Positions 1-64,000 of a stretch of 64,000 bases of DNA are shown here, piece by piece. Position numbers and translations under genes: made by a program. Positions within the stretch are counted from its first letter, which is position 1. Every line of letters starts with the position of its first letter. The stretch is from an uncultured Bacteroidales bacterium (GTDB lineage Bacteria; Bacteroidota; Bacteroidia; Bacteroidales; Muribaculaceae): the NCBI GenBank assembly GCA_902777835.1, contig CACYVC010000004.1, forward strand, positions 1 to 64,000, read 5' to 3'. The notes under the pieces are model-generated. The model was not told where the DNA came from, searched no databases, and saw only the letters and a list, made by a program, of their open reading frames with translations.

Positions 1-298
1 CGAAAAGCGATGCAAAATTACAACCGTTCCGCGACATGGCAAAATATTTTCACGAAAAAATGCAGGAAAATCGCAAATTTAACATCCTTTCACTAAAAAC
101 GGGGCGTCTCGGGGCGGAAACGGGCCTTTTTAGGGGGAAACGGGCCTTTTCAGGGGGAGGGAGACAGGGGGGGACAGCGGGGCGGAGGGGCGGGAAACAC
201 CTCACCGCCGGGCGCGGCGCACGCGGCACGGCGCACACGGCGCACCGGCAACCGACACGACAAGGGTACACATTATTATATATTATATAGCGGCCGTA
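1..298. other. GC-rich non-coding island at the left edge
   Basis: No gene is supported here. Bases about 100-260 are extremely GC-rich compared with the AT-rich intergenic DNA elsewhere in the window. The stretch holds a 20-base tandem repeat at 117-136 and 137-156 (core GGGCCTTTT followed by an AGGGG run), then a run of GGCGCAC-like words to about 250. Open frames cross it on both strands, but their translations are Arg/Gly/Pro-rich composition artefacts without a domain. It lies just downstream of the minus-strand porX gene and upstream of a minus-strand promoter at 13-43. Confidence 0.6.
13..43 (-). promoter_or_regulatory. Bacteroidota promoter for a gene beyond the left edge
   Basis: On the minus strand a perfect -7 box TAATTTTG (13-20) lies 18 bases downstream of a -33 box TTTTG (39-43). 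It reads leftward out of the window, so a minus-strand gene probably starts just beyond base 1. Confidence 0.6.
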
Positions 299-1843
299 CT
301 ACTTGCTCGAGAGAGTGACTATAGGTATCAGCATCTCTTCCATCGAAATGCCTCCGTGCTGGAAGGTGTCCCGGAAGTATTGAACATAGTAATTGTAGTT
401 GTTGGGGTAAGCAAAGAAGTCACGGCTGGTAGCAAAAATATAGGTCGAAGCTACATTTGGGCTAGGCAATCCCACCTTCTTGGGCTGCTTGATTTCAAAC
501 ACCTGCTTAGGATTGTAGCTCAGGTTCTTGCTCACCTTATAACGCAAGTTGGTGTTTGTATTGCGGTCGCCAATCACTTTCACAGCGTTATCTACTTTGA
601 TGGTTCCGTGGTCGGTAGTAATGACAACTTTTGCGCCACGGTGGGCTATCTGCTTGAAAATCTCGAAAGCGTAGGAGTTCTTAAACCATGATACGGTAAG
701 TGAACGATAAGCCTCGTCGGTGTTGGCGAGCTCACGAATCATCTTCGACTCAGTGCGCTGATGCGACATCATGTCCACAAAGTTGAACACCATGACATTT
801 AGGTCATTTTTGTCGAGCGCGGCAAAGTTCTGCAACAACCTCTCGCCAGCGGTCGAATCGTTTAGTTTATTATAGGAGAACTTATATGGCTTGCGGTATC
901 TTTCGAGTATAGTTCTCACAAGCGGCTCCTCGTTGACATTCTTGCCCTCTTCTTCATCTTCATCAACCCAAAGTTCGGGAAACATCTTTTCAATATCTAC
1001 TGGCAGCAACCCCGAGAATATTGCATTGCGTGCATACTGAGTTGCCGTTGGAAGTATAGAAGTGTAAAGGCCGTCGTCATCGACATTGAAATAGTCGCTG
1101 AGCAGTGGACTGATGGTCTTCCATTGATCAAGACGGAAATTGTCGATAACGATAAAATATACTTTCTCGCCCTTGTCAAGAAGCGGGAAGATGTGTGTCT
1201 TGAAAATCTCATTGCTGCGCAGGGGATGACTGTCACTGGCGAACCAATCCTCGTAGTTACGTTTCACAAACTTAGCGAACATGCCATTGGCCTCGGTCTT
1301 CTGCATTTTGAGCATCTCACCCATGCCAGTGTCGGCCGAAGTGAGAGTAAGTTCCCACCTCACTAGCGTGGCATATAGTTCATACCAATCCTCTATAGTG
1401 TGTGCCGACGCAATCATCTGGCTGATTTTCATAAATTCCTGCTGGTAGTCGCTAGTAGCCTTTTGCGCCACAAGAGCATCACTGTGTAGATTCTTCTTTA
1501 TAGAGAGGAGAATCTGCATGGGGTTTACAGGTTTGATGAGATAATCGGCAATTTGACTACCGATTGCCTGATTCATGATGTTTTCCTCCTCACTTTTGGT
1601 AATCATGATGACGGGCACGTTTGGCTGCGAAATTTTAATCTGCTGCAATGCCTCGAGCCCGCTAATTCCAGGCATGTTCTCGTCGAGGATGATGAGATTA
1701 TAGTTCTGCGTGGCGATTGCGTCAAGCGCATCGCGTCCGTTGGTCACGGTCTCCACTTCGTAACCTTTATTTTTGAGGAAAAGTATGTGTGGCTTGAGGA
1801 GATCTATCTCGTCGTCGGCCCATAAAATCAGCTCTTTGCTCAT
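299..1843 (-). CDS. porX: PorX-type response regulator with PglZ domain
   Basis: 514 residues. Residues 1-120 form a receiver domain with the acidic pair D10/D11, phospho-acceptor D54 (in IILDENMPG) and the conserved Lys in LIKPV. A linker leads to a C-terminal PglZ domain of the alkaline phosphatase superfamily, with metal-binding motifs NFVDMMSH and TTDHGT. This REC-PglZ architecture is that of PorX, which with the histidine kinase PorY controls expression of the type IX secretion system in Bacteroidota. No porY or T9SS structural gene is visible here, which is usual because these genes are scattered. A minus-strand TATCTTTG box at 1867-1874 fits its promoter. The name rests on architecture and length. 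The regulatory output in this organism is inferred. Confidence 0.9.
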   Translation of the reverse strand: MSKELILWADDEIDLLKPHILFLKNKGYEVETVTNGRDALDAIATQNYNLIILDENMPGISGLEALQQIKISQPNVPVIMITKSEEENIMNQAIGSQIADYLIKPVNPMQILLSIKKNLHSDALVAQKATSDYQQEFMKISQMIASAHTIEDWYELYATLVRWELTLTSADTGMGEMLKMQKTEANGMFAKFVKRNYEDWFASDSHPLRSNEIFKTHIFPLLDKGEKVYFIVIDNFRLDQWKTISPLLSDYFNVDDDGLYTSILPTATQYARNAIFSGLLPVDIEKMFPELWVDEDEEEGKNVNEEPLVRTILERYRKPYKFSYNKLNDSTAGERLLQNFAALDKNDLNVMVFNFVDMMSHQRTESKMIRELANTDEAYRSLTVSWFKNSYAFEIFKQIAHRGAKVVITTDHGTIKVDNAVKVIGDRNTNTNLRYKVSKNLSYNPKQVFEIKQPKKVGLPSPNVASTYIFATSRDFFAYPNNYNYYVQYFRDTFQHGGISMEEMLIPIVTLSSK

Positions 1844-1866
1844 ATTTCGTTATTTTTAATTTGTCA

Positions 1867-1874
1867 CAAAGATA
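1867..1874 (-). promoter_or_regulatory. -7 box of porX
   Basis: TATCTTTG on the minus strand, 24 bases before the porX start codon; a match to the Bacteroidota consensus TAnnTTTG. Confidence 0.55.
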
Positions 1875-1928
1875 CAACATTATTGTGAACTAAAAAAGTG
1901 ATAAAGCGTGAACATCAAAAAAATTAAG

Positions 1929-1936
1929 TATATTTG
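1929..1936 (+). promoter_or_regulatory. -7 box of the serine hydrolase gene
   Basis: TATATTTG, 22 bases before the ATG at 1959. Transcription would start near 1943, so an in-frame upstream start at 1908 cannot be used. Confidence 0.55.
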
Positions 1937-1958
1937 CAACATAAAATACCTATTAATA

Positions 1959-3173
1959 ATGAAAGCAATGATAAGAAGAATTATGATGATAACACTTGCA
2001 GTGTGCTGCGTGGGTGCAGTGAACGCTAAAGGAGTAAACATGAAACGACTGGAAGCGCGCATTGACTCGGTAATGGAGTCGCACTATGACGCACAGTCAC
2101 CTGGCGCTGCTCTGCTTATTGCCAAGAATGGCAAAGCAATATATGACAAGGGCATAGGTATCGCCGACATGGCCACAGGCGAGAAGATTGACGGCAACAC
2201 AGCGTTCAACATTGCCAGCATCAGCAAGCAGTTCACTGCCATCGGAGCCTTGAAGATGCAGGAGATGGGACTTATCAACCTCAACAATAGTGTAGCCAGC
2301 TACTTTCCTGAACTCAAGCACGAGATATGGAAGAAGATAAAGCTGCGCCACCTGCTCAGCCACAGTTCAGGAGTACCCGACGCTCGTCCACGCGGAGACC
2401 GCAACTTCATGCTCACTGCCACCGACGAACAAAGTGTGCAGTACATGAAGGATCTGAAAGAACTGCACTTTGAACCAGGCACCAACTATGAATATATCAA
2501 TCCCACATTCGACCTGTTTTTCTTCCTCGTGGAAAAGAAGACGGGAATGAAATTCATTGATTTTCAGAAAAAACACCTTTTTGACCGCGCTGGCATGCAG
2601 AACGTGCAGTATTTCACTCCTGAAGCAAGGATTCCACACATGGCTCACGGCTACATCGTGAACGAAGATGCCGAGATTAGTGGCAGCGACAGCGACTACG
2701 CCAAGAAACGCGAGAAGGTAGAGAACGACTACGTTGACGGCAAGGGCGTGCACTGGGCAGAATGTGATTACGGCGAGGAAACATTCTTCGCCACTAAGGC
2801 CGACGGCGGCATATACACCACCACTCACGACTTCCTCAAATGGGAGAACGCACTAAGCCGTAATATTCTTGTGAAAAAATCCTCAAAACGCCAAGCCTAT
2901 ACTCCACACACACTTGTCACAGGTAGCAAATGGAGCGGCTACCAAAACCGTGACAACACCTGGTACGGCTACGGATGGTTTATCGACAAGACGCCTGGTC
3001 GAGAAGTGAAAATTTACCACACTGGCGACAACGGCGGCTTCCAGGCCTATGCTGCAAAATATGAGCGCAGTCGCGTCAACGTCATCATGCTCGAAAACCA
3101 GAACACCGTAGATCGCTGGTCGCTGCAACTCGAGATAGAAAGAATCTTGCGAGAAGAGGGCGTGCTAAAATAG
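1959..3173 (+). CDS. secreted serine hydrolase (beta-lactamase class C / PBP4* fold)
   Basis: 404 residues from the ATG at 1959, chosen because the promoter box at 1929-1936 lies downstream of the longer frame's start and because a signal peptide (RRIMMITLAVCCVGAVNA) follows directly. The mature part has the class C beta-lactamase motifs: S-x-x-K in ASISKQF, Y-x-N in YEYINP and a late HTGDNGG. The family covers D-aminopeptidases, esterases and penicillin-binding-like peptidases that act in the periplasm on D-amino acid or ester substrates. The substrate cannot be read from the sequence, and antibiotic resistance should not be assumed. It diverges from porX and stands alone. Confidence 0.85.
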   Translation: MKAMIRRIMMITLAVCCVGAVNAKGVNMKRLEARIDSVMESHYDAQSPGAALLIAKNGKAIYDKGIGIADMATGEKIDGNTAFNIASISKQFTAIGALKMQEMGLINLNNSVASYFPELKHEIWKKIKLRHLLSHSSGVPDARPRGDRNFMLTATDEQSVQYMKDLKELHFEPGTNYEYINPTFDLFFFLVEKKTGMKFIDFQKKHLFDRAGMQNVQYFTPEARIPHMAHGYIVNEDAEISGSDSDYAKKREKVENDYVDGKGVHWAECDYGEETFFATKADGGIYTTTHDFLKWENALSRNILVKKSSKRQAYTPHTLVTGSKWSGYQNRDNTWYGYGWFIDKTPGREVKIYHTGDNGGFQAYAAKYERSRVNVIMLENQNTVDRWSLQLEIERILREEGVLK

Positions 3174-3308
3174 CGTTTTAAATCACACATTTCACTCGTT
3201 TACGAGTTCTTTCAATGAAGAAGCGCACATTTTGCTGTTTTTTTCACATTGCAATGCCAATTAAAAGTCTAATAAAATGTTTTTTAGATGATATTTATTA
3301 AAATATCT

Positions 3309-3338
3309 TTTGTGTTTTAAAAAAAATAATTACCTTTG
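3309..3338 (+). promoter_or_regulatory. promoter of rpsU
   Basis: -33 box TTTG (3309-3312), 18-base spacer, -7 box TACCTTTG (3331-3338). Confidence 0.7.
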
Positions 3339-3352
3339 CAGGCACAAAATTG

Positions 3353-3360
3353 AAAGGAGG
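3353..3360 (+). promoter_or_regulatory. isolated anti-SD-complementary site in the rpsU leader
   Basis: AAAGGAGG with flanking bases gives GAAAGGAGGT, a ten-base complement to the usual 16S 3' end. It lies roughly 8 bases after the predicted transcription start and about 270 bases upstream of rpsU, with no usable start codon at normal spacing. Bacteroidota genes seldom use SD sequences, so this is notable next to the gene for S21. Confidence 0.6.
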
Positions 3361-3413
3361 TTTGTTTTAACAACCACAGAATACTGAATTACAGACATAT
3401 AACCCTATTTAAA

Positions 3414-3476
3414 GGCAGTCGTCCGCACTGCCTAGTTGCTGGCACAATCGTGTGATGATTGAGCCTAGCAACTGCC
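3414..3476 (+). ncRNA. candidate switch-like RNA element in the rpsU leader
   Basis: GGCAGT (3414-3419) pairs with ACTGCC (3427-3432) around a 7-base loop. Directly after it, AGTTGCTGGC (3434-3443) and CAATC (3445-3449) pair with GATTG (3457-3461), GCC (3463-3465) and AGCAACT (3467-3473) to make a long hairpin. A second ACTGCC (3471-3476) overlaps the end of that hairpin and could take over pairing with GGCAGT. The alternative pairing suggests a regulatory element, possibly for S21 autoregulation; that role is inferred. Confidence 0.45.
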
Positions 3477-3630
3477 ATAAAGCGGAAAAAACACTTAATA
3501 TTTGACAATCATTTGACTTAAAAGTCAATATTTCTTTGCGCGAATGCCCTTAGTGGCACAGCGCATAGCGATTGTCGCCACAAATTTAGAAAACATATTA
3601 ATTCACAACATTTTAATACAAAACAAAATT

Positions 3631-3825
3631 ATGATTATTGTTCCTATCAAAGATGGCGAGAACATTGAACGCGCCTTGAAGAAATTTAAGAGAAAAACTG
3701 AGCGCACTGGCATCATTAAACAATTGCGCCAGCGTCAGCAATTTGAGAAACCCAGCGTAATCAACCGCAAGAAGATGATGAAGGCTGTTTACGTTCAGAA
3801 ACTCCACACTACCGAGGAGCTCTAA
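3631..3825 (+). CDS. rpsU: 30S ribosomal protein S21
   Basis: 64 residues from ATG 3631, starting MIIVPIKDGENIERALKKF and matching bS21 throughout. The longer in-frame extension from 3544 adds non-homologous residues and is rejected. In Bacteroidota, bS21 with bS18 and bS6 helps hide the anti-Shine-Dalgarno end of 16S rRNA, which explains the general lack of SD use. The gene stands alone with its own promoter, a long folded leader carrying an unusual SD-like site, and a strong terminator at 3885-3929. No SD precedes its own start codon. Confidence 0.95.
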   Translation: MIIVPIKDGENIERALKKFKRKTERTGIIKQLRQRQQFEKPSVINRKKMMKAVYVQKLHTTEEL

Positions 3826-3884
3826 TTGGGTTGATAAAACATATAAAAGATTAACTCAAGATTTCTCTTATTACACATTTCTAC

Positions 3885-3929
3885 AGATGACCGATGCCCC
3901 ACGACGAGGTATCGGTCATCTAGTTTTTT
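3885..3929 (+). terminator. Rho-independent terminator of rpsU
   Basis: An 11-base perfect stem, AGATGACCGAT (3885-3895) with ATCGGTCATCT (3911-3921), followed by a T run (3924-3929). Confidence 0.8.
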
Positions 3930-3953
3930 GTTACATTTGTTTCTAAAAGCATT

Positions 3954-4679
3954 TCAAACAAATAGCTGCCTGAGCACCTCGGGTGAGCGCAGCGTTCCTA
4001 ATGTGGAATGGTGAAGGCGATAGTAACCGAGAATCATCTCAAGCATCTCGTTGCGCTGCTCACGAGAAAACTTGAAGTGGTGCATGTTGTCGAAAGTCAT
4101 GCGCGACAATAGCGGCAGCACTTGAGCTTGGGCTGGCGGTATAGATTTCATGCCAGGATGTGGCGACTGGGTAAACGTGCCCTCATTCATGTTTAACCAA
4201 TATCCCTCGCGGTAACTGTCAATATCGGGCTGAATGCCTATAAACTGCCCCAAGCGATACAGGAAGCATATGTGAAAATTGGCCACGCTGCCGTTCATCT
4301 CTTCAAGCCTGATGATGCAACTCTTGATAAAGCTGTAGAGCACCATGTTCTGCTCCTGTTCCTGAATAGTGTGTGATAACAGCTCACTTAAGAACATCGC
4401 AATGGCGTTCTTCATAGGATCACTATAAATCGATATCAGCGTAGCGGTACGGCGCACGTCGTGAAGAGTGCCAATGTCGCGATTGGGCTGTAGCCGGGCC
4501 TCAAATTCCAATAGCGACAATGGCATGAACATAGCGTTGCGCATGCGGGCAGCATGAGTGGTGCCCTGACGCACAAAGAATGCCAGCATCCCCCGCTTGT
4601 CGGTGTAGATGTGGGCGATGTTGTGTTTCTCGTTATATTTTATAACGTTAACTACTATGCCATTCAATTTCTCTTGCAT
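3954..4679 (-). CDS. recO: DNA repair protein RecO
   Basis: 241 residues of normal RecO length. The N-terminal OB-fold region has the typical opening (GIVVNVIKYNEKHNIAHIYT) and the phrase GMLAFFVRQG. The helical C-terminal part carries LSELLSHTIQEQEQN and FLYRLGQFIGIQPD. It lacks the clear four-Cys zinc motif of some RecO proteins. RecO helps load RecA onto SSB-coated single-stranded DNA together with RecR. It converges on rpsU and diverges from the tRNA-Glu/rpsT cluster. Confidence 0.9.
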   Translation of the reverse strand: MQEKLNGIVVNVIKYNEKHNIAHIYTDKRGMLAFFVRQGTTHAARMRNAMFMPLSLLEFEARLQPNRDIGTLHDVRRTATLISIYSDPMKNAIAMFLSELLSHTIQEQEQNMVLYSFIKSCIIRLEEMNGSVANFHICFLYRLGQFIGIQPDIDSYREGYWLNMNEGTFTQSPHPGMKSIPPAQAQVLPLLSRMTFDNMHHFKFSREQRNEMLEMILGYYRLHHSTLGTLRSPEVLRQLFV

Positions 4680-4780
4680 AGGTTAGAGCAGTTTTCGGCC
4701 CACGAAGTTACACCAAATCGCCCAAATTATGCTCAAAAAACTAAAAAAACTTTGTCTTTTAAAGTTTTATGGAAAATAAA

Positions 4781-4812
4781 TTTTGCCAATTCAAAAATTT
4801 GACCTAATTTTG
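4781..4812 (+). promoter_or_regulatory. promoter of the tRNA-Glu/rpsT cluster
   Basis: -33 box TTTTG (4781-4785), 19-base spacer, -7 box TAATTTTG (4805-4812), about 28 bases before the first tRNA. Confidence 0.7.
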
Positions 4813-4840
4813 CAGTCGCTTTTGCGAAAAAACGTTTTTT

Positions 4841-4912
4841 GGCCCATTCGTCTATCGGTTAGGACGCAAGATTTTCATTCTTGAAAGAGCAGTTCGACTC
4901 TGCTATGGGCTA
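4841..4912 (+). tRNA. tRNA-Glu (TTC), copy 1
   Basis: A full cloverleaf can be drawn. The 7-base acceptor stem starts GGCCCAT and closes with ATGGGCT (one G-U pair). The anticodon stem is CAAGA/TCTTG around loop TTTTCAT, anticodon TTC at 4874-4876. The T arm contains GTTCGACTC. CCA is not encoded. It lies 38 bases before rpsT and shares its promoter. Confidence 0.95.
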
Positions 4913-4950
4913 CTAATAATCAAACAATTAAAATTTTTTACACACAAATT

Positions 4951-5211
4951 ATGGCAAACCATAAATCATCTATCAAACGTATCCGTCAAACAAAGACAAG
5001 AAACGAGCGTAACCGCTATTACGCTAAGACTATGCGCAACGCTGTTCGCAACCTGCGCAAAATGGAGAACAAAGAGGAAGCTGCTGCTGCTTACAAGAAA
5101 GTTTCAGCTATGCTCGATAAACTGGGCCGCAAGGGCACTATCAGCAAGAACAAAGCTGCTAACCTCAAGAGCAAGCTCGCTAAGCACGTTAATAAGCTTG
5201 AAGTTGCCTAA
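4951..5211 (+). CDS. rpsT: 30S ribosomal protein S20
   Basis: 86 residues, Lys/Arg/Ala-rich, opening [20 protein letters not shown] and ending in a helical [15 protein letters not shown] segment, as in bS20, which binds 16S rRNA early in small-subunit assembly. It sits between two identical tRNA-Glu genes and is probably transcribed with them from the promoter at 4781-4812, so its mRNA must be released by tRNA processing. Confidence 0.97.
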
Positions 5212-5222
5212 ATGCTTCTCCT

Positions 5223-5243
5223 CTGAGAGTATAGCGCTCTCAG
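5223..5243 (+). terminator. hairpin after rpsT
   Basis: CTGAGAG (5223-5229) pairs perfectly with CTCTCAG (5237-5243). No T run follows, so it may be an mRNA 3' stabiliser or partial terminator ahead of the second tRNA. Confidence 0.4.
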
Positions 5244-5299
5244 TCTAGCATAATTTCTCATGGAGATTTTGGCAATCAAAAGCCAGATCTTCACATGAT

Positions 5300-5371
5300 G
5301 GCCCATTCGTCTATCGGTTAGGACGCAAGATTTTCATTCTTGAAAGAGCAGTTCGACTCTGCTATGGGCTA
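5300..5371 (+). tRNA. tRNA-Glu (TTC), copy 2
   Basis: Identical over the whole gene to the copy at 4841-4912, with the same TTC anticodon and no encoded CCA. No separate promoter box is evident, so it is probably the last gene of the tRNA-rpsT-tRNA unit. The flanks differ, so only the gene itself is duplicated. Confidence 0.95.
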
Positions 5372-5378
5372 CAGAAAT

Positions 5379-5405
5379 GAGCGTTAAGTTATAAACTTAG
5401 CGCTC
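5379..5405 (+). terminator. hairpin after second tRNA-Glu
   Basis: A 12-base stem, GAGCGTTAAGTT with AACTTAGCGCTC, one G-U pair and a 3-base loop. The T run after it is weak. Confidence 0.45.
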
Positions 5406-5456
5406 TTAACTGCTATATAGCCATTCAATCTGCAAAAGAATGGCCCTTGATGTATT

Positions 5457-6017
5457 TTAGGCGTTTTTATCCCACACCACTTCCTCTACATTGCTGGTCA
5501 CGTTGCAGTGGCGGGCGAGGATGAAGAAGAAGTCGCTCAGGCGGTTAAGGTAGCGCTGGGCGAGGGGATTAAGGGGTTGCTGGGCGGCTAGAGTAACCAC
5601 GCGACGCTCGGCACGACGGGTCACGGTGCGGCAGATGTCGCAGCATACCGACGCTTGAGTGCCACCTGGCAAGATAAACCCGCGCATGGGTGGCAATTGT
5701 TCGTCGAGAGTGTCAATCATCGACTCCACACCCTTTACATCATCATCGCTGAGGCCATAGACTGGATCCTCCACATCTTTTTGTTCTGTGGCAAGATATG
5801 CACCCAGGTTGAACAGTTTATTCTGAATCTTGAAAATCAGCTTTTCCACTTCGGGGTCTTTGCCTTTTATGGCATGAGCAAGCATACCGATGTGAGCATT
5901 CAGCTCATCGACAGTGCCGTAGGCCTCAACGCGGATGTCATCTTTTGCAACTCGTTGACCACCAACGAGTGATGTTGTTCCTTTATCACCTGTTAAGGTA
6001 TAAACTTTAGATTTCAT
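5457..6017 (-). CDS. PduO-type cob(I)alamin adenosyltransferase
   Basis: 186 residues. The N-terminus has the ATP-binding signature (TGDKGTTSLVGGQR, then VEAYGTVDELNAHIG), and later come the conserved RRAERRVVTL and the LNRLSDFFFILAR segment. The enzyme transfers the adenosyl group of ATP to cob(I)alamin to make coenzyme B12, for example for methylmalonyl-CoA mutase; a MeaB chaperone gene lies at 50908 in this window. It is the last gene of a three-gene operon: its ATG overlaps the preceding LOG-family stop as ATGA (6014-6017), so translation is probably coupled. No cobalamin riboswitch is seen. Confidence 0.9.
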   Translation of the reverse strand: MKSKVYTLTGDKGTTSLVGGQRVAKDDIRVEAYGTVDELNAHIGMLAHAIKGKDPEVEKLIFKIQNKLFNLGAYLATEQKDVEDPVYGLSDDDVKGVESMIDTLDEQLPPMRGFILPGGTQASVCCDICRTVTRRAERRVVTLAAQQPLNPLAQRYLNRLSDFFFILARHCNVTSNVEEVVWDKNA

Positions 6018-6556
6018 AGCTTGTTTATTTCGTTTAGTTTATTAATTAGTTCATGTGAATTGCTGACCAACATTGAGCTGGCGATGAGCGGAGAGCGCGA
6101 GAATTGCGACTGCGCAGTGTTGAGCAACTGCTCGGCAATAGCCGAATACATTCCGCCATGATTCACCACAATGATGGGTAGGTCGCTGCCCTCTACAACC
6201 AGCGCAGAAAGTGTAGAAATCCACTCGTCGATAGTTCCTAGGCCACCTGGCAGCACCACAAACACATCGCCATGCTCTATGAGCTTCGACTTACGGTCGT
6301 TCAGGTCACGAGCAAGAACCAGCTCAGTGCACAAAGGGTCAGCACGGTGCTTAAAAAATTCTGGGACTATACCCACTAACCTCTCACAACCAGCATTGCT
6401 TGCCGCCTGTGCAGTAATGTGCATCAAACCGGCATTCACGCCGCCATAGACGAGTGAATGCCGGTTTTCACCTATCCACCGCCCAAGAGCAGTGGCAATT
6501 GATGTAATTTCCTCAGGAAGCCCCTGATTGGCAGAACAATAGACTACAATGTTCAT
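6014..6556 (-). CDS. LOG family protein (nucleoside 5'-monophosphate phosphoribohydrolase-like)
   Basis: 180 residues from the ATG at 6556. The longer frame to 6673 only adds out-of-frame glgB sequence. The Rossmann-like fold carries YGGVNAGLM and the family signature PGGLGTIDE. Family members of this type (TIGR00730) cleave the N-glycosidic bond of cytokinin-type or other nucleoside monophosphates; the bacterial physiological substrate is often unknown. It overlaps glgB upstream and the adenosyltransferase downstream by ATGA in each case, so the three proteins are made together, though no shared pathway is obvious. Confidence 0.85.
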   Translation of the reverse strand: MNIVVYCSANQGLPEEITSIATALGRWIGENRHSLVYGGVNAGLMHITAQAASNAGCERLVGIVPEFFKHRADPLCTELVLARDLNDRKSKLIEHGDVFVVLPGGLGTIDEWISTLSALVVEGSDLPIIVVNHGGMYSAIAEQLLNTAQSQFSRSPLIASSMLVSNSHELINKLNEINKL

Positions 6557-8628
6557 TTTTTTGCTTTTTTCTTCGCTGCTGGCTTTGACGCAGATTTTTT
6601 TGCAGCTTTTGGGCGCTGTGGCTGGAGACGCAAGATCAGTGCCGAGCGAGCTGGGATATAGAGTTTGAGCCATCCTAGTCCGGCGCTGTCATAAAGCGGG
6701 TCGGGTTGAGTGAGGTGATTAACGCCCTCATCTACATTGCCGTATCCACCATAGCGCGCATTATCACTGTCAATCACACCATGATACTCACCTGCTGGGG
6801 CAAGGAAACCGTAATCGCTGAACGACTTAACTGGGTTGAAGTTGAAAACAAACACGAGATCGCCACGCATATAGGCGAGAATCTGGTCGTCATCCTTATC
6901 CCAGAGTTTGCGAATGGGAAGAGCCTGGAAGTTGTGAGTGCCGCCAATGAGGTGCATCACGTCATTATCCCAGTTGTTGAGGAACTGGTATTTGAGGTCC
7001 TCGCGATCAACGAGGTCCCACTGTCGGCGTGCATATTTATAGCTCCATCCGTTGCCATCGCGAGGGAAGTCAATCCACTCGGGATGCCCCCACTCGTTAC
7101 CCATGAAGTTGAGGTATCCACCATTGATGGTAGAAGCAGTAACGAGCCTGATAAGCTTGTGCAATGCCATGCCTCGACTCACCACGCCATTGTCGTCGCC
7201 AGTCATCATGTGCCAATACATCTCCTTGTCGATCAGGCGGAAGATGATTGTCTTGTCACCTACCAATGCCTGATCATGACTCTCGGCATAAGAAATTGTC
7301 TTCTCGTCGGCACGACGATTGGTGAGTTCCCAGAATATCGATGTGGGCTTCCAGTGCTCATCCTTCTGCTCCTTGATAGTCTTAATCCAGTAGTCGGGAA
7401 TTCCCATCGCCATGCGGTAGTCAAAACCAATGCCACCATCCTTCACCTTGCGGGCCAGACCGGGCATACCGCTCATCTCCTCGGCAATGGTAATTGCATG
7501 AGGATTCACCTCATGGATGAGCTTGTTGGCAAGGGTGAGATAAGTTATGGCATTAGTGTCCTGATTGCCATTGTAGTAGTCCTCATAGCCTCCAAATGCC
7601 TGGCCCAACCCGTGATTGTAATAAAGCATCGATGTTACGCCGTCGAAACGGAAGCCGTCGAACTTATACTCTTCGAGCCAGAACTTACAGTTGCTCAGCA
7701 GAAAGTTGAGCACGGCATTCTTGCCGTAGTCAAAGCACAGAGAGTCCCAAGCGGGGTGCTCGCGCTTGCCGTCTCCATAGAAGTAGAGGTCGTAACTGCC
7801 ATCGAAGCGCCCTAAACCTTCAACCTCATTCTTAACAGCATGAGAATGAACAATATCCATAATAACGGCAATGCCACGCGAATGGGCATCGTCGATGAGA
7901 TGCTTCAACTCCTCGGGAGTGCCAAAACGGCTTGATGCTGCATAGAAGCTCGACACATGGTAACCGAAGGATCCGTAGTAGGGATGCTCCTGAATCGCCA
8001 TAATCTGGATAGCGTTATACCCATCATCAGCGATGCGAGGCAAGATGTTGGTGCGGAACTCCTCATAGGTTCCCACGCCCTCACGATTCTGCGCCATACC
8101 TATGTGGCACTCATAGATGAGCAGCGGTTTCACGTTGGGCTTGAAATTCTTTATCTTAAAATCATAATTCTCCTCGGGATTCCAAACTTGTGCCGAGAAA
8201 ATCTTGGTATTGTCGTCCTGAACAACGCGAGTGGCATAGGCGGGAATGCGCTCACCTTGACCACCATTCCAGTGGATTGAGAGTTTGAACAGGTCACCGT
8301 GTTTCATTCCGCGCTCTGGCAGAGTGATTTCCCAGTTGCCGTTTTCGAGAGGCCGCATCTTGTAAGGCGCGCACTCGGTCCAGTTGTTGAAATCGCCAAT
8401 CACAAAAATCTCGGTGGCGTTAGGTGCCCACTCGCGCAGCACCCAACCCTTGCTGCTGTGGTGCAATCCATAGTAGTTATAGGCGTTAGCAAAATCTACC
8501 AGCGAACCATTCTCGCCGATGAGCTCCTTCTCTTTGTTCAAAAAATCGTTGTGACGGCCCACGATGGCCTCCTCAAAAGGTTCCAGCCAGGGGTCATCCT
8601 TGATGATGGAGAGTGTTTTTTTCTTCAT
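6553..8628 (-). CDS. glgB: 1,4-alpha-glucan branching enzyme (GlgB)
   Basis: 691 residues. An N-terminal CBM48-like domain (GDFNNWTE near residue 78) precedes the GH13 barrel with the four conserved regions: DIVHSHAV, GFRFDGVTSM (nucleophile Asp), IAEEMSG (acid/base Glu) and YAESHDQALVG. A beta-sandwich ends the fold. GlgB forms alpha-1,6 branches in glycogen. The last about 22 residues are a Lys/Ala-rich basic tail absent from typical branching enzymes. It is the first gene of the glgB-LOG-adenosyltransferase operon. A minus-strand TAACTTTG box at 8668-8675 fits its promoter. Confidence 0.95.
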   Translation of the reverse strand: MKKKTLSIIKDDPWLEPFEEAIVGRHNDFLNKEKELIGENGSLVDFANAYNYYGLHHSSKGWVLREWAPNATEIFVIGDFNNWTECAPYKMRPLENGNWEITLPERGMKHGDLFKLSIHWNGGQGERIPAYATRVVQDDNTKIFSAQVWNPEENYDFKIKNFKPNVKPLLIYECHIGMAQNREGVGTYEEFRTNILPRIADDGYNAIQIMAIQEHPYYGSFGYHVSSFYAASSRFGTPEELKHLIDDAHSRGIAVIMDIVHSHAVKNEVEGLGRFDGSYDLYFYGDGKREHPAWDSLCFDYGKNAVLNFLLSNCKFWLEEYKFDGFRFDGVTSMLYYNHGLGQAFGGYEDYYNGNQDTNAITYLTLANKLIHEVNPHAITIAEEMSGMPGLARKVKDGGIGFDYRMAMGIPDYWIKTIKEQKDEHWKPTSIFWELTNRRADEKTISYAESHDQALVGDKTIIFRLIDKEMYWHMMTGDDNGVVSRGMALHKLIRLVTASTINGGYLNFMGNEWGHPEWIDFPRDGNGWSYKYARRQWDLVDREDLKYQFLNNWDNDVMHLIGGTHNFQALPIRKLWDKDDDQILAYMRGDLVFVFNFNPVKSFSDYGFLAPAGEYHGVIDSDNARYGGYGNVDEGVNHLTQPDPLYDSAGLGWLKLYIPARSALILRLQPQRPKAAKKSASKPAAKKKAKK

Positions 8629-8667
8629 AATATTATATATAATGTGTTAGTCGATTAAAATGTATGG

Positions 8668-8675
8668 CAAAGTTA
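8668..8675 (-). promoter_or_regulatory. -7 box of the glgB operon
   Basis: TAACTTTG on the minus strand, 40 bases before the glgB start. Confidence 0.5.
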
Positions 8676-8783
8676 AAGCTAATTGCTGAAACGCCGCCCT
8701 GCTTCACGCCAAAAAACACTTGGCACAATGGTTAACCGATTTCATGGGCAAAAATAGTAAATTTTAAAGACATTTGCAACGAA

Positions 8784-8815
8784 TTTTGCAGTTTTAGATT
8801 TTTTCTTTAATTTTG
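8784..8815 (+). promoter_or_regulatory. promoter of the acyl-CoA ligase gene
   Basis: -33 box TTTTG (8784-8788), 19-base spacer, -7 box TAATTTTG (8808-8815), 32 bases before the start codon. Confidence 0.7.
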
Positions 8816-8847
8816 CAGGCTAAAACTATTGCAAACATCATTGAGCT

Positions 8848-10506
8848 ATGATGAAAGAAAATACTATCAAGATTTTTGAGGAGAGCTTCCGCAACAACTG
8901 GGACCTCCCAGCTCTTAGTGACTACAACACCAAGCAAACCCTGACCTACGGCGGCTTTGCCGAGCAGATTGCACGTTTACACCTTATATATAAAGAGTGT
9001 GGCATCAAGCCTGGTGACCGAGTGGCGCTCATCGGCAAGAACACACCTAGCTGGGTGGTGGTGTTTATTGGCACTATCACCTACGGCGCCGTGATTGTCC
9101 CAATTCTTCAGGAGTTCAATCCTCGCGACGCTCAGCATATCATCAACCATAGCGAGGCCAACTTGCTCTATGCAAGCAACGCCATTTGGGAGTCATTCGA
9201 CTTCGACAATATGCGTCACATTCGCGCTGCCATTTCTCTCGACAACGGCAACCTGCTGGCACAGAAAGAAGAAGAGACCGTTGACACTGTTCTCGAAAAT
9301 ATCGACACTCTCATGCAGCAGACTTATCCCAACGGTTTCACTGCCGCCTGCATCAACTACATAGAGCGCGGCAACGATGAACTGATGGAAATAAACTACA
9401 CCAGCGGCACCACAGGTTTCAGCAAGGGCGTGATGCTCACCGGCAACAACTTGGCGGGCAACATCGTGTATGGCATCAACTCTCAGCTGCATCGTCGCGG
9501 CACACGCTGCGTGTCGTTCCTGCCTCTAGCTCATGCCTATGGTTGCGCCTTCGACATGCTCACACCTCTTGCCGTGGGCTCACACATCACTCTGCTAGGC
9601 CGCATCCCTGCGCCCAAGGTGATTGTCAAGGCCATGCAGGAAATCAAACCACACCTGGTAATTTGCGTTCCTCTTGTGCTTGAGAAAATCTACAGCAAGA
9701 TGATTGTGCCCATGATCAGCAAGACCAAGCTGCGTTGGGCGCTTGCAGTGCCCTACCTCGACCGCAAGATTTATGACCGCATTCGTGAGAGACTAATCGA
9801 GGCATTTGGCGGTGAGTTTGAAGAGGTCATAGTGGGTGGCGCACCTTTCAACGCCGAGGTTGAGGAATTCCTATATAAAATCAAATTCCCATTCACCGTG
9901 GGTTACGGCATGACCGAATGCGCCCCGCTAGTGAGTCATACTCCATGGCGCGAGTTTGTTCTCCATAGTGCTGGCCGCGTTCTGCCAGGCATCATGGAAT
10001 GCAAGATTTTGAGCGATGACCCCGAGAATATCCCTGGCGAGATCTGCATCAAAGGCGAGAACGTGATGAAAGGCTACTTCCACAACACCGAGGCTACCGA
10101 CAAGGTGCTGCACGATGACGGCTGGCTGCACACTGGCGACATGGGAACTCTCAGCGCCGACGGCACCATCTTTATTCGAGGCCGCTTGAAAACTATGCTC
10201 CTAAGTTCTAATGGACAGAACATTTATCCCGAGGAGATCGAAGCCAAGCTCAACAATATGCTCTACATTAGCGAAAGCCTTGTTGTGGATCGCGACCACA
10301 AACTTGTGGCTTTAGTCTATCCCGATTACGACGCTATGGATCGTGATGGCGTCACACGCGACCAGCTGCCTGCCCACATGGACACTGTCAAGACCGAGCT
10401 AAATAAGCTTGTGGCACCCTACGAACGCGTGTCACAAATTGAGATTATGGTCAACGAATTTGAGAAGACACCAAAGCGCAGCATCAAGAGATTCTTGTAT
10501 CGATAA
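8848..10506 (+). CDS. AMP-dependent long-chain acyl-CoA ligase
   Basis: 552 residues. The adenylate-forming motifs are in order: YTSGTTGFSKG (AMP-binding loop), YGMTECAP, TGDMG and the hinge around GRLKTMLLSSNGQNIYPEEIE, with the terminal Lys region near KTPKRSIKRFLY. These motifs show acyl-adenylate then CoA-thioester formation. The sequence most resembles long-chain fatty acid:CoA ligases (FadD/FAA type), cytoplasmic or membrane-associated. The start could be either of two adjacent ATGs (8848 or 8851). It is a single-gene unit. Confidence 0.9.
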   Translation: MMKENTIKIFEESFRNNWDLPALSDYNTKQTLTYGGFAEQIARLHLIYKECGIKPGDRVALIGKNTPSWVVVFIGTITYGAVIVPILQEFNPRDAQHIINHSEANLLYASNAIWESFDFDNMRHIRAAISLDNGNLLAQKEEETVDTVLENIDTLMQQTYPNGFTAACINYIERGNDELMEINYTSGTTGFSKGVMLTGNNLAGNIVYGINSQLHRRGTRCVSFLPLAHAYGCAFDMLTPLAVGSHITLLGRIPAPKVIVKAMQEIKPHLVICVPLVLEKIYSKMIVPMISKTKLRWALAVPYLDRKIYDRIRERLIEAFGGEFEEVIVGGAPFNAEVEEFLYKIKFPFTVGYGMTECAPLVSHTPWREFVLHSAGRVLPGIMECKILSDDPENIPGEICIKGENVMKGYFHNTEATDKVLHDDGWLHTGDMGTLSADGTIFIRGRLKTMLLSSNGQNIYPEEIEAKLNNMLYISESLVVDRDHKLVALVYPDYDAMDRDGVTRDQLPAHMDTVKTELNKLVAPYERVSQIEIMVNEFEKTPKRSIKRFLYR

Positions 10507-10820
10507 TTTGCTTACAATTTGTAAGACATTTTTTGTGAGAAAATCAGCATTTTTCCAATTTATTATTTTGGTAACAATATTTAACACTATTCCAAATAAA
10601 GCAAAATTTCTTTATTTAAATTGCTTATAATGTGTGATTTAAAATTATAAAATTTGGTAATTATTTGTTAATTTATCGATTTTTAGATTTTTTTCTCCAA
10701 AAAAAAAGTTCAAAAAAGATTTGCATATTAATTTTTTGATATAATTTTGCACCGTTTTTCGAAACAACCAAAAAAGAAATTATTTATTGTTTTATTATTT
10801 ACTTATTAAATTTTTAAGAA
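10507..10820 (+). other. AT-rich intergenic region before the small lipoprotein gene
   Basis: Very AT-rich and without a supported gene. Its right end holds the promoter at 10720-10749. No clear terminator for the upstream ligase gene is seen. Confidence 0.5.
10720..10749 (+). promoter_or_regulatory. promoter of the small lipoprotein gene
   Basis: -33 box TTTG (10720-10723), 18-base spacer, -7 box TAATTTTG (10742-10749), leaving a leader of about 65 bases. Confidence 0.7.
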
Positions 10821-11099
10821 ATGAAAAAGTTAGTTTTATTAGTTGCTGTTATCGCTAGCGTATCTCTGTTCTCTTGCACTGGCAACGAGGCTTCAAAGAG
10901 TGCTTCTGACTCTACATCTGCTGCTTCTGCACAGCCAAGCACTGAGCAAGTAAGCGCTACTCCTTCTGCTGAGCAAACAAGTGCTGCTCCTTCTCAGGAA
11001 GTTGCTGCTCCTAGCAAACCAGCTGAGGAAGTTGCTGCTCCTAGCAAACCAGCTGAGGAGGCTCAACCAAGCAAGCCAGCTGAGGAGCCTGCAAAATAA
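10821..11099 (+). CDS. small Ala/Ser/Pro/Lys-rich lipoprotein
   Basis: 92 residues. A signal peptide ends in a lipobox (SLFSC, Cys19), so it should be lipid-anchored. The mature chain is low complexity: Ser/Ala/Gln/Thr-rich, then near-exact copies of a decapeptide with core APSKPAEE and a shorter QPSKPAEE copy. No folded domain is expected; the form suggests a wall-spanning or spacer-like envelope lipoprotein. It has its own promoter and a strong terminator, which points to an abundant separate transcript. Function is not recognised. Confidence 0.75.
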   Translation: MKKLVLLVAVIASVSLFSCTGNEASKSASDSTSAASAQPSTEQVSATPSAEQTSAAPSQEVAAPSKPAEEVAAPSKPAEEAQPSKPAEEPAK

Positions 11100-11122
11100 T
11101 TGCAACTCGCTAAAAAACTTTG

Positions 11123-11160
11123 AAGCTGTTTTCCACGTGCGTGGAGAGCAGCTTTTTTTT
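11123..11160 (+). terminator. Rho-independent terminator of the small lipoprotein gene
   Basis: A 15-base stem from AAGCTG to CAGCTT, with two G-U pairs, followed by eight T. Confidence 0.85.
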
Positions 11161-11212
11161 GCTTTTTATGTAAAAAACTAAGATTCCGTTCGTGAAACTT
11201 AGTTTTTTTTCT

Positions 11213-11220
11213 TATTTTTG
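11213..11220 (+). promoter_or_regulatory. -7 box of the dockerin-SusD gene
   Basis: TATTTTTG. Transcription would start near 11227, which excludes the upstream in-frame start at 11220 and supports the ATG at 11259. Confidence 0.5.
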
Positions 11221-11258
11221 TGGCAAGTAATAAAAATATAACCATAAAAACTACTATT

Positions 11259-14027
11259 ATGAATAAATTAACTTCACGCATTATGCAGATTATGGTTGCA
11301 ATGGCAATCATGATGTGCCCTACTTCGGCCTGGGCTTTATATGGCGACGTGAATGGAGACGGTGACATCACATCATCCGACGTCACAGCTATCTATAACT
11401 TCTTGCTCAACGGAGATCAGACCTATGCCTCAACTGCTGATATCAACGGCGATGGCGTCATCACTGTTACCGACGTGACAATTATCTACGACATCTTGCT
11501 GGGCAATATACCACAAGTTGTAGATAACGAGGACGCCCTCTTTAACCGCTGCTACGCAACCTTGCGAAGCGAGGAAAACATCAGCGTTTCTGGTCTTGAC
11601 GTTTCACAAACCTCTTTCCTTCGCTCAATGTGGCTGCTCAACACCATCACTACCGACGAGGCTTACTGTGTTTGGTCTGATTATGGCATTAAAGAGATGA
11701 ACACCAACCAATGGGGCAGCGACCTGCCGCAAGCCGCAGGCCTGTTCTATCGACTGTGTGCCAATATTGACGTGTGCAATCAATATCTTGCCAATGCTGC
11801 CCAGCATGACGATGCCCACAATGGCGAGATTCGCACTCTGCGTGCCCTATACCATTACTACTTGATGGACATGTTTGGTGATGTGCCTTACAACACCAAC
11901 GCATCAACCCCAACCATCAAAGCAGCCCAACTGCCTCGTGCTACGGTTTACACAAAACTCATCACTGAGTTGCAGGCTTGCGAAAGCATGCTTGTAGAGC
12001 CACGAACAAATGCGTACGGTCGCATCGACAAGGCTGCTGCATGGATGCTACTTGCCCGCATCTGTCTCAACCAGAGCACATATTCACCTTCCACTAATGT
12101 TACTTTTGTTAGGAATGCGCTCACAACGGCCAAGACTTATGCCAAAAAGGTGCTAGACTCAAGCTATCAGCTCAACACCACCGGCACAAGCAGTTTCAAT
12201 TCTTATCAGATGCTTTTCTTGGGCGACAACGACACCAATGGTGCACAAAAAGAGATAATATGGCCAATACCTTACGACAGCAATGATAACTTGGATTACC
12301 AGTGGTCAGGATCCACTTTCCTCGTAGCTGCTTGCGCATCTTATGATACCAACAACTACCCCAACGGCATTAACGGCCAGTGGAGTGGCATGCTGGCAAG
12401 ACCGCAGTTTGCCAGCCGTTTCGGCATAAACAACGTCTCTACAACTCTCACTACTGCCAATACCCCAGCACAGATGGTTGCCAGTTTTGGCGACAAGCGC
12501 GCTCTGTTCTTCAACGACAATCCCAATCCCTATAATGCCATCATTGAGAACATGTCGTTCTCAAGGGGTGTGGGATATCTCAAGTATCTCAATATGAAGA
12601 GCAACGGAACCAACCCCTATTCCACTTTCGCCAGCACCGACTTCCCTCTCATGCGTTACGCCGAGGCCATTCTCACCTACACCGAGGCCGACACACGCCT
12701 CAACAGCGGCACATGCTCAAGCGAGGCATTGGCAGTGCTCAACACCCTGCTGCAGCGCTCAGGCGCCTCAACGCTTTCCAGCGCCAACACCAGCGCATTC
12801 TCTGACCTGTGGAGCAAAGAGTTTGGCTTCGAAGGTCGCCACCGTGTTGATTTAATAAGATTTGGGAAATATGGTAGCAGCATAGGCCAAAGCACGACAC
12901 TCTGGAACTGGAAGGGTGGCACCATAGGCGGTCGTGCATTTGACAACAGCAAGAACGTCTTTGCCATCCCAGCACAGGCACTGCAAAACAACAGCAACCT
13001 CACTCAGAACGACGGCTATGACATTAACTACGGAACTATTCAAACCACGATGAGCGTTGGTTCGCCCTACGGCAGCAGCACCGTTACGTCATGTACTATG
13101 AGTTTGACTCCCATCACAAGCACTACACACATCATCTACCCAGAATATGAGGTAAGGATTGCCGACAATGCCAACATGGACAACTATCAGGTGTTTGACA
13201 AATTTGCATTAAATGATGGAGCCACCGACTATGTCTTTGATATCGAAAAGGTGAAGACATATGCCCAGCAGCACAACACCAGCAACCTGTACTTCCAGCT
13301 TTTCAGCAACGTAAACGGAACTGGATATGCCTATTCTCAAGTCCGTAATGTTGACTTTGGCTTCGACCTGACCATTATGCCTTACTGGCTAGTGGGCGAC
13401 TGCGTGGGCGACGGACTTTGGACTAACGATAGCGACCCCTACAACAGCAGCATGGTCCCCATGCTTCCTAACGAGGATGGTAATTTCGTTTATGCCGGTT
13501 ATTTCCCTGCAGGCGGACAATTCATGATTGTCTCTAATCCAGGCAGCTGGACGGGCGTGGTCTATGGTGGCAATGAGTATGGCGGCCAGCAGTGGAGCGG
13601 GTCAGGTTATCCTCCTAACGGTGCCAACATAACTATCACTCAGGCGGGTTACTATCACCTTTTCCTTTATGCCGCAACTCATGAGCTCACAATTTCATAT
13701 ATGGGTGAACAACCAACCTACGAAGCAATGGGCATCATTGGTGACTTCAACAATTGGTCGTTGGATGAAGAGATGGGTATGATGAGTTATGATTACGATA
13801 ATCACAACCACGATTGGAATTCAATACTCTATCTCAATGAAGGTGGAGTTAAGTTCAGGGCCAACTACTCATGGGGCGACAACTGGGGTGGCAGTACCTT
13901 TCCAAGCGGCATAGCCACTAAGAATGGACCTAATATTCCTGTAACACAAGGCTGGCACAAAGTGTACTTCAACGACATCACTGGTGCCTATTTCTTCACA
14001 CCCACAACATCTCCCTACGACAAATAA
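11259..14027 (+). CDS. dockerin-SusD-SusE/F-like fusion, starch-binding surface protein
   Basis: 922 residues from ATG 11259. After a signal peptide (to about SAWA, residue 26) come two dockerin-like calcium loops, D30-x-N-x-D-G to D41 and D61-x-N-x-D-G to D72, each followed by an IY(N/D)xLL helix. Residues about 90-610 are SusD/RagB-like (IRTLRALYHYYLMDMFGDVPYN, then FPLMRYAEAILTYTEA). Residues about 614-700 resemble the SusE/SusF Ig-like part, and about 701-815 and 820-920 resemble its carbohydrate-binding modules (GIIGDFNNWS). SusD normally caps a SusC transporter as a lipoprotein; here no SusC gene is adjacent and the Cys20 context (IMMC) is a poor lipobox. It probably binds starch at the cell surface. 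The single reading frame argues against an assembly artefact. Confidence 0.8.
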   Translation: MNKLTSRIMQIMVAMAIMMCPTSAWALYGDVNGDGDITSSDVTAIYNFLLNGDQTYASTADINGDGVITVTDVTIIYDILLGNIPQVVDNEDALFNRCYATLRSEENISVSGLDVSQTSFLRSMWLLNTITTDEAYCVWSDYGIKEMNTNQWGSDLPQAAGLFYRLCANIDVCNQYLANAAQHDDAHNGEIRTLRALYHYYLMDMFGDVPYNTNASTPTIKAAQLPRATVYTKLITELQACESMLVEPRTNAYGRIDKAAAWMLLARICLNQSTYSPSTNVTFVRNALTTAKTYAKKVLDSSYQLNTTGTSSFNSYQMLFLGDNDTNGAQKEIIWPIPYDSNDNLDYQWSGSTFLVAACASYDTNNYPNGINGQWSGMLARPQFASRFGINNVSTTLTTANTPAQMVASFGDKRALFFNDNPNPYNAIIENMSFSRGVGYLKYLNMKSNGTNPYSTFASTDFPLMRYAEAILTYTEADTRLNSGTCSSEALAVLNTLLQRSGASTLSSANTSAFSDLWSKEFGFEGRHRVDLIRFGKYGSSIGQSTTLWNWKGGTIGGRAFDNSKNVFAIPAQALQNNSNLTQNDGYDINYGTIQTTMSVGSPYGSSTVTSCTMSLTPITSTTHIIYPEYEVRIADNANMDNYQVFDKFALNDGATDYVFDIEKVKTYAQQHNTSNLYFQLFSNVNGTGYAYSQVRNVDFGFDLTIMPYWLVGDCVGDGLWTNDSDPYNSSMVPMLPNEDGNFVYAGYFPAGGQFMIVSNPGSWTGVVYGGNEYGGQQWSGSGYPPNGANITITQAGYYHLFLYAATHELTISYMGEQPTYEAMGIIGDFNNWSLDEEMGMMSYDYDNHNHDWNSILYLNEGGVKFRANYSWGDNWGGSTFPSGIATKNGPNIPVTQGWHKVYFNDITGAYFFTPTTSPYDK

Positions 14028-14050
14028 CACAACAATTAAACTCTCAAAAG

Positions 14051-14078
14051 ATGCGTCCACTCAAGGGCGCATTTTTTG
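14051..14078 (+). terminator. terminator after the dockerin-SusD gene
   Basis: ATGCGTCC pairs with GGGCGCAT (one G-U pair) around a short loop, followed by TTTTTTG. Confidence 0.7.
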
Positions 14079-14101
14079 TTTTATAAAATATTTTCAATAT
14101 C

Positions 14102-14132
14102 TGATGCAGTATTCTGCATAGCATGGTGTTTA
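14102..14132 (+). promoter_or_regulatory. bipartite ECF promoter-like element, copy A
   Basis: ATGCAGTA (14104-14111), 14 bases, GTGTTTA (14126-14132). The same two words occur with the same spacing at 14233-14261 and 16256-16284. Confidence 0.5.
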
Positions 14133-14230
14133 TTGATTGAGTTCTTTGAATTTCTTGTTTTCCTATTAACGAAAGCGCAAACATATCTCATTGTCTCATT
14201 TTTTGGATAAAATAATTTTTTTTCAAAGAA

Positions 14231-14261
14231 TGATGCAGTAATTTTGCACTTCGTGTGTTTA
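14231..14261 (+). promoter_or_regulatory. bipartite ECF promoter-like element, copy B, overlapping a TAATTTTG box
   Basis: ATGCAGTA (14233-14240), 14 bases, GTGTTTA (14255-14261), directly upstream of the sigma factor gene. A housekeeping-type -7 box TAATTTTG (14239-14246) overlaps it, so the gene may have both a basal and an autoregulated promoter. Confidence 0.55.
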
Positions 14262-14273
14262 AATTGAAGCACT

Positions 14274-14867
14274 ATGATGAGTGAACGAGATATCAGTAAA
14301 GGCTGCAAGCGGGGCAATGCAAAAGCTCAGCGCGCTCTCTTTGACCGATACTCGCCACTGCTGATGGCAAAAATTTACAGGTATGTGGGCGATGACGACG
14401 ATGCCAAAGATGTGCTCCAAGACACCTTTGTCAAAGCCTACACTATGATCGACAGCTTTGCTTGGGAGGGTGAAGGCTCGCTGCAAGCGTGGCTCACACG
14501 CATTGCGGTGAACACCTCGCTCAACTTCTTGCGCAGCCGCAAGCGGCTCAGCGCGTTGAGTGTTGACACCGCCGACATTGATGACCCGCCCGACATTGCC
14601 GAGGAGGCCACAGCCACACAGGTCAACAGCCTCGACACCAGCACCATCCTTGAGATGGTAGCAGAGCTGCCCGATGGCTACCGCACGGTGTTCAACCTAT
14701 ACTGCCTCGATGGTTACTCCCACAAAGAAATTGCCCAGCAGTTGGGCATTAACGAGAAATCATCATCGTCTCAGCTAGCTAGAGCAAAAGCCATCTTGGC
14801 ACAGAAAATCAAGAAATACATTAACGAGCACAACATCGATAACTACTATGAGCAACAATATGAATAA
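14274..14867 (+). CDS. ECF-family RNA polymerase sigma factor
   Basis: 197 residues. Region 2 (about residues 20-95) holds AKDVLQDTFVKAYTMIDSF and the helix LTRIAVNTSLNFLRSRKR. Region 4 (about 130-185) holds PDGYRTVFNLYCLDGYSHKEIAQQLGI. There is no region 1 or 3, as in ECF factors. The start may be either of two adjacent ATGs. The 3' end overlaps the next gene by 20 bases, so the two are made together. Two copies of a bipartite promoter-like element lie upstream, suggesting autoregulation (inferred). Confidence 0.92.
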   Translation: MMSERDISKGCKRGNAKAQRALFDRYSPLLMAKIYRYVGDDDDAKDVLQDTFVKAYTMIDSFAWEGEGSLQAWLTRIAVNTSLNFLRSRKRLSALSVDTADIDDPPDIAEEATATQVNSLDTSTILEMVAELPDGYRTVFNLYCLDGYSHKEIAQQLGINEKSSSSQLARAKAILAQKIKKYINEHNIDNYYEQQYE

Positions 14868-16230
14868 TAATGACTGGCTCGACGCTTTGAAGCAAAAAGC
14901 CCAAGACGCCACCCGAGAGGTTCCAGAGGGAACGTGGGAGGCTATCGCCAAGTCGGTCGGCAAGCAAGCAGCACCAGTGCGGCAAGCGAGGATTGCTCCT
15001 CGCATGTGGCGCGCCGCAGCTGCTGCAGCCGTTGTTGCCATAGTCGCCACCACGGGATTCTATTTGTTCAACAACAAACCCGCCGACAGTGGGCAACTAG
15101 CAAAGACACAAGACGACCGCACTCCCTCGGTTGTGGATGAGGCCCCAAGCACAAGCAATGAGCAGACACCCGCTGTAACCGACGAGACACTGCTAGCTCA
15201 GGACAACAGCATTCCGTCGCAACCGTCCACTACCCTGCCCCCCACCTACGACAGAGTCCCACGGCAGGACTACGCTAACCGCACCAATACTCGCCCGATC
15301 ACAGCCGATGATGATGAAATAATCAACAATGAGCTATTGGCCGCCAACTTCAACGAGCCTATCGACCTCACCGACTACCCTAACGAGTTCGACCCTGAGA
15401 ATTACTACTATGACATCGAGACCATGCTGGCGCTTGAAGAACTGTATAACCAGTATGACAACGCCATGAATCAAGATGCGATGGAGCCTTGGAAGAGCTA
15501 TACCGACAGCACCTATCAGGAGTATCTCGTCTATGATGCCAACGCCCGTAAGGTAGCGCGCGAGAAAATGGCGCTCACCAAGCCTGGCAAGAAGCCAACA
15601 ATGCTTCTGGCGGCCTATGGTAACGGACTCGTTTCAACCGATCGCAACAGCACCGTTAGCGGCTCTTCGGCGCAGATGCTGCTGCCACCCGCCACGCCAC
15701 CACCAGGCATGATGCTCGCCCCTGCGGCACCAGGCGTAACACCCAATGTGGCACCGCCTGTCAACTACGACTACCATCACCACATGCCACTCACCTTTGG
15801 TCTCACCTTCAACAAGCGCATCGTGGGAAACCTCTATGGTAACATAGGACTGAACTTCACCTCCATGACAAGTGATGTCACCCCCGACAATGGCGGCGAC
15901 AAGTTTAAACAGGACATCAAGCTTATAGGTATTCCTTTTGGCGTGAGATGGAACTTCTGGCGATATAAGGGTCTCTCCACCTTCGTTGGTGGTGAAGGAA
16001 TGGTCGAAAGAGTGGTTGACGCCTCATTCGGCAAAGAAGATGTCACCATCAAGCGACTGCAATGGTCGGTACACGCTACCGTCGGAGCGCAATACAATTT
16101 CACCAAGCATGTGGGAATATACATAGAGCCCAAACTCTCGCACTACATTACCACCATGCCTCTAAACACCCTGCGCAACGAGCATCCATTCAACTTCAAC
16201 CTACAGATGGGATTGTCGGTTGATTTCTAA
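14848..16230 (+). CDS. membrane-anchored ECF partner with beta-barrel-like C-terminus
   Basis: 460 residues. The N-terminal about 50 residues are cytoplasmic-looking (DWLDALKQKAQD, PEGTWEAIAKSVG), then one Ala-rich membrane helix near residues 55-70. A long low-complexity linker carries acidic and Asp/Asn/Pro segments. The last about 150 residues alternate hydrophobic and polar residues like outer-membrane beta-barrel domains of the PorT/OMP_b-brl type, ending NLQMGLSVDF. Its overlap with the ECF sigma gene and its topology suggest an anti-sigma or sensor role, but no classical zinc anti-sigma motif is visible. How a barrel-like domain and an inner-membrane helix coexist in one chain is unclear. 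Confidence 0.65.
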   Translation: MSNNMNNNDWLDALKQKAQDATREVPEGTWEAIAKSVGKQAAPVRQARIAPRMWRAAAAAAVVAIVATTGFYLFNNKPADSGQLAKTQDDRTPSVVDEAPSTSNEQTPAVTDETLLAQDNSIPSQPSTTLPPTYDRVPRQDYANRTNTRPITADDDEIINNELLAANFNEPIDLTDYPNEFDPENYYYDIETMLALEELYNQYDNAMNQDAMEPWKSYTDSTYQEYLVYDANARKVAREKMALTKPGKKPTMLLAAYGNGLVSTDRNSTVSGSSAQMLLPPATPPPGMMLAPAAPGVTPNVAPPVNYDYHHHMPLTFGLTFNKRIVGNLYGNIGLNFTSMTSDVTPDNGGDKFKQDIKLIGIPFGVRWNFWRYKGLSTFVGGEGMVERVVDASFGKEDVTIKRLQWSVHATVGAQYNFTKHVGIYIEPKLSHYITTMPLNTLRNEHPFNFNLQMGLSVDF

Positions 16231-16253
16231 AAAAACGTTAAAATCATAGTGGT

Positions 16254-16284
16254 TCATGCAGTATTTTCACAGACGCTGTGTTTA
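16254..16284 (+). promoter_or_regulatory. bipartite ECF promoter-like element, copy C
   Basis: ATGCAGTA (16256-16263), 14 bases, GTGTTTA (16278-16284), identical in words and spacing to the two copies before the sigma gene. No plus-strand gene follows until 17678, so a transcript from here would end at the terminator near 16500. Confidence 0.5.
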
Positions 16285-16290
16285 CAGGTC

Positions 16291-16500
16291 GGAATCACAC
16301 TTAATCCATAGCTTTTTTCATGACAGAAAAAGACTAAACAAATAAGGATTTATTAATTACGATGGTTATATTATATTTTTTGAAATCACACTCTTAGTTT
16401 TTGATTTGATTTAGAATAACTTCATTTTACTCTTTTTATTTGCAATAGTATTGAGGCCGAGCTGAATTTGTGATAAATCCCTCGGTCTCGTTGTTTTTTT
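16291..16500 (+). ncRNA. candidate ECF-dependent small RNA (about 210 nt)
   Basis: Bounded by the ECF-like element ending at 16284 and by a Rho-independent terminator. It is AT-rich and holds only tiny open frames (5 and 11 codons). Two similar ATCACACT words occur at about 16300 and 16385. Proposed by position alone; it could simply be the 3' UTR of the upstream operon. Confidence 0.3.
16453..16500 (+). terminator. Rho-independent terminator downstream of the ECF operon
   Basis: GAGGCCGAG (16453-16461) pairs with CTCGGTCTC (16481-16489, one G-U pair), followed by GTTG and a long T run. Confidence 0.75.
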
Positions 16501-16621
16501 ATATTAGCAAAATTATTATTCTATCCAATACTTAGGCGTTGTGGAAGTATTATGCCCAACCACAGCATACGGTGCTTAAAACTCACTACTTAACACTTAA
16601 CACTTACAACTTAACACTTAC

Positions 16622-17470
16622 CTAATATTCCACCTCAATCGACTTGTTGCGCCAGTATTCGGCTTTTTCTTCATCCACTTCCACGCCCCAGCCGTAGGTG
16701 TAGCAGTCGGAGAGGGCCAGCTGTGCTGCCAGATGCCCTTGAGTAGCGGCCATGCGGAACCACTCAACGGCAAACTTAGGGTCGGCATCGGTGCCTACGC
16801 CCCTAAGATAAATCATTCCCAGCTGATACTGCGCCTCGGGGTCGCCTTTATAGGCTAGTACCCTGAGCGAAGGCAAACTGCCATCATTCTCAATATTTCC
16901 GCTAGTGTTATCTATTGTTGAGTAGTCGCTGTCGATGTAGGTGATGTCGGCAGGACTGATAATCTGAGGTTTCTCATTAGTGGTTGTCTCACCGTAATAG
17001 TCGTGGAGGATGAGGTTGCCCTTGCGCATCGTCCAATCACCAAGCAGGTCAATCACATTAAGTCCTAACAGCAGCGGCGCCTTTTGTGACACAGCGATAA
17101 TGGCTTCCACATTGGTCAACAGGCGGTTTCCCACCTTAACCTGCCTGAGAATCACTGTGGCGTTGTTGTCAACCACACCATTAGCGTTACGAGTTTGTGT
17201 GGTGCCTTTAAAATCATTGTGCGTCAATGCTCGCTTTGCTAGCAGTTCGTTGGCAAACTCCTGCGAGAGGCTAGTCTTGGCGGCGCCAGTATCGAAGATG
17301 AAATCTTTCTTTACGCCATTGATTACACATGGGATATAATACACGCCACTCCTACGCTTCATTTTCACGATGTGGTCACCTGCTGTAGCATTTATTACCA
17401 CTGCCACAATCAAGATTAACAACACACTTAGTCGCTTGGTTTTATTAGGAAAATAATGATGGAATTTCAT
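16622..17470 (-). CDS. retropepsin-like aspartic protease with Sel1 repeats
   Basis: 282 residues from the ATG at 17470. The longer frame to 17518 begins upstream of the minus-strand -7 box at 17492-17499, so it is rejected. A signal peptide precedes a single retropepsin-like domain (active-site DTGAAKTSLS, later LLGLNVIDLLG). The C-terminal about 80 residues are Sel1-type helical repeats (AQYQLGMIYLRGVG, AAQLALSDCYTYGWGV). Retropepsin-like folds act as dimers; Sel1 repeats usually mediate protein contacts. The combination suggests a periplasmic protease or peptide-binding adaptor with a partner-docking tail. Substrate unknown. It diverges from the alpha-amylase gene. Confidence 0.8.
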   Translation of the reverse strand: MKFHHYFPNKTKRLSVLLILIVAVVINATAGDHIVKMKRRSGVYYIPCVINGVKKDFIFDTGAAKTSLSQEFANELLAKRALTHNDFKGTTQTRNANGVVDNNATVILRQVKVGNRLLTNVEAIIAVSQKAPLLLGLNVIDLLGDWTMRKGNLILHDYYGETTTNEKPQIISPADITYIDSDYSTIDNTSGNIENDGSLPSLRVLAYKGDPEAQYQLGMIYLRGVGTDADPKFAVEWFRMAATQGHLAAQLALSDCYTYGWGVEVDEEKAEYWRNKSIEVEY

Positions 17471-17491
17471 ATATCTGTTTTGTTGAATGCA

Positions 17492-17523
17492 CAAAATTAT
17501 CACATTTTTTTCAGTCATGCAAA
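17492..17523 (-). promoter_or_regulatory. promoter of the retropepsin/Sel1 gene
   Basis: Minus-strand -7 box TAATTTTG (17492-17499) and -33 box TTTG (17520-17523), 20-base spacer. Confidence 0.65.
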
Positions 17524-17560
17524 CTGCCGCCTTAAAAGTTGAAAAAAACAGACCAAAAAC

Positions 17561-17572
17561 GCAAACGTTTGC
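17561..17572. promoter_or_regulatory. LacI-type operator palindrome upstream of the alpha-amylase gene
   Basis: Perfect palindrome GCAAACGTTTGC between the divergent promoters of the retropepsin gene and the amylase gene. LacI-family regulators bind sites of this form. A near copy (GCAAACGTTTTC) lies before malQ at 30555-30566. Confidence 0.55.
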
Positions 17573-17628
17573 ACCTTTTTTGGCGTAATATATAATGAAT
17601 TACAACAAATGGTTTTCTCTATTATCAG

Positions 17629-17636
17629 TAACTTTG
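17629..17636 (+). promoter_or_regulatory. -7 box of the alpha-amylase gene
   Basis: TAACTTTG, 41 bases before the start codon; no good -33 box, which would fit an activated promoter. Confidence 0.5.
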
Positions 17637-17677
17637 CTTGCTAAATTAGCCAAAACAAAATCCCAAACTATAACAAC

Positions 17678-20608
17678 ATGAAAAAAATCTATCTATCATT
17701 AGCATCATTGGTCATTGCCATCAGCGCAATGGCACAGGGATGGCCTGCCAACTATGGTGGCATCATGCTGCAAGGGTTCTACTGGGACAGTTACGAATAC
17801 ACCAAGTGGGATAACCTAACAGCACGCAGCGAGGAGCTGGGATCGATTTTCGACCTTATATGGGTACCCAACTCGGCGATGACACGTGGCGGCAACACCT
17901 ATCAAACCATGGGGTATATGCCCTACTTGTGGCTCAGACATACAACCGTCTTTGGCGGTCAGAGCAAACTCGTGAGAATGATTCAGACCTACGGCGCCAT
18001 GGGCACCGGCATCATTGAGGACGTAGTACTCAATCACAAGGATGCCAAAGCCTTAGAAGGCGACGGATATCTTGCATTCCAGGACGAGACTGCGGGTACC
18101 TACAGTGTTACATGGGACAATGTGAACTACACAGGCATTGTGTGCAACGATGACGTGGAAGGCGGTGGCGGAAACTACGACACCGGCGAAGGATTTGACG
18201 GCGCACGCGACCTGGACCACACCAACGCACGCGTGCAGCAAAACTGCATCACCTATCAGCGTTTCTTGCTCGACTCGCTTGGATATGTGGGCTTCCGTCT
18301 TGACATGACTAAGGGTTATGCGCCTCAATACACTGGCAAGTATAATGCTGCCACCAACCCCATCTTCTCGGTGGGAGAGTATTTCGACGGCAACACCGAC
18401 CTCCTCAAGCAGTGGATTAACGGCACTACCGTGAACGGAGCAATTCAGAGCGGCACCTTCGACTTCGCCCTTAAGTTTGCCATCAACGACGCATTTGGCG
18501 GCGGCAACTGGGGAGCTTTGAACCTTGCCGGACTCATCGCCGACGACAACTACAAGCGCTATGCCGTGACCTTCGTCGATAACCACGACACCAACGAGGA
18601 CCACAACAAGTGCGGTGGCAACATCGAGGCTGCAAACGCTTTCATCCTTGCCATGCCCGGCACGCCTTGCGTCTTCAGCAAGCACTATGAGGAGTACAAA
18701 GAAGCTATCACCAACATGATTAAGGGTCGCCGCGCTTGCCATGTTACCAACATGAGCAGCTGCACCAGCAGTTCGGTGAGCGGTGGCATAATTTTCACCA
18801 CCACTGGTTCGGTGGGCGACGTGATGGTGCGCCTTGGCTCTGCAGCATCGAGCAGCCCAGGCACTGGGTGGCAACTCGTGCAAAGTGGCACCAACTATGC
18901 CTTCTACATCACTGACGGCATCGATTGGGTTAACAGCGAGAAAATAGGCAAGATTGTGGGCTACCCCGTGATTGACAAACCCAGTGGCGTGTATGCTAAC
19001 TCGGTGACAGTGAAAATCAAACCTTCGATGGCAAGCACCACTTTGGTATATACCACCGACGGCACTAACCCCACTCCCGAGAGCGCTCAAATCACTGGCC
19101 CCACTACCCTCACCTTCACAGAGACTACAACCCTCAAGGTGAGCGCAATCATGGACGGCGAGGTTAACGATATCGTTACACGCAACTACATCATTAGCGA
19201 TGCCGATCCTAACAGCATCACAATTTATGTCAAGGCCGACAATGCCTATCTTTATGCATGGGACGACGGAGGCACACCACTCAATGGCGAGTGGCCAGGC
19301 ACTCTATTGACTCAAAAACGCACCGTTGGTGGTGTGGAGTTCTTTTACAAGACCTTCGCAAAACCCTCTCCTGACTACAGCATCAACTTCCTGCTCAACA
19401 ATGGCGATGGCGATGAGAGCAAGACCGAAGACGTGACCAGTGTTTCGGGCGATGTGTTCTACACCTTTAGCGATGGCGATGCTCGCGACCTGAGCAACAT
19501 CTATCTGGCTGAACTCTACAACCCATTTGTGTGCATCGACAAGCCCAGCGGTGACCTGCCTGCCAATAAGAAGGTTTACATCAACGCCAGCTATGGCGAC
19601 GCCAAGATTGTTTATACCACCGACGGCAGCGAACCCACAGCAGCAAGCCAGCAGGCTACTGCCATGAAGGAACTAACGTTCACTACAGTTGGCGAACAAG
19701 TGACCGTGAAAGCAGGATTGCTTATCAACGATGAGGTGAAGGGCGTGGTGACTCGCGACTACAAGGTTGTGGAGGCCACAAGCGAAGGTGGTGGTAACAC
19801 CAGCAACACCTTGACAATATATTGCAAGGCCACCAGCGCACCCTACATCTACTCATGGGAGGACAACGGAACACAGCACAATGGTGACTGGCCAGGAACC
19901 AAGATGACTACCAGCGAGACTATCGACGGCGTGAAGTGGTGGACCTACACCTACGACGTGAAGCCCATCAACATCATCTTCAACGACGGTAATGGCAATC
20001 AAACTGGCAACATTGTTGGTCTAACTAGCGACAGCTACTTTGAGTATAACGGTACGACTACCGCCACTAACGTCAGCTCGCAGCATACTGACCTCTCCAC
20101 TGCCGACATCCCATCGTGTGCTACCTGGATTGACGGACAGCAGTTTGTTTACTTCGAAGCCAACAACTACTATGAGCCCTACACCTGGATTTGGAATAAT
20201 GGTGGCGCCAACTTCACTGGTGGCGCATGGCCTGGAACTGCACTCATCGACGTGATTGGCGTAGCGCCTAGCGGAAAGAACATCTACCGATGGACCACCA
20301 GCCGCCAAGATGTGCCTACAGGCATCATCTTCAGCAACTATGGATGGCCACAAACTAGTGACTATGAGTTTGTAAATGGCGGTTACTACACCGAGAGCGG
20401 TCTCATAGGAGTCATCGAGGCTATTCCAGTAGTTCATGGAGACGTAAATGGCGATGGCGTGGTTACAGCTGCCGACATTACTGCCATCTACGACATTCTC
20501 CTCGGCGTGAACAACAAATATGAGGAGACTGCCGACGTAACAGGCGATGGTGTGGTAACAGCAGCCGACATCACTGCAGTATATAGCATCCTGCTGGAAA
20601 GCAAATAA
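17678..20608 (+). CDS. secreted multimodular alpha-amylase (GH13) with starch-binding and dockerin-like modules
   Basis: 976 residues with signal peptide (to MAQG). The GH13 domain (about 20-425) has region I EDVVLNHKD, region II GFRLDMTKG (nucleophile D209), region III SVGEYFDG (acid/base E234) and region IV FVDNHDTNED (D304). Then come two chitobiase-C-like beta-sandwiches (about 430-505 and 618-705, each with VYTTDGxxPT) alternating with three CBM26-like modules (about 508-615, 708-800, 818-910, each with a Trp-rich YxWxxxG core and WPGT). The last 59 residues are a dockerin-like module with two calcium loops (DVNGDGVVTAAD, DVTGDGVVTAAD). It should hydrolyse starch outside the cell. The upstream palindrome suggests control by a LacI-family regulator. 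Confidence 0.92.
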   Translation: MKKIYLSLASLVIAISAMAQGWPANYGGIMLQGFYWDSYEYTKWDNLTARSEELGSIFDLIWVPNSAMTRGGNTYQTMGYMPYLWLRHTTVFGGQSKLVRMIQTYGAMGTGIIEDVVLNHKDAKALEGDGYLAFQDETAGTYSVTWDNVNYTGIVCNDDVEGGGGNYDTGEGFDGARDLDHTNARVQQNCITYQRFLLDSLGYVGFRLDMTKGYAPQYTGKYNAATNPIFSVGEYFDGNTDLLKQWINGTTVNGAIQSGTFDFALKFAINDAFGGGNWGALNLAGLIADDNYKRYAVTFVDNHDTNEDHNKCGGNIEAANAFILAMPGTPCVFSKHYEEYKEAITNMIKGRRACHVTNMSSCTSSSVSGGIIFTTTGSVGDVMVRLGSAASSSPGTGWQLVQSGTNYAFYITDGIDWVNSEKIGKIVGYPVIDKPSGVYANSVTVKIKPSMASTTLVYTTDGTNPTPESAQITGPTTLTFTETTTLKVSAIMDGEVNDIVTRNYIISDADPNSITIYVKADNAYLYAWDDGGTPLNGEWPGTLLTQKRTVGGVEFFYKTFAKPSPDYSINFLLNNGDGDESKTEDVTSVSGDVFYTFSDGDARDLSNIYLAELYNPFVCIDKPSGDLPANKKVYINASYGDAKIVYTTDGSEPTAASQQATAMKELTFTTVGEQVTVKAGLLINDEVKGVVTRDYKVVEATSEGGGNTSNTLTIYCKATSAPYIYSWEDNGTQHNGDWPGTKMTTSETIDGVKWWTYTYDVKPINIIFNDGNGNQTGNIVGLTSDSYFEYNGTTTATNVSSQHTDLSTADIPSCATWIDGQQFVYFEANNYYEPYTWIWNNGGANFTGGAWPGTALIDVIGVAPSGKNIYRWTTSRQDVPTGIIFSNYGWPQTSDYEFVNGGYYTESGLIGVIEAIPVVHGDVNGDGVVTAADITAIYDILLGVNNKYEETADVTGDGVVTAADITAVYSILLESK

Positions 20609-20631
20609 TGCTTGATGCATAATGAAAAAAT

Positions 20632-20662
20632 GAGACTCGGGGAATCCTGAGTCTCTTTTTTT
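20632..20662 (+). terminator. Rho-independent terminator of the alpha-amylase gene
   Basis: GAGACTCGG pairs with CCTGAGTCTC (one G-U pair), followed by seven T. Confidence 0.8.
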
Positions 20663-20983
20663 GATTCTATTCATCATTAGTTTGGCAAAAATAAAATGCA
20701 GCATATCAGCTACTCACATGAAATAGGGGAGCGTGCGCAAAGCTACTGAGGGGAATGTCAACCTTTTTGATTTTCAAAAAATGTTTTATTTTCCTCCCTC
20801 AATCTTAGAGGGAAAACCGTAACACATTGAGGACAAGAAAAATAATTCAGCGAACTTATATTATTTATATTTTTAGTTCTTAGATATAATGCTCACTATC
20901 AAATAAAATTCATTATGTATGTTATAACACTTCAAAGACAACTGCACACCATGTCACTAAACGATTCATAACAAATTCATAGC

Positions 20984-21004
20984 AAATATCAATTTTTGAT
21001 ATTT
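20984..21004. promoter_or_regulatory. inverted repeat upstream of the caspase-like gene
   Basis: AAATATCAA and TTGATATTT form a perfect 9-base inverted repeat with a 3-base centre, 37 bases before the -7 box. A possible operator; the high AT content makes chance more likely. Confidence 0.35.
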
Positions 21005-21040
21005 ATTTTGCAAAAATGTTCATTATTAATATTTTTTTAT

Positions 21041-21048
21041 TATCTTTG
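21041..21048 (+). promoter_or_regulatory. -7 box of the caspase-like lipoprotein gene
   Basis: TATCTTTG; it implies a leader of about 115 bases. Confidence 0.5.
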
Positions 21049-21172
21049 TATGGTAAAGTTATTATGTGTTTGGAATTTTATGAATGAAGATGTTGACTCT
21101 CAATGAACTGTGGAAATTAAATAACTTTCTATTATCTAAAACTAAATACTAACTAATCAAAACATTAAATTT

Positions 21173-23374
21173 ATGGAGATTAAAAAACTAATTACAGCTT
21201 TTATTTTACTGATATTGTGCATTGGTTACAATTCATGCAGTAAAGACGAGATTGACAACATTACAGATAATAACTATGCAAAAATCTGTGAGAGAGCTTC
21301 AGACATTGATTACACTATTGTAGAGCAATACTTTAACAAGTGTAAATCTCTTGATGAATTAATGAAATACGCTGATGAGATTAAAGCAATCAAAGGCGTT
21401 GAAGATGTATACTCTAACGGAACCACAACAATGTTTGTCAAGATAAAGGATTTCCGCACGATGTGCTATTCTTATTATCCAAAGCCCGCTAAAATAAGTG
21501 GCACTAAGGAACAGATGACAGAAAGTCAACTTAAAGCCTCTCCTAATTCACAAAACGATGGAGTTGTATACGAGAGTCAAGACAAGATAGACAAAGATAT
21601 GTTGATTGTGACTCCAACATATAAAGGAGATGAACTTACTGAAGAACTAGGAGAGTATATTTATCCTGGTCTTTCCGAGCGTTTCTCAAAGGCTGGATTC
21701 CAGAAACCGGAAGTTGTGAACTGGCCTAATGCCGATGTAGAATTCTTTAGAAACGGTATTTTCGAATGCGATTATTTGTTTTTAATAACACATGGCGCTT
21801 ATGATCCTAAACTGCAGTCACATTGGTTGATGACATCTGTAGATATACCTCGTGATGACAAAGGTAAAGTAAATCCAGTATTTTATGAAAAGTATAAAGA
21901 CTATCCTGAAGATCAAGTTAGGTTCAACACCTATTATGAAAAAGAGAATCAATATGTGCCCGTAGATAAGATTATAGTATCTGAAAATTTTATAGAAACA
22001 TCATCAAGACAGTTTAAGCATCCAGGAAAAGCTATCGTTTTCAATGTTGCATGTGAATCAATGAAAGGTCCAAGTGCTACTGAGATAGACTCTGTTAATT
22101 TTAGTCTTTCAAGAGTTTTTGAGCTTAAAGGCGCTGGGACTTATCTCGGTTATGATGAAACAAATGGTGTTGGACATATGGCAGGTATAGAATATTGGAC
22201 TAGATTATTATCAGGAATGTCAGTAAAAAGCGCCTATGAAGATTTGAGTTTTAGTTTACGTCATAATTATCTTGTTTATGATGGTAGAGCCTTTTGGGCA
22301 GATTTAAAGCTCCATGCTCCACAAATGAATGAAACAAGCATAAATCAACCTGAAATCACATATATAGACTCATCCGACGACAATGGACTTCGGATTGATT
22401 TATATGCAAGAAATTACATTGAATCAATTGTTTTGAAACCAAATGATGATTATTATTATGTTGAAAATACTAATAATCTTCCTTTACGATTTGGATTTGA
22501 ATTAAGTAAAGACGAGCAATTCACCGATGTGATTTCTCTTGGCAAAAAAAGCATTGGTGATGAGGGATGCACATGGGACACAAACTATGGTAAGCTGAAT
22601 GATAGTTATGGTGGCCATTATTATATGTTATCACTAACTCAGTCATTAACCTATAATGTTTCTCAGACCAATTCTGTTATTGAGCCTGAGACTACTTATT
22701 GGGCGCGTGCTTATGTTTATGATGGCACTGGTTACTGCTACAGTCGCCCCGTTTCGTTCACCACAGGCGAATATAGTCGCATTGATAATGTAATTCCACC
22801 TGAAATCCGTAACCAGATGGATCCATACATTACTATCTATGATGGAAATACACCTCCCAACATTGAGGGAGAATACCTGTTGAGTCCTGATGAATTAGTA
22901 TTTGACTCTGAGAATGATTTTGAAATTGGACATATATTTGCAGACTTGTATTTCAAGTTCTATAACCAAAACATGCATAGTAATACACTTGATTACAAGG
23001 AAAAACAAGGATATTCAGAGTCCACGGGCACTGGCGCATTCATCAGCGGTTCGGGCAACAATTTCAGTGTATTTTTCAATACAGAAGGAATTGGTCATAA
23101 GGAAGAATATGATATTAACTATAAGACAGCTTTGGTGATTTCAGGCACCAAAGATGAACAAGGCATTCGAAATCTAGAGTATGCTTTTGTGATGGTTGAT
23201 AAATCTAATGACCCGAAACCTTATTTTATTCCTGTTGGTGCTTTCAGAGTGTTTAAGGATGGTGACAATATCAGTTCGTATGTAACATGGAGTGTTGCCA
23301 AGAATCATCTGCGCAAAACTGCAAATCGTCCAACTATGATTGAAAAGCGCAAAAAGAAATCAGGTTTAAAATAG
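21173..23374 (+). CDS. putative caspase-fold (clan CD) surface lipoprotein
   Basis: 733 residues. A lipoprotein signal ends at Cys22, followed by SKDE, which resembles the acidic surface-export signal of Bacteroidota lipoproteins. Residues about 140-350 fit a clan CD cysteine peptidase: strand MLIVTPT, strand YLFLITHG with H207-G208, then strand IVFNVACESM with C294, then GTYLGYDET and a helix with SVKSAYEDL. H-then-C after hydrophobic strands is the caspase/gingipain/CHAT pattern; the 87-residue gap between them is long. A fibronectin-like segment (YWARAYVYDGTGY) follows near residue 510, then an unrecognised C-terminus. Codon use is markedly more AT-rich than the neighbours, hinting at transfer. 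Peptidase activity is inferred. Confidence 0.6.
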   Translation: MEIKKLITAFILLILCIGYNSCSKDEIDNITDNNYAKICERASDIDYTIVEQYFNKCKSLDELMKYADEIKAIKGVEDVYSNGTTTMFVKIKDFRTMCYSYYPKPAKISGTKEQMTESQLKASPNSQNDGVVYESQDKIDKDMLIVTPTYKGDELTEELGEYIYPGLSERFSKAGFQKPEVVNWPNADVEFFRNGIFECDYLFLITHGAYDPKLQSHWLMTSVDIPRDDKGKVNPVFYEKYKDYPEDQVRFNTYYEKENQYVPVDKIIVSENFIETSSRQFKHPGKAIVFNVACESMKGPSATEIDSVNFSLSRVFELKGAGTYLGYDETNGVGHMAGIEYWTRLLSGMSVKSAYEDLSFSLRHNYLVYDGRAFWADLKLHAPQMNETSINQPEITYIDSSDDNGLRIDLYARNYIESIVLKPNDDYYYVENTNNLPLRFGFELSKDEQFTDVISLGKKSIGDEGCTWDTNYGKLNDSYGGHYYMLSLTQSLTYNVSQTNSVIEPETTYWARAYVYDGTGYCYSRPVSFTTGEYSRIDNVIPPEIRNQMDPYITIYDGNTPPNIEGEYLLSPDELVFDSENDFEIGHIFADLYFKFYNQNMHSNTLDYKEKQGYSESTGTGAFISGSGNNFSVFFNTEGIGHKEEYDINYKTALVISGTKDEQGIRNLEYAFVMVDKSNDPKPYFIPVGAFRVFKDGDNISSYVTWSVAKNHLRKTANRPTMIEKRKKKSGLK

Positions 23375-23399
23375 AGTTTTTTCTTAGACCAAATAAATG

Positions 23400-23437
23400 A
23401 AAATGAGGGTGCGTCAATTCACCCTCATTTTGTTTTT
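23400..23437. terminator. bidirectional terminator between convergent genes
   Basis: AAATGAGGGTG (23401-23411) pairs perfectly with CACCCTCATTT (23420-23430), followed by T-rich sequence. It ends the caspase-like gene and may also serve the converging PIG-L gene. Confidence 0.75.
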
Positions 23438-23459
23438 TATTCCTCTCTTTAATATCTTT

Positions 23460-24209
23460 TTAGAGCGTTGCCAGCGAATCGCTGTGCAGGGCGAATGCTT
23501 CGGCAGCTAGGCAACGGCTCTCGATGCCACGAAAGTGCTCCATAGTGGTGTGCCAGCCGTCGTAAAGGGCTTGCATGCCCTGGCTCACATGGCAGTTGCA
23601 CGCCTCGTGTTTGCGTTCTAGCACAGCCTCAATATTCACCCAATGGGTGGGATGAAACATCTGTGTCTGCTCGCCAGTCATCACCTCAAAGTAGTAGAGT
23701 TTGAACCTGCGGTCGAGTCGTCGCCAGGCGTCGAGAACCAGTGTGCCACACACGGCATGGTCGCGATGGGCATCGATGGGCCAGTGGGTGAGCACCACAT
23801 CGGGGTTCTCGCGGTCGATGAGTTCGCGCATTTCCTTATAACGCTCCAGATTCACCTCCGTATTGCCGTCAATCTGATTCATGAAAATGTGACGAGCACC
23901 GGTGATTTGGCAAGCGTTCTCACTCTCCACCACACGTATGGCGGCAGCCTCGTCATGGTTCTTGCCGGCGATGCCAGCCTCGCCGCGGGTGAGATAAACA
24001 CACACCACCTCATGCCCAGCATCGGCGAGCAGACACATAGTGCCTCCACACCCCGTCTCAGGGTCATCGGGGTGCGCCCCAATCACAAGCACCTTGCGGC
24101 GCCTGGTGTCAACAATCTTACCATGCTCATTAGCCACAGCAGGCAGTCCCAGCACTGTTGCCCCCAGTGCAGCCATGCCAGTTTTCTTTATCATTTCACG
24201 TCGATTCAT
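23460..24209 (-). CDS. PIG-L family deacetylase
   Basis: 249 residues from the ATG at 24209. The in-frame start at 24266 lies upstream of the TACTTTTG box (24241-24248) and is rejected. A Tat-like leader (MNRREMIKKTGMAALGATVLG) suggests export. The zinc-binding motif AHPDD sits in VIGAHPDDPETGCGGT, with the later partner motif HRDHAVCG. PIG-L/LmbE enzymes remove acetyl groups from N-acetylglucosamine-type substrates; here probably a periplasmic amino sugar or glycoconjugate. It converges with the caspase-like gene. Confidence 0.88.
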   Translation of the reverse strand: MNRREMIKKTGMAALGATVLGLPAVANEHGKIVDTRRRKVLVIGAHPDDPETGCGGTMCLLADAGHEVVCVYLTRGEAGIAGKNHDEAAAIRVVESENACQITGARHIFMNQIDGNTEVNLERYKEMRELIDRENPDVVLTHWPIDAHRDHAVCGTLVLDAWRRLDRRFKLYYFEVMTGEQTQMFHPTHWVNIEAVLERKHEACNCHVSQGMQALYDGWHTTMEHFRGIESRCLAAEAFALHSDSLATL

Positions 24210-24240
24210 TTCTTGAAAAGGTATTAAATGGTTTCCTCTA

Positions 24241-24248
24241 CAAAAGTA
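24241..24248 (-). promoter_or_regulatory. -7 box of the PIG-L deacetylase gene
   Basis: TACTTTTG on the minus strand, 32 bases before the ATG at 24209; it decides the start choice. Confidence 0.5.
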
Positions 24249-24497
24249 GTAAAAAATTAAATGCAATTCACATAAAGTTCACTAAATCTTGAACTAAATG
24301 TTTGCATATCTCATGAGTTTTGATGAAATCTGCATATAAGTTGTGCATAACCGTCATTTTGACACACTCACTCATTTTTATGACACTCAAACAACGAGGA
24401 AATAATAAAAAACAAGAAACTAAAAGTTAATTATGGAAAATATGTACTTTTTTCTTGGATTTTGCCACAATTATTTATTTTTCTCAAGATTTTTGTT

Positions 24498-24505
24498 TAT
24501 ATTTG
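24498..24505 (+). promoter_or_regulatory. -7 box of the first BspA-like gene
   Basis: TATATTTG, about 134 bases before the start codon; the heptamer tract lies inside the resulting leader. Confidence 0.45.
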
Positions 24506-24564
24506 CAATCTAGAACAATAAGCTAAAAAACAGAACGAACGAGACGGATCTCGTCACTACAAAA

Positions 24565-24632
24565 AACTCAAAACTAAAAGCTCACAACTGATAACTCATA
24601 ATCGATAACTCATAACTCAAAACTCAAAACTT
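24565..24632 (+). repeat. heptamer tandem-repeat tract (AACTCAT type)
   Basis: About ten degenerate 7-base units such as AACTCAA, AACTGAT and AACTCAT, ending 7 bases before a start codon. Confidence 0.7.
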
Positions 24633-24639
24633 TAATATT

Positions 24640-26643
24640 ATGAAAAAGATTCTACTATTACTGATGGCCTTGCTTGCCACGACCACTGTTTGGGCTGAGG
24701 ACTACTACATCACCGATGTAATGGTCATTGGCGGTTCAAAAAGTGAAGTTGACTTTTTGAAGGTCTCCTACATGGCTCAGGGCTGGACGGTCATCAACCA
24801 GGACCTGAATGCCGGTTGTGGCTCAAGCAGCGACTATATCTATCTGCTCTACAAGTCGGCGAGTGAGACTAATGCTGCTGCCAGTGCTTTTATCACCGAT
24901 TTTGTGATCAGCACACTAGCAGGCACAATTCCCGACAATCTCACGCACAATGGGCGTTCCTATACCCTTGTGCCCTACGATGGCAGCGACTATTTCAAGA
25001 ACAACAAAGGTGACCTGAATAGCCATTGTGGCTCCAGCAGCGCCACTATCCATCTCTATTATACAAAAGAATACAACAAAAATGGAGAAGACTACGGCAC
25101 TGTCAAATCCATTTCCTTCAACAACACGCAGAGTGGTGCCGTAACCACTGGCAGTGGAACAACGGGCTATGACCTCAACTCCGGTGCTGGTGGTGACTAT
25201 ATCTATATGCACACCGACAAGGCGCATGGATGGACTGTCACAAAGAACACTGCTGGCACTGAGTGTATTATTAAAGGCTTTGACGGACCAAAGACAATTT
25301 TTAAAGATATAATCATACCAACTGCTATCGACTCAGCAACGGTATTAGGTTTTTCTGGTATGGACTTCAGCGGCTTCACAAACCTTGAGACAATGTTTTT
25401 CTTTAATAAATCTTCAATTACCCATATGCCGTCAGTGCGAGGCTGCTCCAAGTTCTACAATGTCATGACTCAAAATTTTGATTTCACAACTCCACCTTCG
25501 ATGACAAGTATCCCAGGTTATGCTTTCGCTGGCACGGCTATTAAGCAAATATTGTTTGAATCTGTTACAAGTGTTGGCACCGAAATTTTTTCAGGATGCG
25601 ATAGCATTTCATCTGTCACATTCAATAAATCACCCGTACTTATCGATAATGGTGCTTTTTCCAACATCAGTTCAAACTGCCAAGTATTATATCCAGGTTC
25701 TATAGAGGACTGGAATCCAATGATGTATATGTATTCACCGAACTTGGTTATTAAAAATCCCAACAATAAGTGGTATTGCGGCTGGTGTGGGGCAGCCAAT
25801 GATTCAATTTATAATCATCTCTACTGGATGCAGGTGTCTGATCAGCAGGAATTTGATCATCTGAAAATAAATTGCGCTACTGACGTTTGGGATACCTTTA
25901 CCGAGAAGCAAGTCATTACCACAAAGAATTGGGTAAAAAATTTTGTTCATTTTCTCACTATAGAGCATGTTCACCATTTAAACGCAAGCGAATTTGAAGG
26001 TTATAATTTTGAGTTTGTTGATGTGAAATCTGGACTTGAAAAGATGTATTACCGAACTTTTCATAATTGTACCCGACTCAAAAAAGTAAATCTTCCTTCT
26101 ACTGTTACATTAATTGATGATGAAACATTCAGCGGTTGCATAAAATTAACTGATATATATTTCGATGGCACCGACACGCAGTGGAACGATAATGTGATAA
26201 AGGGAAGTGATTGGAAAATGGATACGGCAACGGTGCACTGGCATTGCACAGTGATTTTCAACGCCAACGGGCACGGTACTGCTCCAGACCCAGTATCAAT
26301 TCAGTGGAGTAACGAGGACAAGCTGGATGAGCCCACTGCACCAACGGCCAATGGCTACAACTTCCTTGGCTGGTTCACCGATGCCGACTGCACCAACCAG
26401 TGGGATTTCAACAACACTATTCCCGGCGACATGACACTCTATGCCGGCTGGCAGGAGATAGTTGTTAACATACCAGGCGATGTGAACGGTGACGGTGAGG
26501 TGACCACAGTAGATGTCACAGCCATCTACAACTACCTGCTCAACGGTGACCAGACCTTCATCGACACGTGTGATGTGAACGGCGACGGCTTTATCACAAG
26601 TGCCGATATCACCGTTATCTACAATATCCTGCTGGGCAATTAG
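24640..26643 (+). CDS. BspA-like leucine-rich surface protein with dockerin-like C-terminus
   Basis: 667 residues with signal peptide (to VWAED). The N-terminal about 170 residues are an unrecognised domain with two similar halves (each with CGSSS near its end). Residues about 230-520 are BspA-type leucine-rich repeats (for example GYAFAGTAIKQILFES, DDETFSGCIKLTDIYF). Residues about 535-605 are one InlB/Listeria-Bacteroides repeat (VIFNANGHGTAPD to LYAGW). The last 57 residues hold two dockerin-like loops (DVNGDGEVTTVD, DVNGDGFITSAD). BspA proteins bind host or polymer surfaces. Its 3' end and first untranslated bases match those of the next gene. Confidence 0.8.
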   Translation: MKKILLLLMALLATTTVWAEDYYITDVMVIGGSKSEVDFLKVSYMAQGWTVINQDLNAGCGSSSDYIYLLYKSASETNAAASAFITDFVISTLAGTIPDNLTHNGRSYTLVPYDGSDYFKNNKGDLNSHCGSSSATIHLYYTKEYNKNGEDYGTVKSISFNNTQSGAVTTGSGTTGYDLNSGAGGDYIYMHTDKAHGWTVTKNTAGTECIIKGFDGPKTIFKDIIIPTAIDSATVLGFSGMDFSGFTNLETMFFFNKSSITHMPSVRGCSKFYNVMTQNFDFTTPPSMTSIPGYAFAGTAIKQILFESVTSVGTEIFSGCDSISSVTFNKSPVLIDNGAFSNISSNCQVLYPGSIEDWNPMMYMYSPNLVIKNPNNKWYCGWCGAANDSIYNHLYWMQVSDQQEFDHLKINCATDVWDTFTEKQVITTKNWVKNFVHFLTIEHVHHLNASEFEGYNFEFVDVKSGLEKMYYRTFHNCTRLKKVNLPSTVTLIDDETFSGCIKLTDIYFDGTDTQWNDNVIKGSDWKMDTATVHWHCTVIFNANGHGTAPDPVSIQWSNEDKLDEPTAPTANGYNFLGWFTDADCTNQWDFNNTIPGDMTLYAGWQEIVVNIPGDVNGDGEVTTVDVTAIYNYLLNGDQTFIDTCDVNGDGFITSADITVIYNILLGN

Positions 26644-26677
26644 TCAATGCATAATTCATAATGCACAATGCATAATT

Positions 26678-26731
26678 GTTCATAGTTCACAGTTCATAGT
26701 TCGTAGTTCACAGTTTATAGTTCACAGTTTT
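26678..26731 (+). repeat. heptamer tandem-repeat tract (AGTTCAT type)
   Basis: About seven units such as TAGTTCA, CAGTTCA and CAGTTTA. It is the reverse-complement type of the tract at 26828-26858, so the pair can fold back on itself. Confidence 0.7.
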
Positions 26732-26827
26732 GAGATTGCACTTCAACAACTTTTGCCACAGTCTTCGATAAACGAAAAACGATAAACGAACTCCCTTCCA
26801 CTTTCCACCTATAAACGATTCCCGACT

Positions 26828-26858
26828 TGACAACTCATAACTCACAACTAAAAACAAC
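26828..26858 (+). repeat. heptamer tandem-repeat tract (AACTCAT type)
   Basis: About four units (ACAACTC, ATAACTC, ACAACTA) just before the start codon at 26866; inverted relative to 26678-26731. Confidence 0.6.
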
Positions 26859-26865
26859 AAATATT

Positions 26866-29800
26866 ATGAAAAAGATTATACTGATTTTTGCAACTTTGCT
26901 CTCGGCGATGACAGCGTGGGCGAGCACGTACACGGTAGACAACGATGGCAACAATTTCATCATCACCCGTAACGGATCGGGCAATGAGACCATTTATTAC
27001 CGCACGGTGAACCTCTCGGCCTTGGCAGGAGAGAACTACACTGAGAGGACAGGAAAACTTATCTTCTCAGAGAATGAAGTCGAAAAGACGATTCCAATTA
27101 ACGAAGTGGACGTCGATTCTTACGTTGACTATAATAATAATATTTATAATCTGCTGTACGCCGTTCAGACCAGCCTCGTGCGCAGCTACCGCTTTGAATT
27201 GCTCAACGGTGACGGCGATGTGTTGGCCTACAAGGACCGTGACATTACATTCGGCAAAAACTACCAGCTTCCTGACGCCTATGTGAATAAGAGTATTACC
27301 GACCTGGTATATTTTGACGACGCCGGCAACTTGACGTCGGGCGCAGGCAACAAGTATCTTGACTTGGGCACTATGCAAAACACGGGATTGAATTGGACTA
27401 AGGTTACTGATGCCGGATATAGTCAGAGTTATCATCTCTTGAAAACAGATGTCTTCAATGGTAGTCCTTATGTGCGCATCTATGCCAACAACCTGGGCAT
27501 GAAAGTTTATGCCACGGTATTTTTTAAGCAAAAGGAAGAAAACGACGGTTATCAGTACATTCAGATTCTTGACAATAATTACGTGTCCTTTGATGGCAAT
27601 GACTCTGACGGTGCGGTCAATGCCCCTGAGATTTCACAATACAAAGCATGCTTTGAGTTAAGCAAAAGCGGTGTGACGACCGATGAACATTACCAGTTCT
27701 TCCCTCACCGCTACGACTTTGTCAACAAAGCTGCCGAACAGAATGCAGGACTGACCCATTACTCGTTCGATTATGGCAACAGCTACCTTTATGAGCAAAA
27801 GTACGTGAGTAATTCCGTCCACCCTGGTAGCTCAGGCTCGCTGATTTTTTCGCCAACGAATTATTATATATGTGTGCGTTTTGATGCTGCAGGCAATGGC
27901 GACGATAATTGGTACTTCAAAGAACTCAAAGCCCGTGTGGCATTGGTCGATGCCACAGCGCCAACTGTAATCAACAACAAATACAGTATCTCTGGTGGCC
28001 GACACAGTAGGGGCAACACTTTCTATGTGAGTGTGGCATTTAATGAGATTGTCACAGTAAGCGGCACACCCACCCTCAACTCCACGTGGGGCTCACTCTC
28101 CTATGTGGCAGGCAGCGGCTCCAACGTGCTCACCTTCAGCGGCACAATCGGCGCAAGCGCCTCAGGCGCCTTAACCGTGAACAGTTATAGCGGAACCATT
28201 ACCGACTTGGCAGGCAACGCCCTCAGCGGCACTATCAACCATAGTTTCAGCACCAACGTAGATGCCCGCTCTTATTCCATATCCTATAATCTGGCTGGCG
28301 GCTCCATTCCCTCTGGACAAAGTAATCCCACCAGCTACACCGACCTGAGTGGCCCCATCACGCTGATCAACCCAGTTCGCGCGGGCTACACCTTCTTGGG
28401 CTGGACTGGCAGTAACGGCACCACACCGCAGACCACCGTCACTATCTCGTCGGGCTCTACGGGCAATCTCAGCTACACCGCCAACTGGTCGGCGCCAATC
28501 AATTACAGTATTACCTACAACCTCGATGGCGGCACGTTGCCTGCAGGTCAAGTCAACCCTACCACCTATAATGCCCAAACAGCTACTTTCACGCTGAACA
28601 ACCCAATAAAAGAAGACTATATCTTTTTAGGTTGGACGGGAAGCAACGGCGACACTCCACAAACCACCGTTACTGTCGCTCAAGGTTCCTCTGGTGACCG
28701 CAACTACACTGCCAATTGGATGCTCAGGCCGCCTCGCTACTCATACGATAGCGAAACTGGCGTCCTGACGCTCAACTGGGGCGATTTCAACAAGGACGAC
28801 AAGTGGGGCGACGATGTGCCAGCCTCGGCCGTCACGAGCGTCACCGCTACCGATGAGGTGAGCTTCACTGGCGATTGCTCGGATATGTTCCAGGGCTTCT
28901 CCAATTGCACGAGCTTTGATTTGAATAGTGTCAATACCAGCAATGCCACAAGTATGAGAAGTTTGTTCACTGGCTGTGCGAACCTGACTACGCTCGACAT
29001 CTCAACCTGGGACACCGGCAATGTCACCGACATGTGGGGCATGTTCCTGCAATGCAACCGCCTCAACTCTCTCGACCTCTCGCACTTCAATACCACCAAT
29101 GTCACAAATATGGCCTTCATGTTCGATAATTGCAAGAACCTCAAAACGCTCAACGTCTCGGGCTGGGACACTGGTAATGTCACTGAAATGTATAATATGT
29201 TTAACTGCTGCTCGAGTCTCAAAAAGCTTGATCTCTCGGGCTGGGTCACTGGTAATGTCACTATGATGAATTGTATGTTCACCGCTTGCGATAGCTTGAC
29301 TACCATCTTAGTAGATCCAGATTGGAACACTGAGAATATCACCAACTCAAGTGACATGTTCGGTGGGTGCTACTCGCTGGTGGGCGGCATGGGCACGACT
29401 TACGACGAGAACCATCTTGATGCTGAGTATGCACGCATCGATGGCGGCTCAGAATGTCCCGGTTACTTCACCCTCAAGTTGCCTCGCTACACCTACGATA
29501 GCGAGACCGGAGTCCTCTCGCTCAACTGGGGCGAGTTCAACAGATATGACAAGTGGGGTGACGAGGTTAATCGCAAAGAAGTCAAGAGCGTCATTGCCAA
29601 AAGCGATGTGAGCTTCACAGGCGACTGCACGATGTTGTTTGAAGGATTCGAAAAATGCACAAGCATAGATTTGAACAGTGTCAACACCAGCAGTGTCAAT
29701 GACATGCACGAAATGTTCTATTACTGCCCAAGCCTCACATCGATTGATATCTCTAATTGGGATACTGGCAATGTCACCAATATGGGATTAATGTTCTATT

Positions 29801-30411
29801 TCTGCTCAAGCCTCACATCGCTTGATATCTCTAATTGGGATACTGGTAATGTCACTGAAATGTATGCTATGTTTTACGGTTGCTTAAACTTGACCTCGCT
29901 CAATATTTCGAATTGGAACACCAGCAATGTCAATGATATGTCTTATATGTTCAGTTATTCCAATGACCTTACTTCGCTTGACCTCTCAGGTTGGAACACC
30001 AGCAATGTCAATGATATGTCTCGTATGTTCGAATGTTGCGATAAACTGACCACCATCTATGTCGGTGACGATTGGACAACTGAGCAAACCGCCAACTCTA
30101 ATAATATGTTCCGTGTCTGTATCTCATTGGTGGGTGGCATGGGAACGACCTTCGACGCAAACCATATAGACAAGGAATATGCCCGCATCGATGGCGGCCC
30201 CGACTGCCCAGGCTACTTCACTGCCGCACCCCAGGGTGTCCCAGGCGACGTGGACGGCGACGGCGAGGTGACTACAGTAGATATCACTGCCATCTACAAC
30301 TATCTGCTCAATGGCGACGAGACCTTTATCGCCACCAGCGACGTGGACGGCGACGGCTACATCACTTCAGTCGATATCACCTTCATCTACAACATCCTGC
30401 TAGGAAATTAG
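26866..30411 (+). CDS. large BspA-like surface protein with duplicated DUF285 block and dockerin-like C-terminus
   Basis: 1181 residues from ATG 26866 (signal peptide to AWAS); the frame extends to 26827 but the heptamer tract occupies that part. After an unrecognised N-terminal region of about 360 residues come one Ig-like domain (ends near ALSGTINHSFST), two InlB-like repeats (each with FLGWTGSNG) and two copies of a roughly 245-residue block with BspA/DUF285 repeats (unit such as LDISNWDTGNVTNMGLMF). The blocks are 750 bases apart, a recent internal duplication. The last about 57 residues form a dockerin-like module (DVDGDGEVTTVD, DVDGDGYITSVD). A cell-surface adhesion or scaffold role is likely but not shown. 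Confidence 0.82.
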   Translation: MKKIILIFATLLSAMTAWASTYTVDNDGNNFIITRNGSGNETIYYRTVNLSALAGENYTERTGKLIFSENEVEKTIPINEVDVDSYVDYNNNIYNLLYAVQTSLVRSYRFELLNGDGDVLAYKDRDITFGKNYQLPDAYVNKSITDLVYFDDAGNLTSGAGNKYLDLGTMQNTGLNWTKVTDAGYSQSYHLLKTDVFNGSPYVRIYANNLGMKVYATVFFKQKEENDGYQYIQILDNNYVSFDGNDSDGAVNAPEISQYKACFELSKSGVTTDEHYQFFPHRYDFVNKAAEQNAGLTHYSFDYGNSYLYEQKYVSNSVHPGSSGSLIFSPTNYYICVRFDAAGNGDDNWYFKELKARVALVDATAPTVINNKYSISGGRHSRGNTFYVSVAFNEIVTVSGTPTLNSTWGSLSYVAGSGSNVLTFSGTIGASASGALTVNSYSGTITDLAGNALSGTINHSFSTNVDARSYSISYNLAGGSIPSGQSNPTSYTDLSGPITLINPVRAGYTFLGWTGSNGTTPQTTVTISSGSTGNLSYTANWSAPINYSITYNLDGGTLPAGQVNPTTYNAQTATFTLNNPIKEDYIFLGWTGSNGDTPQTTVTVAQGSSGDRNYTANWMLRPPRYSYDSETGVLTLNWGDFNKDDKWGDDVPASAVTSVTATDEVSFTGDCSDMFQGFSNCTSFDLNSVNTSNATSMRSLFTGCANLTTLDISTWDTGNVTDMWGMFLQCNRLNSLDLSHFNTTNVTNMAFMFDNCKNLKTLNVSGWDTGNVTEMYNMFNCCSSLKKLDLSGWVTGNVTMMNCMFTACDSLTTILVDPDWNTENITNSSDMFGGCYSLVGGMGTTYDENHLDAEYARIDGGSECPGYFTLKLPRYTYDSETGVLSLNWGEFNRYDKWGDEVNRKEVKSVIAKSDVSFTGDCTMLFEGFEKCTSIDLNSVNTSSVNDMHEMFYYCPSLTSIDISNWDTGNVTNMGLMFYFCSSLTSLDISNWDTGNVTEMYAMFYGCLNLTSLNISNWNTSNVNDMSYMFSYSNDLTSLDLSGWNTSNVNDMSRMFECCDKLTTIYVGDDWTTEQTANSNNMFRVCISLVGGMGTTFDANHIDKEYARIDGGPDCPGYFTAAPQGVPGDVDGDGEVTTVDITAIYNYLLNGDETFIATSDVDGDGYITSVDITFIYNILLGN
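28732..30222 (+). repeat. two 750-base tandem blocks inside the BspA-like gene
   Basis: Block 1 (28732-29481) and block 2 (29482-30222) start with nearly the same bases (CCTCGCTAC followed by CTACGATAGCGA-like sequence) and encode the same domain order, ending with YARIDGGxxCPGYFT. Period 750 bases (250 codons). Confidence 0.75.
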
Positions 30412-30441
30412 TCAATGCATAATGAATCATTGTGCACAATT

Positions 30442-30472
30442 AACGTCGCCAACTTCTTTGGCGGCGTTTTTT
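30442..30472 (+). terminator. Rho-independent terminator of the large BspA-like gene
   Basis: AACGTCGCC pairs with GGCGGCGTT (one G-U pair), followed by six T. Confidence 0.8.
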
Positions 30473-30554
30473 ATTATTAAAGGGAGGTGGGGATCATCTA
30501 AACACTAAACTCTAACCTTTAAACTTCAAAATCTTGATTTCGACCACCGACTTT

Positions 30555-30566
30555 GCAAACGTTTTC
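30555..30566. promoter_or_regulatory. LacI-type operator upstream of the malQ operon
   Basis: GCAAACGTTTTC, one base off the perfect palindrome at 17561-17572; lies about 100 bases before malQ. No convincing TAnnTTTG box is seen between it and malQ, so the promoter may need an activator. Confidence 0.5.
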
Positions 30567-30667
30567 ACACTTTATTCTACATTATTATATTAATTAATTG
30601 ATATATATCGTTTAATTATTTGTAATTTTACTCACTGGAAAAACTAATAAATAATATATATACAACT

Positions 30668-33349
30668 ATGAAACTTATTTTCAATCTCGACTATCAGACT
30701 ATCTTTGGAGAGGAGATAGTACTGCACATCGACGACAGCCAGCTCGACTTCCTTGACAGAGCCCACAAGATGACAACTACCGACGGTCGCCGTTGGACTT
30801 GCGAGGTCTCTTATCCTGGAGTGAGCGGACGTCACATCGACTACTACTACAGTGTGAACCGCGGTGACGAAGAGATGCGCCATGAGTGGCAGACAGTGCC
30901 TCACCGACTCATCTTCTCATGCGCTAAAGCTAAGCGCTACACCATCTATGACCACTGGCTTGACCTTCCCGAGGACAGCTACCTCTACAGCAGTGCGTTT
31001 ACCGACTGCCTTGCTGAGCGTCCCATGAGCAAGTTCGCCAGCACAGGTTTTGGAAAGACCGCCATTATCAATGTGCGTGCACCACAGCTTGCAGGCAACC
31101 AGCGACTGTTGCTTTGCGGCGAGGGTCCTGCCCTGGGGGACTGGAGTGCTAAGCGTGGCCTAGAGATGACCGAGATCACCCACAACCAGTGGGCCATCAA
31201 GCTCAACACCTCTAAGCTCGCCAGCAACCACATCGTCTTCAAATTTGTCGCTATCGACGACAAAGGAAACGTTTGCTGGGAGGAGTGTGACAACCGCAGC
31301 ATCGAGTTCCCAGAACTCGCCACTGGCGAAGTAGTAAGCTATGAGTTGGCACAAGCCACATTCCCACTTCCCGCTTGGCGCATTGCCGGCACAGTGATCC
31401 CTATCTTCTCTATGCGCAGCAAGCAAAGCGCAGGTGTGGGTGACTTTGGTGACCTCAAAAAGATGATTGACTGGATGGAGAAAACAGGCCAACGTGCCCT
31501 GCAGGTACTCCCCATCAACGACACCACTATCACCAAGACGTGGACCGACAGCTATCCCTACAACAGCATCTCGATTTATGCACTGCATCCCATGTATGTT
31601 GACCTTCGTCAGCTTCCTGCCCTCAAGGATGTGGAGAAGATGAAGAACTACTTGGCCGAAGGTAAAGAACTTAACGCCTTGCCACAGATTGACTATGAGC
31701 GCGTCAACAAACTTAAATTAAGCTACTTGCGTGATGTATGGGCTCAGGATGGCGAAAAGATTGTCAAGGGCAACGATTACAAGAAATTCTATGCTGCCAA
31801 CAAGCGTTGGCTCGTGCCTTATGCCGCCTTCTGTGTGCTGCGCGACAAGTTTGGCACCGCCAACTTCAAGGAGTGGCCCAATTATCGTCAGTTCACCCCA
31901 TCGCTCAAAAAGAGCGTGGAGGATTCCACTTCCGATATGGGCCGTGAGGCTGCCTTCTGGATGTTTGTTCAGTTTGAGCTGAGCGTTCAGATGAAGGCTG
32001 CTCACGAGTATGCTCGCAGCAAGCACGTGATTCTGAAGGGCGACATCCCCATCGGCATCAGCCCCAACGGCTGCGACGCTTGGGTAGAGCCCAACTACTT
32101 TAATATGAACGGCCAGGCCGGTGCTCCACCCGATGCTTTCAGCGCCGACGGTCAGAACTGGGGCTTCCCCACCTACAATTGGGATGAGATGCTCAAGGAC
32201 GGCTGCCAGTGGTGGGTTCGCCGCTTCCAGAACATGAGCGAGTATTTCGACGCCTACCGCATCGACCACGTACTCGGTTTCTTCCGCATCTGGGAGATTC
32301 CTATCAGTTCGGTTCAAGGTTTGCTTGGCCAGTTCTCCCCCGCCCTTGGCATGACTCGCGAGGAGGTTGAGGGCTACGGATTGCACTGGCAGGAAGAGTT
32401 CTTCACCGAGCCATTCATCGCCGACTGGATTATCGACCGCGTATTTGGTCCTCACGCTCAGCGCGTGCGCGACACCTTCTTGCAGCACTCTCACGACGAC
32501 ATCTGGAAGATGCGTCCCGAGTTTGATACTCAGCGCAAGATAGAGGCTGCCTTCGCCGGCAAGACCACCGACGACGACAAGTGGGTGCGCGACGGACTTT
32601 ACTCGCTCATCAACAATGTGCTCTTCGTGCGGGACCGCAAGGATCCTAACAAGTTCCATCCACGCATCACCGCACAACTCGCACTCATCTATGAGGCATT
32701 GTGGGATAGCGACAAGGATGCTTTCAACCGCCTCTACAATGACTACTACTATCGCCGCAACAACCGCTTCTGGTATCACGAGGCGATGAAGAAGTTGCCA
32801 CGCTTGGTTCAGGCAACACGCATGCTTGTGTGCGCCGAGGACCTCGGCATGGTGCCTGACTGCGTGCCCTGGGTAATGAACGAACTTAAGATTTTGAGTC
32901 TTGAGATTCAATCGATGCCTAAGGATAACAAACTCAAGTTTGGTCACCTCCAGAGCAATCCTTACCGCTCGGTAAGCACCATCAGCACTCACGACATGAG
33001 CACTCTGCGCCAGTGGTGGGATGAAGACTGGCAGCTCTCGCAAGAGTATTATAACGAGGTGATGTGGAAATCGGGACCCGCTCCTCATCCACTGCCCGGA
33101 TGGCTGGCTCGCGACATCGTGGCTCAGCACCTCTACAGCCCATCGATGCTGTGCTTGCTGAGTCTGCAAGACTGGCTCTCGATTGACGAAGACCTGCGCT
33201 TGCCCGATGCCAACGCCGAGCGCATCAATGTGCCTGCCAACCCACGCCACTATTGGCGCTACCGCATGCACATGACCATCGAGGACTTGATGGAGAACAG
33301 CGAGTTCAATGCTAAGGTTAAGCAACTCATCGCTCAAAGCTATCGTTAA
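30668..33349 (+). CDS. malQ: 4-alpha-glucanotransferase (amylomaltase, DPE2-like)
   Basis: 893 residues, no signal peptide, so cytoplasmic. Two N-terminal CBM20-like starch-binding domains (about 1-110 and 125-235) precede a GH77 barrel: DIPIGISPNGCDAW, nucleophile D533 in YRIDHVLGFFRIW, acid/base E724 in CAEDLGMVP and D776 in STHDMSTLR. The 191-residue gap between D533 and E724 reflects the insertion typical of the plant DPE2/Bacteroidota group. It transfers maltodextrin segments between chains, taking over from the surface enzymes. First gene of the operon with susB, pulA and the SusA-like gene; preceded by the LacI-type operator. Confidence 0.95.
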   Translation: MKLIFNLDYQTIFGEEIVLHIDDSQLDFLDRAHKMTTTDGRRWTCEVSYPGVSGRHIDYYYSVNRGDEEMRHEWQTVPHRLIFSCAKAKRYTIYDHWLDLPEDSYLYSSAFTDCLAERPMSKFASTGFGKTAIINVRAPQLAGNQRLLLCGEGPALGDWSAKRGLEMTEITHNQWAIKLNTSKLASNHIVFKFVAIDDKGNVCWEECDNRSIEFPELATGEVVSYELAQATFPLPAWRIAGTVIPIFSMRSKQSAGVGDFGDLKKMIDWMEKTGQRALQVLPINDTTITKTWTDSYPYNSISIYALHPMYVDLRQLPALKDVEKMKNYLAEGKELNALPQIDYERVNKLKLSYLRDVWAQDGEKIVKGNDYKKFYAANKRWLVPYAAFCVLRDKFGTANFKEWPNYRQFTPSLKKSVEDSTSDMGREAAFWMFVQFELSVQMKAAHEYARSKHVILKGDIPIGISPNGCDAWVEPNYFNMNGQAGAPPDAFSADGQNWGFPTYNWDEMLKDGCQWWVRRFQNMSEYFDAYRIDHVLGFFRIWEIPISSVQGLLGQFSPALGMTREEVEGYGLHWQEEFFTEPFIADWIIDRVFGPHAQRVRDTFLQHSHDDIWKMRPEFDTQRKIEAAFAGKTTDDDKWVRDGLYSLINNVLFVRDRKDPNKFHPRITAQLALIYEALWDSDKDAFNRLYNDYYYRRNNRFWYHEAMKKLPRLVQATRMLVCAEDLGMVPDCVPWVMNELKILSLEIQSMPKDNKLKFGHLQSNPYRSVSTISTHDMSTLRQWWDEDWQLSQEYYNEVMWKSGPAPHPLPGWLARDIVAQHLYSPSMLCLLSLQDWLSIDEDLRLPDANAERINVPANPRHYWRYRMHMTIEDLMENSEFNAKVKQLIAQSYR

Positions 33350-33357
33350 TTTTAACC

Positions 33358-35631
<2,274 letters not shown>

Positions 35632-35654
35632 AAACGAAGATAAAAGAATTTGAC

Positions 35655-37631
35655 ATGAAAAAAATCCTATTAACAGCAATAATCGCATTGACTATGGCTA
35701 CAGCAGGTGCTCGCGACTACAACTTCAACGAGATGACCTATTCTCCCAAGGCCACTGAATTCTTGCTCAACACCAACGACGACGCACAAGGCGTGACATT
35801 GCGCATCTACGACGCCGGCAAAGACGGCAAGATGCTCAAAAAGGTGGAGATGAAACGTGACAAGAAAAACGCCGGCGAGTGGCATGCTACCATCAAGGGC
35901 GACCTCAAGGGACGTTTCTACACCTTCGACGTGAAATACAACGGCAAATATATGGGTGAGAACCCGGGCATCTTTGCCAAGGCAGTGGGTGTAAACGGCC
36001 GTCGTGGTGCAATCATCGACTTGGCTGAGACCAATCCCGAGGGATGGGAATATGGTCGCCACACCGATTTGATGCACATATATGACCACATCATTTACGA
36101 GATGCACCATCGCGACTTCTCGATTGACCCCTCGAGCGGACTTCAGCACAAGGGCAAGTATCTTGCGCTCACCGAGCCTAAAGCAATAGAGTATCTCAAA
36201 GACTTGGGAGTGAACACAATCCACATACTGCCTTCCTATGACTATGCCTCTATCGATGAGGAACGACTGGCCGACAACAACTACAATTGGGGTTATGACC
36301 CTGTGAACTACAACGTGCCCGAGGGCGGTTATTCCACCAACCCCTACGACCCCGCCACACGCATTCGCGAGTTCAAGCAGATGGTTCAAGCACTCCACAA
36401 TGCTGGTATTCAGGTGGTGCTTGATGTGGTATATAATCACACCTTCAGCATCGATGACGGCAATTTCCAGAAGACGTGCCCCGACACCTTCTACCGCAAG
36501 AATCCCGACGGCTCGTGGAGCAACGGTAGCGGCTGCGGCAATGAGACTGCCAGCGACCGTGACATCATGCGTGCCTACATGATGGCAAGCGTGAAATACT
36601 GGATGGAGGAATATGGAATTGATGGCTTCCGCTTCGACTTGATGGGTGTGCATGACATTGAAACAATGAACGCTATTGCCGATATGGTGCAAAAAACGTT
36701 TGAAGTTGACAATTATGGCATCCCCAGTTTTCCACCAAATGTGCTCCTATACGGCGAGGGGTGGAGCGCTGGCAGTTGCGCCTATCCTAATGAGAAGTTG
36801 GCAATGAAAGCCCACATCAAGCAAATGCCACGCATGGCAGCCTTTAGCGACGAAATGCGCGACGCGCTGCGAGGTCCCTGGGATGGTGACGACAAGGCTG
36901 CTTTCCTCGGCGGCGTACCAGGATATGAGGAGAGTCTTAAGTTTGGCATCGTGGGAGCAACTCGGCATCCACAGATTGATTACAGCAAGGTGAACTATAG
37001 CAAGGAGCCATATGCTAACAACCCCTTCCAAATGATAGCCTATGTGAGCTGCCACGATGATATGTGCCTTGTGGACCGCTTGAAAACGAGCATTCCCAAT
37101 CTCTCGGAGAAAGACCTGATCAAACTCGACTTGATGGCGCAGACTGCTGTTTTCACTTCTCAGGGCATACCTTTCATTCTCAGCGGCGAAGAAATGCTGC
37201 GCGACAAGAAGGGTGTGCACAACAGCTACAACAGCCCCGATAGCATCAACCACCTCGATTGGAACAACCTCAAGCGTTATCCGCAGGTTTACAACTACTA
37301 CAAAAATCTCATCGCCTTCCGCAAGAACCACATTGATGTGTTCTCTTTAGGAACCACAAATAAAGATCTTGCCAAGCATCTTGAGTTTCTGTCCGTTGAT
37401 GGTGATTGCTTGGTTGCATATCGCTACAAGGACTTGAAAGAACTTGGCGATAAGTGGAACAATATAATCGTGATTCTCAACGGCAACAAAGATAAGCGCA
37501 CGGTGAAGTTGCCCAAATCGACCTACACCATAGTGGGCGATGGCGATGTCATCAACGAGAACGGCATCTACACCCTCACTACCGACGAGATTGTTGCTCC
37601 ACCTCGCTCTGCAATCATCATGCACGACTAA
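35655..37631 (+). CDS. pulA: type I pullulanase (GH13 debranching enzyme)
   Basis: 658 residues with a signal peptide (to GARDY). A beta-sandwich N-domain leads into the GH13 barrel with the pullulanase signature YNWGYDP and regions LDVVYNHT, GFRFDLMG (nucleophile D328), YGEGWSAG (acid/base E368) and SCHDDM (D468). The usual N-terminal carbohydrate-binding modules are missing, giving a compact enzyme. It hydrolyses alpha-1,6 branches so that SusB and the amylases can finish the chain. It lies 23 bases after susB, clearly the same transcript. Confidence 0.95.
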   Translation: MKKILLTAIIALTMATAGARDYNFNEMTYSPKATEFLLNTNDDAQGVTLRIYDAGKDGKMLKKVEMKRDKKNAGEWHATIKGDLKGRFYTFDVKYNGKYMGENPGIFAKAVGVNGRRGAIIDLAETNPEGWEYGRHTDLMHIYDHIIYEMHHRDFSIDPSSGLQHKGKYLALTEPKAIEYLKDLGVNTIHILPSYDYASIDEERLADNNYNWGYDPVNYNVPEGGYSTNPYDPATRIREFKQMVQALHNAGIQVVLDVVYNHTFSIDDGNFQKTCPDTFYRKNPDGSWSNGSGCGNETASDRDIMRAYMMASVKYWMEEYGIDGFRFDLMGVHDIETMNAIADMVQKTFEVDNYGIPSFPPNVLLYGEGWSAGSCAYPNEKLAMKAHIKQMPRMAAFSDEMRDALRGPWDGDDKAAFLGGVPGYEESLKFGIVGATRHPQIDYSKVNYSKEPYANNPFQMIAYVSCHDDMCLVDRLKTSIPNLSEKDLIKLDLMAQTAVFTSQGIPFILSGEEMLRDKKGVHNSYNSPDSINHLDWNNLKRYPQVYNYYKNLIAFRKNHIDVFSLGTTNKDLAKHLEFLSVDGDCLVAYRYKDLKELGDKWNNIIVILNGNKDKRTVKLPKSTYTIVGDGDVINENGIYTLTTDEIVAPPRSAIIMHD

Positions 37632-37635
37632 TTTT

Positions 37636-37699
37636 TAGTTCACAGTTTATAGTTCACAGTTCATGGTTTTTCTAAACTCTTAACTCTCAACTAAAAACA
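37636..37699 (+). repeat. inverted pair of heptamer arrays between pulA and the SusA-like gene
   Basis: Units of AGTTCAC type (37636-37668) are followed by units of the opposite type (AACTCTT, CAACTAA; 37674-37699). Together they can form one long imperfect hairpin just before the next start codon. Confidence 0.65.
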
Positions 37700-37705
37700 A
37701 TTATA

Positions 37706-39616
37706 ATGAAAAAGATTCTTTTAATAGCTATAGTAGCTTTCACAGCAATAGGTGCCTGGGCTGTTCCCAGGATGCCTGATTTTAAAGTTGACCGCATTGA
37801 GCCTACCAATTGGTTTGTGGGCATGAAGGACCCCGCGGTGCAGCTCATGGTATATGGTGATAACGTGCGCAATGCCGAGGTGACAACTTCTTATGCAGGA
37901 GTGAAAATAGACTCGGTGGTGCGTCTCGACAGCCCTAACTACCTGCTTGTTTATCTCAACACCGCTGGCGCCCAGCCAGGCATCATGAAACTTAATTTTA
38001 TAATTGGCAAGTTGACTCAAGAGGTGAAATATGAGCTCAAGGCTCGAGAGATGAGCGGTGACCGTCGCATGGGATTCACTAATGCCGACGTACTCTATAT
38101 GCTCATGCCCGACCGCTTTGCCAACGGCAATCCCGCTAATGATCAAGTTAAGGGAATGCGCAGCCAGGTGTGCGACCGAAATAAGCCCAGCTACCGTCAC
38201 GGTGGCGACTTGGAGGGAATACGCCAGCATCTCGACTATCTCAACGACCTAGGAGTGACAGCTCTGTGGTTCACTCCAGTGCTTGAGAATGATTCGCCCG
38301 AGAGCCCCTGGAACGACACTTATCACGGATATGCCACCACCAACTACTACCGTGTGGACCCACGTTTCGGCACTAATGACGACTATCGTCATCTTGTCGA
38401 CGAAGCCCATAGCAAGGGCCTCAAGGTGGTAATGGACATGATTTTCAATCACTGCGGATTTGAGCATCCTTGGGTGGCCGATATGCCTAGCAACGACTGG
38501 TTCAACACCCACGAGTGGCTCAAGGAGTCGAAGGGCACAAGCGATACTCGCGGCACAAGTTTCTTGCGCACCAGTTACAAACTGGCTCCTGTGCTCGACC
38601 CCTACGCCAGCGAGTTTGACAAGAAGGAGACCGTTGAGGGCTGGTTCGTCTCTACCATGCCCGACCTCAACCAGAATAACCCTCATGTGATGAACTACCT
38701 CATCCAAAACAGCATCTGGTGGATTGAGACTGTTGGTATTGATGGCATTCGCATGGATACCTATCCATACGCTTTCGCTGGACCTATGGCACGCTGGATG
38801 AAGAGAATTGACGAGGAATATCCCAACTTCAACGTGGTGGGCGAGACTTGGTTTGAGCAACCGCCCTACACCGCCGCATGGCAGCGCGACAGCAAGATTG
38901 CTAAGGAGAACAGCTACCTCAAGACTGTGATGGACTTCTCGTTCTATGCCTGCATCGACTCGGCACGCGTTGAGAAGACCGATGATCAGTGGCGAGGTTT
39001 TAACCGCGTGTATAACAGCTTGGTGTTCGACTACCTATACCCTAACCCAAGCAGCGTGATGGCATTTATTGAGAATCACGACACCGACCGCTACCTCAAG
39101 GACGGCAAGGATGATCTCACCCTCAAACAAGCGCTGGCTCTGCTGCTCACCATCAACCGCATACCGCAGCTCTACTACGGCACCGAGGTGCTGATGAACG
39201 GCACGAAGCGCGTGACCGACGGTAATGTGCGCAAAGACTTCCCAGGCGGATTCCCCGGCGACACCCACAACGCTTTCACTTCGCAAGGACGCACTAAGGA
39301 GGAGAACGACATGTATAACTGGCTCCGCGCACTGCTCCATTGGCGCAAAGGACCAGGTAGCGACGTGATTACTAAGGGCAAGCAAACTCAGTTCCTGCCC
39401 CACAACGGCATTTATGTTGTGGCGCGTCAGTATGGCGGCAAAACTGTGATGACTATCGTCAACGGAACCAACGAAACTGCCACCATGCCCGTTAAGCGCT
39501 ATGCCGAGATTATCGGCAACGCAATGGTAGGCCGCGACATTCCCACCAGCAACCACGTCAGCCTCGTGAGCGACATCACTCTCACTCCACGACAGACTCT
39601 CATCCTTGAGTTCTAA
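37706..39616 (+). CDS. SusA-like GH13 alpha-amylase/neopullulanase
   Basis: 636 residues with a signal peptide (to GAWA). Residues about 25-115 are a cyclomaltodextrinase-type N-domain, as in SusA. The GH13 barrel shows MDMIFNHCG, GIRMDTYPY (nucleophile D351), VVGETWFEQ (acid/base E380) and FIENHDTDRY (D459), and a C-terminal beta-domain follows. SusA-type enzymes work in the periplasm on maltodextrins, cyclodextrins and pullulan. It is the fourth enzyme of the operon. A truncated copy of its 3' end lies at about 40297-40345. Confidence 0.93.
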   Translation: MKKILLIAIVAFTAIGAWAVPRMPDFKVDRIEPTNWFVGMKDPAVQLMVYGDNVRNAEVTTSYAGVKIDSVVRLDSPNYLLVYLNTAGAQPGIMKLNFIIGKLTQEVKYELKAREMSGDRRMGFTNADVLYMLMPDRFANGNPANDQVKGMRSQVCDRNKPSYRHGGDLEGIRQHLDYLNDLGVTALWFTPVLENDSPESPWNDTYHGYATTNYYRVDPRFGTNDDYRHLVDEAHSKGLKVVMDMIFNHCGFEHPWVADMPSNDWFNTHEWLKESKGTSDTRGTSFLRTSYKLAPVLDPYASEFDKKETVEGWFVSTMPDLNQNNPHVMNYLIQNSIWWIETVGIDGIRMDTYPYAFAGPMARWMKRIDEEYPNFNVVGETWFEQPPYTAAWQRDSKIAKENSYLKTVMDFSFYACIDSARVEKTDDQWRGFNRVYNSLVFDYLYPNPSSVMAFIENHDTDRYLKDGKDDLTLKQALALLLTINRIPQLYYGTEVLMNGTKRVTDGNVRKDFPGGFPGDTHNAFTSQGRTKEENDMYNWLRALLHWRKGPGSDVITKGKQTQFLPHNGIYVVARQYGGKTVMTIVNGTNETATMPVKRYAEIIGNAMVGRDIPTSNHVSLVSDITLTPRQTLILEF

Positions 39617-39681
39617 AACAAACTAGAAATAATAGAATTAATTCAATCATTAATACTAACAATTAAAAAAATTAATTTGAC

Positions 39682-40212
39682 ATGAAAAAGTATTTTCAAT
39701 TTGCCATCGTAGCTGTTGCTGCACTGCTGATGGTTTCCTGCGACAACAAAGACAAGAAATCTAGTGACAGTTCTTCATCCGAAGCACAAGAAGAAGAGGT
39801 TGCAAAGGGAACCACTTTTGAAGGCGAGAAATTCTCAATTGTTTATCCTGAGTTTCTCAAGGAAAGTTATAAGAGTGATATAGCCGTCAACGCTACCAAT
39901 GACGAAGAAGGTGTGAAGATGGATGCCACATTCAGCGAATTCCCTTGCACTCCCGAGGATTTCACTCAATACTATAACAATTATAAGGCACCTGAAATGT
40001 TCTCAGATTACAAATTTGAGGAGCCTCAGATTCAGGACAATATCATGATTTTCAAAGCTGTAAACGAGAAAGCAGGATTAGCAATGACCAATTTTGTCGT
40101 TTATCTCGATGAGAAAGCTGGTGTGGCTGGAAAGATGGAATATCCCATTGATAAAGCCAGTGAAATTGAGCCACTTGTTATGCCAATGGCTAAGAGCATT
40201 AAGAAGAAATAA
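39682..40212 (+). CDS. hypothetical lipoprotein at the end of the starch operon
   Basis: 176 residues. A lipobox (LLMVSC, Cys20) follows a hydrophobic signal. The mature start is Lys/Ser/Glu-rich, then a compact 130-residue domain with FEGEKFSIVYPEF, ATFSEFPCTPEDF and FVVYLDEKAGVAG. I do not recognise the family. It is 65 bases after the SusA-like gene with no promoter box, so it is probably co-transcribed with the starch enzymes and may assist them at the membrane. A strong terminator follows. Confidence 0.75.
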   Translation: MKKYFQFAIVAVAALLMVSCDNKDKKSSDSSSSEAQEEEVAKGTTFEGEKFSIVYPEFLKESYKSDIAVNATNDEEGVKMDATFSEFPCTPEDFTQYYNNYKAPEMFSDYKFEEPQIQDNIMIFKAVNEKAGLAMTNFVVYLDEKAGVAGKMEYPIDKASEIEPLVMPMAKSIKKK

Positions 40213-40234
40213 CTAATTCTTCTCATCATTTAAA

Positions 40235-40282
40235 AGCAGTCCCCCTCTCATGCTACCAGCATGGCAGGGGGGCTGATTCTTC
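40235..40282 (+). terminator. terminator at the end of the starch operon
   Basis: AGTCCCCCTCTCATGCT pairs with AGCATGGCAGGGGGGCT around a 3-base loop, then GATTCTT. Confidence 0.6.
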
Positions 40283-40296
40283 AGAGGTGGTCGGTA

Positions 40297-40345
40297 AGCT
40301 AGCATGTCAGCCTCGTGAACGACATCACCCTCACCCCAGAGTTCC
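40297..40345 (+). pseudogene. remnant of a SusA-like gene 3' end
   Basis: Bases here match the last part of the SusA-like gene (39556-39616): the CACGTCAGCCTCGTGAGCGA stretch there is CATGTCAGCCTCGTGAACGA here, then ACATCACxCTCACxCC in both. The frame reads HVSLVNDITLTP versus HVSLVSDITLTP. Stops lie just upstream and nothing else of the gene remains. It points to a lost or recombined amylase copy. Confidence 0.65.
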
Positions 40346-40374
40346 AAATACTAAAACTTATAATCACTAAAAAT

Positions 40375-40401
40375 GGGCGGTGCATCTTATTGCAGCCGCC
40401 C
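40375..40401 (-). terminator. minus-strand terminator of the GHL10 gene
   Basis: GGGCGGTGCA and TGCAGCCGCCC form a stem with one bulge; read on the minus strand it is followed by ATTTTTAG. It faces the plus-strand terminator of the starch operon. Confidence 0.65.
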
Positions 40402-40432
40402 AATTTTCATATCCTTTTTTTTGAATAGAAAC

Positions 40433-43042
40433 CTATTTACCCCCTAGCAGTATATTATATACCGCAGTCACGTCGGCAGCAGTAATGTTGCCCTCGCCAG
40501 TCTGGTCTCCGTTGACTATGTGGCTGCTGTCGTCATTAAGCAAGTAGTCGTAGAGAGCAGTCACATCGGCAGCAGTGACCTCGCCGTCACCGTTCACGTC
40601 ACCAAGAATCACCACAGGTGCTGTGCCACTGTTGTAAACAAAGGAAATAACCTCACCGTAGGTAGTATTGGCGGCTCCACTCTCAGTGTTGTAGCTAGCG
40701 CGGGCGCGAGCATAGTAGGTGGTGCCGTCAACCATGAGTTTGTTGTTCACCTTTATCTCTCCTGCAGGCAGCGTGGTGTGGTAAGCGAAGTCGCGAACAG
40801 TCTCCACAAAACGGGTGCGCCCCCACGTGGTGGCGCTAGTCGAAATCTCAATGGTATAAGAAACTGCAGCCTCTTGGCGGTCAACGGTAACATACTGGTC
40901 TCTGTAGAGCGTCCCGCCAGCAGTTGGGATGGCAAACGTCGGAGGAGTGGCTGTGAGATAGGCAGTCTTGAAGGTTACGGTACCTGTTTCACGATAGTTG
41001 CCATTGTCAATCATGTGCACACGCATATAATAATATGTTCCAGGCACGAGGGTGTATTTGGGAATATCAATTTCTCCTGTCGATGAAGTACCACTGAAGA
41101 CTATGTTGTTAAATGTGTCGTCGGTGGCAATCTCTAGAGTCGCCTCGGCATCAGAGCCGCCAGTGAGCCACTGAGCGGTGAATGAGGGATGGATATTGTC
41201 CTGATTGTTCCCAGGATAAATGATAGTAAACACCTGAGGTGCACACCAGCGAATCTCACTAACACCATCGCTGTAGCCCTCGGCACAGGCGCGTACACGC
41301 CAATAGTAGTTGCGTGGAAGGAACTCGCCAAAGGCGCTAGACAAGATGCTTGTATAGGTGGTGGTTTGTCGTTTGACATCGCTAAAGTCCTCGTTAGTCG
41401 CAAGCTCAATCATGTAACCTTGAGCGTTAGGAACGGCCTCCCAACTCATGGTGAATGGGTCTGGAACTAAGGCTCCGTTCTCAGGTGAGAGAAGCACTGG
41501 AGCGTCGAGCTGCTGGTCGGCAGGTGGGATAAGGAATGCTGGTTCAAATTCGTTGTCGGTGCGATCCACGGGACATACAGCATAGTAGTAGCCATACCGA
41601 ACATTTTCGGGAATGGTATAGCTAGTGGTGTAACTCACATCAAGAAGCATCTCGGCATCCTTGGTGAACTGTTCAGGCTCAACGCTGTTGGGCACGGCAT
41701 AGATGGAGTATTTGTAATTGTCAAAACCAGTCCATGAAAGCACATGATCGGTGCTAGTCAGGTTAGTCACCACGCCAGGGTCGGCACCGGGCTTCCAGGG
41801 CATTGAAGGTGGCAGAGCGGGGCGAGTAAACACCTTGCGCTTGAGGTAGGTGGCAAGTTCCTCGTGGTTGCCAGTGCGGTAGAGATACTTACAGCTATAG
41901 AAAATAGCACCTGGAGCATCGTCAAAGCTATAGTCGCGGTTGAGCTGCACCTCGTTGGCATATTCTTCATGCTGCAGTTCGGTACTCGTGCTTGTCATTC
42001 CCGAGATGGAATTGGACACAAATAGCTGACGGTCGAAGTAGTCACACACCTGGTTCCACCAGGGAACAATTTTGCTATAGTCGGCTGTTGCGCCTATCTT
42101 CCAATATACTTGTGGCGAGATGTAATCGATGGTTTTCTCGTTGAGCCAAGCCAATGGATCACTGTAGATGGTGTTGTATTGCCAGTCACTGCCTGCGGGG
42201 CAATGTGGCAAACCATAATTTGGTGCAGAGGTGCCTGCCACGCCAGCGGGCGAGATGCCAAAGCGTATGTCGGGGCGAGTTTCCTGAATCATGTTATAGA
42301 CGGCGCGCACCATGCGGTTGACATTGGCACGACGCCAGTCGCCGAATGTCATATCAACATTGCTGTCAAGCCACTCCTGGTAGTCACCAGCATCGCTACC
42401 ACCAGAAATACCATCGGGATAGAAATAGTCGTCGTAGAGAATTCCATCTACGTCATATTTTGTGATAATTTCTTGGCACACGTTCACAATGCGTTCAATG
42501 GTCTCGTCGCGAGCTGGATCGAGGACCACATAGCTGCCAGCACTTAGCAGCAGCCCCGATTGGCGTAACTCCATGTCTTGGGGGGTTCCTGCTGCATCCC
42601 ATTGCTCAATGCCGTTGCTGCTATAGCGATATGGGTTGATCCAAGCGTGGCATTCCATGCCGCGCTGGTGACACGCCTCAACTGCATAGGCCAAGGGGTC
42701 CCACGTGGGTACCTGGCCACGAGTACCAGTAAGATAACTTGACCAGGGCTCATAACTCGACTCATACATAGCGTCGCACATCGAGCGCACCTGGAAGTTG
42801 ATAGCGTTGAAATTGTTGTTCTTGAGCGAATCTAGCATGCGGTCGAGTTGAGCTTTCTGCTTTACTTCGGCGTTAGCGCCATAAGCTTGTGTCTCGGGCC
42901 AGTCGAGACACCACACAGTAGCCACCCATGCCGAGCGGAACTCGCGCTTGGGTACAGTGTAGGTGTAAGAAGCTGCCTGCATTGCCATGCCATACATAAG
43001 CACCAAAGCTATAAAAGCAGTAAAACGTGTAAATCTTTTCAT
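40433..43042 (-). CDS. GHL10 (family-10-like) glycoside hydrolase with dockerin-like C-terminus
   Basis: 869 residues with a signal peptide (to MQAASY). Residues about 30-400 are the GHL10/DUF187 barrel: opening EFRSAWVATVWCLDWP, then NAINFQVRS, HAWINPYR, GILYDDYFYP and FGISPAGV, with YISPQVYWKIG near the barrel end. Three fibronectin-like domains follow (for example PENGALVPDPFTMSWEAVPNA). The last about 57 residues are a dockerin-like module (DVNGDGEVTAAD, then a weaker loop DQTGEGNITAAD). Relatives act on cell-wall or other polysaccharides; the substrate is not clear. It carries its own promoter box at 43086-43093 and converges on the starch operon. Confidence 0.85.
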   Translation of the reverse strand: MKRFTRFTAFIALVLMYGMAMQAASYTYTVPKREFRSAWVATVWCLDWPETQAYGANAEVKQKAQLDRMLDSLKNNNFNAINFQVRSMCDAMYESSYEPWSSYLTGTRGQVPTWDPLAYAVEACHQRGMECHAWINPYRYSSNGIEQWDAAGTPQDMELRQSGLLLSAGSYVVLDPARDETIERIVNVCQEIITKYDVDGILYDDYFYPDGISGGSDAGDYQEWLDSNVDMTFGDWRRANVNRMVRAVYNMIQETRPDIRFGISPAGVAGTSAPNYGLPHCPAGSDWQYNTIYSDPLAWLNEKTIDYISPQVYWKIGATADYSKIVPWWNQVCDYFDRQLFVSNSISGMTSTSTELQHEEYANEVQLNRDYSFDDAPGAIFYSCKYLYRTGNHEELATYLKRKVFTRPALPPSMPWKPGADPGVVTNLTSTDHVLSWTGFDNYKYSIYAVPNSVEPEQFTKDAEMLLDVSYTTSYTIPENVRYGYYYAVCPVDRTDNEFEPAFLIPPADQQLDAPVLLSPENGALVPDPFTMSWEAVPNAQGYMIELATNEDFSDVKRQTTTYTSILSSAFGEFLPRNYYWRVRACAEGYSDGVSEIRWCAPQVFTIIYPGNNQDNIHPSFTAQWLTGGSDAEATLEIATDDTFNNIVFSGTSSTGEIDIPKYTLVPGTYYYMRVHMIDNGNYRETGTVTFKTAYLTATPPTFAIPTAGGTLYRDQYVTVDRQEAAVSYTIEISTSATTWGRTRFVETVRDFAYHTTLPAGEIKVNNKLMVDGTTYYARARASYNTESGAANTTYGEVISFVYNSGTAPVVILGDVNGDGEVTAADVTALYDYLLNDDSSHIVNGDQTGEGNITAADVTAVYNILLGGK

Positions 43043-43085
43043 TGAGTCTATGTAATTAATAGTTTATAATTCTGTTTAAAACCTA

Positions 43086-43093
43086 CAAATTTA
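43086..43093 (-). promoter_or_regulatory. -7 box of the GHL10 gene
   Basis: TAAATTTG on the minus strand, 43 bases before the start. Confidence 0.5.
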
Positions 43094-43136
43094 CACACTT
43101 TTTTTGAATATATAGTCAATTGTCTAAAAAAGCCAC

Positions 43137-43176
43137 AAAAAAAAGAGGCAAGCTCTTCAAAAAGCTCGCCTCTTTT
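43137..43176. terminator. terminator after the chitobiase-C/dockerin gene
   Basis: AAAAGAGGCAAGCT (43141-43154) pairs with AGCTCGCCTCTTTT (43163-43176) and has T runs on both sides; it ends the minus-strand gene at 43214. Confidence 0.8.
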
Positions 43177-43213
43177 TTAGAGGTTTTAGTCTTTATTACT
43201 TTTACCCTTAGAA

Positions 43214-45193
43214 TTATTTACTACCAAGCATTACGTTGTAAACTGAAGTAATGTCAGCAGCTGTGATCTCGCCATCACCGTTCTGGTCGCCATTCACTAG
43301 CGCGCTGTTGTCACTGTTGAGCATCCAGTTGTAGAGTGCGGTAACATCGGCAGCAGTAACCTCGCCGTCGCCGTTAACGTCGCCAGGAACAATAGCACCA
43401 CCAACCTTCTGGATAAGGTTAGGATAGAACTGGAGCTGCTCTACAGTGCCGTCGTTCTTCTTGTAGTAAGCAAGGAAGCCTTCTACATTGTACTCAGCAG
43501 TGAAGTCGAAGTCCTCAGCAATAGTAACCTCATTGAAGTTCAGGCGCATAATAATGTCACCAGTCTCATCAGCTAGAGTAAAGTTGCGAGTGTCGCCCTC
43601 GATTGCAGTGATTGTACAGTTCTCAATGCGCAGATATCTGTGAATCAAATCTTGGCTAATCTCCTCAATTGCGAGAGTCTCAGGCTCAACTGGAGTGCCA
43701 GCAGTTGCCTCGGTAAAGTAATCAGCCAGAGGAACCATCTCGGTCATGCCGTTGTACATGGTCCAGCTACCAGCGATGCCAGTGAGTTGGTCACCATTGT
43801 TGTAAGTGTTGTTGAGGTGGCCATAAACCAGCATGAAATCATCATTGTTGTCCTTAATGTAAAGCTGGTTGCCACTGTGGTAAACAGCAGTAACAGGATT
43901 GCTGAAGATAGCATTTACACCTTGCTCAAGACCGAGCAGGCCAGCAATGTTGTCAACATAGGTTGAGAGTGGGGTGTTGTCAACTACCTCAACAAGATAG
44001 AGCTGGAGGTTGTTTTGGTAAGAAGTTACAATACCAATCACATCATAAGCAATGCTGTGGTCGTTAGGAATAGCAACGCTAAACTGGTTGTAACCAGCGA
44101 TGGTTGCTGAGCCGTCAGCATTAGTCAGAGTAACGTTCTTGTTGTTTACCTCGCTGATGATAGCGTCTTTGAGGATAACATACTTCCACATTGGCTGAGA
44201 GCTGAAGTTGGCAAAAGTAATCTCCTCAGGATCAACAGTGGTTGTTGATGTTGCAGCAGCAAAGCCAGTGAGTGGAGATGCCATTTCAAGACCAGTGTTG
44301 TAGATAGTCTTCTTGCCAGCGAAACCTGCGGGAATCACATCACCATGGTTGTACTTTCCAACAACCTCGTCACCAAAGATGCACATGTAGCCAGTTGCAT
44401 CTCTAACATAAACATTCTTTCCATTGGCAAAGGTTACGTTAACTGGATTGTTGAACATTGCAACGGTGTTGTCATCAAGTGCTGCATAAGCTGCAATGTT
44501 GTCAACGCCTGGCAATGATTGAATAGTGTAAGTTGCACTTGCAACAGGGCTAGTCAAATCGTCTTTTGTTGCGATAGCCTTGATGGTAGTAGTCTGGTTA
44601 ACAGCGATTGGAGCGCTGTAAACGGTGCTAGCAGTTGTTGGGTCATTGCCATTGGTGGTGTAATAGATTGTTGCACCGTCGGCAGCACTAATCTCAACAT
44701 TTTGTGCGGTGTAGTAAGTACCACCAGCAGGGCTGAATGTTGGAGCAGAGAGAGATGGAGTCACATCACCATCGATAGTAACTGTTATCTTGGTAATGCG
44801 TACCTGTGCACCCGAAGCAACGAGGTTAATCTCGTTGGCAGCGCCAGTCCAAGTACCAATTTTGCCCTCATAGGTGTAGGCCTCATCACCAGTGAAGTTG
44901 CCAGGACCATACTGAGAAGTGCCATTGGCAGTACACTCAATCACAACCTTAGTGATAGTAGTTTCACTTGCCACAGTGAAAGTAGCGTTCTTGAACACGC
45001 GATACTGGTCGGTAAGGTTCCAGCGACCTTCGGTACAAGAAATGGTTACTCCACTCTTGGTAATTGACTCTGGTCCTGCATTATCGGCAGAGCCCCATTG
45101 ACCTTTGTCAACTGTAGCATCAAAAACAACATCGCCTGCAAATGCGCTAAAAGCACACATGCACACAAATAAGAGAGATAAAACTTTCTTCAT
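43214..45193 (-). CDS. secreted multidomain protein with chitobiase-C-like and dockerin-like domains
   Basis: 659 residues with a signal peptide (to SAFAG). An N-terminal beta-rich domain of about 120 residues is followed by a chitobiase-C-like domain (PTFSPAGGTYYTAQ, YYTTNGNDPTTAS; about 150-230). Then two similar domains (about 235-400 and 410-600, each with a VDNIA or AAYAAL-like start, an AxFxNPVxxxxxxG core and a later VLxxxxG-type strand) look like OB-type folds common in Bacteroidota exoproteins. The last about 57 residues are dockerin-like (DVNGDGEVTAAD, DQNGDGEITAAD). There is no catalytic domain, so it may bind or present ligands. Function unknown. Confidence 0.75.
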   Translation of the reverse strand: MKKVLSLLFVCMCAFSAFAGDVVFDATVDKGQWGSADNAGPESITKSGVTISCTEGRWNLTDQYRVFKNATFTVASETTITKVVIECTANGTSQYGPGNFTGDEAYTYEGKIGTWTGAANEINLVASGAQVRITKITVTIDGDVTPSLSAPTFSPAGGTYYTAQNVEISAADGATIYYTTNGNDPTTASTVYSAPIAVNQTTTIKAIATKDDLTSPVASATYTIQSLPGVDNIAAYAALDDNTVAMFNNPVNVTFANGKNVYVRDATGYMCIFGDEVVGKYNHGDVIPAGFAGKKTIYNTGLEMASPLTGFAAATSTTTVDPEEITFANFSSQPMWKYVILKDAIISEVNNKNVTLTNADGSATIAGYNQFSVAIPNDHSIAYDVIGIVTSYQNNLQLYLVEVVDNTPLSTYVDNIAGLLGLEQGVNAIFSNPVTAVYHSGNQLYIKDNNDDFMLVYGHLNNTYNNGDQLTGIAGSWTMYNGMTEMVPLADYFTEATAGTPVEPETLAIEEISQDLIHRYLRIENCTITAIEGDTRNFTLADETGDIIMRLNFNEVTIAEDFDFTAEYNVEGFLAYYKKNDGTVEQLQFYPNLIQKVGGAIVPGDVNGDGEVTAADVTALYNWMLNSDNSALVNGDQNGDGEITAADITSVYNVMLGSK

Positions 45194-45262
45194 AAAAAGC
45201 TAAAAGTTAAGTAGTTAATAAATATAATGAACTATTTTATTCACGCTAGTATATATTCTCGA

Positions 45263-45270
45263 CAAAGATA
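45263..45270 (-). promoter_or_regulatory. -7 box of the chitobiase-C/dockerin gene
   Basis: TATCTTTG on the minus strand, about 70 bases before the start. Confidence 0.5.
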
Positions 45271-45364
45271 GTCATTATTTTTAAATAATGAAAACGAAAA
45301 AGAGAAATATTTCCAAAAAAGTTTTTAGCACTTTTTTGGATAAATCAAACTTGTCGGAAGGCAA

Positions 45365-45991
45365 TTAAGCATTCTTCGAGTATTTCCAGCCTACGTAGAG
45401 GTTGCGGGAGAAGATGAGGATTGATACGCTTTGGCCGAGCATGAGGATGGGGTCGCGGCGGATGATGCCGTAGATGAAGGTGAGGGAGGCACCTACCACA
45501 CTTATAAGCCAGAATACTGGAGGTAGGCATGACTCATGGCGCTTTACGGAATAGACTACCTGGTAGGCGTAGCGCGAGAGGAAGATGAGTTGCGCACAGG
45601 TGCCATAAATCATCAGCCACAATGGAATCTCGGGGTTATGAAGAAAACGGTCCACGAGATGCGGTGCGTTAATTGCAGTGAAAATCAGGGCAATGACTGG
45701 CACACAATAGAGAATAATGCGTATGGGGAGCGGGATGCGTCGCCATGCTCCTTTGTAGTCAAGGTTTAGCACATATACATAGAACGAGAGCATCTGCCCG
45801 ACAAGGATTACGATGTCCTCTCGCAGCCATCCGTAGGTGAGCATGAAGCAGCACCCGGCAAGGCTGAACGCCCAATAGCCTGTGGGCGAAACCACACGTT
45901 TGAGGCGCTCGGTCATAATCCATTGCACCAGTTGCCGCGCGCCATAACAGAGCTGCGACATGAGTCCTATGAAGAATGTAAATGTTAACAT
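45365..45991 (-). CDS. LAB_N-domain membrane protein (lipid-A-disaccharide synthase N-terminal-like)
   Basis: 208 residues from the ATG at 45991. The frame to 46012 starts upstream of the -7 box and is rejected. The protein is almost all membrane helices, with two LAB_N units: YWAFSLAGCCFMLTYGWLRED with GQMLSFYVYVLNL, and FWLISVVGASLTFIYGIIRRD with GQSVSILIFSRNLY. The domain occurs fused to LpxB in some bacteria and as a separate protein in Bacteroidota; a lipid A-related or small-molecule transport role is inferred. The predicted transcript starts only about 1-3 bases before the ATG, so the mRNA may be leaderless. Confidence 0.8.
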   Translation of the reverse strand: MLTFTFFIGLMSQLCYGARQLVQWIMTERLKRVVSPTGYWAFSLAGCCFMLTYGWLREDIVILVGQMLSFYVYVLNLDYKGAWRRIPLPIRIILYCVPVIALIFTAINAPHLVDRFLHNPEIPLWLMIYGTCAQLIFLSRYAYQVVYSVKRHESCLPPVFWLISVVGASLTFIYGIIRRDPILMLGQSVSILIFSRNLYVGWKYSKNA

Positions 45992-45998
45992 TTGTGTG

Positions 45999-46006
45999 CA
46001 AAAATA
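45999..46006 (-). promoter_or_regulatory. -7 box of the LAB_N gene
   Basis: TATTTTTG on the minus strand; its last base is 8 bases before the ATG at 45991, so the leader would be almost absent. Confidence 0.5.
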
Positions 46007-46132
46007 GTGCAAGTTGAGAGCAGTACAAAATAAAAAACGTAGTTTGTTTATTTTTTATGCCGAAATGCCGCCTATTTTATCCAAAAGTAGTGAAAAAAAT
46101 GTCTGTAACGGCTCATTTTGTGCAAAAATACG

Positions 46133-46140
46133 TATCTTTG
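46133..46140 (+). promoter_or_regulatory. -7 box of the ABC transporter operon
   Basis: TATCTTTG, 25 bases before the ATPase start codon. Confidence 0.55.
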
Positions 46141-46165
46141 CGGTCTTAATACATGATAAGTTATT

Positions 46166-47065
46166 ATGAATTTTATTGACGTAAATAGTGTAGTAAAGCA
46201 GTATGACGGGCATTTGGCGCTCGACCATGTCGATCTTCATGTACCACAGGGGACCGTTTATGGCCTGCTAGGACCTAACGGTGCAGGCAAGACCTCTCTC
46301 ATACGCATCATCAACCGCATCACCCGTGCCGACAGCGGCACTGTGTTGCTAAACGGCCGTGAGATGGTGCAGGCCGACATCGCCAACATTGGCTACCTGC
46401 CTGAGGAGCGCGGTCTCTACAAGAAAATCAAAGTCGCTGACGAGATTGTGTATCTTGCCCGCCTTAAGGGTATGCCCAAAGCACTTGCAATAAGCGAGAT
46501 GGAAAAATGGCTTGAGCGTTTCGACCTCACCGAGTGGCGCAACCGCAAGGTAGAGGAACTCTCGAAAGGTATGCAGCAGAAGGTGCAGTTCATCACCACG
46601 GTGATACACCGCCCTCAACTGCTCATCTTTGACGAACCGTTCTCAGGATTCGACCCCGTGAACGCCGAGCAACTCAAACGCGAAATAATTCAGCTTCGTA
46701 ACGAAGGCTCAACTATCCTATTCTCGACCCATAACATGGCAAGCGTGGAAGAAATTTGCGAACAAATCACTCTTATCAACCACTCACGTGTGGTACTTGA
46801 AGGTAAGGTTGACGACATCAAGCAGCAGCACAAGAAGAACCTCTTTGTGGTTAACGTGGCAGGCAATGAGAAAATAGAGGCTAAGGACGGCCTCTTCGAC
46901 GTGGTGCCAAGCAACGACGTTCAAGGCTCTCTCATCAAGCTGACTAAAGGTGCTACCCTGCATGACGCAATCGCTCACCTCAACGACCACCACACCCTCA
47001 CTGGCATTACTGAAAAGCTGCCAAGCATGCACGAGATATTTATTGAGACAGTTCAAAACAAGTAA
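46166..47065 (+). CDS. ABC transporter ATP-binding protein (NatA-like)
   Basis: 299 residues. Walker A GPNGAGKTSL, signature LSKGMQQK, Walker B LLIFDEPFSGFDP and H-loop STHNM are all present. A C-terminal DUF4162-like extension follows (after LINHSRVVLEGKVD). It powers the adjacent ABC-2-type permease, forming an exporter of the NatAB type. The substrate is unknown (sodium or drug export in relatives). Followed after 96 bases by the permease, with a heptamer tract between. Confidence 0.92.
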   Translation: MNFIDVNSVVKQYDGHLALDHVDLHVPQGTVYGLLGPNGAGKTSLIRIINRITRADSGTVLLNGREMVQADIANIGYLPEERGLYKKIKVADEIVYLARLKGMPKALAISEMEKWLERFDLTEWRNRKVEELSKGMQQKVQFITTVIHRPQLLIFDEPFSGFDPVNAEQLKREIIQLRNEGSTILFSTHNMASVEEICEQITLINHSRVVLEGKVDDIKQQHKKNLFVVNVAGNEKIEAKDGLFDVVPSNDVQGSLIKLTKGATLHDAIAHLNDHHTLTGITEKLPSMHEIFIETVQNK

Positions 47066-47104
47066 TAAGTATTAAGTTTTAAGTGTTAAGTTTTAAGTGT
47101 TAAG
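47066..47104 (+). repeat. heptamer tandem-repeat tract (AAGTGTT type)
   Basis: Units AAGTATT, AAGTTTT, AAGTGTT, AAGTTTT and AAGTGTT between the ATPase and permease genes. A weak complementary TTAACACTAAAC follows about 30 bases on. Confidence 0.65.
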
Positions 47105-47161
47105 CACGTCCAACATACATTTATATTTAACACTAAACTGTGCCGTAAACACCAAAGAAAG

Positions 47162-48469
47162 ATGAATAAACTAAAACTGATAATCCAGCATGAGTACATG
47201 ACAATAGTGGGCAAGAAGTCGTTCATTATCATGACTATATTGATACCTTTCTTGCTAATTCTGTTGTTGTTTGTACCCATTATGATGAAGTATATCAACG
47301 ACAAGACCGACTCGTCGGAGATGCGCATCGCAGTGGTTGACAAGAGCCATAACTACGGCGGGGCGTTCAAGGACAATGGCCGATACCGCTTTGAGCTCAT
47401 GTCGGGCGACTCGATGGACAAAACCTATGACATCTACAAAAAAGCATCGGGAAGGGTTGACGCAATAATGGTGATTCCCGCCGATGTTCTTGAGAGCCAG
47501 CAGGTGGAGCTCTTCAGCGAGAAGACACTTGACGAGAGCACGGTAATGTACTTGAACCAATGCCTCACCGACACGCTCAGCAAGGCTAAAATAGCGTCAT
47601 TCCAAGATCCCGACCTCGCCAATAAGATCTCACAGTCGCAGGTGAATGCCTCCATCAAATCCAAGAAATGGAACGAGAATGGAGAGGAACAAGAGCAGAG
47701 CGCCACTATAGCCTCGATAATAGGCATGGTGCTGGCCTTCTTGACCTACACCTTTGTGCTCTCCTACGGTGCAATGATCATGAACAGCGTTGTCGAGGAG
47801 AAGACCAACCGCATCGTCGAGGTAATAGTGAGCAGTTGCAAACCTATGGAACTCATGATGGGAAAAATCATTGGTGTGGGACTTGTGGGACTCACACAAT
47901 TTGCCATCTGGGTAGTACTCATAGGTATTGCCATGGGCGTGATTGGCGTTATGGGAATAGGAGCCGACGCCGCATCTTCGGCCGACGCCATGGCAATGAA
48001 TATGCCTGAAACCGAGAGCACCGTAGCAAGCCTAATGGCTGCCTTGACTAGCATCAACTGGTTCTCGCTGCTTGGCAACTTCATCATCTACTTCGTTGGC
48101 GGATATTTGCTTTATGCGTCGCTTTTCGCTGGCTTTGGCTCAGCTGTAGATCAAGCGAGTGATAGTTCGCAGTTCACTATGCCCATCATCCTTATCATGA
48201 TGGTAGCTCTCTACGCTGGCATAGGATGCATGAGCAACCCTAATGGTCCCATGGCAGTGTGGTGCTCGATGATTCCGTTCACCTCCCCAGTGGTAATGAT
48301 GGTGCGCCTGCCGTTCGACGTGCCCTGGTGGCAACTGCTGCTGAGCATTGTGCTACTCTTTGGCACTGCGCTGCTTTGCATATGGATATCAGCGCGCATC
48401 TACCGCACCGGCATCCTCCTTTATGGCAAGAAACACAAGTTTAAAGAAATTTTGAAGTGGATAAAGTAA
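47162..48469 (+). CDS. ABC-2-type transporter permease (NatB-like)
   Basis: 435 residues. One N-terminal membrane helix (IIMTILIPFLLILLLFVP) is followed by an outer domain of about 150 residues and then about five helices, including SIIGMVLAFLTYTFVLSYGAMI and the ABC-2 cytoplasmic loop EEKTNRIVEVIVSSCKPMELMMGK. This matches the ABC2_membrane_3 family that pairs with the ATPase just upstream. The LD-carboxypeptidase gene starts 12 bases downstream, so the three are probably co-transcribed. Confidence 0.9.
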   Translation: MNKLKLIIQHEYMTIVGKKSFIIMTILIPFLLILLLFVPIMMKYINDKTDSSEMRIAVVDKSHNYGGAFKDNGRYRFELMSGDSMDKTYDIYKKASGRVDAIMVIPADVLESQQVELFSEKTLDESTVMYLNQCLTDTLSKAKIASFQDPDLANKISQSQVNASIKSKKWNENGEEQEQSATIASIIGMVLAFLTYTFVLSYGAMIMNSVVEEKTNRIVEVIVSSCKPMELMMGKIIGVGLVGLTQFAIWVVLIGIAMGVIGVMGIGADAASSADAMAMNMPETESTVASLMAALTSINWFSLLGNFIIYFVGGYLLYASLFAGFGSAVDQASDSSQFTMPIILIMMVALYAGIGCMSNPNGPMAVWCSMIPFTSPVVMMVRLPFDVPWWQLLLSIVLLFGTALLCIWISARIYRTGILLYGKKHKFKEILKWIK

Positions 48470-48481
48470 ACAACATATAAT

Positions 48482-49525
48482 ATGAAACGTAGCATTTTAT
48501 TTATAGTAATAATGAGCCTGGTGGTGCCAACGGCTGTTGCACAACATAGGCCACACCATCGTGGGCATCGCCCGCACCATGAGAGAAAAGAGACCCCTAA
48601 GGCACCAGAGTTTTTAAAGAAAGGCGACAAAATTGCCATTCTATCGCCATCTAGCGTGCCCACCGACCTGAGTATCATCGACAAAGGAGAGGCCGTACTG
48701 CAAGGATGGGGATTTAAAACAGTGGAGGGGAAATATGCCCGCACCAACTATCACACCTATGCTGGCACTCCCGAACAACGCGTAGAGGATATCTTGTGGG
48801 CGCTTCGTGACCCAAGCATCAAGGCGATAGTGTGTTCGCGTGGCGGATACGGCTCAGCCAACTGTCTTAACCTGTTGCCCGTTGACACCCTTAAGAAATA
48901 TCCCAAGTGGATTGTGGGTTACAGCGATATCACTGGCTACCTGAGCGCCGAGGTGCGCGCCGGCAACATGGCGATTCACGGAAATATGTGCGGACGTCTT
49001 GCCAACACTGGCGGCACCGACCAGCCTAGCCTATACCTGCGCGACATGCTCATGGGCAAACTGCCAAAATATGAGGTGCCTGGCAACAAGTTCAACAAAC
49101 CTGGCAAGGCAAGCGGCATCTTGATTGGCGGCAATATGTGCGTGTATGGCGACATCGCCGACACTCCCTTCGACTTCCTTGATCGTTCGTTCACCGACGG
49201 CCGCGACATCATCCTCTTCATCGAGGAGGTAGAGGAGCCTTATTCACGCATCGACCGCATGTTCCAGCACCTGATTCTGCGAGGCGCAATGGATAAAATC
49301 AAAGCGCTTGTAGTTGGCCGCTTTGACGGCTGCCCCACATCTCGCGGTTACAATTCGGTGTATGAGTTCATCGACGAGTACATGAAGCCCTACAATATCC
49401 CTGTGTGCTACGACTTCCCCGCTGGCCATGATGAGAGCTGGAACTATCCACTAATCGAAGGCTGCCCTGTGACGCTTGATGTGACTCGCGACAAAGTTAC
49501 CCTTGAGTTTAACCTTCCCAAGTAA
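48482..49525 (+). CDS. LD-carboxypeptidase (peptidase family S66)
   Basis: 347 residues with a signal peptide (to TAVAQ) and a short His/Arg/Pro-rich stretch before the fold. S66 features: GDKIAILSPSS, then SRGGYGSANCL near residue 120 in the nucleophile-elbow region, YSDITGYLSA, and the C-terminal LVVGRFDGC and PVCYDFPAGHDE, which carry the remaining catalytic Glu/His region. These enzymes remove the terminal D-alanine from muropeptide tetrapeptides during recycling; some relatives (MccF) confer self-immunity to microcin C7. A signal peptide is unusual, since LdcA is cytoplasmic. Confidence 0.88.
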   Translation: MKRSILFIVIMSLVVPTAVAQHRPHHRGHRPHHERKETPKAPEFLKKGDKIAILSPSSVPTDLSIIDKGEAVLQGWGFKTVEGKYARTNYHTYAGTPEQRVEDILWALRDPSIKAIVCSRGGYGSANCLNLLPVDTLKKYPKWIVGYSDITGYLSAEVRAGNMAIHGNMCGRLANTGGTDQPSLYLRDMLMGKLPKYEVPGNKFNKPGKASGILIGGNMCVYGDIADTPFDFLDRSFTDGRDIILFIEEVEEPYSRIDRMFQHLILRGAMDKIKALVVGRFDGCPTSRGYNSVYEFIDEYMKPYNIPVCYDFPAGHDESWNYPLIEGCPVTLDVTRDKVTLEFNLPK

Positions 49526-49535
49526 AGATGTGCCC

Positions 49536-49856
49536 ATGGATTTCCTTCAAGAGCATCATCTACTGGGGCTTATAATCGGAATTAGTACATTCTTGATAAT
49601 CGGAATTTTCCACCCCATTGTCATCAAGGCTGAATACCACTTTGGCACACGCTGCTGGTGGTGGTTTCTCGTAGCAGGCATTGTAATGATTGTATTAACT
49701 CTGTTAATCGATAATGTACTTGTTTCGGCACTGCTGGGCGTTACAGGTTTCTCATGCTTCTGGAGCATCCTTGAGGTCTTTCACCAAGAAAGACGCGTGA
49801 AGCGAGGATGGTTTCCCCGCAACCCAAAGCGCAAATATCCGTGGGATGAGGAATAG
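49536..49856 (+). CDS. DUF4491 family small membrane protein
   Basis: 106 residues from the ATG at 49536, 10 bases after the previous stop; the longer frame from 49503 overlaps the carboxypeptidase. Three membrane helices (LLGLIIGISTFLIIGIF, WWWFLVAGIVMIVLTLL, VLVSALLGVTGFSCFW) and a conserved end with HQERRVKRGWFPRNPKR match DUF4491. Function unknown. Probably the last gene of the ABC-exporter/LD-carboxypeptidase operon. Confidence 0.8.
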   Translation: MDFLQEHHLLGLIIGISTFLIIGIFHPIVIKAEYHFGTRCWWWFLVAGIVMIVLTLLIDNVLVSALLGVTGFSCFWSILEVFHQERRVKRGWFPRNPKRKYPWDEE

Positions 49857-49880
49857 CAAATTATCGTTAATCACAATAAT

Positions 49881-49922
49881 CAAGTGGGCTAGAGTGACAA
49901 TTTCTGCACTTTAGCCCACTTG
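49881..49922. terminator. bidirectional terminator hairpin between convergent genes
   Basis: CAAGTGGGCTAGAGTG pairs with CACTTTAGCCCACTTG (one mismatch, 10-base loop). It lies between converging genes and has no long T run. Confidence 0.65.
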
Positions 49923-49940
49923 CTATATTTCAACATAAGA

Positions 49941-50453
49941 TTACAACGGTGGCCTTACTATGCCAGGACCGGTGTATTCAATGCCTGCATTTTGCAGGTC
50001 CTGACGGGTGACACGCTGGAACACCACGTCGCTAGGTTCCATACGGTCAACAACAATAGCGGTGTAGGGGCGCATATTATAGCTTGTGGCGTGACCTTCC
50101 TCTATAATGTAAGAGAAATAGAGTCTGTCGCCTAAACGGCGCACCAGTGCTGTCTCGATGGAAGTTTGGCGATTTGTCTCAGGCAAAATAACTGCCACCA
50201 CAAACTGCCTACTGAAATCAATTCTTGTGGGCTGTCCATTGCGTCCCATAACAGCACCCTCACCAAACACGCTCTCAAATTCATGCTGATTTTGAATCAC
50301 AAGCTTGTGAGTGCCGTTTGAAAGGTAGTTGTTGACGTAATAATTATTCATGCGGTAATAATTGGCCGTCACACCACCCAAGTTCACGGCACACGACGAC
50401 AACATTATCGCCATAACTATCACCGATAAAGAGAGGAATAATGTCTTTTTCAT
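49941..50453 (-). CDS. hypothetical lipoprotein
   Basis: 170 residues with a lipobox (MLSSC, Cys21). The mature domain has LVIQNQHEFESVFGEGAV near residue 50 and DFSRQFVVAVILPETN, then RPYTAIVVDRMEPSDVVF, and ends in a short Pro-rich tail. The pattern is a small beta-rich domain seen in Bacteroidota hypothetical lipoproteins; I cannot name the family. It converges with DUF4491. Confidence 0.7.
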   Translation of the reverse strand: MKKTLFLSLSVIVMAIMLSSCAVNLGGVTANYYRMNNYYVNNYLSNGTHKLVIQNQHEFESVFGEGAVMGRNGQPTRIDFSRQFVVAVILPETNRQTSIETALVRRLGDRLYFSYIIEEGHATSYNMRPYTAIVVDRMEPSDVVFQRVTRQDLQNAGIEYTGPGIVRPPL

Positions 50454-50465
50454 AATATTTTATTC

Positions 50466-50509
50466 TGATTAGTGATTAATGATTAGTGATTAATGAGTAA
50501 TAGATGATT
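50466..50509 (+). repeat. heptamer tandem-repeat tract (GATTAGT/GATTAAT type)
   Basis: Units GATTAGT, GATTAAT, GATTAGT, GATTAAT and GAGTAAT. It borders the four-helix-bundle gene on its left and is inverted relative to the tract at 50890-50921. Confidence 0.7.
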
Positions 50510-50510
50510 A

Positions 50511-50879
50511 TTATTGTTGTAGTTTTGCTATTTTGCTAGCCCGTAATCCGCTAACCAAGCGAGAAGTGTTACTGATATTTGGTTTGACAATATTGAAATC
50601 ATCATCAGTAATGTAACCAAGGTCAACTGCTAATTGTAACTGGCTATAAACTTCCATTATTGAACCAAAAGCAATTTCAAGAAAATGAATTTGTTCTTTA
50701 GTGGATATGCGCCCATTGCCTTCTGCTATGTTAGATGAGATAGAAATAACGGCTCTACGTAACTGATCACACAACGCATAGCGTTCTTCTATAGGGAACT
50801 TCTTTAAAAGTTGATAAACATTTACTGCCAACTTTCTAGATTCATTCCAGCAATCTAATTTATTAAGTTGAAACTCCAT
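50511..50879 (-). CDS. four-helix-bundle protein (23S rRNA intervening-sequence family)
   Basis: 122 residues, all helical: opening LDCWNESRKLAVNVYQLLKKF, then YALCDQLRRAVISISSNIAEG, the family hallmark, and FLEIAFGSIMEVYSQLQLA. The family is found inside 23S rRNA intervening sequences and as free-standing genes, and is structurally related to the Avd accessory protein of diversity-generating retroelements. No reverse transcriptase is visible here. The gene is closely flanked by inverted heptamer tracts (50466-50509 and 50890-50921), suggesting insertion as a unit. Molecular role unknown. Confidence 0.9.
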   Translation of the reverse strand: MEFQLNKLDCWNESRKLAVNVYQLLKKFPIEERYALCDQLRRAVISISSNIAEGNGRISTKEQIHFLEIAFGSIMEVYSQLQLAVDLGYITDDDFNIVKPNISNTSRLVSGLRASKIAKLQQ

Positions 50880-50889
50880 GATTTCACAA

Positions 50890-50921
50890 ATCCTTAATCT
50901 TTAATCCCTAATCTTTAATCT
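50890..50921 (+). repeat. heptamer tandem-repeat tract (TTAATCT type)
   Basis: Units such as CTTAATC and TTTAATC, running into the 3' end of the meaB gene; the inverted counterpart of the tract at 50466-50509. Confidence 0.65.
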
Positions 50922-52116
50922 TGTCGTAGTAGAAATTCAGGACATCGGTTGCTGCGACGAATGACGATTGCTGGTTGGCGAGGACCATTTCTTGCTTGAG
51001 CTGGAGCAGGCGTTCTACTTCAGGGTCGTTGTAGAAGCGTGACTTAAGTTGCTCGTTGATGGTCTCATACATCCAGTATTTCTCCTGCTGGCTACGCTTG
51101 CGATTGAAATAGCCATTCTTTCTCACATGGTCGAAGTATCGGTCAATCATGTCCCAAACCTCGACGATGCCTGTCTCATAGTAGCCTGAGTAGCAAAGCA
51201 CCTCAGGAGTCCATTTGCTTGGTGGCAAGGGAAACAGGTGCAGAGCGTTGCGGAACTGCGCCGCGGCAAGGTTGGCGCGCTCTATGTTGTCACCGTCGGC
51301 CTTGTTAATGACGATGCCATCGGCCATCTCCATGATGCCACGCTTGATGCCCTGCAACTCGTCACCAGTACCGGCAAGCTGGATGAGCAAGAAGAAATCT
51401 ACCATCGAGTGCACTGCTGTCTCACTCTGACCGACGCCCACTGTCTCAACAAAAATATTGTTATAGCCAGCGGCCTCACACAGCACAATCGTCTCACGAG
51501 TCTTACGTGCCACCCCACCCAGCGAACCAGCTGATGGAGAAGGGCGAATGAAGGCTCGAGGATGAACCGATAGTTTCTCCATGCGCGTCTTGTCACCGAG
51601 GATTGAGCCATTGCTGCGCTCGCTACTGGGGTCTATGGCAAGGACAGCGAGTTTGGCATTCTCATCTTGCAGCACATGGAGACCGAACACATCAATTGAA
51701 GTGCTCTTTCCTGCTCCTGGCACACCAGTGATGCCTATGCGGCGCGAGTGCCCAGTGTGTGGCAGGCATTTCTCGATAACTTCCTGCGCTATCACCTGAT
51801 GGTCGTGATTGAGACTCTCAACCAGTGTAACCGCCTGCCCCAGAACAGTGGTATTGCCTTTGAGTATGCCCTCCACATAGTCGTTGACTGTGAGTTGAGG
51901 TTTGCGTTTGCGACGCTTCATATATGGATTGACGATGGGCATCTGCTCAATGCCCGCATTCACCTGAAGCCCCGTGTATTGCTCATCATTCTCGGGATGC
52001 TCAATGCTTGGCGTCTCCACATTGTGATGCTTAGCAATTTCCTCTTGCTCTTGTTGAGTGAAGAATCGCTTATCGTCGTTGTTAACTGTGTGCTGTGTAA
52101 CTTTGCTGTTTGCCAT
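50908..52116 (-). CDS. meaB: methylmalonyl-CoA mutase-associated GTPase MeaB
   Basis: 402 residues. A G3E GTPase core carries the Walker A GVPGAGKSTSIDVF, LAIDPSSERSNGSILGDKTRM, FVETVGVGQSE and the base-recognition motif VINKADGD. An N-terminal extension of about 80 residues is charged and not conserved. MeaB protects and reactivates B12-dependent methylmalonyl-CoA mutase, used in propionate/succinate metabolism. The mutase genes are outside the window. The cobalamin adenosyltransferase at 5457 belongs to the same cofactor system. Confidence 0.93.
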   Translation of the reverse strand: MANSKVTQHTVNNDDKRFFTQQEQEEIAKHHNVETPSIEHPENDEQYTGLQVNAGIEQMPIVNPYMKRRKRKPQLTVNDYVEGILKGNTTVLGQAVTLVESLNHDHQVIAQEVIEKCLPHTGHSRRIGITGVPGAGKSTSIDVFGLHVLQDENAKLAVLAIDPSSERSNGSILGDKTRMEKLSVHPRAFIRPSPSAGSLGGVARKTRETIVLCEAAGYNNIFVETVGVGQSETAVHSMVDFFLLIQLAGTGDELQGIKRGIMEMADGIVINKADGDNIERANLAAAQFRNALHLFPLPPSKWTPEVLCYSGYYETGIVEVWDMIDRYFDHVRKNGYFNRKRSQQEKYWMYETINEQLKSRFYNDPEVERLLQLKQEMVLANQQSSFVAATDVLNFYYDKIKD

Positions 52117-52181
52117 TTTTATATAGATTTTCTAAAGTCTCTAGCTGTACTATAAGTTCTAGAGTTTATTATAATTAAGCA

Positions 52182-53279
52182 TTATTTCATCTCTCCTACC
52201 ACTCTCACTGTAGCTCTTGGGGTACTGGGATCATTAGTAATGATAGTAATTTGGGAGTTGAGGACATTGCCGCTAACCTTGTTGGGGTTCACCTTAATGG
52301 TGACAGTCGCTTCTTTTCCTGGTTTGAGCAGCGTCTTGTCGCATTTTGCTGTAATAGCTTTGTCCAACGACATAACACGCCGAATTATCAGATTGCTCTT
52401 ACCAGCATTTTTAATCGAAAAATTGTTTTCGGCAATCTCTCCGATATGAAGGCCCTCAAAAATCAGCTTTTCGGAAGGAATTTCACATATTGGAGCCTTA
52501 GCACGCTCTTCATCGGTCAATTGCGAAAAATCTTCAACTACATTCACCACTATGTTGGCATCGGCATTGATGGGCGCCTTGTCATCGTGAAGTGGGGTGG
52601 CAATGATGGTGATGTGGTTATCATTAATGCCCCACACTGGCGTGCGCATAGTGTCAAAGAAAAATGTAAGGGTACTGATGTCGCCTGGAGCCACTGTGTT
52701 GGGAACTGCGTGTGGATTGATGTGGCTAGTGTTGTTGTCGAAGGTAATAACAAGTGTGTCAGTACCCGAATTATAGGCAGTGATACTACTGTTGCGCAGC
52801 AAGCCTTTCTTGACCTCGCCAACTGCCATCGTCAAATTAGTGAACTGAAGGTCGCCTACACCCACGGGGAAATAGCGACTCACTGTCTCTGGACTGCCCA
52901 CCACTATGCCTTTAATGGCTAAACGGGTGCGGTTAGGTGTAGTGTTAGTATATACCCACACGCCCTTCTCAAAGGGGCCAGGACGACCAGTTGGCGTAAA
53001 GGTTATGTCGATGCCGTCGCTGGCACCAGGTAGTATGGGGTCGGTTGGGTGACTGGCCACAGTGCATCCGCAAGTTGATTTCACCTGCGTTATAACCATC
53101 GCCGAGTCGCCTGTGTTAGTGACAACAAAACGGCACATCTGCTTGCCGGCGCTCTCATGGAAAGTTCCAAAGTCGTGAATCGTTTCGTTCCATGAAGCGA
53201 CGGGCTGCGCCATCATGCTGCCGCCAAGAGCCACCGCTCCAAGCAAGACGGTTGCGATATGCCGCCAAGCCTGCTTCAC
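52182..53279 (-). CDS. DUF1573 protein with multiple Ig-like domains
   Basis: 365 residues from a GTG directly after the stop of the preceding DUF1573 gene. After a signal peptide (to MMAQP), an N-terminal DUF1573 domain (HDFGTFHES, STCGCTVASHP) is followed by two further beta-sandwich domains of the same superfamily (about 140-250 and 260-365; the last with LIIRRVMSLD and VTIKVNPNKVSG). Periplasmic; function unknown in the family. Co-transcribed with the next DUF1573 gene and possibly with meaB. Confidence 0.85.
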   Translation of the reverse strand: MKQAWRHIATVLLGAVALGGSMMAQPVASWNETIHDFGTFHESAGKQMCRFVVTNTGDSAMVITQVKSTCGCTVASHPTDPILPGASDGIDITFTPTGRPGPFEKGVWVYTNTTPNRTRLAIKGIVVGSPETVSRYFPVGVGDLQFTNLTMAVGEVKKGLLRNSSITAYNSGTDTLVITFDNNTSHINPHAVPNTVAPGDISTLTFFFDTMRTPVWGINDNHITIIATPLHDDKAPINADANIVVNVVEDFSQLTDEERAKAPICEIPSEKLIFEGLHIGEIAENNFSIKNAGKSNLIIRRVMSLDKAITAKCDKTLLKPGKEATVTIKVNPNKVSGNVLNSQITIITNDPSTPRATVRVVGEMK

Positions 53280-53669
53280 CTATTTTTCTTTGCTTTTCGG
53301 AATTATGGTGCCGGTGATGGTCAATGTGGATATCTTGTCAAGACAATTGGTCTTCACCTTAATGGTCTTGCGGAAGGTGCCAGCACGACCAACAGGGCTG
53401 AAAGTAACCTCCACTTTGCCCTTCTTGCCTGGCTTGATTGGTTTTGCAGTGAATGATGGCCGAGTGCACCCGCACGAAGCCACAGCATCAGTAATGATGA
53501 GTGGTTTGTCGCCAGTATTCTTAAACTCAAATGTGTGTTTCACAGCGCCTTTCGACTCTTTGATTGTTCCAAAGTCGTAGGTGATTTCCTTGAACTCGGC
53601 CTTAGGTTGCGCCATCACAGCTAGCTGGCACAAAACAGCGGCAAGTGTAAAAAGAAAAAATCGTTTCAT
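53280..53669 (-). CDS. DUF1573 domain protein
   Basis: 129 residues from the ATG at 53669; the longer frame starts upstream of the TAATTTTG box at 53693-53700. A signal peptide (to VMAQP) leads into a single DUF1573 Ig-like domain (YDFGTIKES, VASCGCTRPSF, VTFSPVGRAG). Its stop codon abuts the GTG of the larger DUF1573 gene, so the pair is translationally linked. Single-domain partner of the three-domain relative; function unknown. Confidence 0.88.
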   Translation of the reverse strand: MKRFFLFTLAAVLCQLAVMAQPKAEFKEITYDFGTIKESKGAVKHTFEFKNTGDKPLIITDAVASCGCTRPSFTAKPIKPGKKGKVEVTFSPVGRAGTFRKTIKVKTNCLDKISTLTITGTIIPKSKEK

Positions 53670-53692
53670 AGCAGTCAAATAGTTATTTGTGG

Positions 53693-53700
53693 CAAAATTA
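53693..53700 (-). promoter_or_regulatory. -7 box of the DUF1573 operon
   Basis: TAATTTTG on the minus strand, 24 bases before the ATG at 53669. Confidence 0.55.
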
Positions 53701-53873
53701 CAAAGAAAAGCTGTCACTACCACAATATTTACCTTTAATTATTTATAAAAGTTAGACTCTATCACCTTTCGATGGTTTATCAAAGCAAATAATATATTCC
53801 TTAAAATAGCCTTTTATTCAGAATAAAAATGTTAAACATGCCGAGAAAATTGGAATTATAATTAGTATTTTAT

Positions 53874-53881
53874 TACCTTTG
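53874..53881 (+). promoter_or_regulatory. -7 box of the GH25 gene
   Basis: TACCTTTG. Its distance to the ATG at 53883 (1 base) rules that start out and favours the ATG at 53907. Confidence 0.6.
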
Positions 53882-53906
53882 CATGAATAATGAAAAAAAA
53901 TATATT

Positions 53907-55295
53907 ATGCGAGTATATGTAATTTTATTTTTTACATTATTATTATCATTGACAACTCGTGCCGGCGACAACGACGAGCACGAGGTTAAGGTCGTTGGTG
54001 ACAAGAACTACACCAACAATTCTAATCTTGTCTATGACGGCATAGATGTCTCTAATTATCAAAAGGATATCAACTGGCGAGCCACCGCCGAGGATCCTTC
54101 AATCAAATATGTATATGTAAAAGCTACCGAGGGTGCTACCCACAAGCAGCATCGTTATCGTGCCAACATAGAGAACGCACGCCGACATGGCGTGAAGGTG
54201 GGAAGCTATCATTTCCTGTCAACAACATCGCCCATTCAAAAACAGTTTGAGAACTTCATAAGCATGGCGAAACCCGAAGAGCAGGATCTTATCCCACTGC
54301 TCGACGTGGAGACACATTCGGGCTGGAATGCCAAGCAACTGCAAGACAGCGTCAAGCTATTTTGTCAACTTCTCGAAGACTACTATGGCTGTAAACCCAT
54401 GATTTACACCAATGTGAGCTACTTCAACACTTTGCTGGGCTATGATTTCAGGAATTATCCTCTATTTATCGCACGTTACTCTAAGAGTGAGCCTCAACTT
54501 AATTTCGGCGCCAAGTGGATTCTATGGCAGTTCAGCGACTGCGGCATCATCAGTGGCATCGATGCAAAAGTCGATCTAAGTCGCTTCAACCGAGGCTGCT
54601 CGCTGAAGGATATCACCTATCATTCTCCTAAGTCGAAGAAGAAGAATGACAAGCCGCGCCAAAATGTACCAAGGCCAAAGCCCAAGAAAGAAGAGGCAAG
54701 GCAAGAAGTGCCTTATCCTCCTGCCAACAGGTACAATCAGGGTAACAATAGCAAGGAAAAGACCGAAGCTCAGAAGCGAGGCGAGGAAAACGCCAAAAAG
54801 CGCCAAAAGATGGAAGAGAAAAAGCGTGAGGAAGAGCGCAAGGCACAAGAGAAAGCTCGGAAAGAAGCCGAAAAGGTGCGCAAAGAAGAGGAGAAAAAGC
54901 GCAAAGAGATAGAGAAAAGAGAAAAAGAGTTAGAGAAAAAGCGTGCTGAGCAAGAGAAGAAGCGCCTAGAGCAAGAGAAGAAACAACGCGAGCTAGAGGA
55001 GAAACAGCGCAAAGAAGAGGAGAAGCGCAAAGCACGTGAAAATGCCCAGGCACGCATGAAGGCCGATAAAGAACGCACTACACAAACCAACGCCCAGCAG
55101 TATCTAAATGATAACGAGCAAAAGCGCAGAAACGACCTAGAAAGTGCTCAACAGGAACGCCTTGCCAGCGAGAAGTCAAAAGAGGAAACTTCTACTAGCA
55201 ACAAAAAGACGTCAAAGCACTCGACCAAGAAAAACTCAAATCAAAGTTCGGCCGACAATGAGGAGATAAAATACAATCGAAACAAAAAAAATTAA
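53907..55295 (+). CDS. GH25 muramidase with long charged coiled-coil tail
   Basis: 462 residues from ATG 53907, with a signal peptide (to TTRAGD). Residues about 40-235 are a GH25 lysozyme barrel: YDGIDVSNYQ, YVKATEGA, VGSYHFL, the catalytic DVE of PLLDVETHSG, and WILWQFSDCGIISGID. The remaining about 220 residues are almost entirely Lys/Glu/Arg/Gln with short Pro-rich starts, a long single helix or coiled coil, ending in Ser/Lys/Asn-rich sequence. GH25 cleaves the beta-1,4 bond after N-acetylmuramic acid. The tail may span the periplasm or bind wall or nucleic acid. It has its own promoter and terminator. Confidence 0.9.
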   Translation: MRVYVILFFTLLLSLTTRAGDNDEHEVKVVGDKNYTNNSNLVYDGIDVSNYQKDINWRATAEDPSIKYVYVKATEGATHKQHRYRANIENARRHGVKVGSYHFLSTTSPIQKQFENFISMAKPEEQDLIPLLDVETHSGWNAKQLQDSVKLFCQLLEDYYGCKPMIYTNVSYFNTLLGYDFRNYPLFIARYSKSEPQLNFGAKWILWQFSDCGIISGIDAKVDLSRFNRGCSLKDITYHSPKSKKKNDKPRQNVPRPKPKKEEARQEVPYPPANRYNQGNNSKEKTEAQKRGEENAKKRQKMEEKKREEERKAQEKARKEAEKVRKEEEKKRKEIEKREKELEKKRAEQEKKRLEQEKKQRELEEKQRKEEEKRKARENAQARMKADKERTTQTNAQQYLNDNEQKRRNDLESAQQERLASEKSKEETSTSNKKTSKHSTKKNSNQSSADNEEIKYNRNKKN

Positions 55296-55312
55296 AACTA
55301 TAAGTTTCTAAA

Positions 55313-55352
55313 ATGCTTGGCACACATTCAGCATGGTGTCAAGCATTTTTTT
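55313..55352 (+). terminator. Rho-independent terminator of the GH25 gene
   Basis: ATGCTTGGCAC pairs with GTGTCAAGCAT (one mismatch), followed by seven T. Confidence 0.8.
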
Positions 55353-55385
55353 AATGAAATTGCGTGAATTGTAGAAACGATTTCT

Positions 55386-55393
55386 TATCTTTG
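55386..55393 (+). promoter_or_regulatory. -7 box of the zinc-ribbon membrane protein gene
   Basis: TATCTTTG, 22 bases before the start codon. Confidence 0.55.
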
Positions 55394-55415
55394 CAGTTCA
55401 CAAAAAGACCTCAGC

Positions 55416-56618
55416 ATGAAGTGCATTAATTGTTATAGAGATATTGACTATGGGCTAAAGTTTTGCCCTAAATGCGGCTTCATGCAACCTGGCGACCGTG
55501 AGGCTTATGAAACTGAGCATCCTGAGCTTGCCAATGCCATGCCCATGAATGAAATCTCCGAGGAAGTGAATCCACTCGCCAATGTTACTCCAACCTCAAT
55601 CTCGCGAGAAGAATTTGTAAGATTCATTTCGAGCGACCCACATTGCAACGACATTATCGAAATGGTTGATGATGGAGTTGATACTTATGGGCTGCTTGAC
55701 TCACCTGCTATAGAGGTATGGTATGCAAAGTGCGCTGAACTTATCGATGACAAACAAGGGTTTTATCCTTACTTCTTGAAGCTACTCTCGCAACACCCTA
55801 ACAAAGCACGCAACTTGCTTCTTAGCCAAGCCGCAGCCGACATGAATCTCGCCAATTGGCAGCAAAACACAGGAAATAACAGCACTGCACCTCAGGCACC
55901 AGAACCACAAATTGCCGTGAATGGGGAAATTATTCCGCCACTACCGCCAGCATTGCCATCAGAGTCAACAAAAATTGCTAAACCACCTCTCGACAAAGGC
56001 AAATCGGCCGCACCTGTGCATTCCACATTAGAGAAAACTCCACTGTCTTCGCCTATTTCGGTTGCACCTTCACAAGATAAGACGGTGGAATGTCCCATCT
56101 GCCATCAGACCATCCCATTTGGCACACAGCAATGCCCCTACTGCAAACAACAGCTTGATTGGAGCCATGCCACACCGCCTAGTGAAGAAAAGGACGAGAG
56201 TGACGAGAGCTCCAAACGAGGCTTTTTGTGGATACTGCTTTCTCTAGTCATAGCGCTAATACTGGGCTGTGCAGGATATTTTATCTACACAGCGGTAAAA
56301 GACAACTCCCGCAGTTCAAGACATAACGAAGAGTCATATATTATGGGTCCTATTGGCTATCCACAAGCCGATGCAAGACGTGCAGTAAATGAATTGATTG
56401 AACTAATCGAGGATGCAGAAATCAACAGTCAAGACGATTTTGACAGATTGGAGAATGAAATGAAAGAAATTCAAAATACATATGAAGATTACTATAGGGA
56501 GAGAAACCGACTTGATGAGTTTAATTATGAAATTGATAAATTAGAAAACGACCCCGAAATGAAGAGAAGAGTCGAAAAGGCTACAGAAAGACTACTTAAC
56601 CAAGCTCAAAACATTTAA
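55416..56618 (+). CDS. membrane protein with two zinc ribbons
   Basis: 400 residues. An N-terminal zinc ribbon (C3, C6, C17, C20) is followed by a folded region with SREEFVRFISSDPHC and YPYFLKLLSQHP, then a Pro-rich linker. A second zinc ribbon (C226, C229, C240, C243; CPICHQTIPFGTQQCPYC) sits just before one membrane helix (about 269-293). The outer part of about 100 residues is a Glu/Asp/Arg-rich coiled coil. The same ribbon-helix-outer-domain plan occurs at 62424-63785. No family beyond zinc ribbon is recognised. Ribbons are expected in the cytoplasm, the coiled coil in the periplasm. Confidence 0.75.
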   Translation: MKCINCYRDIDYGLKFCPKCGFMQPGDREAYETEHPELANAMPMNEISEEVNPLANVTPTSISREEFVRFISSDPHCNDIIEMVDDGVDTYGLLDSPAIEVWYAKCAELIDDKQGFYPYFLKLLSQHPNKARNLLLSQAAADMNLANWQQNTGNNSTAPQAPEPQIAVNGEIIPPLPPALPSESTKIAKPPLDKGKSAAPVHSTLEKTPLSSPISVAPSQDKTVECPICHQTIPFGTQQCPYCKQQLDWSHATPPSEEKDESDESSKRGFLWILLSLVIALILGCAGYFIYTAVKDNSRSSRHNEESYIMGPIGYPQADARRAVNELIELIEDAEINSQDDFDRLENEMKEIQNTYEDYYRERNRLDEFNYEIDKLENDPEMKRRVEKATERLLNQAQNI

Positions 56619-56688
56619 TAAATAACTGAGCATCAAATGTAACACGCGATATCTATGGACCCATTTGATAATCATAGAAGTAGTAGCA

Positions 56689-57177
56689 TTATAATTTCTG
56701 GTAAGCCAGGCGCTCATCACCGTTGGCGAGATATATTATGCCACAATAGGTGAAACCGCGCTTCTCAAACAAGTGCTGCATGATTTTGTTGTCGCGGTGT
56801 GTATCAACTCGGATGTTTGGGTCTATCGAGAAGCAATAGTCCATAGCACTGTCGAAGATGCCCTTGGCCTCGGGTACGCCTCCCATGCGATGCACCACAT
56901 GGTAGGGCAGTGTGTCGTCAAGCCAAGCTCCCTCGTAAATGGCTGCATAGGTAGGTTCAGGCGAAGGAAGGAATGCAAAATAAGCCACCACTGTGCCATC
57001 ATCTTCCACCACCATTGCCCCACCCCGCTCCATGTCGCAAAGGATGGCAGCCTCATCGGGGTAACCATTAATCCACTGGTTGACGTTGCCAGCACGCCGC
57101 ATCACCTGCTTGGCAGCAGCCAGCACCTCCATAATGCGCTTCAAGTCAGCGGCTATAGCATGTCGTATTATTCTCAT
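56689..57177 (-). CDS. GNAT-family N-acetyltransferase
   Basis: 162 residues, opening MRIIRHAIAADLKRIMEVL, typical of GNAT enzymes. Strands GGAMVVEDDGTVVAYFAF and the C-terminal RVDTHRDNKIMQHLFEKRGFTYCG fit the acetyl-CoA fold, though the classical Q/RxxGxG/A loop is weak. Substrate unknown. It lies upstream of the beta-barrel gene's terminator on the same strand. Confidence 0.85.
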   Translation of the reverse strand: MRIIRHAIAADLKRIMEVLAAAKQVMRRAGNVNQWINGYPDEAAILCDMERGGAMVVEDDGTVVAYFAFLPSPEPTYAAIYEGAWLDDTLPYHVVHRMGGVPEAKGIFDSAMDYCFSIDPNIRVDTHRDNKIMQHLFEKRGFTYCGIIYLANGDERLAYQKL

Positions 57178-57190
57178 GGTTTATCGGTAA

Positions 57191-57227
57191 AATAATGGCT
57201 GTGAAGATTCTGTTCACAGCCATTATT
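57191..57227 (-). terminator. terminator of the beta-barrel/TPR operon
   Basis: AATAATGGCTGTGAA and TTCACAGCCATTATT form a perfect 15-base stem with a 7-base loop, just past the stop of the minus-strand beta-barrel gene. Confidence 0.75.
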
Positions 57228-57241
57228 GTGTCATTAAAAAT

Positions 57242-59107
57242 TTAGAAATTCAGCGAGATGCCGCCTATCAAGCTTATCTTCTGCGCGCCTTGACCAGGCA
57301 TCACGTCCCACTGCTTGCACAGCAGGTTGTTGGCCTGCGCCCACACCGAGAAGATGTGGCTGAAGTTGTAGCGTGCACCCACATGAAGGTCAACAACATC
57401 TTTCATTTCGATTGCGCCAAAGCAATAATAACCGTCATGATATGTGCCATCTTGATTTATCCCAGGATATATCCACTGACGAGCGAATGTCGAGCGGTTG
57501 ATGCGGCAATTAAGTCCTGCAGTGACCATAAGGGGCTTGATGGGCCACACTTTAACATCAAAGTTAAAGATGCTGGTAGGTCCATCATCACCAAGAGGAT
57601 AACCCACGTAACGCTGGCCAAAGAGGTAGTCCTCATCACTAGAAAATGTGTGAGCAAACTTGAAACTTGCCTCAGCAAGCGAGCGGTATTTATAATTAGC
57701 CTCAATACCCATGTAAGCGCCCTTGCACTTCGTCATCATGTAAATGATAGCAGCATATTGATTGGCGTCATAGTAGGGAGAAGATGGACCATCGGGAGTG
57801 GGGTCCTCAATGTCGAGAATGTCTTTGTAAATTCCAGAATTGGCAGCAGGAACGATAGCATCAAGCTGATCAGTCACGAATCCATAGCCCACATAAGCCT
57901 TTGCGCTGAAGCCTACAAATGGTCCCACATTCACACCAATCTTTCCGTCAAAAGGCACATAGGTGTTGCGATACATTGCCAGAGGATCGTTGTAGCGATA
58001 CTCGTTGTGCATATCGCCAAGATGGTTTATAATCTTACCACCTGTGGCATTCACAAAGAGGCCAACACCTTTTGTAATCTTGAAATCAAGGTCCACATCA
58101 GGAGCGATGCGCACAGCAGCACCATCGTTGAACGAGAAGTTGATGGTGGCACCTGCCTTGGCATTGAAGATATCGTTAGAATATTTATAGTAGGGATTGA
58201 GAGTAAGCATTGCATAGGTCTTGTCGGAGGCATTGTTGTTGAGGATGTCATGAGTACGCTTGTTCACAACATCAATACCAAAGAGCAAACCCACATCACC
58301 GATTTTCTCAAACTCATATCCACTCTCAACCAAGGCATTTAACCAGAACTCCTTGCTGCCATCTATGCCCTCAAGGTGTGACTTGTCATAACCTGCATAG
58401 TCGATGGTGGCATTGGCCTCATACTCAAACTTGTCGCCACTAATCTCGATCTCGCTCTGCCACTTACCGTCGGCGCGAGCCTCGAAGAACGCAGTCTTAC
58501 GGTCCTTGAGATAGTCGCTGAAACCGCCATAGTAGTTGAAGCTATCGAAATGCAGTTGTCCGTCAACGGCCAATGTGCCAGCGTTGAGTTCCTTCATCCA
58601 GTTGGCACCAATTATATTGTCATTGAAGCGTTGTTTCTGTCTGTTAGACGACTGATCTATGAGTTTAGTGGTGTTCTTTCCCAGCCATGTGCTGTTGTGA
58701 AGCATCCACACGCCAAGTTTTTCATTGGTTTTATCAATAGCTCGGTATCCCACTCCTGCCACGAGGTTGAGGTGAGTGCCTCCACCCAAGAAGAGGTATC
58801 CACGCTGGTTAGAGAAGTTGTGGCGGGTGCGATAGCCATAAGGCTCCATTGTGGGAATCTCTACAGGCACGAGAGTGGGAACCGCCCAATCGCTAAACTG
58901 TGGTGCCACAGCGTCTTTTTCAGCCTTCTTGATCTCCTTGGGTAGGACTGTCTTCTTAACGACAGTTTTCTTCACTGGATCAAACTCTCTCTCAAGAGTA
59001 ATGTTCTTATTTAGGTCGGTCTTGTCTTGGTTGGAGTTTTGAGCTATCGCCACATTGCCCAAAATCATCGCCATTGCCAGGCACACATATTTCATCTTTT
59101 TGTCCAT
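57242..59107 (-). CDS. outer-membrane beta-barrel protein, partner of the TPR protein
   Basis: 621 residues (start at the first of two in-frame ATGs; 59095 also possible). After a signal peptide (to AIAQN) comes a Lys-rich stretch, then many amphipathic strands (for example RGYLFLGGGTHLNLVAGVGYRA, VGPFVGFSAKAYVGYGF) ending with SLIGGISLNF, a terminal aromatic as needed for barrel insertion. It looks like a TonB-dependent-receptor barrel without plug or TonB box. It follows the TPR gene by 54 bases on the same strand, a pairing common in Bacteroidota. Function not established. Confidence 0.8.
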   Translation of the reverse strand: MDKKMKYVCLAMAMILGNVAIAQNSNQDKTDLNKNITLEREFDPVKKTVVKKTVLPKEIKKAEKDAVAPQFSDWAVPTLVPVEIPTMEPYGYRTRHNFSNQRGYLFLGGGTHLNLVAGVGYRAIDKTNEKLGVWMLHNSTWLGKNTTKLIDQSSNRQKQRFNDNIIGANWMKELNAGTLAVDGQLHFDSFNYYGGFSDYLKDRKTAFFEARADGKWQSEIEISGDKFEYEANATIDYAGYDKSHLEGIDGSKEFWLNALVESGYEFEKIGDVGLLFGIDVVNKRTHDILNNNASDKTYAMLTLNPYYKYSNDIFNAKAGATINFSFNDGAAVRIAPDVDLDFKITKGVGLFVNATGGKIINHLGDMHNEYRYNDPLAMYRNTYVPFDGKIGVNVGPFVGFSAKAYVGYGFVTDQLDAIVPAANSGIYKDILDIEDPTPDGPSSPYYDANQYAAIIYMMTKCKGAYMGIEANYKYRSLAEASFKFAHTFSSDEDYLFGQRYVGYPLGDDGPTSIFNFDVKVWPIKPLMVTAGLNCRINRSTFARQWIYPGINQDGTYHDGYYCFGAIEMKDVVDLHVGARYNFSHIFSVWAQANNLLCKQWDVMPGQGAQKISLIGGISLNF

Positions 59108-59161
59108 ATCAATTATTGAAATCTTTAAATATCTAGTTATAATTATTTCTGTAAATGACGA

Positions 59162-62100
59162 TTATTTCTTACCCTTCTGCAACTTACTCAGTCGAGTATC
59201 AATCTCGTTGAATATCTCGCCCTCTTTGCCAGGATAGTTGGCCTTCAAGGTCTTGAGATAGTCAATAGCATCTTGATTCTTACCTTGATACTGGAATATG
59301 TCGCTCAACAATATAAATCCCTTGGCAAGCCAGTAGTAGTGAGTTGTGTTGCTGGAAATGAGAGTCTGGAGAGTGTCTTCGGCATCATCTATATCGCCGT
59401 TATCATATTGCATCTGTGCCAACTCGTAGGCAGCTTGTGCGCCAGCCTCGCTCTGGGTGTTGGCAGCCAACTCGCGCAGGTCGCCCATAGCTTCCGAAGT
59501 CTTGCCTATATTACTGTAGGCAATAGCACGGTTGAGCATCACTTCCTGCTCAAGCTCTGCATTGAGGGTATTGTTGAAGTTGAGAAGTTCGTTGGCGCTG
59601 TTAATAACGTCGCGCCACTGCTGTGCCTCGCTAGCAGAGCGAACCATACCTAGCAATGCTTGCGAGAGATTGTCACTATTGGTGGCCTTCTGTGCCCATA
59701 ACTCGTAGAGATTATAGGCTTCCTCGGGATTACCATTCTCTAACAGCAATGCAGCCTTGAGTGCCATCGCGCGCTGTGCAAAAGCTGCATCCTCGTTGCC
59801 GTCGAGGGCCTCGGTGAGAGCCTGCATAGCACTGTTGTAGTCGTTCTTTGTGTAATAGTAATAGCCAATGTAGTACTTGGCCTCTTTCACGTAGGCCCCA
59901 TTGGGATAGTCACGAAGGTAATTCTCTAGCTTAGAGATGTTATTATAGTCGATATAATAAACTTCGGCAGCGTCGAATGCAGCCTTCTCGATTTTCTTAA
60001 CATCGATTTTTGGACCACCAGGAATGCTGTTAAGACGATTGCCGAACGCCATCAAGTCGTCACGCTTGGCATAAATCACCTTAAGGTCTTCGGCGGCTAT
60101 CTTAGCCTCCTCGCTGGCGGGATAGGTCTCTATCACTTTCCAGTAGGTGGCTATTGCCTGGTCATCGTTGTTGCGCGACTTCTCGGCAATCGCCATCTTA
60201 AGCATCGCCTCACGAGCCTCGGGCTGATTGGGGTACTTGTTGATTAGCTTAGCATAGCTATTGATACCGCTTGCCACATCGCCCTTGAGAATTTGGGCGT
60301 TGCCCTTCTCAAGCATTGCCTCGGGCACCTTGCTCGAGTTGGGATAGTTGGCAATGAGTTCGTCGAGTTGCTGTATCTTGGAATCATATTGGCTCATGTC
60401 GCCGGCGATGATGGCCTTGCGCAAGATGGCATACTCCGACGAGGCATCCACCTCGCCACGCGCTGCCTTGGTGTAATTCTCGACGGCAGCATTGAAGTTC
60501 TTACCATAGTAATAGGCATCGCCAATGCGGTTATAGGCCTCAGCAGTCATGTCGCGACTGAGGGAGTTGGTCTCAATGGCTTTCTCAAAATATCCTATCG
60601 CCTTGCTGTAGTCTTGTTGATTGAAGAGCGACGAGCCAGCATTATACAGTGCGAGTCCATAGTTGGGATCGCTTGTCGAGGCGGCATTGATGAAGTCCTG
60701 CTGATTGGCAGCCGCACTCTTGTAGTCACCAAGCTGGTATTGAGCCTCAGCAAGCCACAGCTTACTGTTATTATAGATTTCTGTATCTTTCTTGCCCATG
60801 TCAACGGCCTCCTTGAGACTATTGAGGGCATTATCGGGTTTGTTGTTGCGCAACTGCTGAACGCCCTTATGGTAAAGCACTGTCTGCTTGGCCTTGAGCA
60901 CTTTATCGCTAGGATTACTGATGTTGGCGATGCTGCGCAGTGCACGGTCATAGTCGCTGGTAGTGGTATAGGCATCAATGAGGTAGTTCTCCACATTGCT
61001 GTAGTAGCTCGAGTGGGGGTACTCATTTAGGAACTGCTCAAACATGTCGATTGAGTTGTTAAACGGTGTGCGGCCGCCCTTGCTTTGACTGATGGCATAG
61101 TTGTAGAATGCCGTCTCACGCACGTTGTTGTCCCAACGCATATTTGCTGCGCGCTCAAAGGCCATCGAAGCTCCGTTATAATCGCTGCACTTGAGGCGAC
61201 TTTGACCTATGTAAAGATAAGCGCTTTGTGCCAGAGCATCATCTTCGCCAGTTACTTCGGCAAGTGTCTCAATGGCACCCTGATAGTCACGGTTGCCGTA
61301 GTCTATCACACCAAGCATGTAGGCCGAGGGGCGACGCTCCTCGTTCTCCTCGTCGCTTAACTCCAGGAATCTGCTCAGGTAAGGTGCAGCCTTCGAATAG
61401 TTGCCCAGACGGTAGTAGCTCTCTCCTACCACGCGGTTTATCTCGGCACTGAAGTAGTCGTTGGAGTCGTCTTCGATTAGCGACTCACCAAGCTTCACGG
61501 CGTTGTTGTAATCACCTTGCTTATACATTATTTGACACATATAATATTGTGCCTGATAGCCCAGCTCGCCAGTGCGATCCACTTTCGAGAAATAATCCAT
61601 AGCGGTGTCATATTGGCCGTAGGCATACTCGATGTAGCCCTTGAAGAAAGTCGACGCAGTGCCATACTGCTTGGTAGCCGAGAGCTTGTCGTAGATGTCT
61701 TTGGCCTGGTTGTAGTCTCGAAGCATCAAGTCGCAATAGGCCTTGCGGTAAAGCACATTCTCGTCATAATCGTCGTCGAGGGCTTTTTCACGCACCTGCT
61801 CATAGCATTCACGAGCCTGAGCGAAGTCGCCATGATAGAAATAATAGTCACCCACTTTGGCACGTGCAGTCAACGCCAGTGGCTCGTTGGGATAATTCTC
61901 TATAAACTCTTCAAGCATCGTCAGGCTTGATGGATTGCCTAACTCAAACTCGTTCAACGCCATCATGAACTCGGCCTCCACCTCATTGTTCCATGTGGGA
62001 GTGAGGCTGTTGTTGTGAAACCAAAGTTGGTGACTCGAACCAACATAGTTGCGCATCTCTTGCAATAGCTTTGCGCGGTTAATGAATGCATCACTACTAT

Positions 62101-62179
62101 ACTCAACAACACTAGGTTGTGCCAGCATCAATGCCGGAGCAGATATAGCACATATTACGAAAGCGGTCTTTAACTTCAT
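59162..62179 (-). CDS. large periplasmic TPR protein
   Basis: 1005 residues with a signal peptide (to LMLAQ). At least fifteen tetratricopeptide repeats run along the chain (for example YFYHGDFAQARECYEQV, YYRLGNYSKAAPYLSRFLEL, YYYGKNFNAAVENYTKAARG). No catalytic domain. TPR arrays bind protein partners; with the beta-barrel protein encoded next it may form an envelope assembly or transport machine. Promoter box at 62225-62232. Confidence 0.88.
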   Translation of the reverse strand: MKLKTAFVICAISAPALMLAQPSVVEYSSDAFINRAKLLQEMRNYVGSSHQLWFHNNSLTPTWNNEVEAEFMMALNEFELGNPSSLTMLEEFIENYPNEPLALTARAKVGDYYFYHGDFAQARECYEQVREKALDDDYDENVLYRKAYCDLMLRDYNQAKDIYDKLSATKQYGTASTFFKGYIEYAYGQYDTAMDYFSKVDRTGELGYQAQYYMCQIMYKQGDYNNAVKLGESLIEDDSNDYFSAEINRVVGESYYRLGNYSKAAPYLSRFLELSDEENEERRPSAYMLGVIDYGNRDYQGAIETLAEVTGEDDALAQSAYLYIGQSRLKCSDYNGASMAFERAANMRWDNNVRETAFYNYAISQSKGGRTPFNNSIDMFEQFLNEYPHSSYYSNVENYLIDAYTTTSDYDRALRSIANISNPSDKVLKAKQTVLYHKGVQQLRNNKPDNALNSLKEAVDMGKKDTEIYNNSKLWLAEAQYQLGDYKSAAANQQDFINAASTSDPNYGLALYNAGSSLFNQQDYSKAIGYFEKAIETNSLSRDMTAEAYNRIGDAYYYGKNFNAAVENYTKAARGEVDASSEYAILRKAIIAGDMSQYDSKIQQLDELIANYPNSSKVPEAMLEKGNAQILKGDVASGINSYAKLINKYPNQPEAREAMLKMAIAEKSRNNDDQAIATYWKVIETYPASEEAKIAAEDLKVIYAKRDDLMAFGNRLNSIPGGPKIDVKKIEKAAFDAAEVYYIDYNNISKLENYLRDYPNGAYVKEAKYYIGYYYYTKNDYNSAMQALTEALDGNEDAAFAQRAMALKAALLLENGNPEEAYNLYELWAQKATNSDNLSQALLGMVRSASEAQQWRDVINSANELLNFNNTLNAELEQEVMLNRAIAYSNIGKTSEAMGDLRELAANTQSEAGAQAAYELAQMQYDNGDIDDAEDTLQTLISSNTTHYYWLAKGFILLSDIFQYQGKNQDAIDYLKTLKANYPGKEGEIFNEIDTRLSKLQKGKK

Positions 62180-62224
62180 AAGTATAATATATTGTCAATT
62201 TTTTAAAGCGTACTTTACAATATG

Positions 62225-62232
62225 CAAATTTA
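62225..62232 (-). promoter_or_regulatory. -7 box of the TPR/beta-barrel operon
   Basis: TAAATTTG on the minus strand, 46 bases before the TPR start. Confidence 0.5.
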
Positions 62233-62423
62233 GATATAATTTTTCACCTAATAACTCCAAAACCTATATAAAAAGAAAAAAAATAATTAAAATAGTATTT
62301 CATGCACCATTTTTTTGGGAATCTCAATTATTTTTCCCAATTTTGCATATTGATTTATAAACTGCCAATTTTAAAGCAAAAAAGAATAAATCACTGAAAA
62401 TAACTTAAAAAAATTTATATATT

Positions 62424-63785
62424 ATGGAACCTATCAAATGTCCAAATTGTGGAAACATAGTGCCACCTGGCAGTAATCAATGTGTGTTTTGTGGCACACC
62501 ACTAGCAATGCCTAGCATGCCACAGCCACCTCAAATGCCTCAAGCATCTCAGGTACCACAGATGCCTCCAATGCCTCCAATGCCAGAGACTCCACAAGCG
62601 CCACAGATGCCTCCAATGCCTGAGGCTCCACAGGCACCACAGATGCCTCCAATGCCTGAGACTCCACAGGCACCACAAATGCCTCCAATGCCAGAGACTC
62701 CACAAGCGCCACAGATGCCTCCAATGCCAGAGACTCCACAGACACCACAGACACCACAGATGCCTCCAATGCCTGAGGCCCCAAAGGCACCAGAAATGCC
62801 TCCAATGCCAGAGACTCCACAGGCACCACAAATGCCTCCAATGCCAGAGACTCCACAGGCACCACAAATGCCTCCAATGCCAGAGACTCCACAGGCACCA
62901 CAAATGCCTCCAATGCCTGAGGTCCCAAAGGCACCAGAAATGCCTCCAATGCCAGAGACTCCACAGGCGCCACAGATGCCTCCAATGCCAGAAACTCCAC
63001 AGGCGCCACAGATGCCTCCAATGCCAGCACCTGCGCCAGGACCAGAACCTGCGCCGGAACCTAAACCAGCGCCCACTCCAGCACCTATACCAGAACCTGT
63101 GCCAGAGCCTACTCCAACACCTATACCCGAACCAGAGCCCGCAGCCCCTGCCACCATTAATGATTCCAACGCAACAATAGCGGCAGGAGCCATACCCGCT
63201 GTCGGGGCGATTGATCAACAAGTTCCTGAAAATAACGAACCTATAGGGTATCCTGAGCCTCCACAAGAAGAGAAGAAGAAAAAGAAATTCCCGTGGCTCT
63301 GGGTTATCATTCTAGCTTTGCTTGCTGCCCTCGGCGTAGGAGGTTATTTTGCTTATGATGCCGGATATCTTGATGACGTCATCAAATGGTTTAAGGGCAA
63401 TGACAAGAATAAATATTCAGAAGACGAGGACGAAAGCAGTGTCAGTGACGAGGAAAGCTCCGACGTCAGCACCTCTCAAGATGGATATTATGATTATGAG
63501 GATGAGGTATCAACTTCTATCAAGGACATCAACGAACCCGATGAAGACGAGTTTGAACCACAACCCATAGATGATGTGGATCCAGAGCCAGTTCCTGCAC
63601 CCAAACCACAGCAACCGGCTCCAACTCCTAAGCCACAAACACCTAAACCACAACCAAAGAAGCAGACTCCTCCAAAGCAGCAGACACAGCCCAAACCACA
63701 ACCTCAACCACAACCAAAATATGATCAACCACATAGAGATGTTGAATATGAGCGTCTGCGCAACGGTGGCAACAGGGTAATGTAA
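62424..63785 (+). CDS. zinc-ribbon membrane protein with MPPMPETPQAPQ repeats
   Basis: 453 residues. An N-terminal zinc ribbon (C6, C9, C20, C23) is followed by about twelve 12-residue repeats (core MPPMPETPQAPQ, residues about 47-200), a Pro/Ala/Glu/Lys stretch and a spacer, then KKKKF before one membrane helix (about 289-312). Outside lie an acidic Ser/Asp/Glu region and a Pro/Gln/Lys-rich tail ending in a short charged segment. Proline-rich repeats make a stiff extended arm between ribbon and membrane. A relative in plan is at 55416. Function unknown; the repeats may vary in number between strains. Confidence 0.75.
   Translation: MEPIKCPNCGNIVPPGSNQCVFCGTPLAMPSMPQPPQMPQASQVPQMPPMPPMPETPQAPQMPPMPEAPQAPQMPPMPETPQAPQMPPMPETPQAPQMPPMPETPQTPQTPQMPPMPEAPKAPEMPPMPETPQAPQMPPMPETPQAPQMPPMPETPQAPQMPPMPEVPKAPEMPPMPETPQAPQMPPMPETPQAPQMPPMPAPAPGPEPAPEPKPAPTPAPIPEPVPEPTPTPIPEPEPAAPATINDSNATIAAGAIPAVGAIDQQVPENNEPIGYPEPPQEEKKKKKFPWLWVIILALLAALGVGGYFAYDAGYLDDVIKWFKGNDKNKYSEDEDESSVSDEESSDVSTSQDGYYDYEDEVSTSIKDINEPDEDEFEPQPIDDVDPEPVPAPKPQQPAPTPKPQTPKPQPKKQTPPKQQTQPKPQPQPQPKYDQPHRDVEYERLRNGGNRVM
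62562..63026 (+). repeat. 36-base tandem coding repeats in the zinc-ribbon gene
   Basis: About twelve units of 36 bases, two of them enlarged to 45. Units with Lys/Glu variants (PKAPE) recur twice, four units apart, suggesting duplication of a four-unit block. Confidence 0.85.
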
Positions 63786-63809
63786 ACCCACATCACATTC
63801 CATTATATA

Positions 63810-63842
63810 GTGTCCTGCACCAACCATGCAGGACACTTTTTT
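63810..63842 (+). terminator. Rho-independent terminator of the repeat-bearing zinc-ribbon gene
   Basis: GTGTCCTGCA pairs perfectly with TGCAGGACAC around a 7-base loop, followed by six T. Confidence 0.88.
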
Positions 63843-63861
63843 CACTCGTTTTTGCTCAATA

Positions 63862-63893
63862 TTTGGCAGTGTGATTTTTTATTACTACCTTTG
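63862..63893 (+). promoter_or_regulatory. promoter of the gene at the right edge
   Basis: -33 box TTTG (63862-63865), 20-base spacer, -7 box TACCTTTG (63886-63893). Confidence 0.6.
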
Positions 63894-63920
63894 GAAAATC
63901 AAATGTAAAAAATATAACTT

Positions 63921-64000
63921 ATGAAACGTTTTTTGATAATTATTGCTGTGTGCTTCGCAGCTATTGGAGTTATGGCACAACCACGCATCGACCGACCTAA
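63921..64000 (+). CDS. partial secreted protein (5' end only)
   Basis: The first 26 codons encode a clear signal peptide (MKRFLIIIAVCFAAIGVMAQ) and a few mature residues, then the window ends. A promoter lies 28 bases upstream. The product cannot be named. Confidence 0.6.
   Translation, partial: MKRFLIIIAVCFAAIGVMAQPRIDRP

Follow-up and report, generated by a model that had tools for sequence, protein, structure and literature searches.

The gene at positions 11259..14027 of the forward strand of the window (the whole 64-kb stretch of DNA that was analysed) encodes a single chain in which a dockerin, a SusD and an entire SusE are joined. On balance, this protein is probably the docked starch-binding subunit of a surface cohesin-dockerin complex, resembling an amylosome, in Bacteroidota. 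SusD is a hallmark of SusC-dependent import and the dockerin a hallmark of cellulosomes; here both are carried on one protein, and SusC is missing from its surroundings. The fusion hints at a cellulosome-like scaffold for holding starch, an arrangement so far doubtful in this phylum.

The open frame runs for 922 residues from the ATG at 11259, with an alternative GTG start at 11220 that would give 935 residues. The first-pass annotation had described one frame with an N-terminal dockerin, a SusD/RagB domain and a SusE/F-like part, and Pfam and PDB matches bear this out. The dockerin occupies residues 28–84 (11340..11510, forward strand), as defined by Pfam, alignment and model; Dockerin_1 matches residues 28–76 with E 2.9e-11. 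For the SusD domain (residues 91–588; 11529..13022, forward strand) there are matches to SusD-like_3 (residues 137–270, E 3.7e-11) and SusD_RagB (residues 331–587, E 1.8e-18), and SusF_SusE matches from residue 711 in two stretches (E 7.3e-8), all four families scoring above their cut-offs. The top PDB sequence match of the fusion in phmmer is SusD of B. theta (3ck7, E 9e-54), with several dockerins also matched. The NCBIfam SusD profile NF033071 is matched over positions 41–558 of its 558, with a score of 298 bits that lies below the cut-off of 725. An AlphaFold model from a 34-row alignment has a mean pLDDT of 86.2, with 81–91 per block in the dockerin region (residues 31–80), and when the whole model was submitted to Foldseek it returned SusD structures with TM scores (target) of up to 0.88. 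The structural comparison proposed earlier thus recovers the SusD fold, and the dockerin is supported by Pfam.

The C-terminal third (residues 590–922; 13026..14024, forward strand) is beta-rich and carries the two SusE/F stretches by Pfam, alignment and model. Its likeness to SusE/F had been noted correctly, but it was described as a set of binding modules. Since 11 canonical SusE proteins fill 87–98% of the columns in its alignment, the region is better regarded as a whole SusE than as loose SusE/F pieces, and the fusion therefore looks like an ordinary susD-susE pair joined in frame. The aromatic residues of SusD that bind starch, which we take to be Trp98, Tyr296 and Trp320 in role and numbering, have aligned equivalents in the fusion at Trp139 (11673..11675, forward strand), Tyr347 and Trp375 (12381..12383, forward strand). 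Both Trp residues are conserved in 12 of 13 aligned rows with an N-terminal dockerin (12 fusions and L112); the L116 fusion lacks both of them and also lacks SusE. The calcium-site residues Asp30, 34, 41, 61, 65 and 72 are invariant in all 12 aligned fusions, and Pfam and the alignment identify a type I dockerin with two calcium loops and conserved Asp residues.

The N-terminus was judged by the usual motif rules for lipoboxes and signal peptidase sites, with lipobox calls made by a regular expression that matches 64 of 65 canonical SusD proteins (the one missed reads LNSC). Residues 1–26 (11259..11336, forward strand) form a predicted Sec signal peptide. As had been remarked previously, the lipobox is poor: IMMC at residues 17–20 is followed by a good signal peptidase I site, AWA at residues 24–26, immediately ahead of the dockerin, and cleavage is expected after residue 26. 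Because the NCBIfam match begins only at position 41, the start of SusD, lipobox included, appears to have been replaced by the signal peptide and dockerin. The SusE part is internal and hence has no N-terminal lipobox of its own.

The same fusion was found in related genomes. Among the matches listed from 150 relatives, full-length kin with 50–51% identity occur in two genomes, together with more distant ones. In a scan of named genomes, the best 80 of 442 relatives' loci were examined, and 11 ORFs among these contain both dockerin and SusD; eight of the 11 also contain SusE by a local profile. The dockerin is in front in ten, and at the C-terminus in the eleventh (L172, from a Prevotella MAG). 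The ten named loci, the window and three further loci of the genus (L099, L101 and L104) make up 14 ORFs with an N-terminal dockerin and SusD, mostly from rumen Bacteroidales MAGs. Because the fusion recurs in separate assemblies, an assembly chimera is disfavoured.

These loci differ sharply from canonical SusD in their context. In the canonical class of 65 SusD ORFs, 63 are assessable (at least 1.5 kb of upstream sequence), and each of these is preceded within 300 nt by a SusC-like gene of the same strand. The comparison class comprises 19 distinct SusD loci that lack a lipobox, nine duplicate loci having been left out: the 14 with an N-terminal dockerin, the one with a C-terminal dockerin, three SusD-SusE fusions that have no dockerin, and L125, a SusD with a different N-terminal extension. 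No SusC-like ORF was found anywhere in the stretches examined for these 19 loci; the upstream part measures 1.5 kb or more in 16 of them. The regular expression gave no plausible lipobox among them; of its three raw matches, that in L111 falls inside the dockerin, that in L119 belongs to a frame that is too long, and that in L147 is within the SusD domain. The suggestion that the dockerin may stand in for the lipid anchor is supported by these comparisons of sequence.

The reported absence of SusC near the fusion also holds: no ORF of the 64-kb window is SusC-like, and none of the 21 TIGR04056 matches in the genome (seven over the cut-off) lies on the contig of the fusion. The source genome (2.89 Mb in 52 contigs, 90% complete) has five SusD_RagB matches including the fusion and seven SusC genes over the cut-off. 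An orphan SusC that might partner the fusion, as proposed in the first-pass annotation, did not emerge from this genome, as a SusD-family gene comes after six of the seven SusC genes, the other one (C43) being at the end of its contig. Those on C33, C24 (61 kb) and C15 are paired with SusD_RagB genes, and on C24 (29 kb), C14 and C7 the gene after SusC belongs to the SusD family by PF12771 or PF14322 over the cut-off. Contig C24 carries a LacI-type regulator, SusC, SusD with a lipobox and SusE, together with the first part of another lipoprotein gene, which is cut off by the contig end.

Dockerins are abundant in the source genome, with at least 133 Dockerin_1 matches at E≤0.001 when 150 of 214 candidates were scored. 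Of the 30 best loci, 18 have the dockerin at the extreme C-terminus, seven within 56 residues of the frame start and five internally. By Pfam, a GH13 alpha-amylase with two CBM26 domains and a C-terminal dockerin is encoded 3.7 kb downstream of the fusion, three genes on (17678..20608, forward strand). In L112 and L113 the fusion is likewise followed by an amylase gene (81% identical), and in L111 none is found within 8 kb downstream. Further along the same strand are a BspA-type LRR protein (24640..26643) and an LRR/DUF285 protein (26827..30411), each with a C-terminal dockerin that falls in the class of the fusion's own, which makes them candidates for co-docking. One dockerin sequence class is common to the fusion, the amylase and a protein with four cohesins described below. 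There is a second docked Sus-like protein at L090:5625-8177, where a dockerin, the sole domain named by Pfam, precedes a part that matches residues 703–914 of the fusion at 42%. A dockerin forms the end of both the SusD-SusE fusion (L172) and a GH13-CBM26 amylase (L187) of the Prevotella MAG RGIG7923; that of the amylase is partial and scores 20.4 versus a Pfam cut-off of 22.9.

Cohesin-like proteins, which had been proposed as something to look for, are barely seen by Pfam. With PF00963 at E≤10, a single ORF of the source genome accounts for two matches (23.6 and 23.1 bits), and there is one further match at E 0.58; the cut-off of 24.1 bits is reached in that ORF only by summing the neighbouring matches. 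The frame in question, of 633 residues, reads as a row of four cohesin-like modules that ends in a dockerin. When 17 modules from the source genome and five others were made into a profile, it matched solved scaffoldin cohesins in the PDB (best 5n5p, E 5e-9) and identified 16 divergent cohesin modules in nine ORFs of the source genome, of which the Pfam model saw two. Four of these ORFs are polycohesins, with 4, 3, 2 and 2 modules, and five are dockerin-cohesin proteins with one module each. Every one of the nine has a dockerin of its own, at least in part, and three of the polycohesin genes adjoin a dockerin-cohesin gene. The cohesin module of a relative was modelled by AlphaFold from two rows with a pLDDT of only 65, and the first 18 rows returned by Foldseek for this model are cohesins or cohesin-like modules.

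The dockerin-cohesin proteins may provide an anchor. In a genome search with TIGR04183, two of the five single-cohesin ORFs (L220 and L222) scored over the cut-off and a third (L091) below it; in a protein scan with the cut-off at 23 bits, L220 was over at 25.2, and L222 (18.7) and L091 (15.3) were below. The remaining two have tails that resemble the T9SS signal by eye only. The source genome has the gene for SprA, the T9SS channel. In the relative L115 the fusion is preceded, at a distance of 5.3 kb, by a dockerin-cohesin gene whose T9SS tail is weak (15.8 bits). Together these matches weakly suggest that the cohesin proteins are anchored through T9SS.

The distribution of the two partners was surveyed in 91 genomes (the source genome, 54 genus-mates and 36 order-mates), with a dockerin threshold of E≤1e-6. 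Dockerins are found in 58 of the 91, including all 55 of the genus, and cohesins by the 17-module profile in 55 of the 91, including 53 of the 55. Both occur in 54 genomes, dockerin only in four, cohesin only in one and neither in 32 (Fisher p 5e-19, a value that overstates independence because most of the genomes belong to one genus and six of them supplied the seeds of the profile). The Pfam cohesin model is matched in 35 of the 91, made up of 25 of the 55 genus members and 10 of the 36 order-mates. As seven of those ten order-mates have no dockerin at 1e-6, the cohesin fold alone is no proof of a dockerin partner. Nine of the 13 genomes recognised as bearing a fusion have a cohesin by either model, and none was found in the other four (G071, G079, G078 and G063), which were searched with the weak Pfam model only.

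In the arrangement that we consider probable, the fusion would be secreted and non-lipidated, with SusD and SusE joined head to tail, and its N-terminal dockerin would plug into a cohesin-bearing scaffold at the cell surface. The scaffold would consist of the polycohesin-dockerin proteins and of the dockerin-cohesin proteins, the latter presumably attached through a terminal T9SS signal. Because the fusion and the GH13-CBM26 amylase share a dockerin class, the two would be co-docked, and the complex could both bind and cut starch; import would be handled separately, by the genome's canonical SusC-SusD-SusE operon. The fusion itself has no match to TIGR04183 at E≤1. To cross the outer membrane it might travel as a passenger of the cohesin-CTD proteins, or its dockerin might itself be recognised, both of which are guesses. 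A more ambitious reading is unlikely, if conceivable. It holds that the genus runs a genuine cohesin-dockerin surface organelle on T9SS-anchored cohesins, that these cohesins may ferry signal-less dockerin proteins across the outer membrane, and that Sus binders were rebuilt, perhaps repeatedly, to plug in. If true, it would represent a third way to build a glycan-capturing surface in the phylum, beside SusCD lipoprotein complexes and T9SS-attached enzymes.

The fusion might instead still be a surface lipoprotein, lipidated at Cys20 through an atypical lipobox, with SusC made elsewhere and the dockerin serving as an accessory calcium module. Cys20-Pro21 is indeed conserved among the four copies that are closest (window, L111, L112 and L113), and a cysteine lies within the hydrophobic stretch of other fusions (L116, L126, L121 and L104); however, Met or Leu precedes Cys20 and Pro comes next, and none of these stretches has a small residue before its cysteine by the regular expression. 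The signal peptidase I site between Cys20 and the dockerin and the late start of the NCBIfam match also argue against lipidation. The seven SusC genes could in principle supply the transporter, but their own SusD-family neighbours (for all except the one at a contig end) speak against this, and we regard the lipoprotein as very improbable.

A soluble periplasmic maltodextrin binder, or a protein that is simply released and stands outside any surface complex, would agree with a Sec signal peptide that is accompanied by neither a lipobox nor a T9SS signal. We hold this to be improbable in view of the same dockerin class on the CBM26 amylase and LRR proteins, of at least one cohesin ORF with a T9SS signal over the cut-off in both searches, and of the fact that the kin of SusD and SusE are outside proteins. 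There is a real chance, albeit still an unlikely one, that the dockerins of the genus bind no cohesins at all and serve instead as terminal modules for folding, calcium or sorting, with the cohesin-like domains having other roles. The excess of dockerins over cohesins (at least 133 to 16) would fit such a role, but dockerins also far outnumber cohesins in some proven cellulosomes. The dockerin found, at least partly, on every cohesin ORF and the cohesin-like modules of dockerin-less Bacteroidales point the same way; the co-occurrence of genus-type cohesins with dockerins points the other, with the reservation that the genomes are not independent.

In comparison to the Sus system of B. thetaiotaomicron (SusC, SusD, SusE, SusF and SusG), the fusion retains the SusD fold, the aromatic starch residues, a whole SusE and a nearby alpha-amylase, but SusD and SusE form one chain with an N-terminal dockerin, and the lipobox and adjacent SusC are missing. 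The amylosome of Ruminococcus bromii (Bacillota) likewise has dockerins on starch-active proteins, a CBM26 amylase and cohesins; the putative system described here differs in its Bacteroidota host, its Sus-derived binding domains and its divergent cohesins. Many dockerin proteins, few polycohesin proteins and the cohesin fold are shared with the type I cellulosomes of Clostridium and Ruminococcus, whereas in the source genome there are at most four cohesins per ORF, the polycohesin ORFs carry dockerins and PF00963 barely detects the cohesins.

Dockerins and a few cohesins are already known in the phylum. A 2020 rumen gene catalogue (PMC7260996) describes Bacteroidetes MAGs with dockerins of unclear role and no recognisable cohesin, and proposes that Bacteroidetes cohesins may be too divergent to see. 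A 2018 study of the camel rumen (PMC6071333) gives dockerins in several Bacteroidetes bins and cohesins in some, one or two each; its bin 129 has two cohesins and no dockerin, and bin 136 has five dockerins and one cohesin in a table and is also listed with the bins that carry cohesin domains in tandem arrays of two to four. The cohesins found here were thus preceded by earlier signs of such modules in the phylum. In Prevotella MAGs, according to PMC7480376, dockerins are present, none of them in PULs, and their role is undefined. In the open-licence PMC literature searched (including PMC6118326, PMC3368933, PMC5831590, PMC8810776, PMC9763041 and PMC10266427), we found no SusD-dockerin fusion; within the same scope, we likewise did not find the joining of SusD, SusE and dockerin in one protein, the link between such a fusion and the lack of SusC and lipobox, or the divergent cohesins that these genomes contain. 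Since these cohesins share their genomes with a dockerin protein of well-understood ancestry and ligand, concrete protein pairs are available for a binding test.

In the tree, the 14 rows with an N-terminal dockerin fall into two clades (of nine and five), the second beside the canonical SusD of the genus itself, and a third clade holds four SusD-SusE fusions from Prevotella or Prevotellaceae. Two separate origins of the dockerin fusion are favoured, short of proof, and a single clade of all 14 is not rejected by the AU test (p 0.103). The three SusD-SusE fusions that have no dockerin (L127, L128 and L147, from Prevotella or Prevotellaceae MAGs) resemble the fusion in the missing lipobox, in the absence of SusC from the stretch examined and in the joining of SusD to SusE; they differ in that their C-terminus resembles the T9SS signal by an iterated profile. 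A T9SS signal in place of the dockerin was found there neither by TIGR04183 (E≤1) nor by a five-row profile, and the C-termini match in the iterated profile only, thereafter by construction, which amounts to a hint that other Bacteroidales may use such a signal instead. Among amylase kin outside the genus, the five-row T9SS profile matches six of 18 at E<0.01, TIGR04183 lists two of the nine tested (L183 and L135), both below the cut-off, and Pfam finds a T9SS tail in none of three at E≤0.01; these results weakly suggest that such kin may end in T9SS tails.

An ECF sigma factor and OMP pair that follows the fusion (14274–16230) recurs in L094/L095; it is missing beside the more distant fusions and was taken to be unrelated to the system. 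With respect to habitat, no site is given for three of the ten named loci, one is from red deer and six are from the rumen or omasum of yak, buffalo, roe deer and goat.

G093, a genome of the Bacteroidales from a family other than that of the source genome, carries 24 cohesin modules and at least 35 dockerins. Cohesin module matches are located at C25:211548-221594, and the G093 frames include one of 2467 aa with at least 8 cohesin modules and, near it, one of 1239 aa with 5. As a candidate scaffoldin, the C25 locus outranks every ORF of the source genome. Pfam cohesin-like modules are also present in seven order-mates (G094, G106, G107, G110, G111, G115 and G126) in which dockerins are absent at E<=1e-6, indicating that cohesin-like domains have other uses as well in this order.

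Two additional dockerin proteins are encoded in the window (40433-45193, minus strand), one GHL10 glycosidase-like and the other CHB_HEX_C/Fn3-associated. Elsewhere in the source genome, a protein of roughly 850 aa (L090:5625-8177, contig C29) comprises a dockerin followed by SusE/F-like sequence, with no SusD; five genus-mates have similarly sized frames matching the same part of the fusion, the SusE/F-like part being that compared.

The dockerins of the fusions at loci L101, L126 and L188 belong to another sequence class (for example, DVNSDN...VGDVN), perhaps corresponding to a different cohesin specificity. In the Prevotella MAG RGIG7923, a SusD-SusE fusion (L172:2083-5316) bears its dockerin at the C-terminus, and the same MAG encodes an amylase with a partial C-terminal dockerin (L187:12599-14503).
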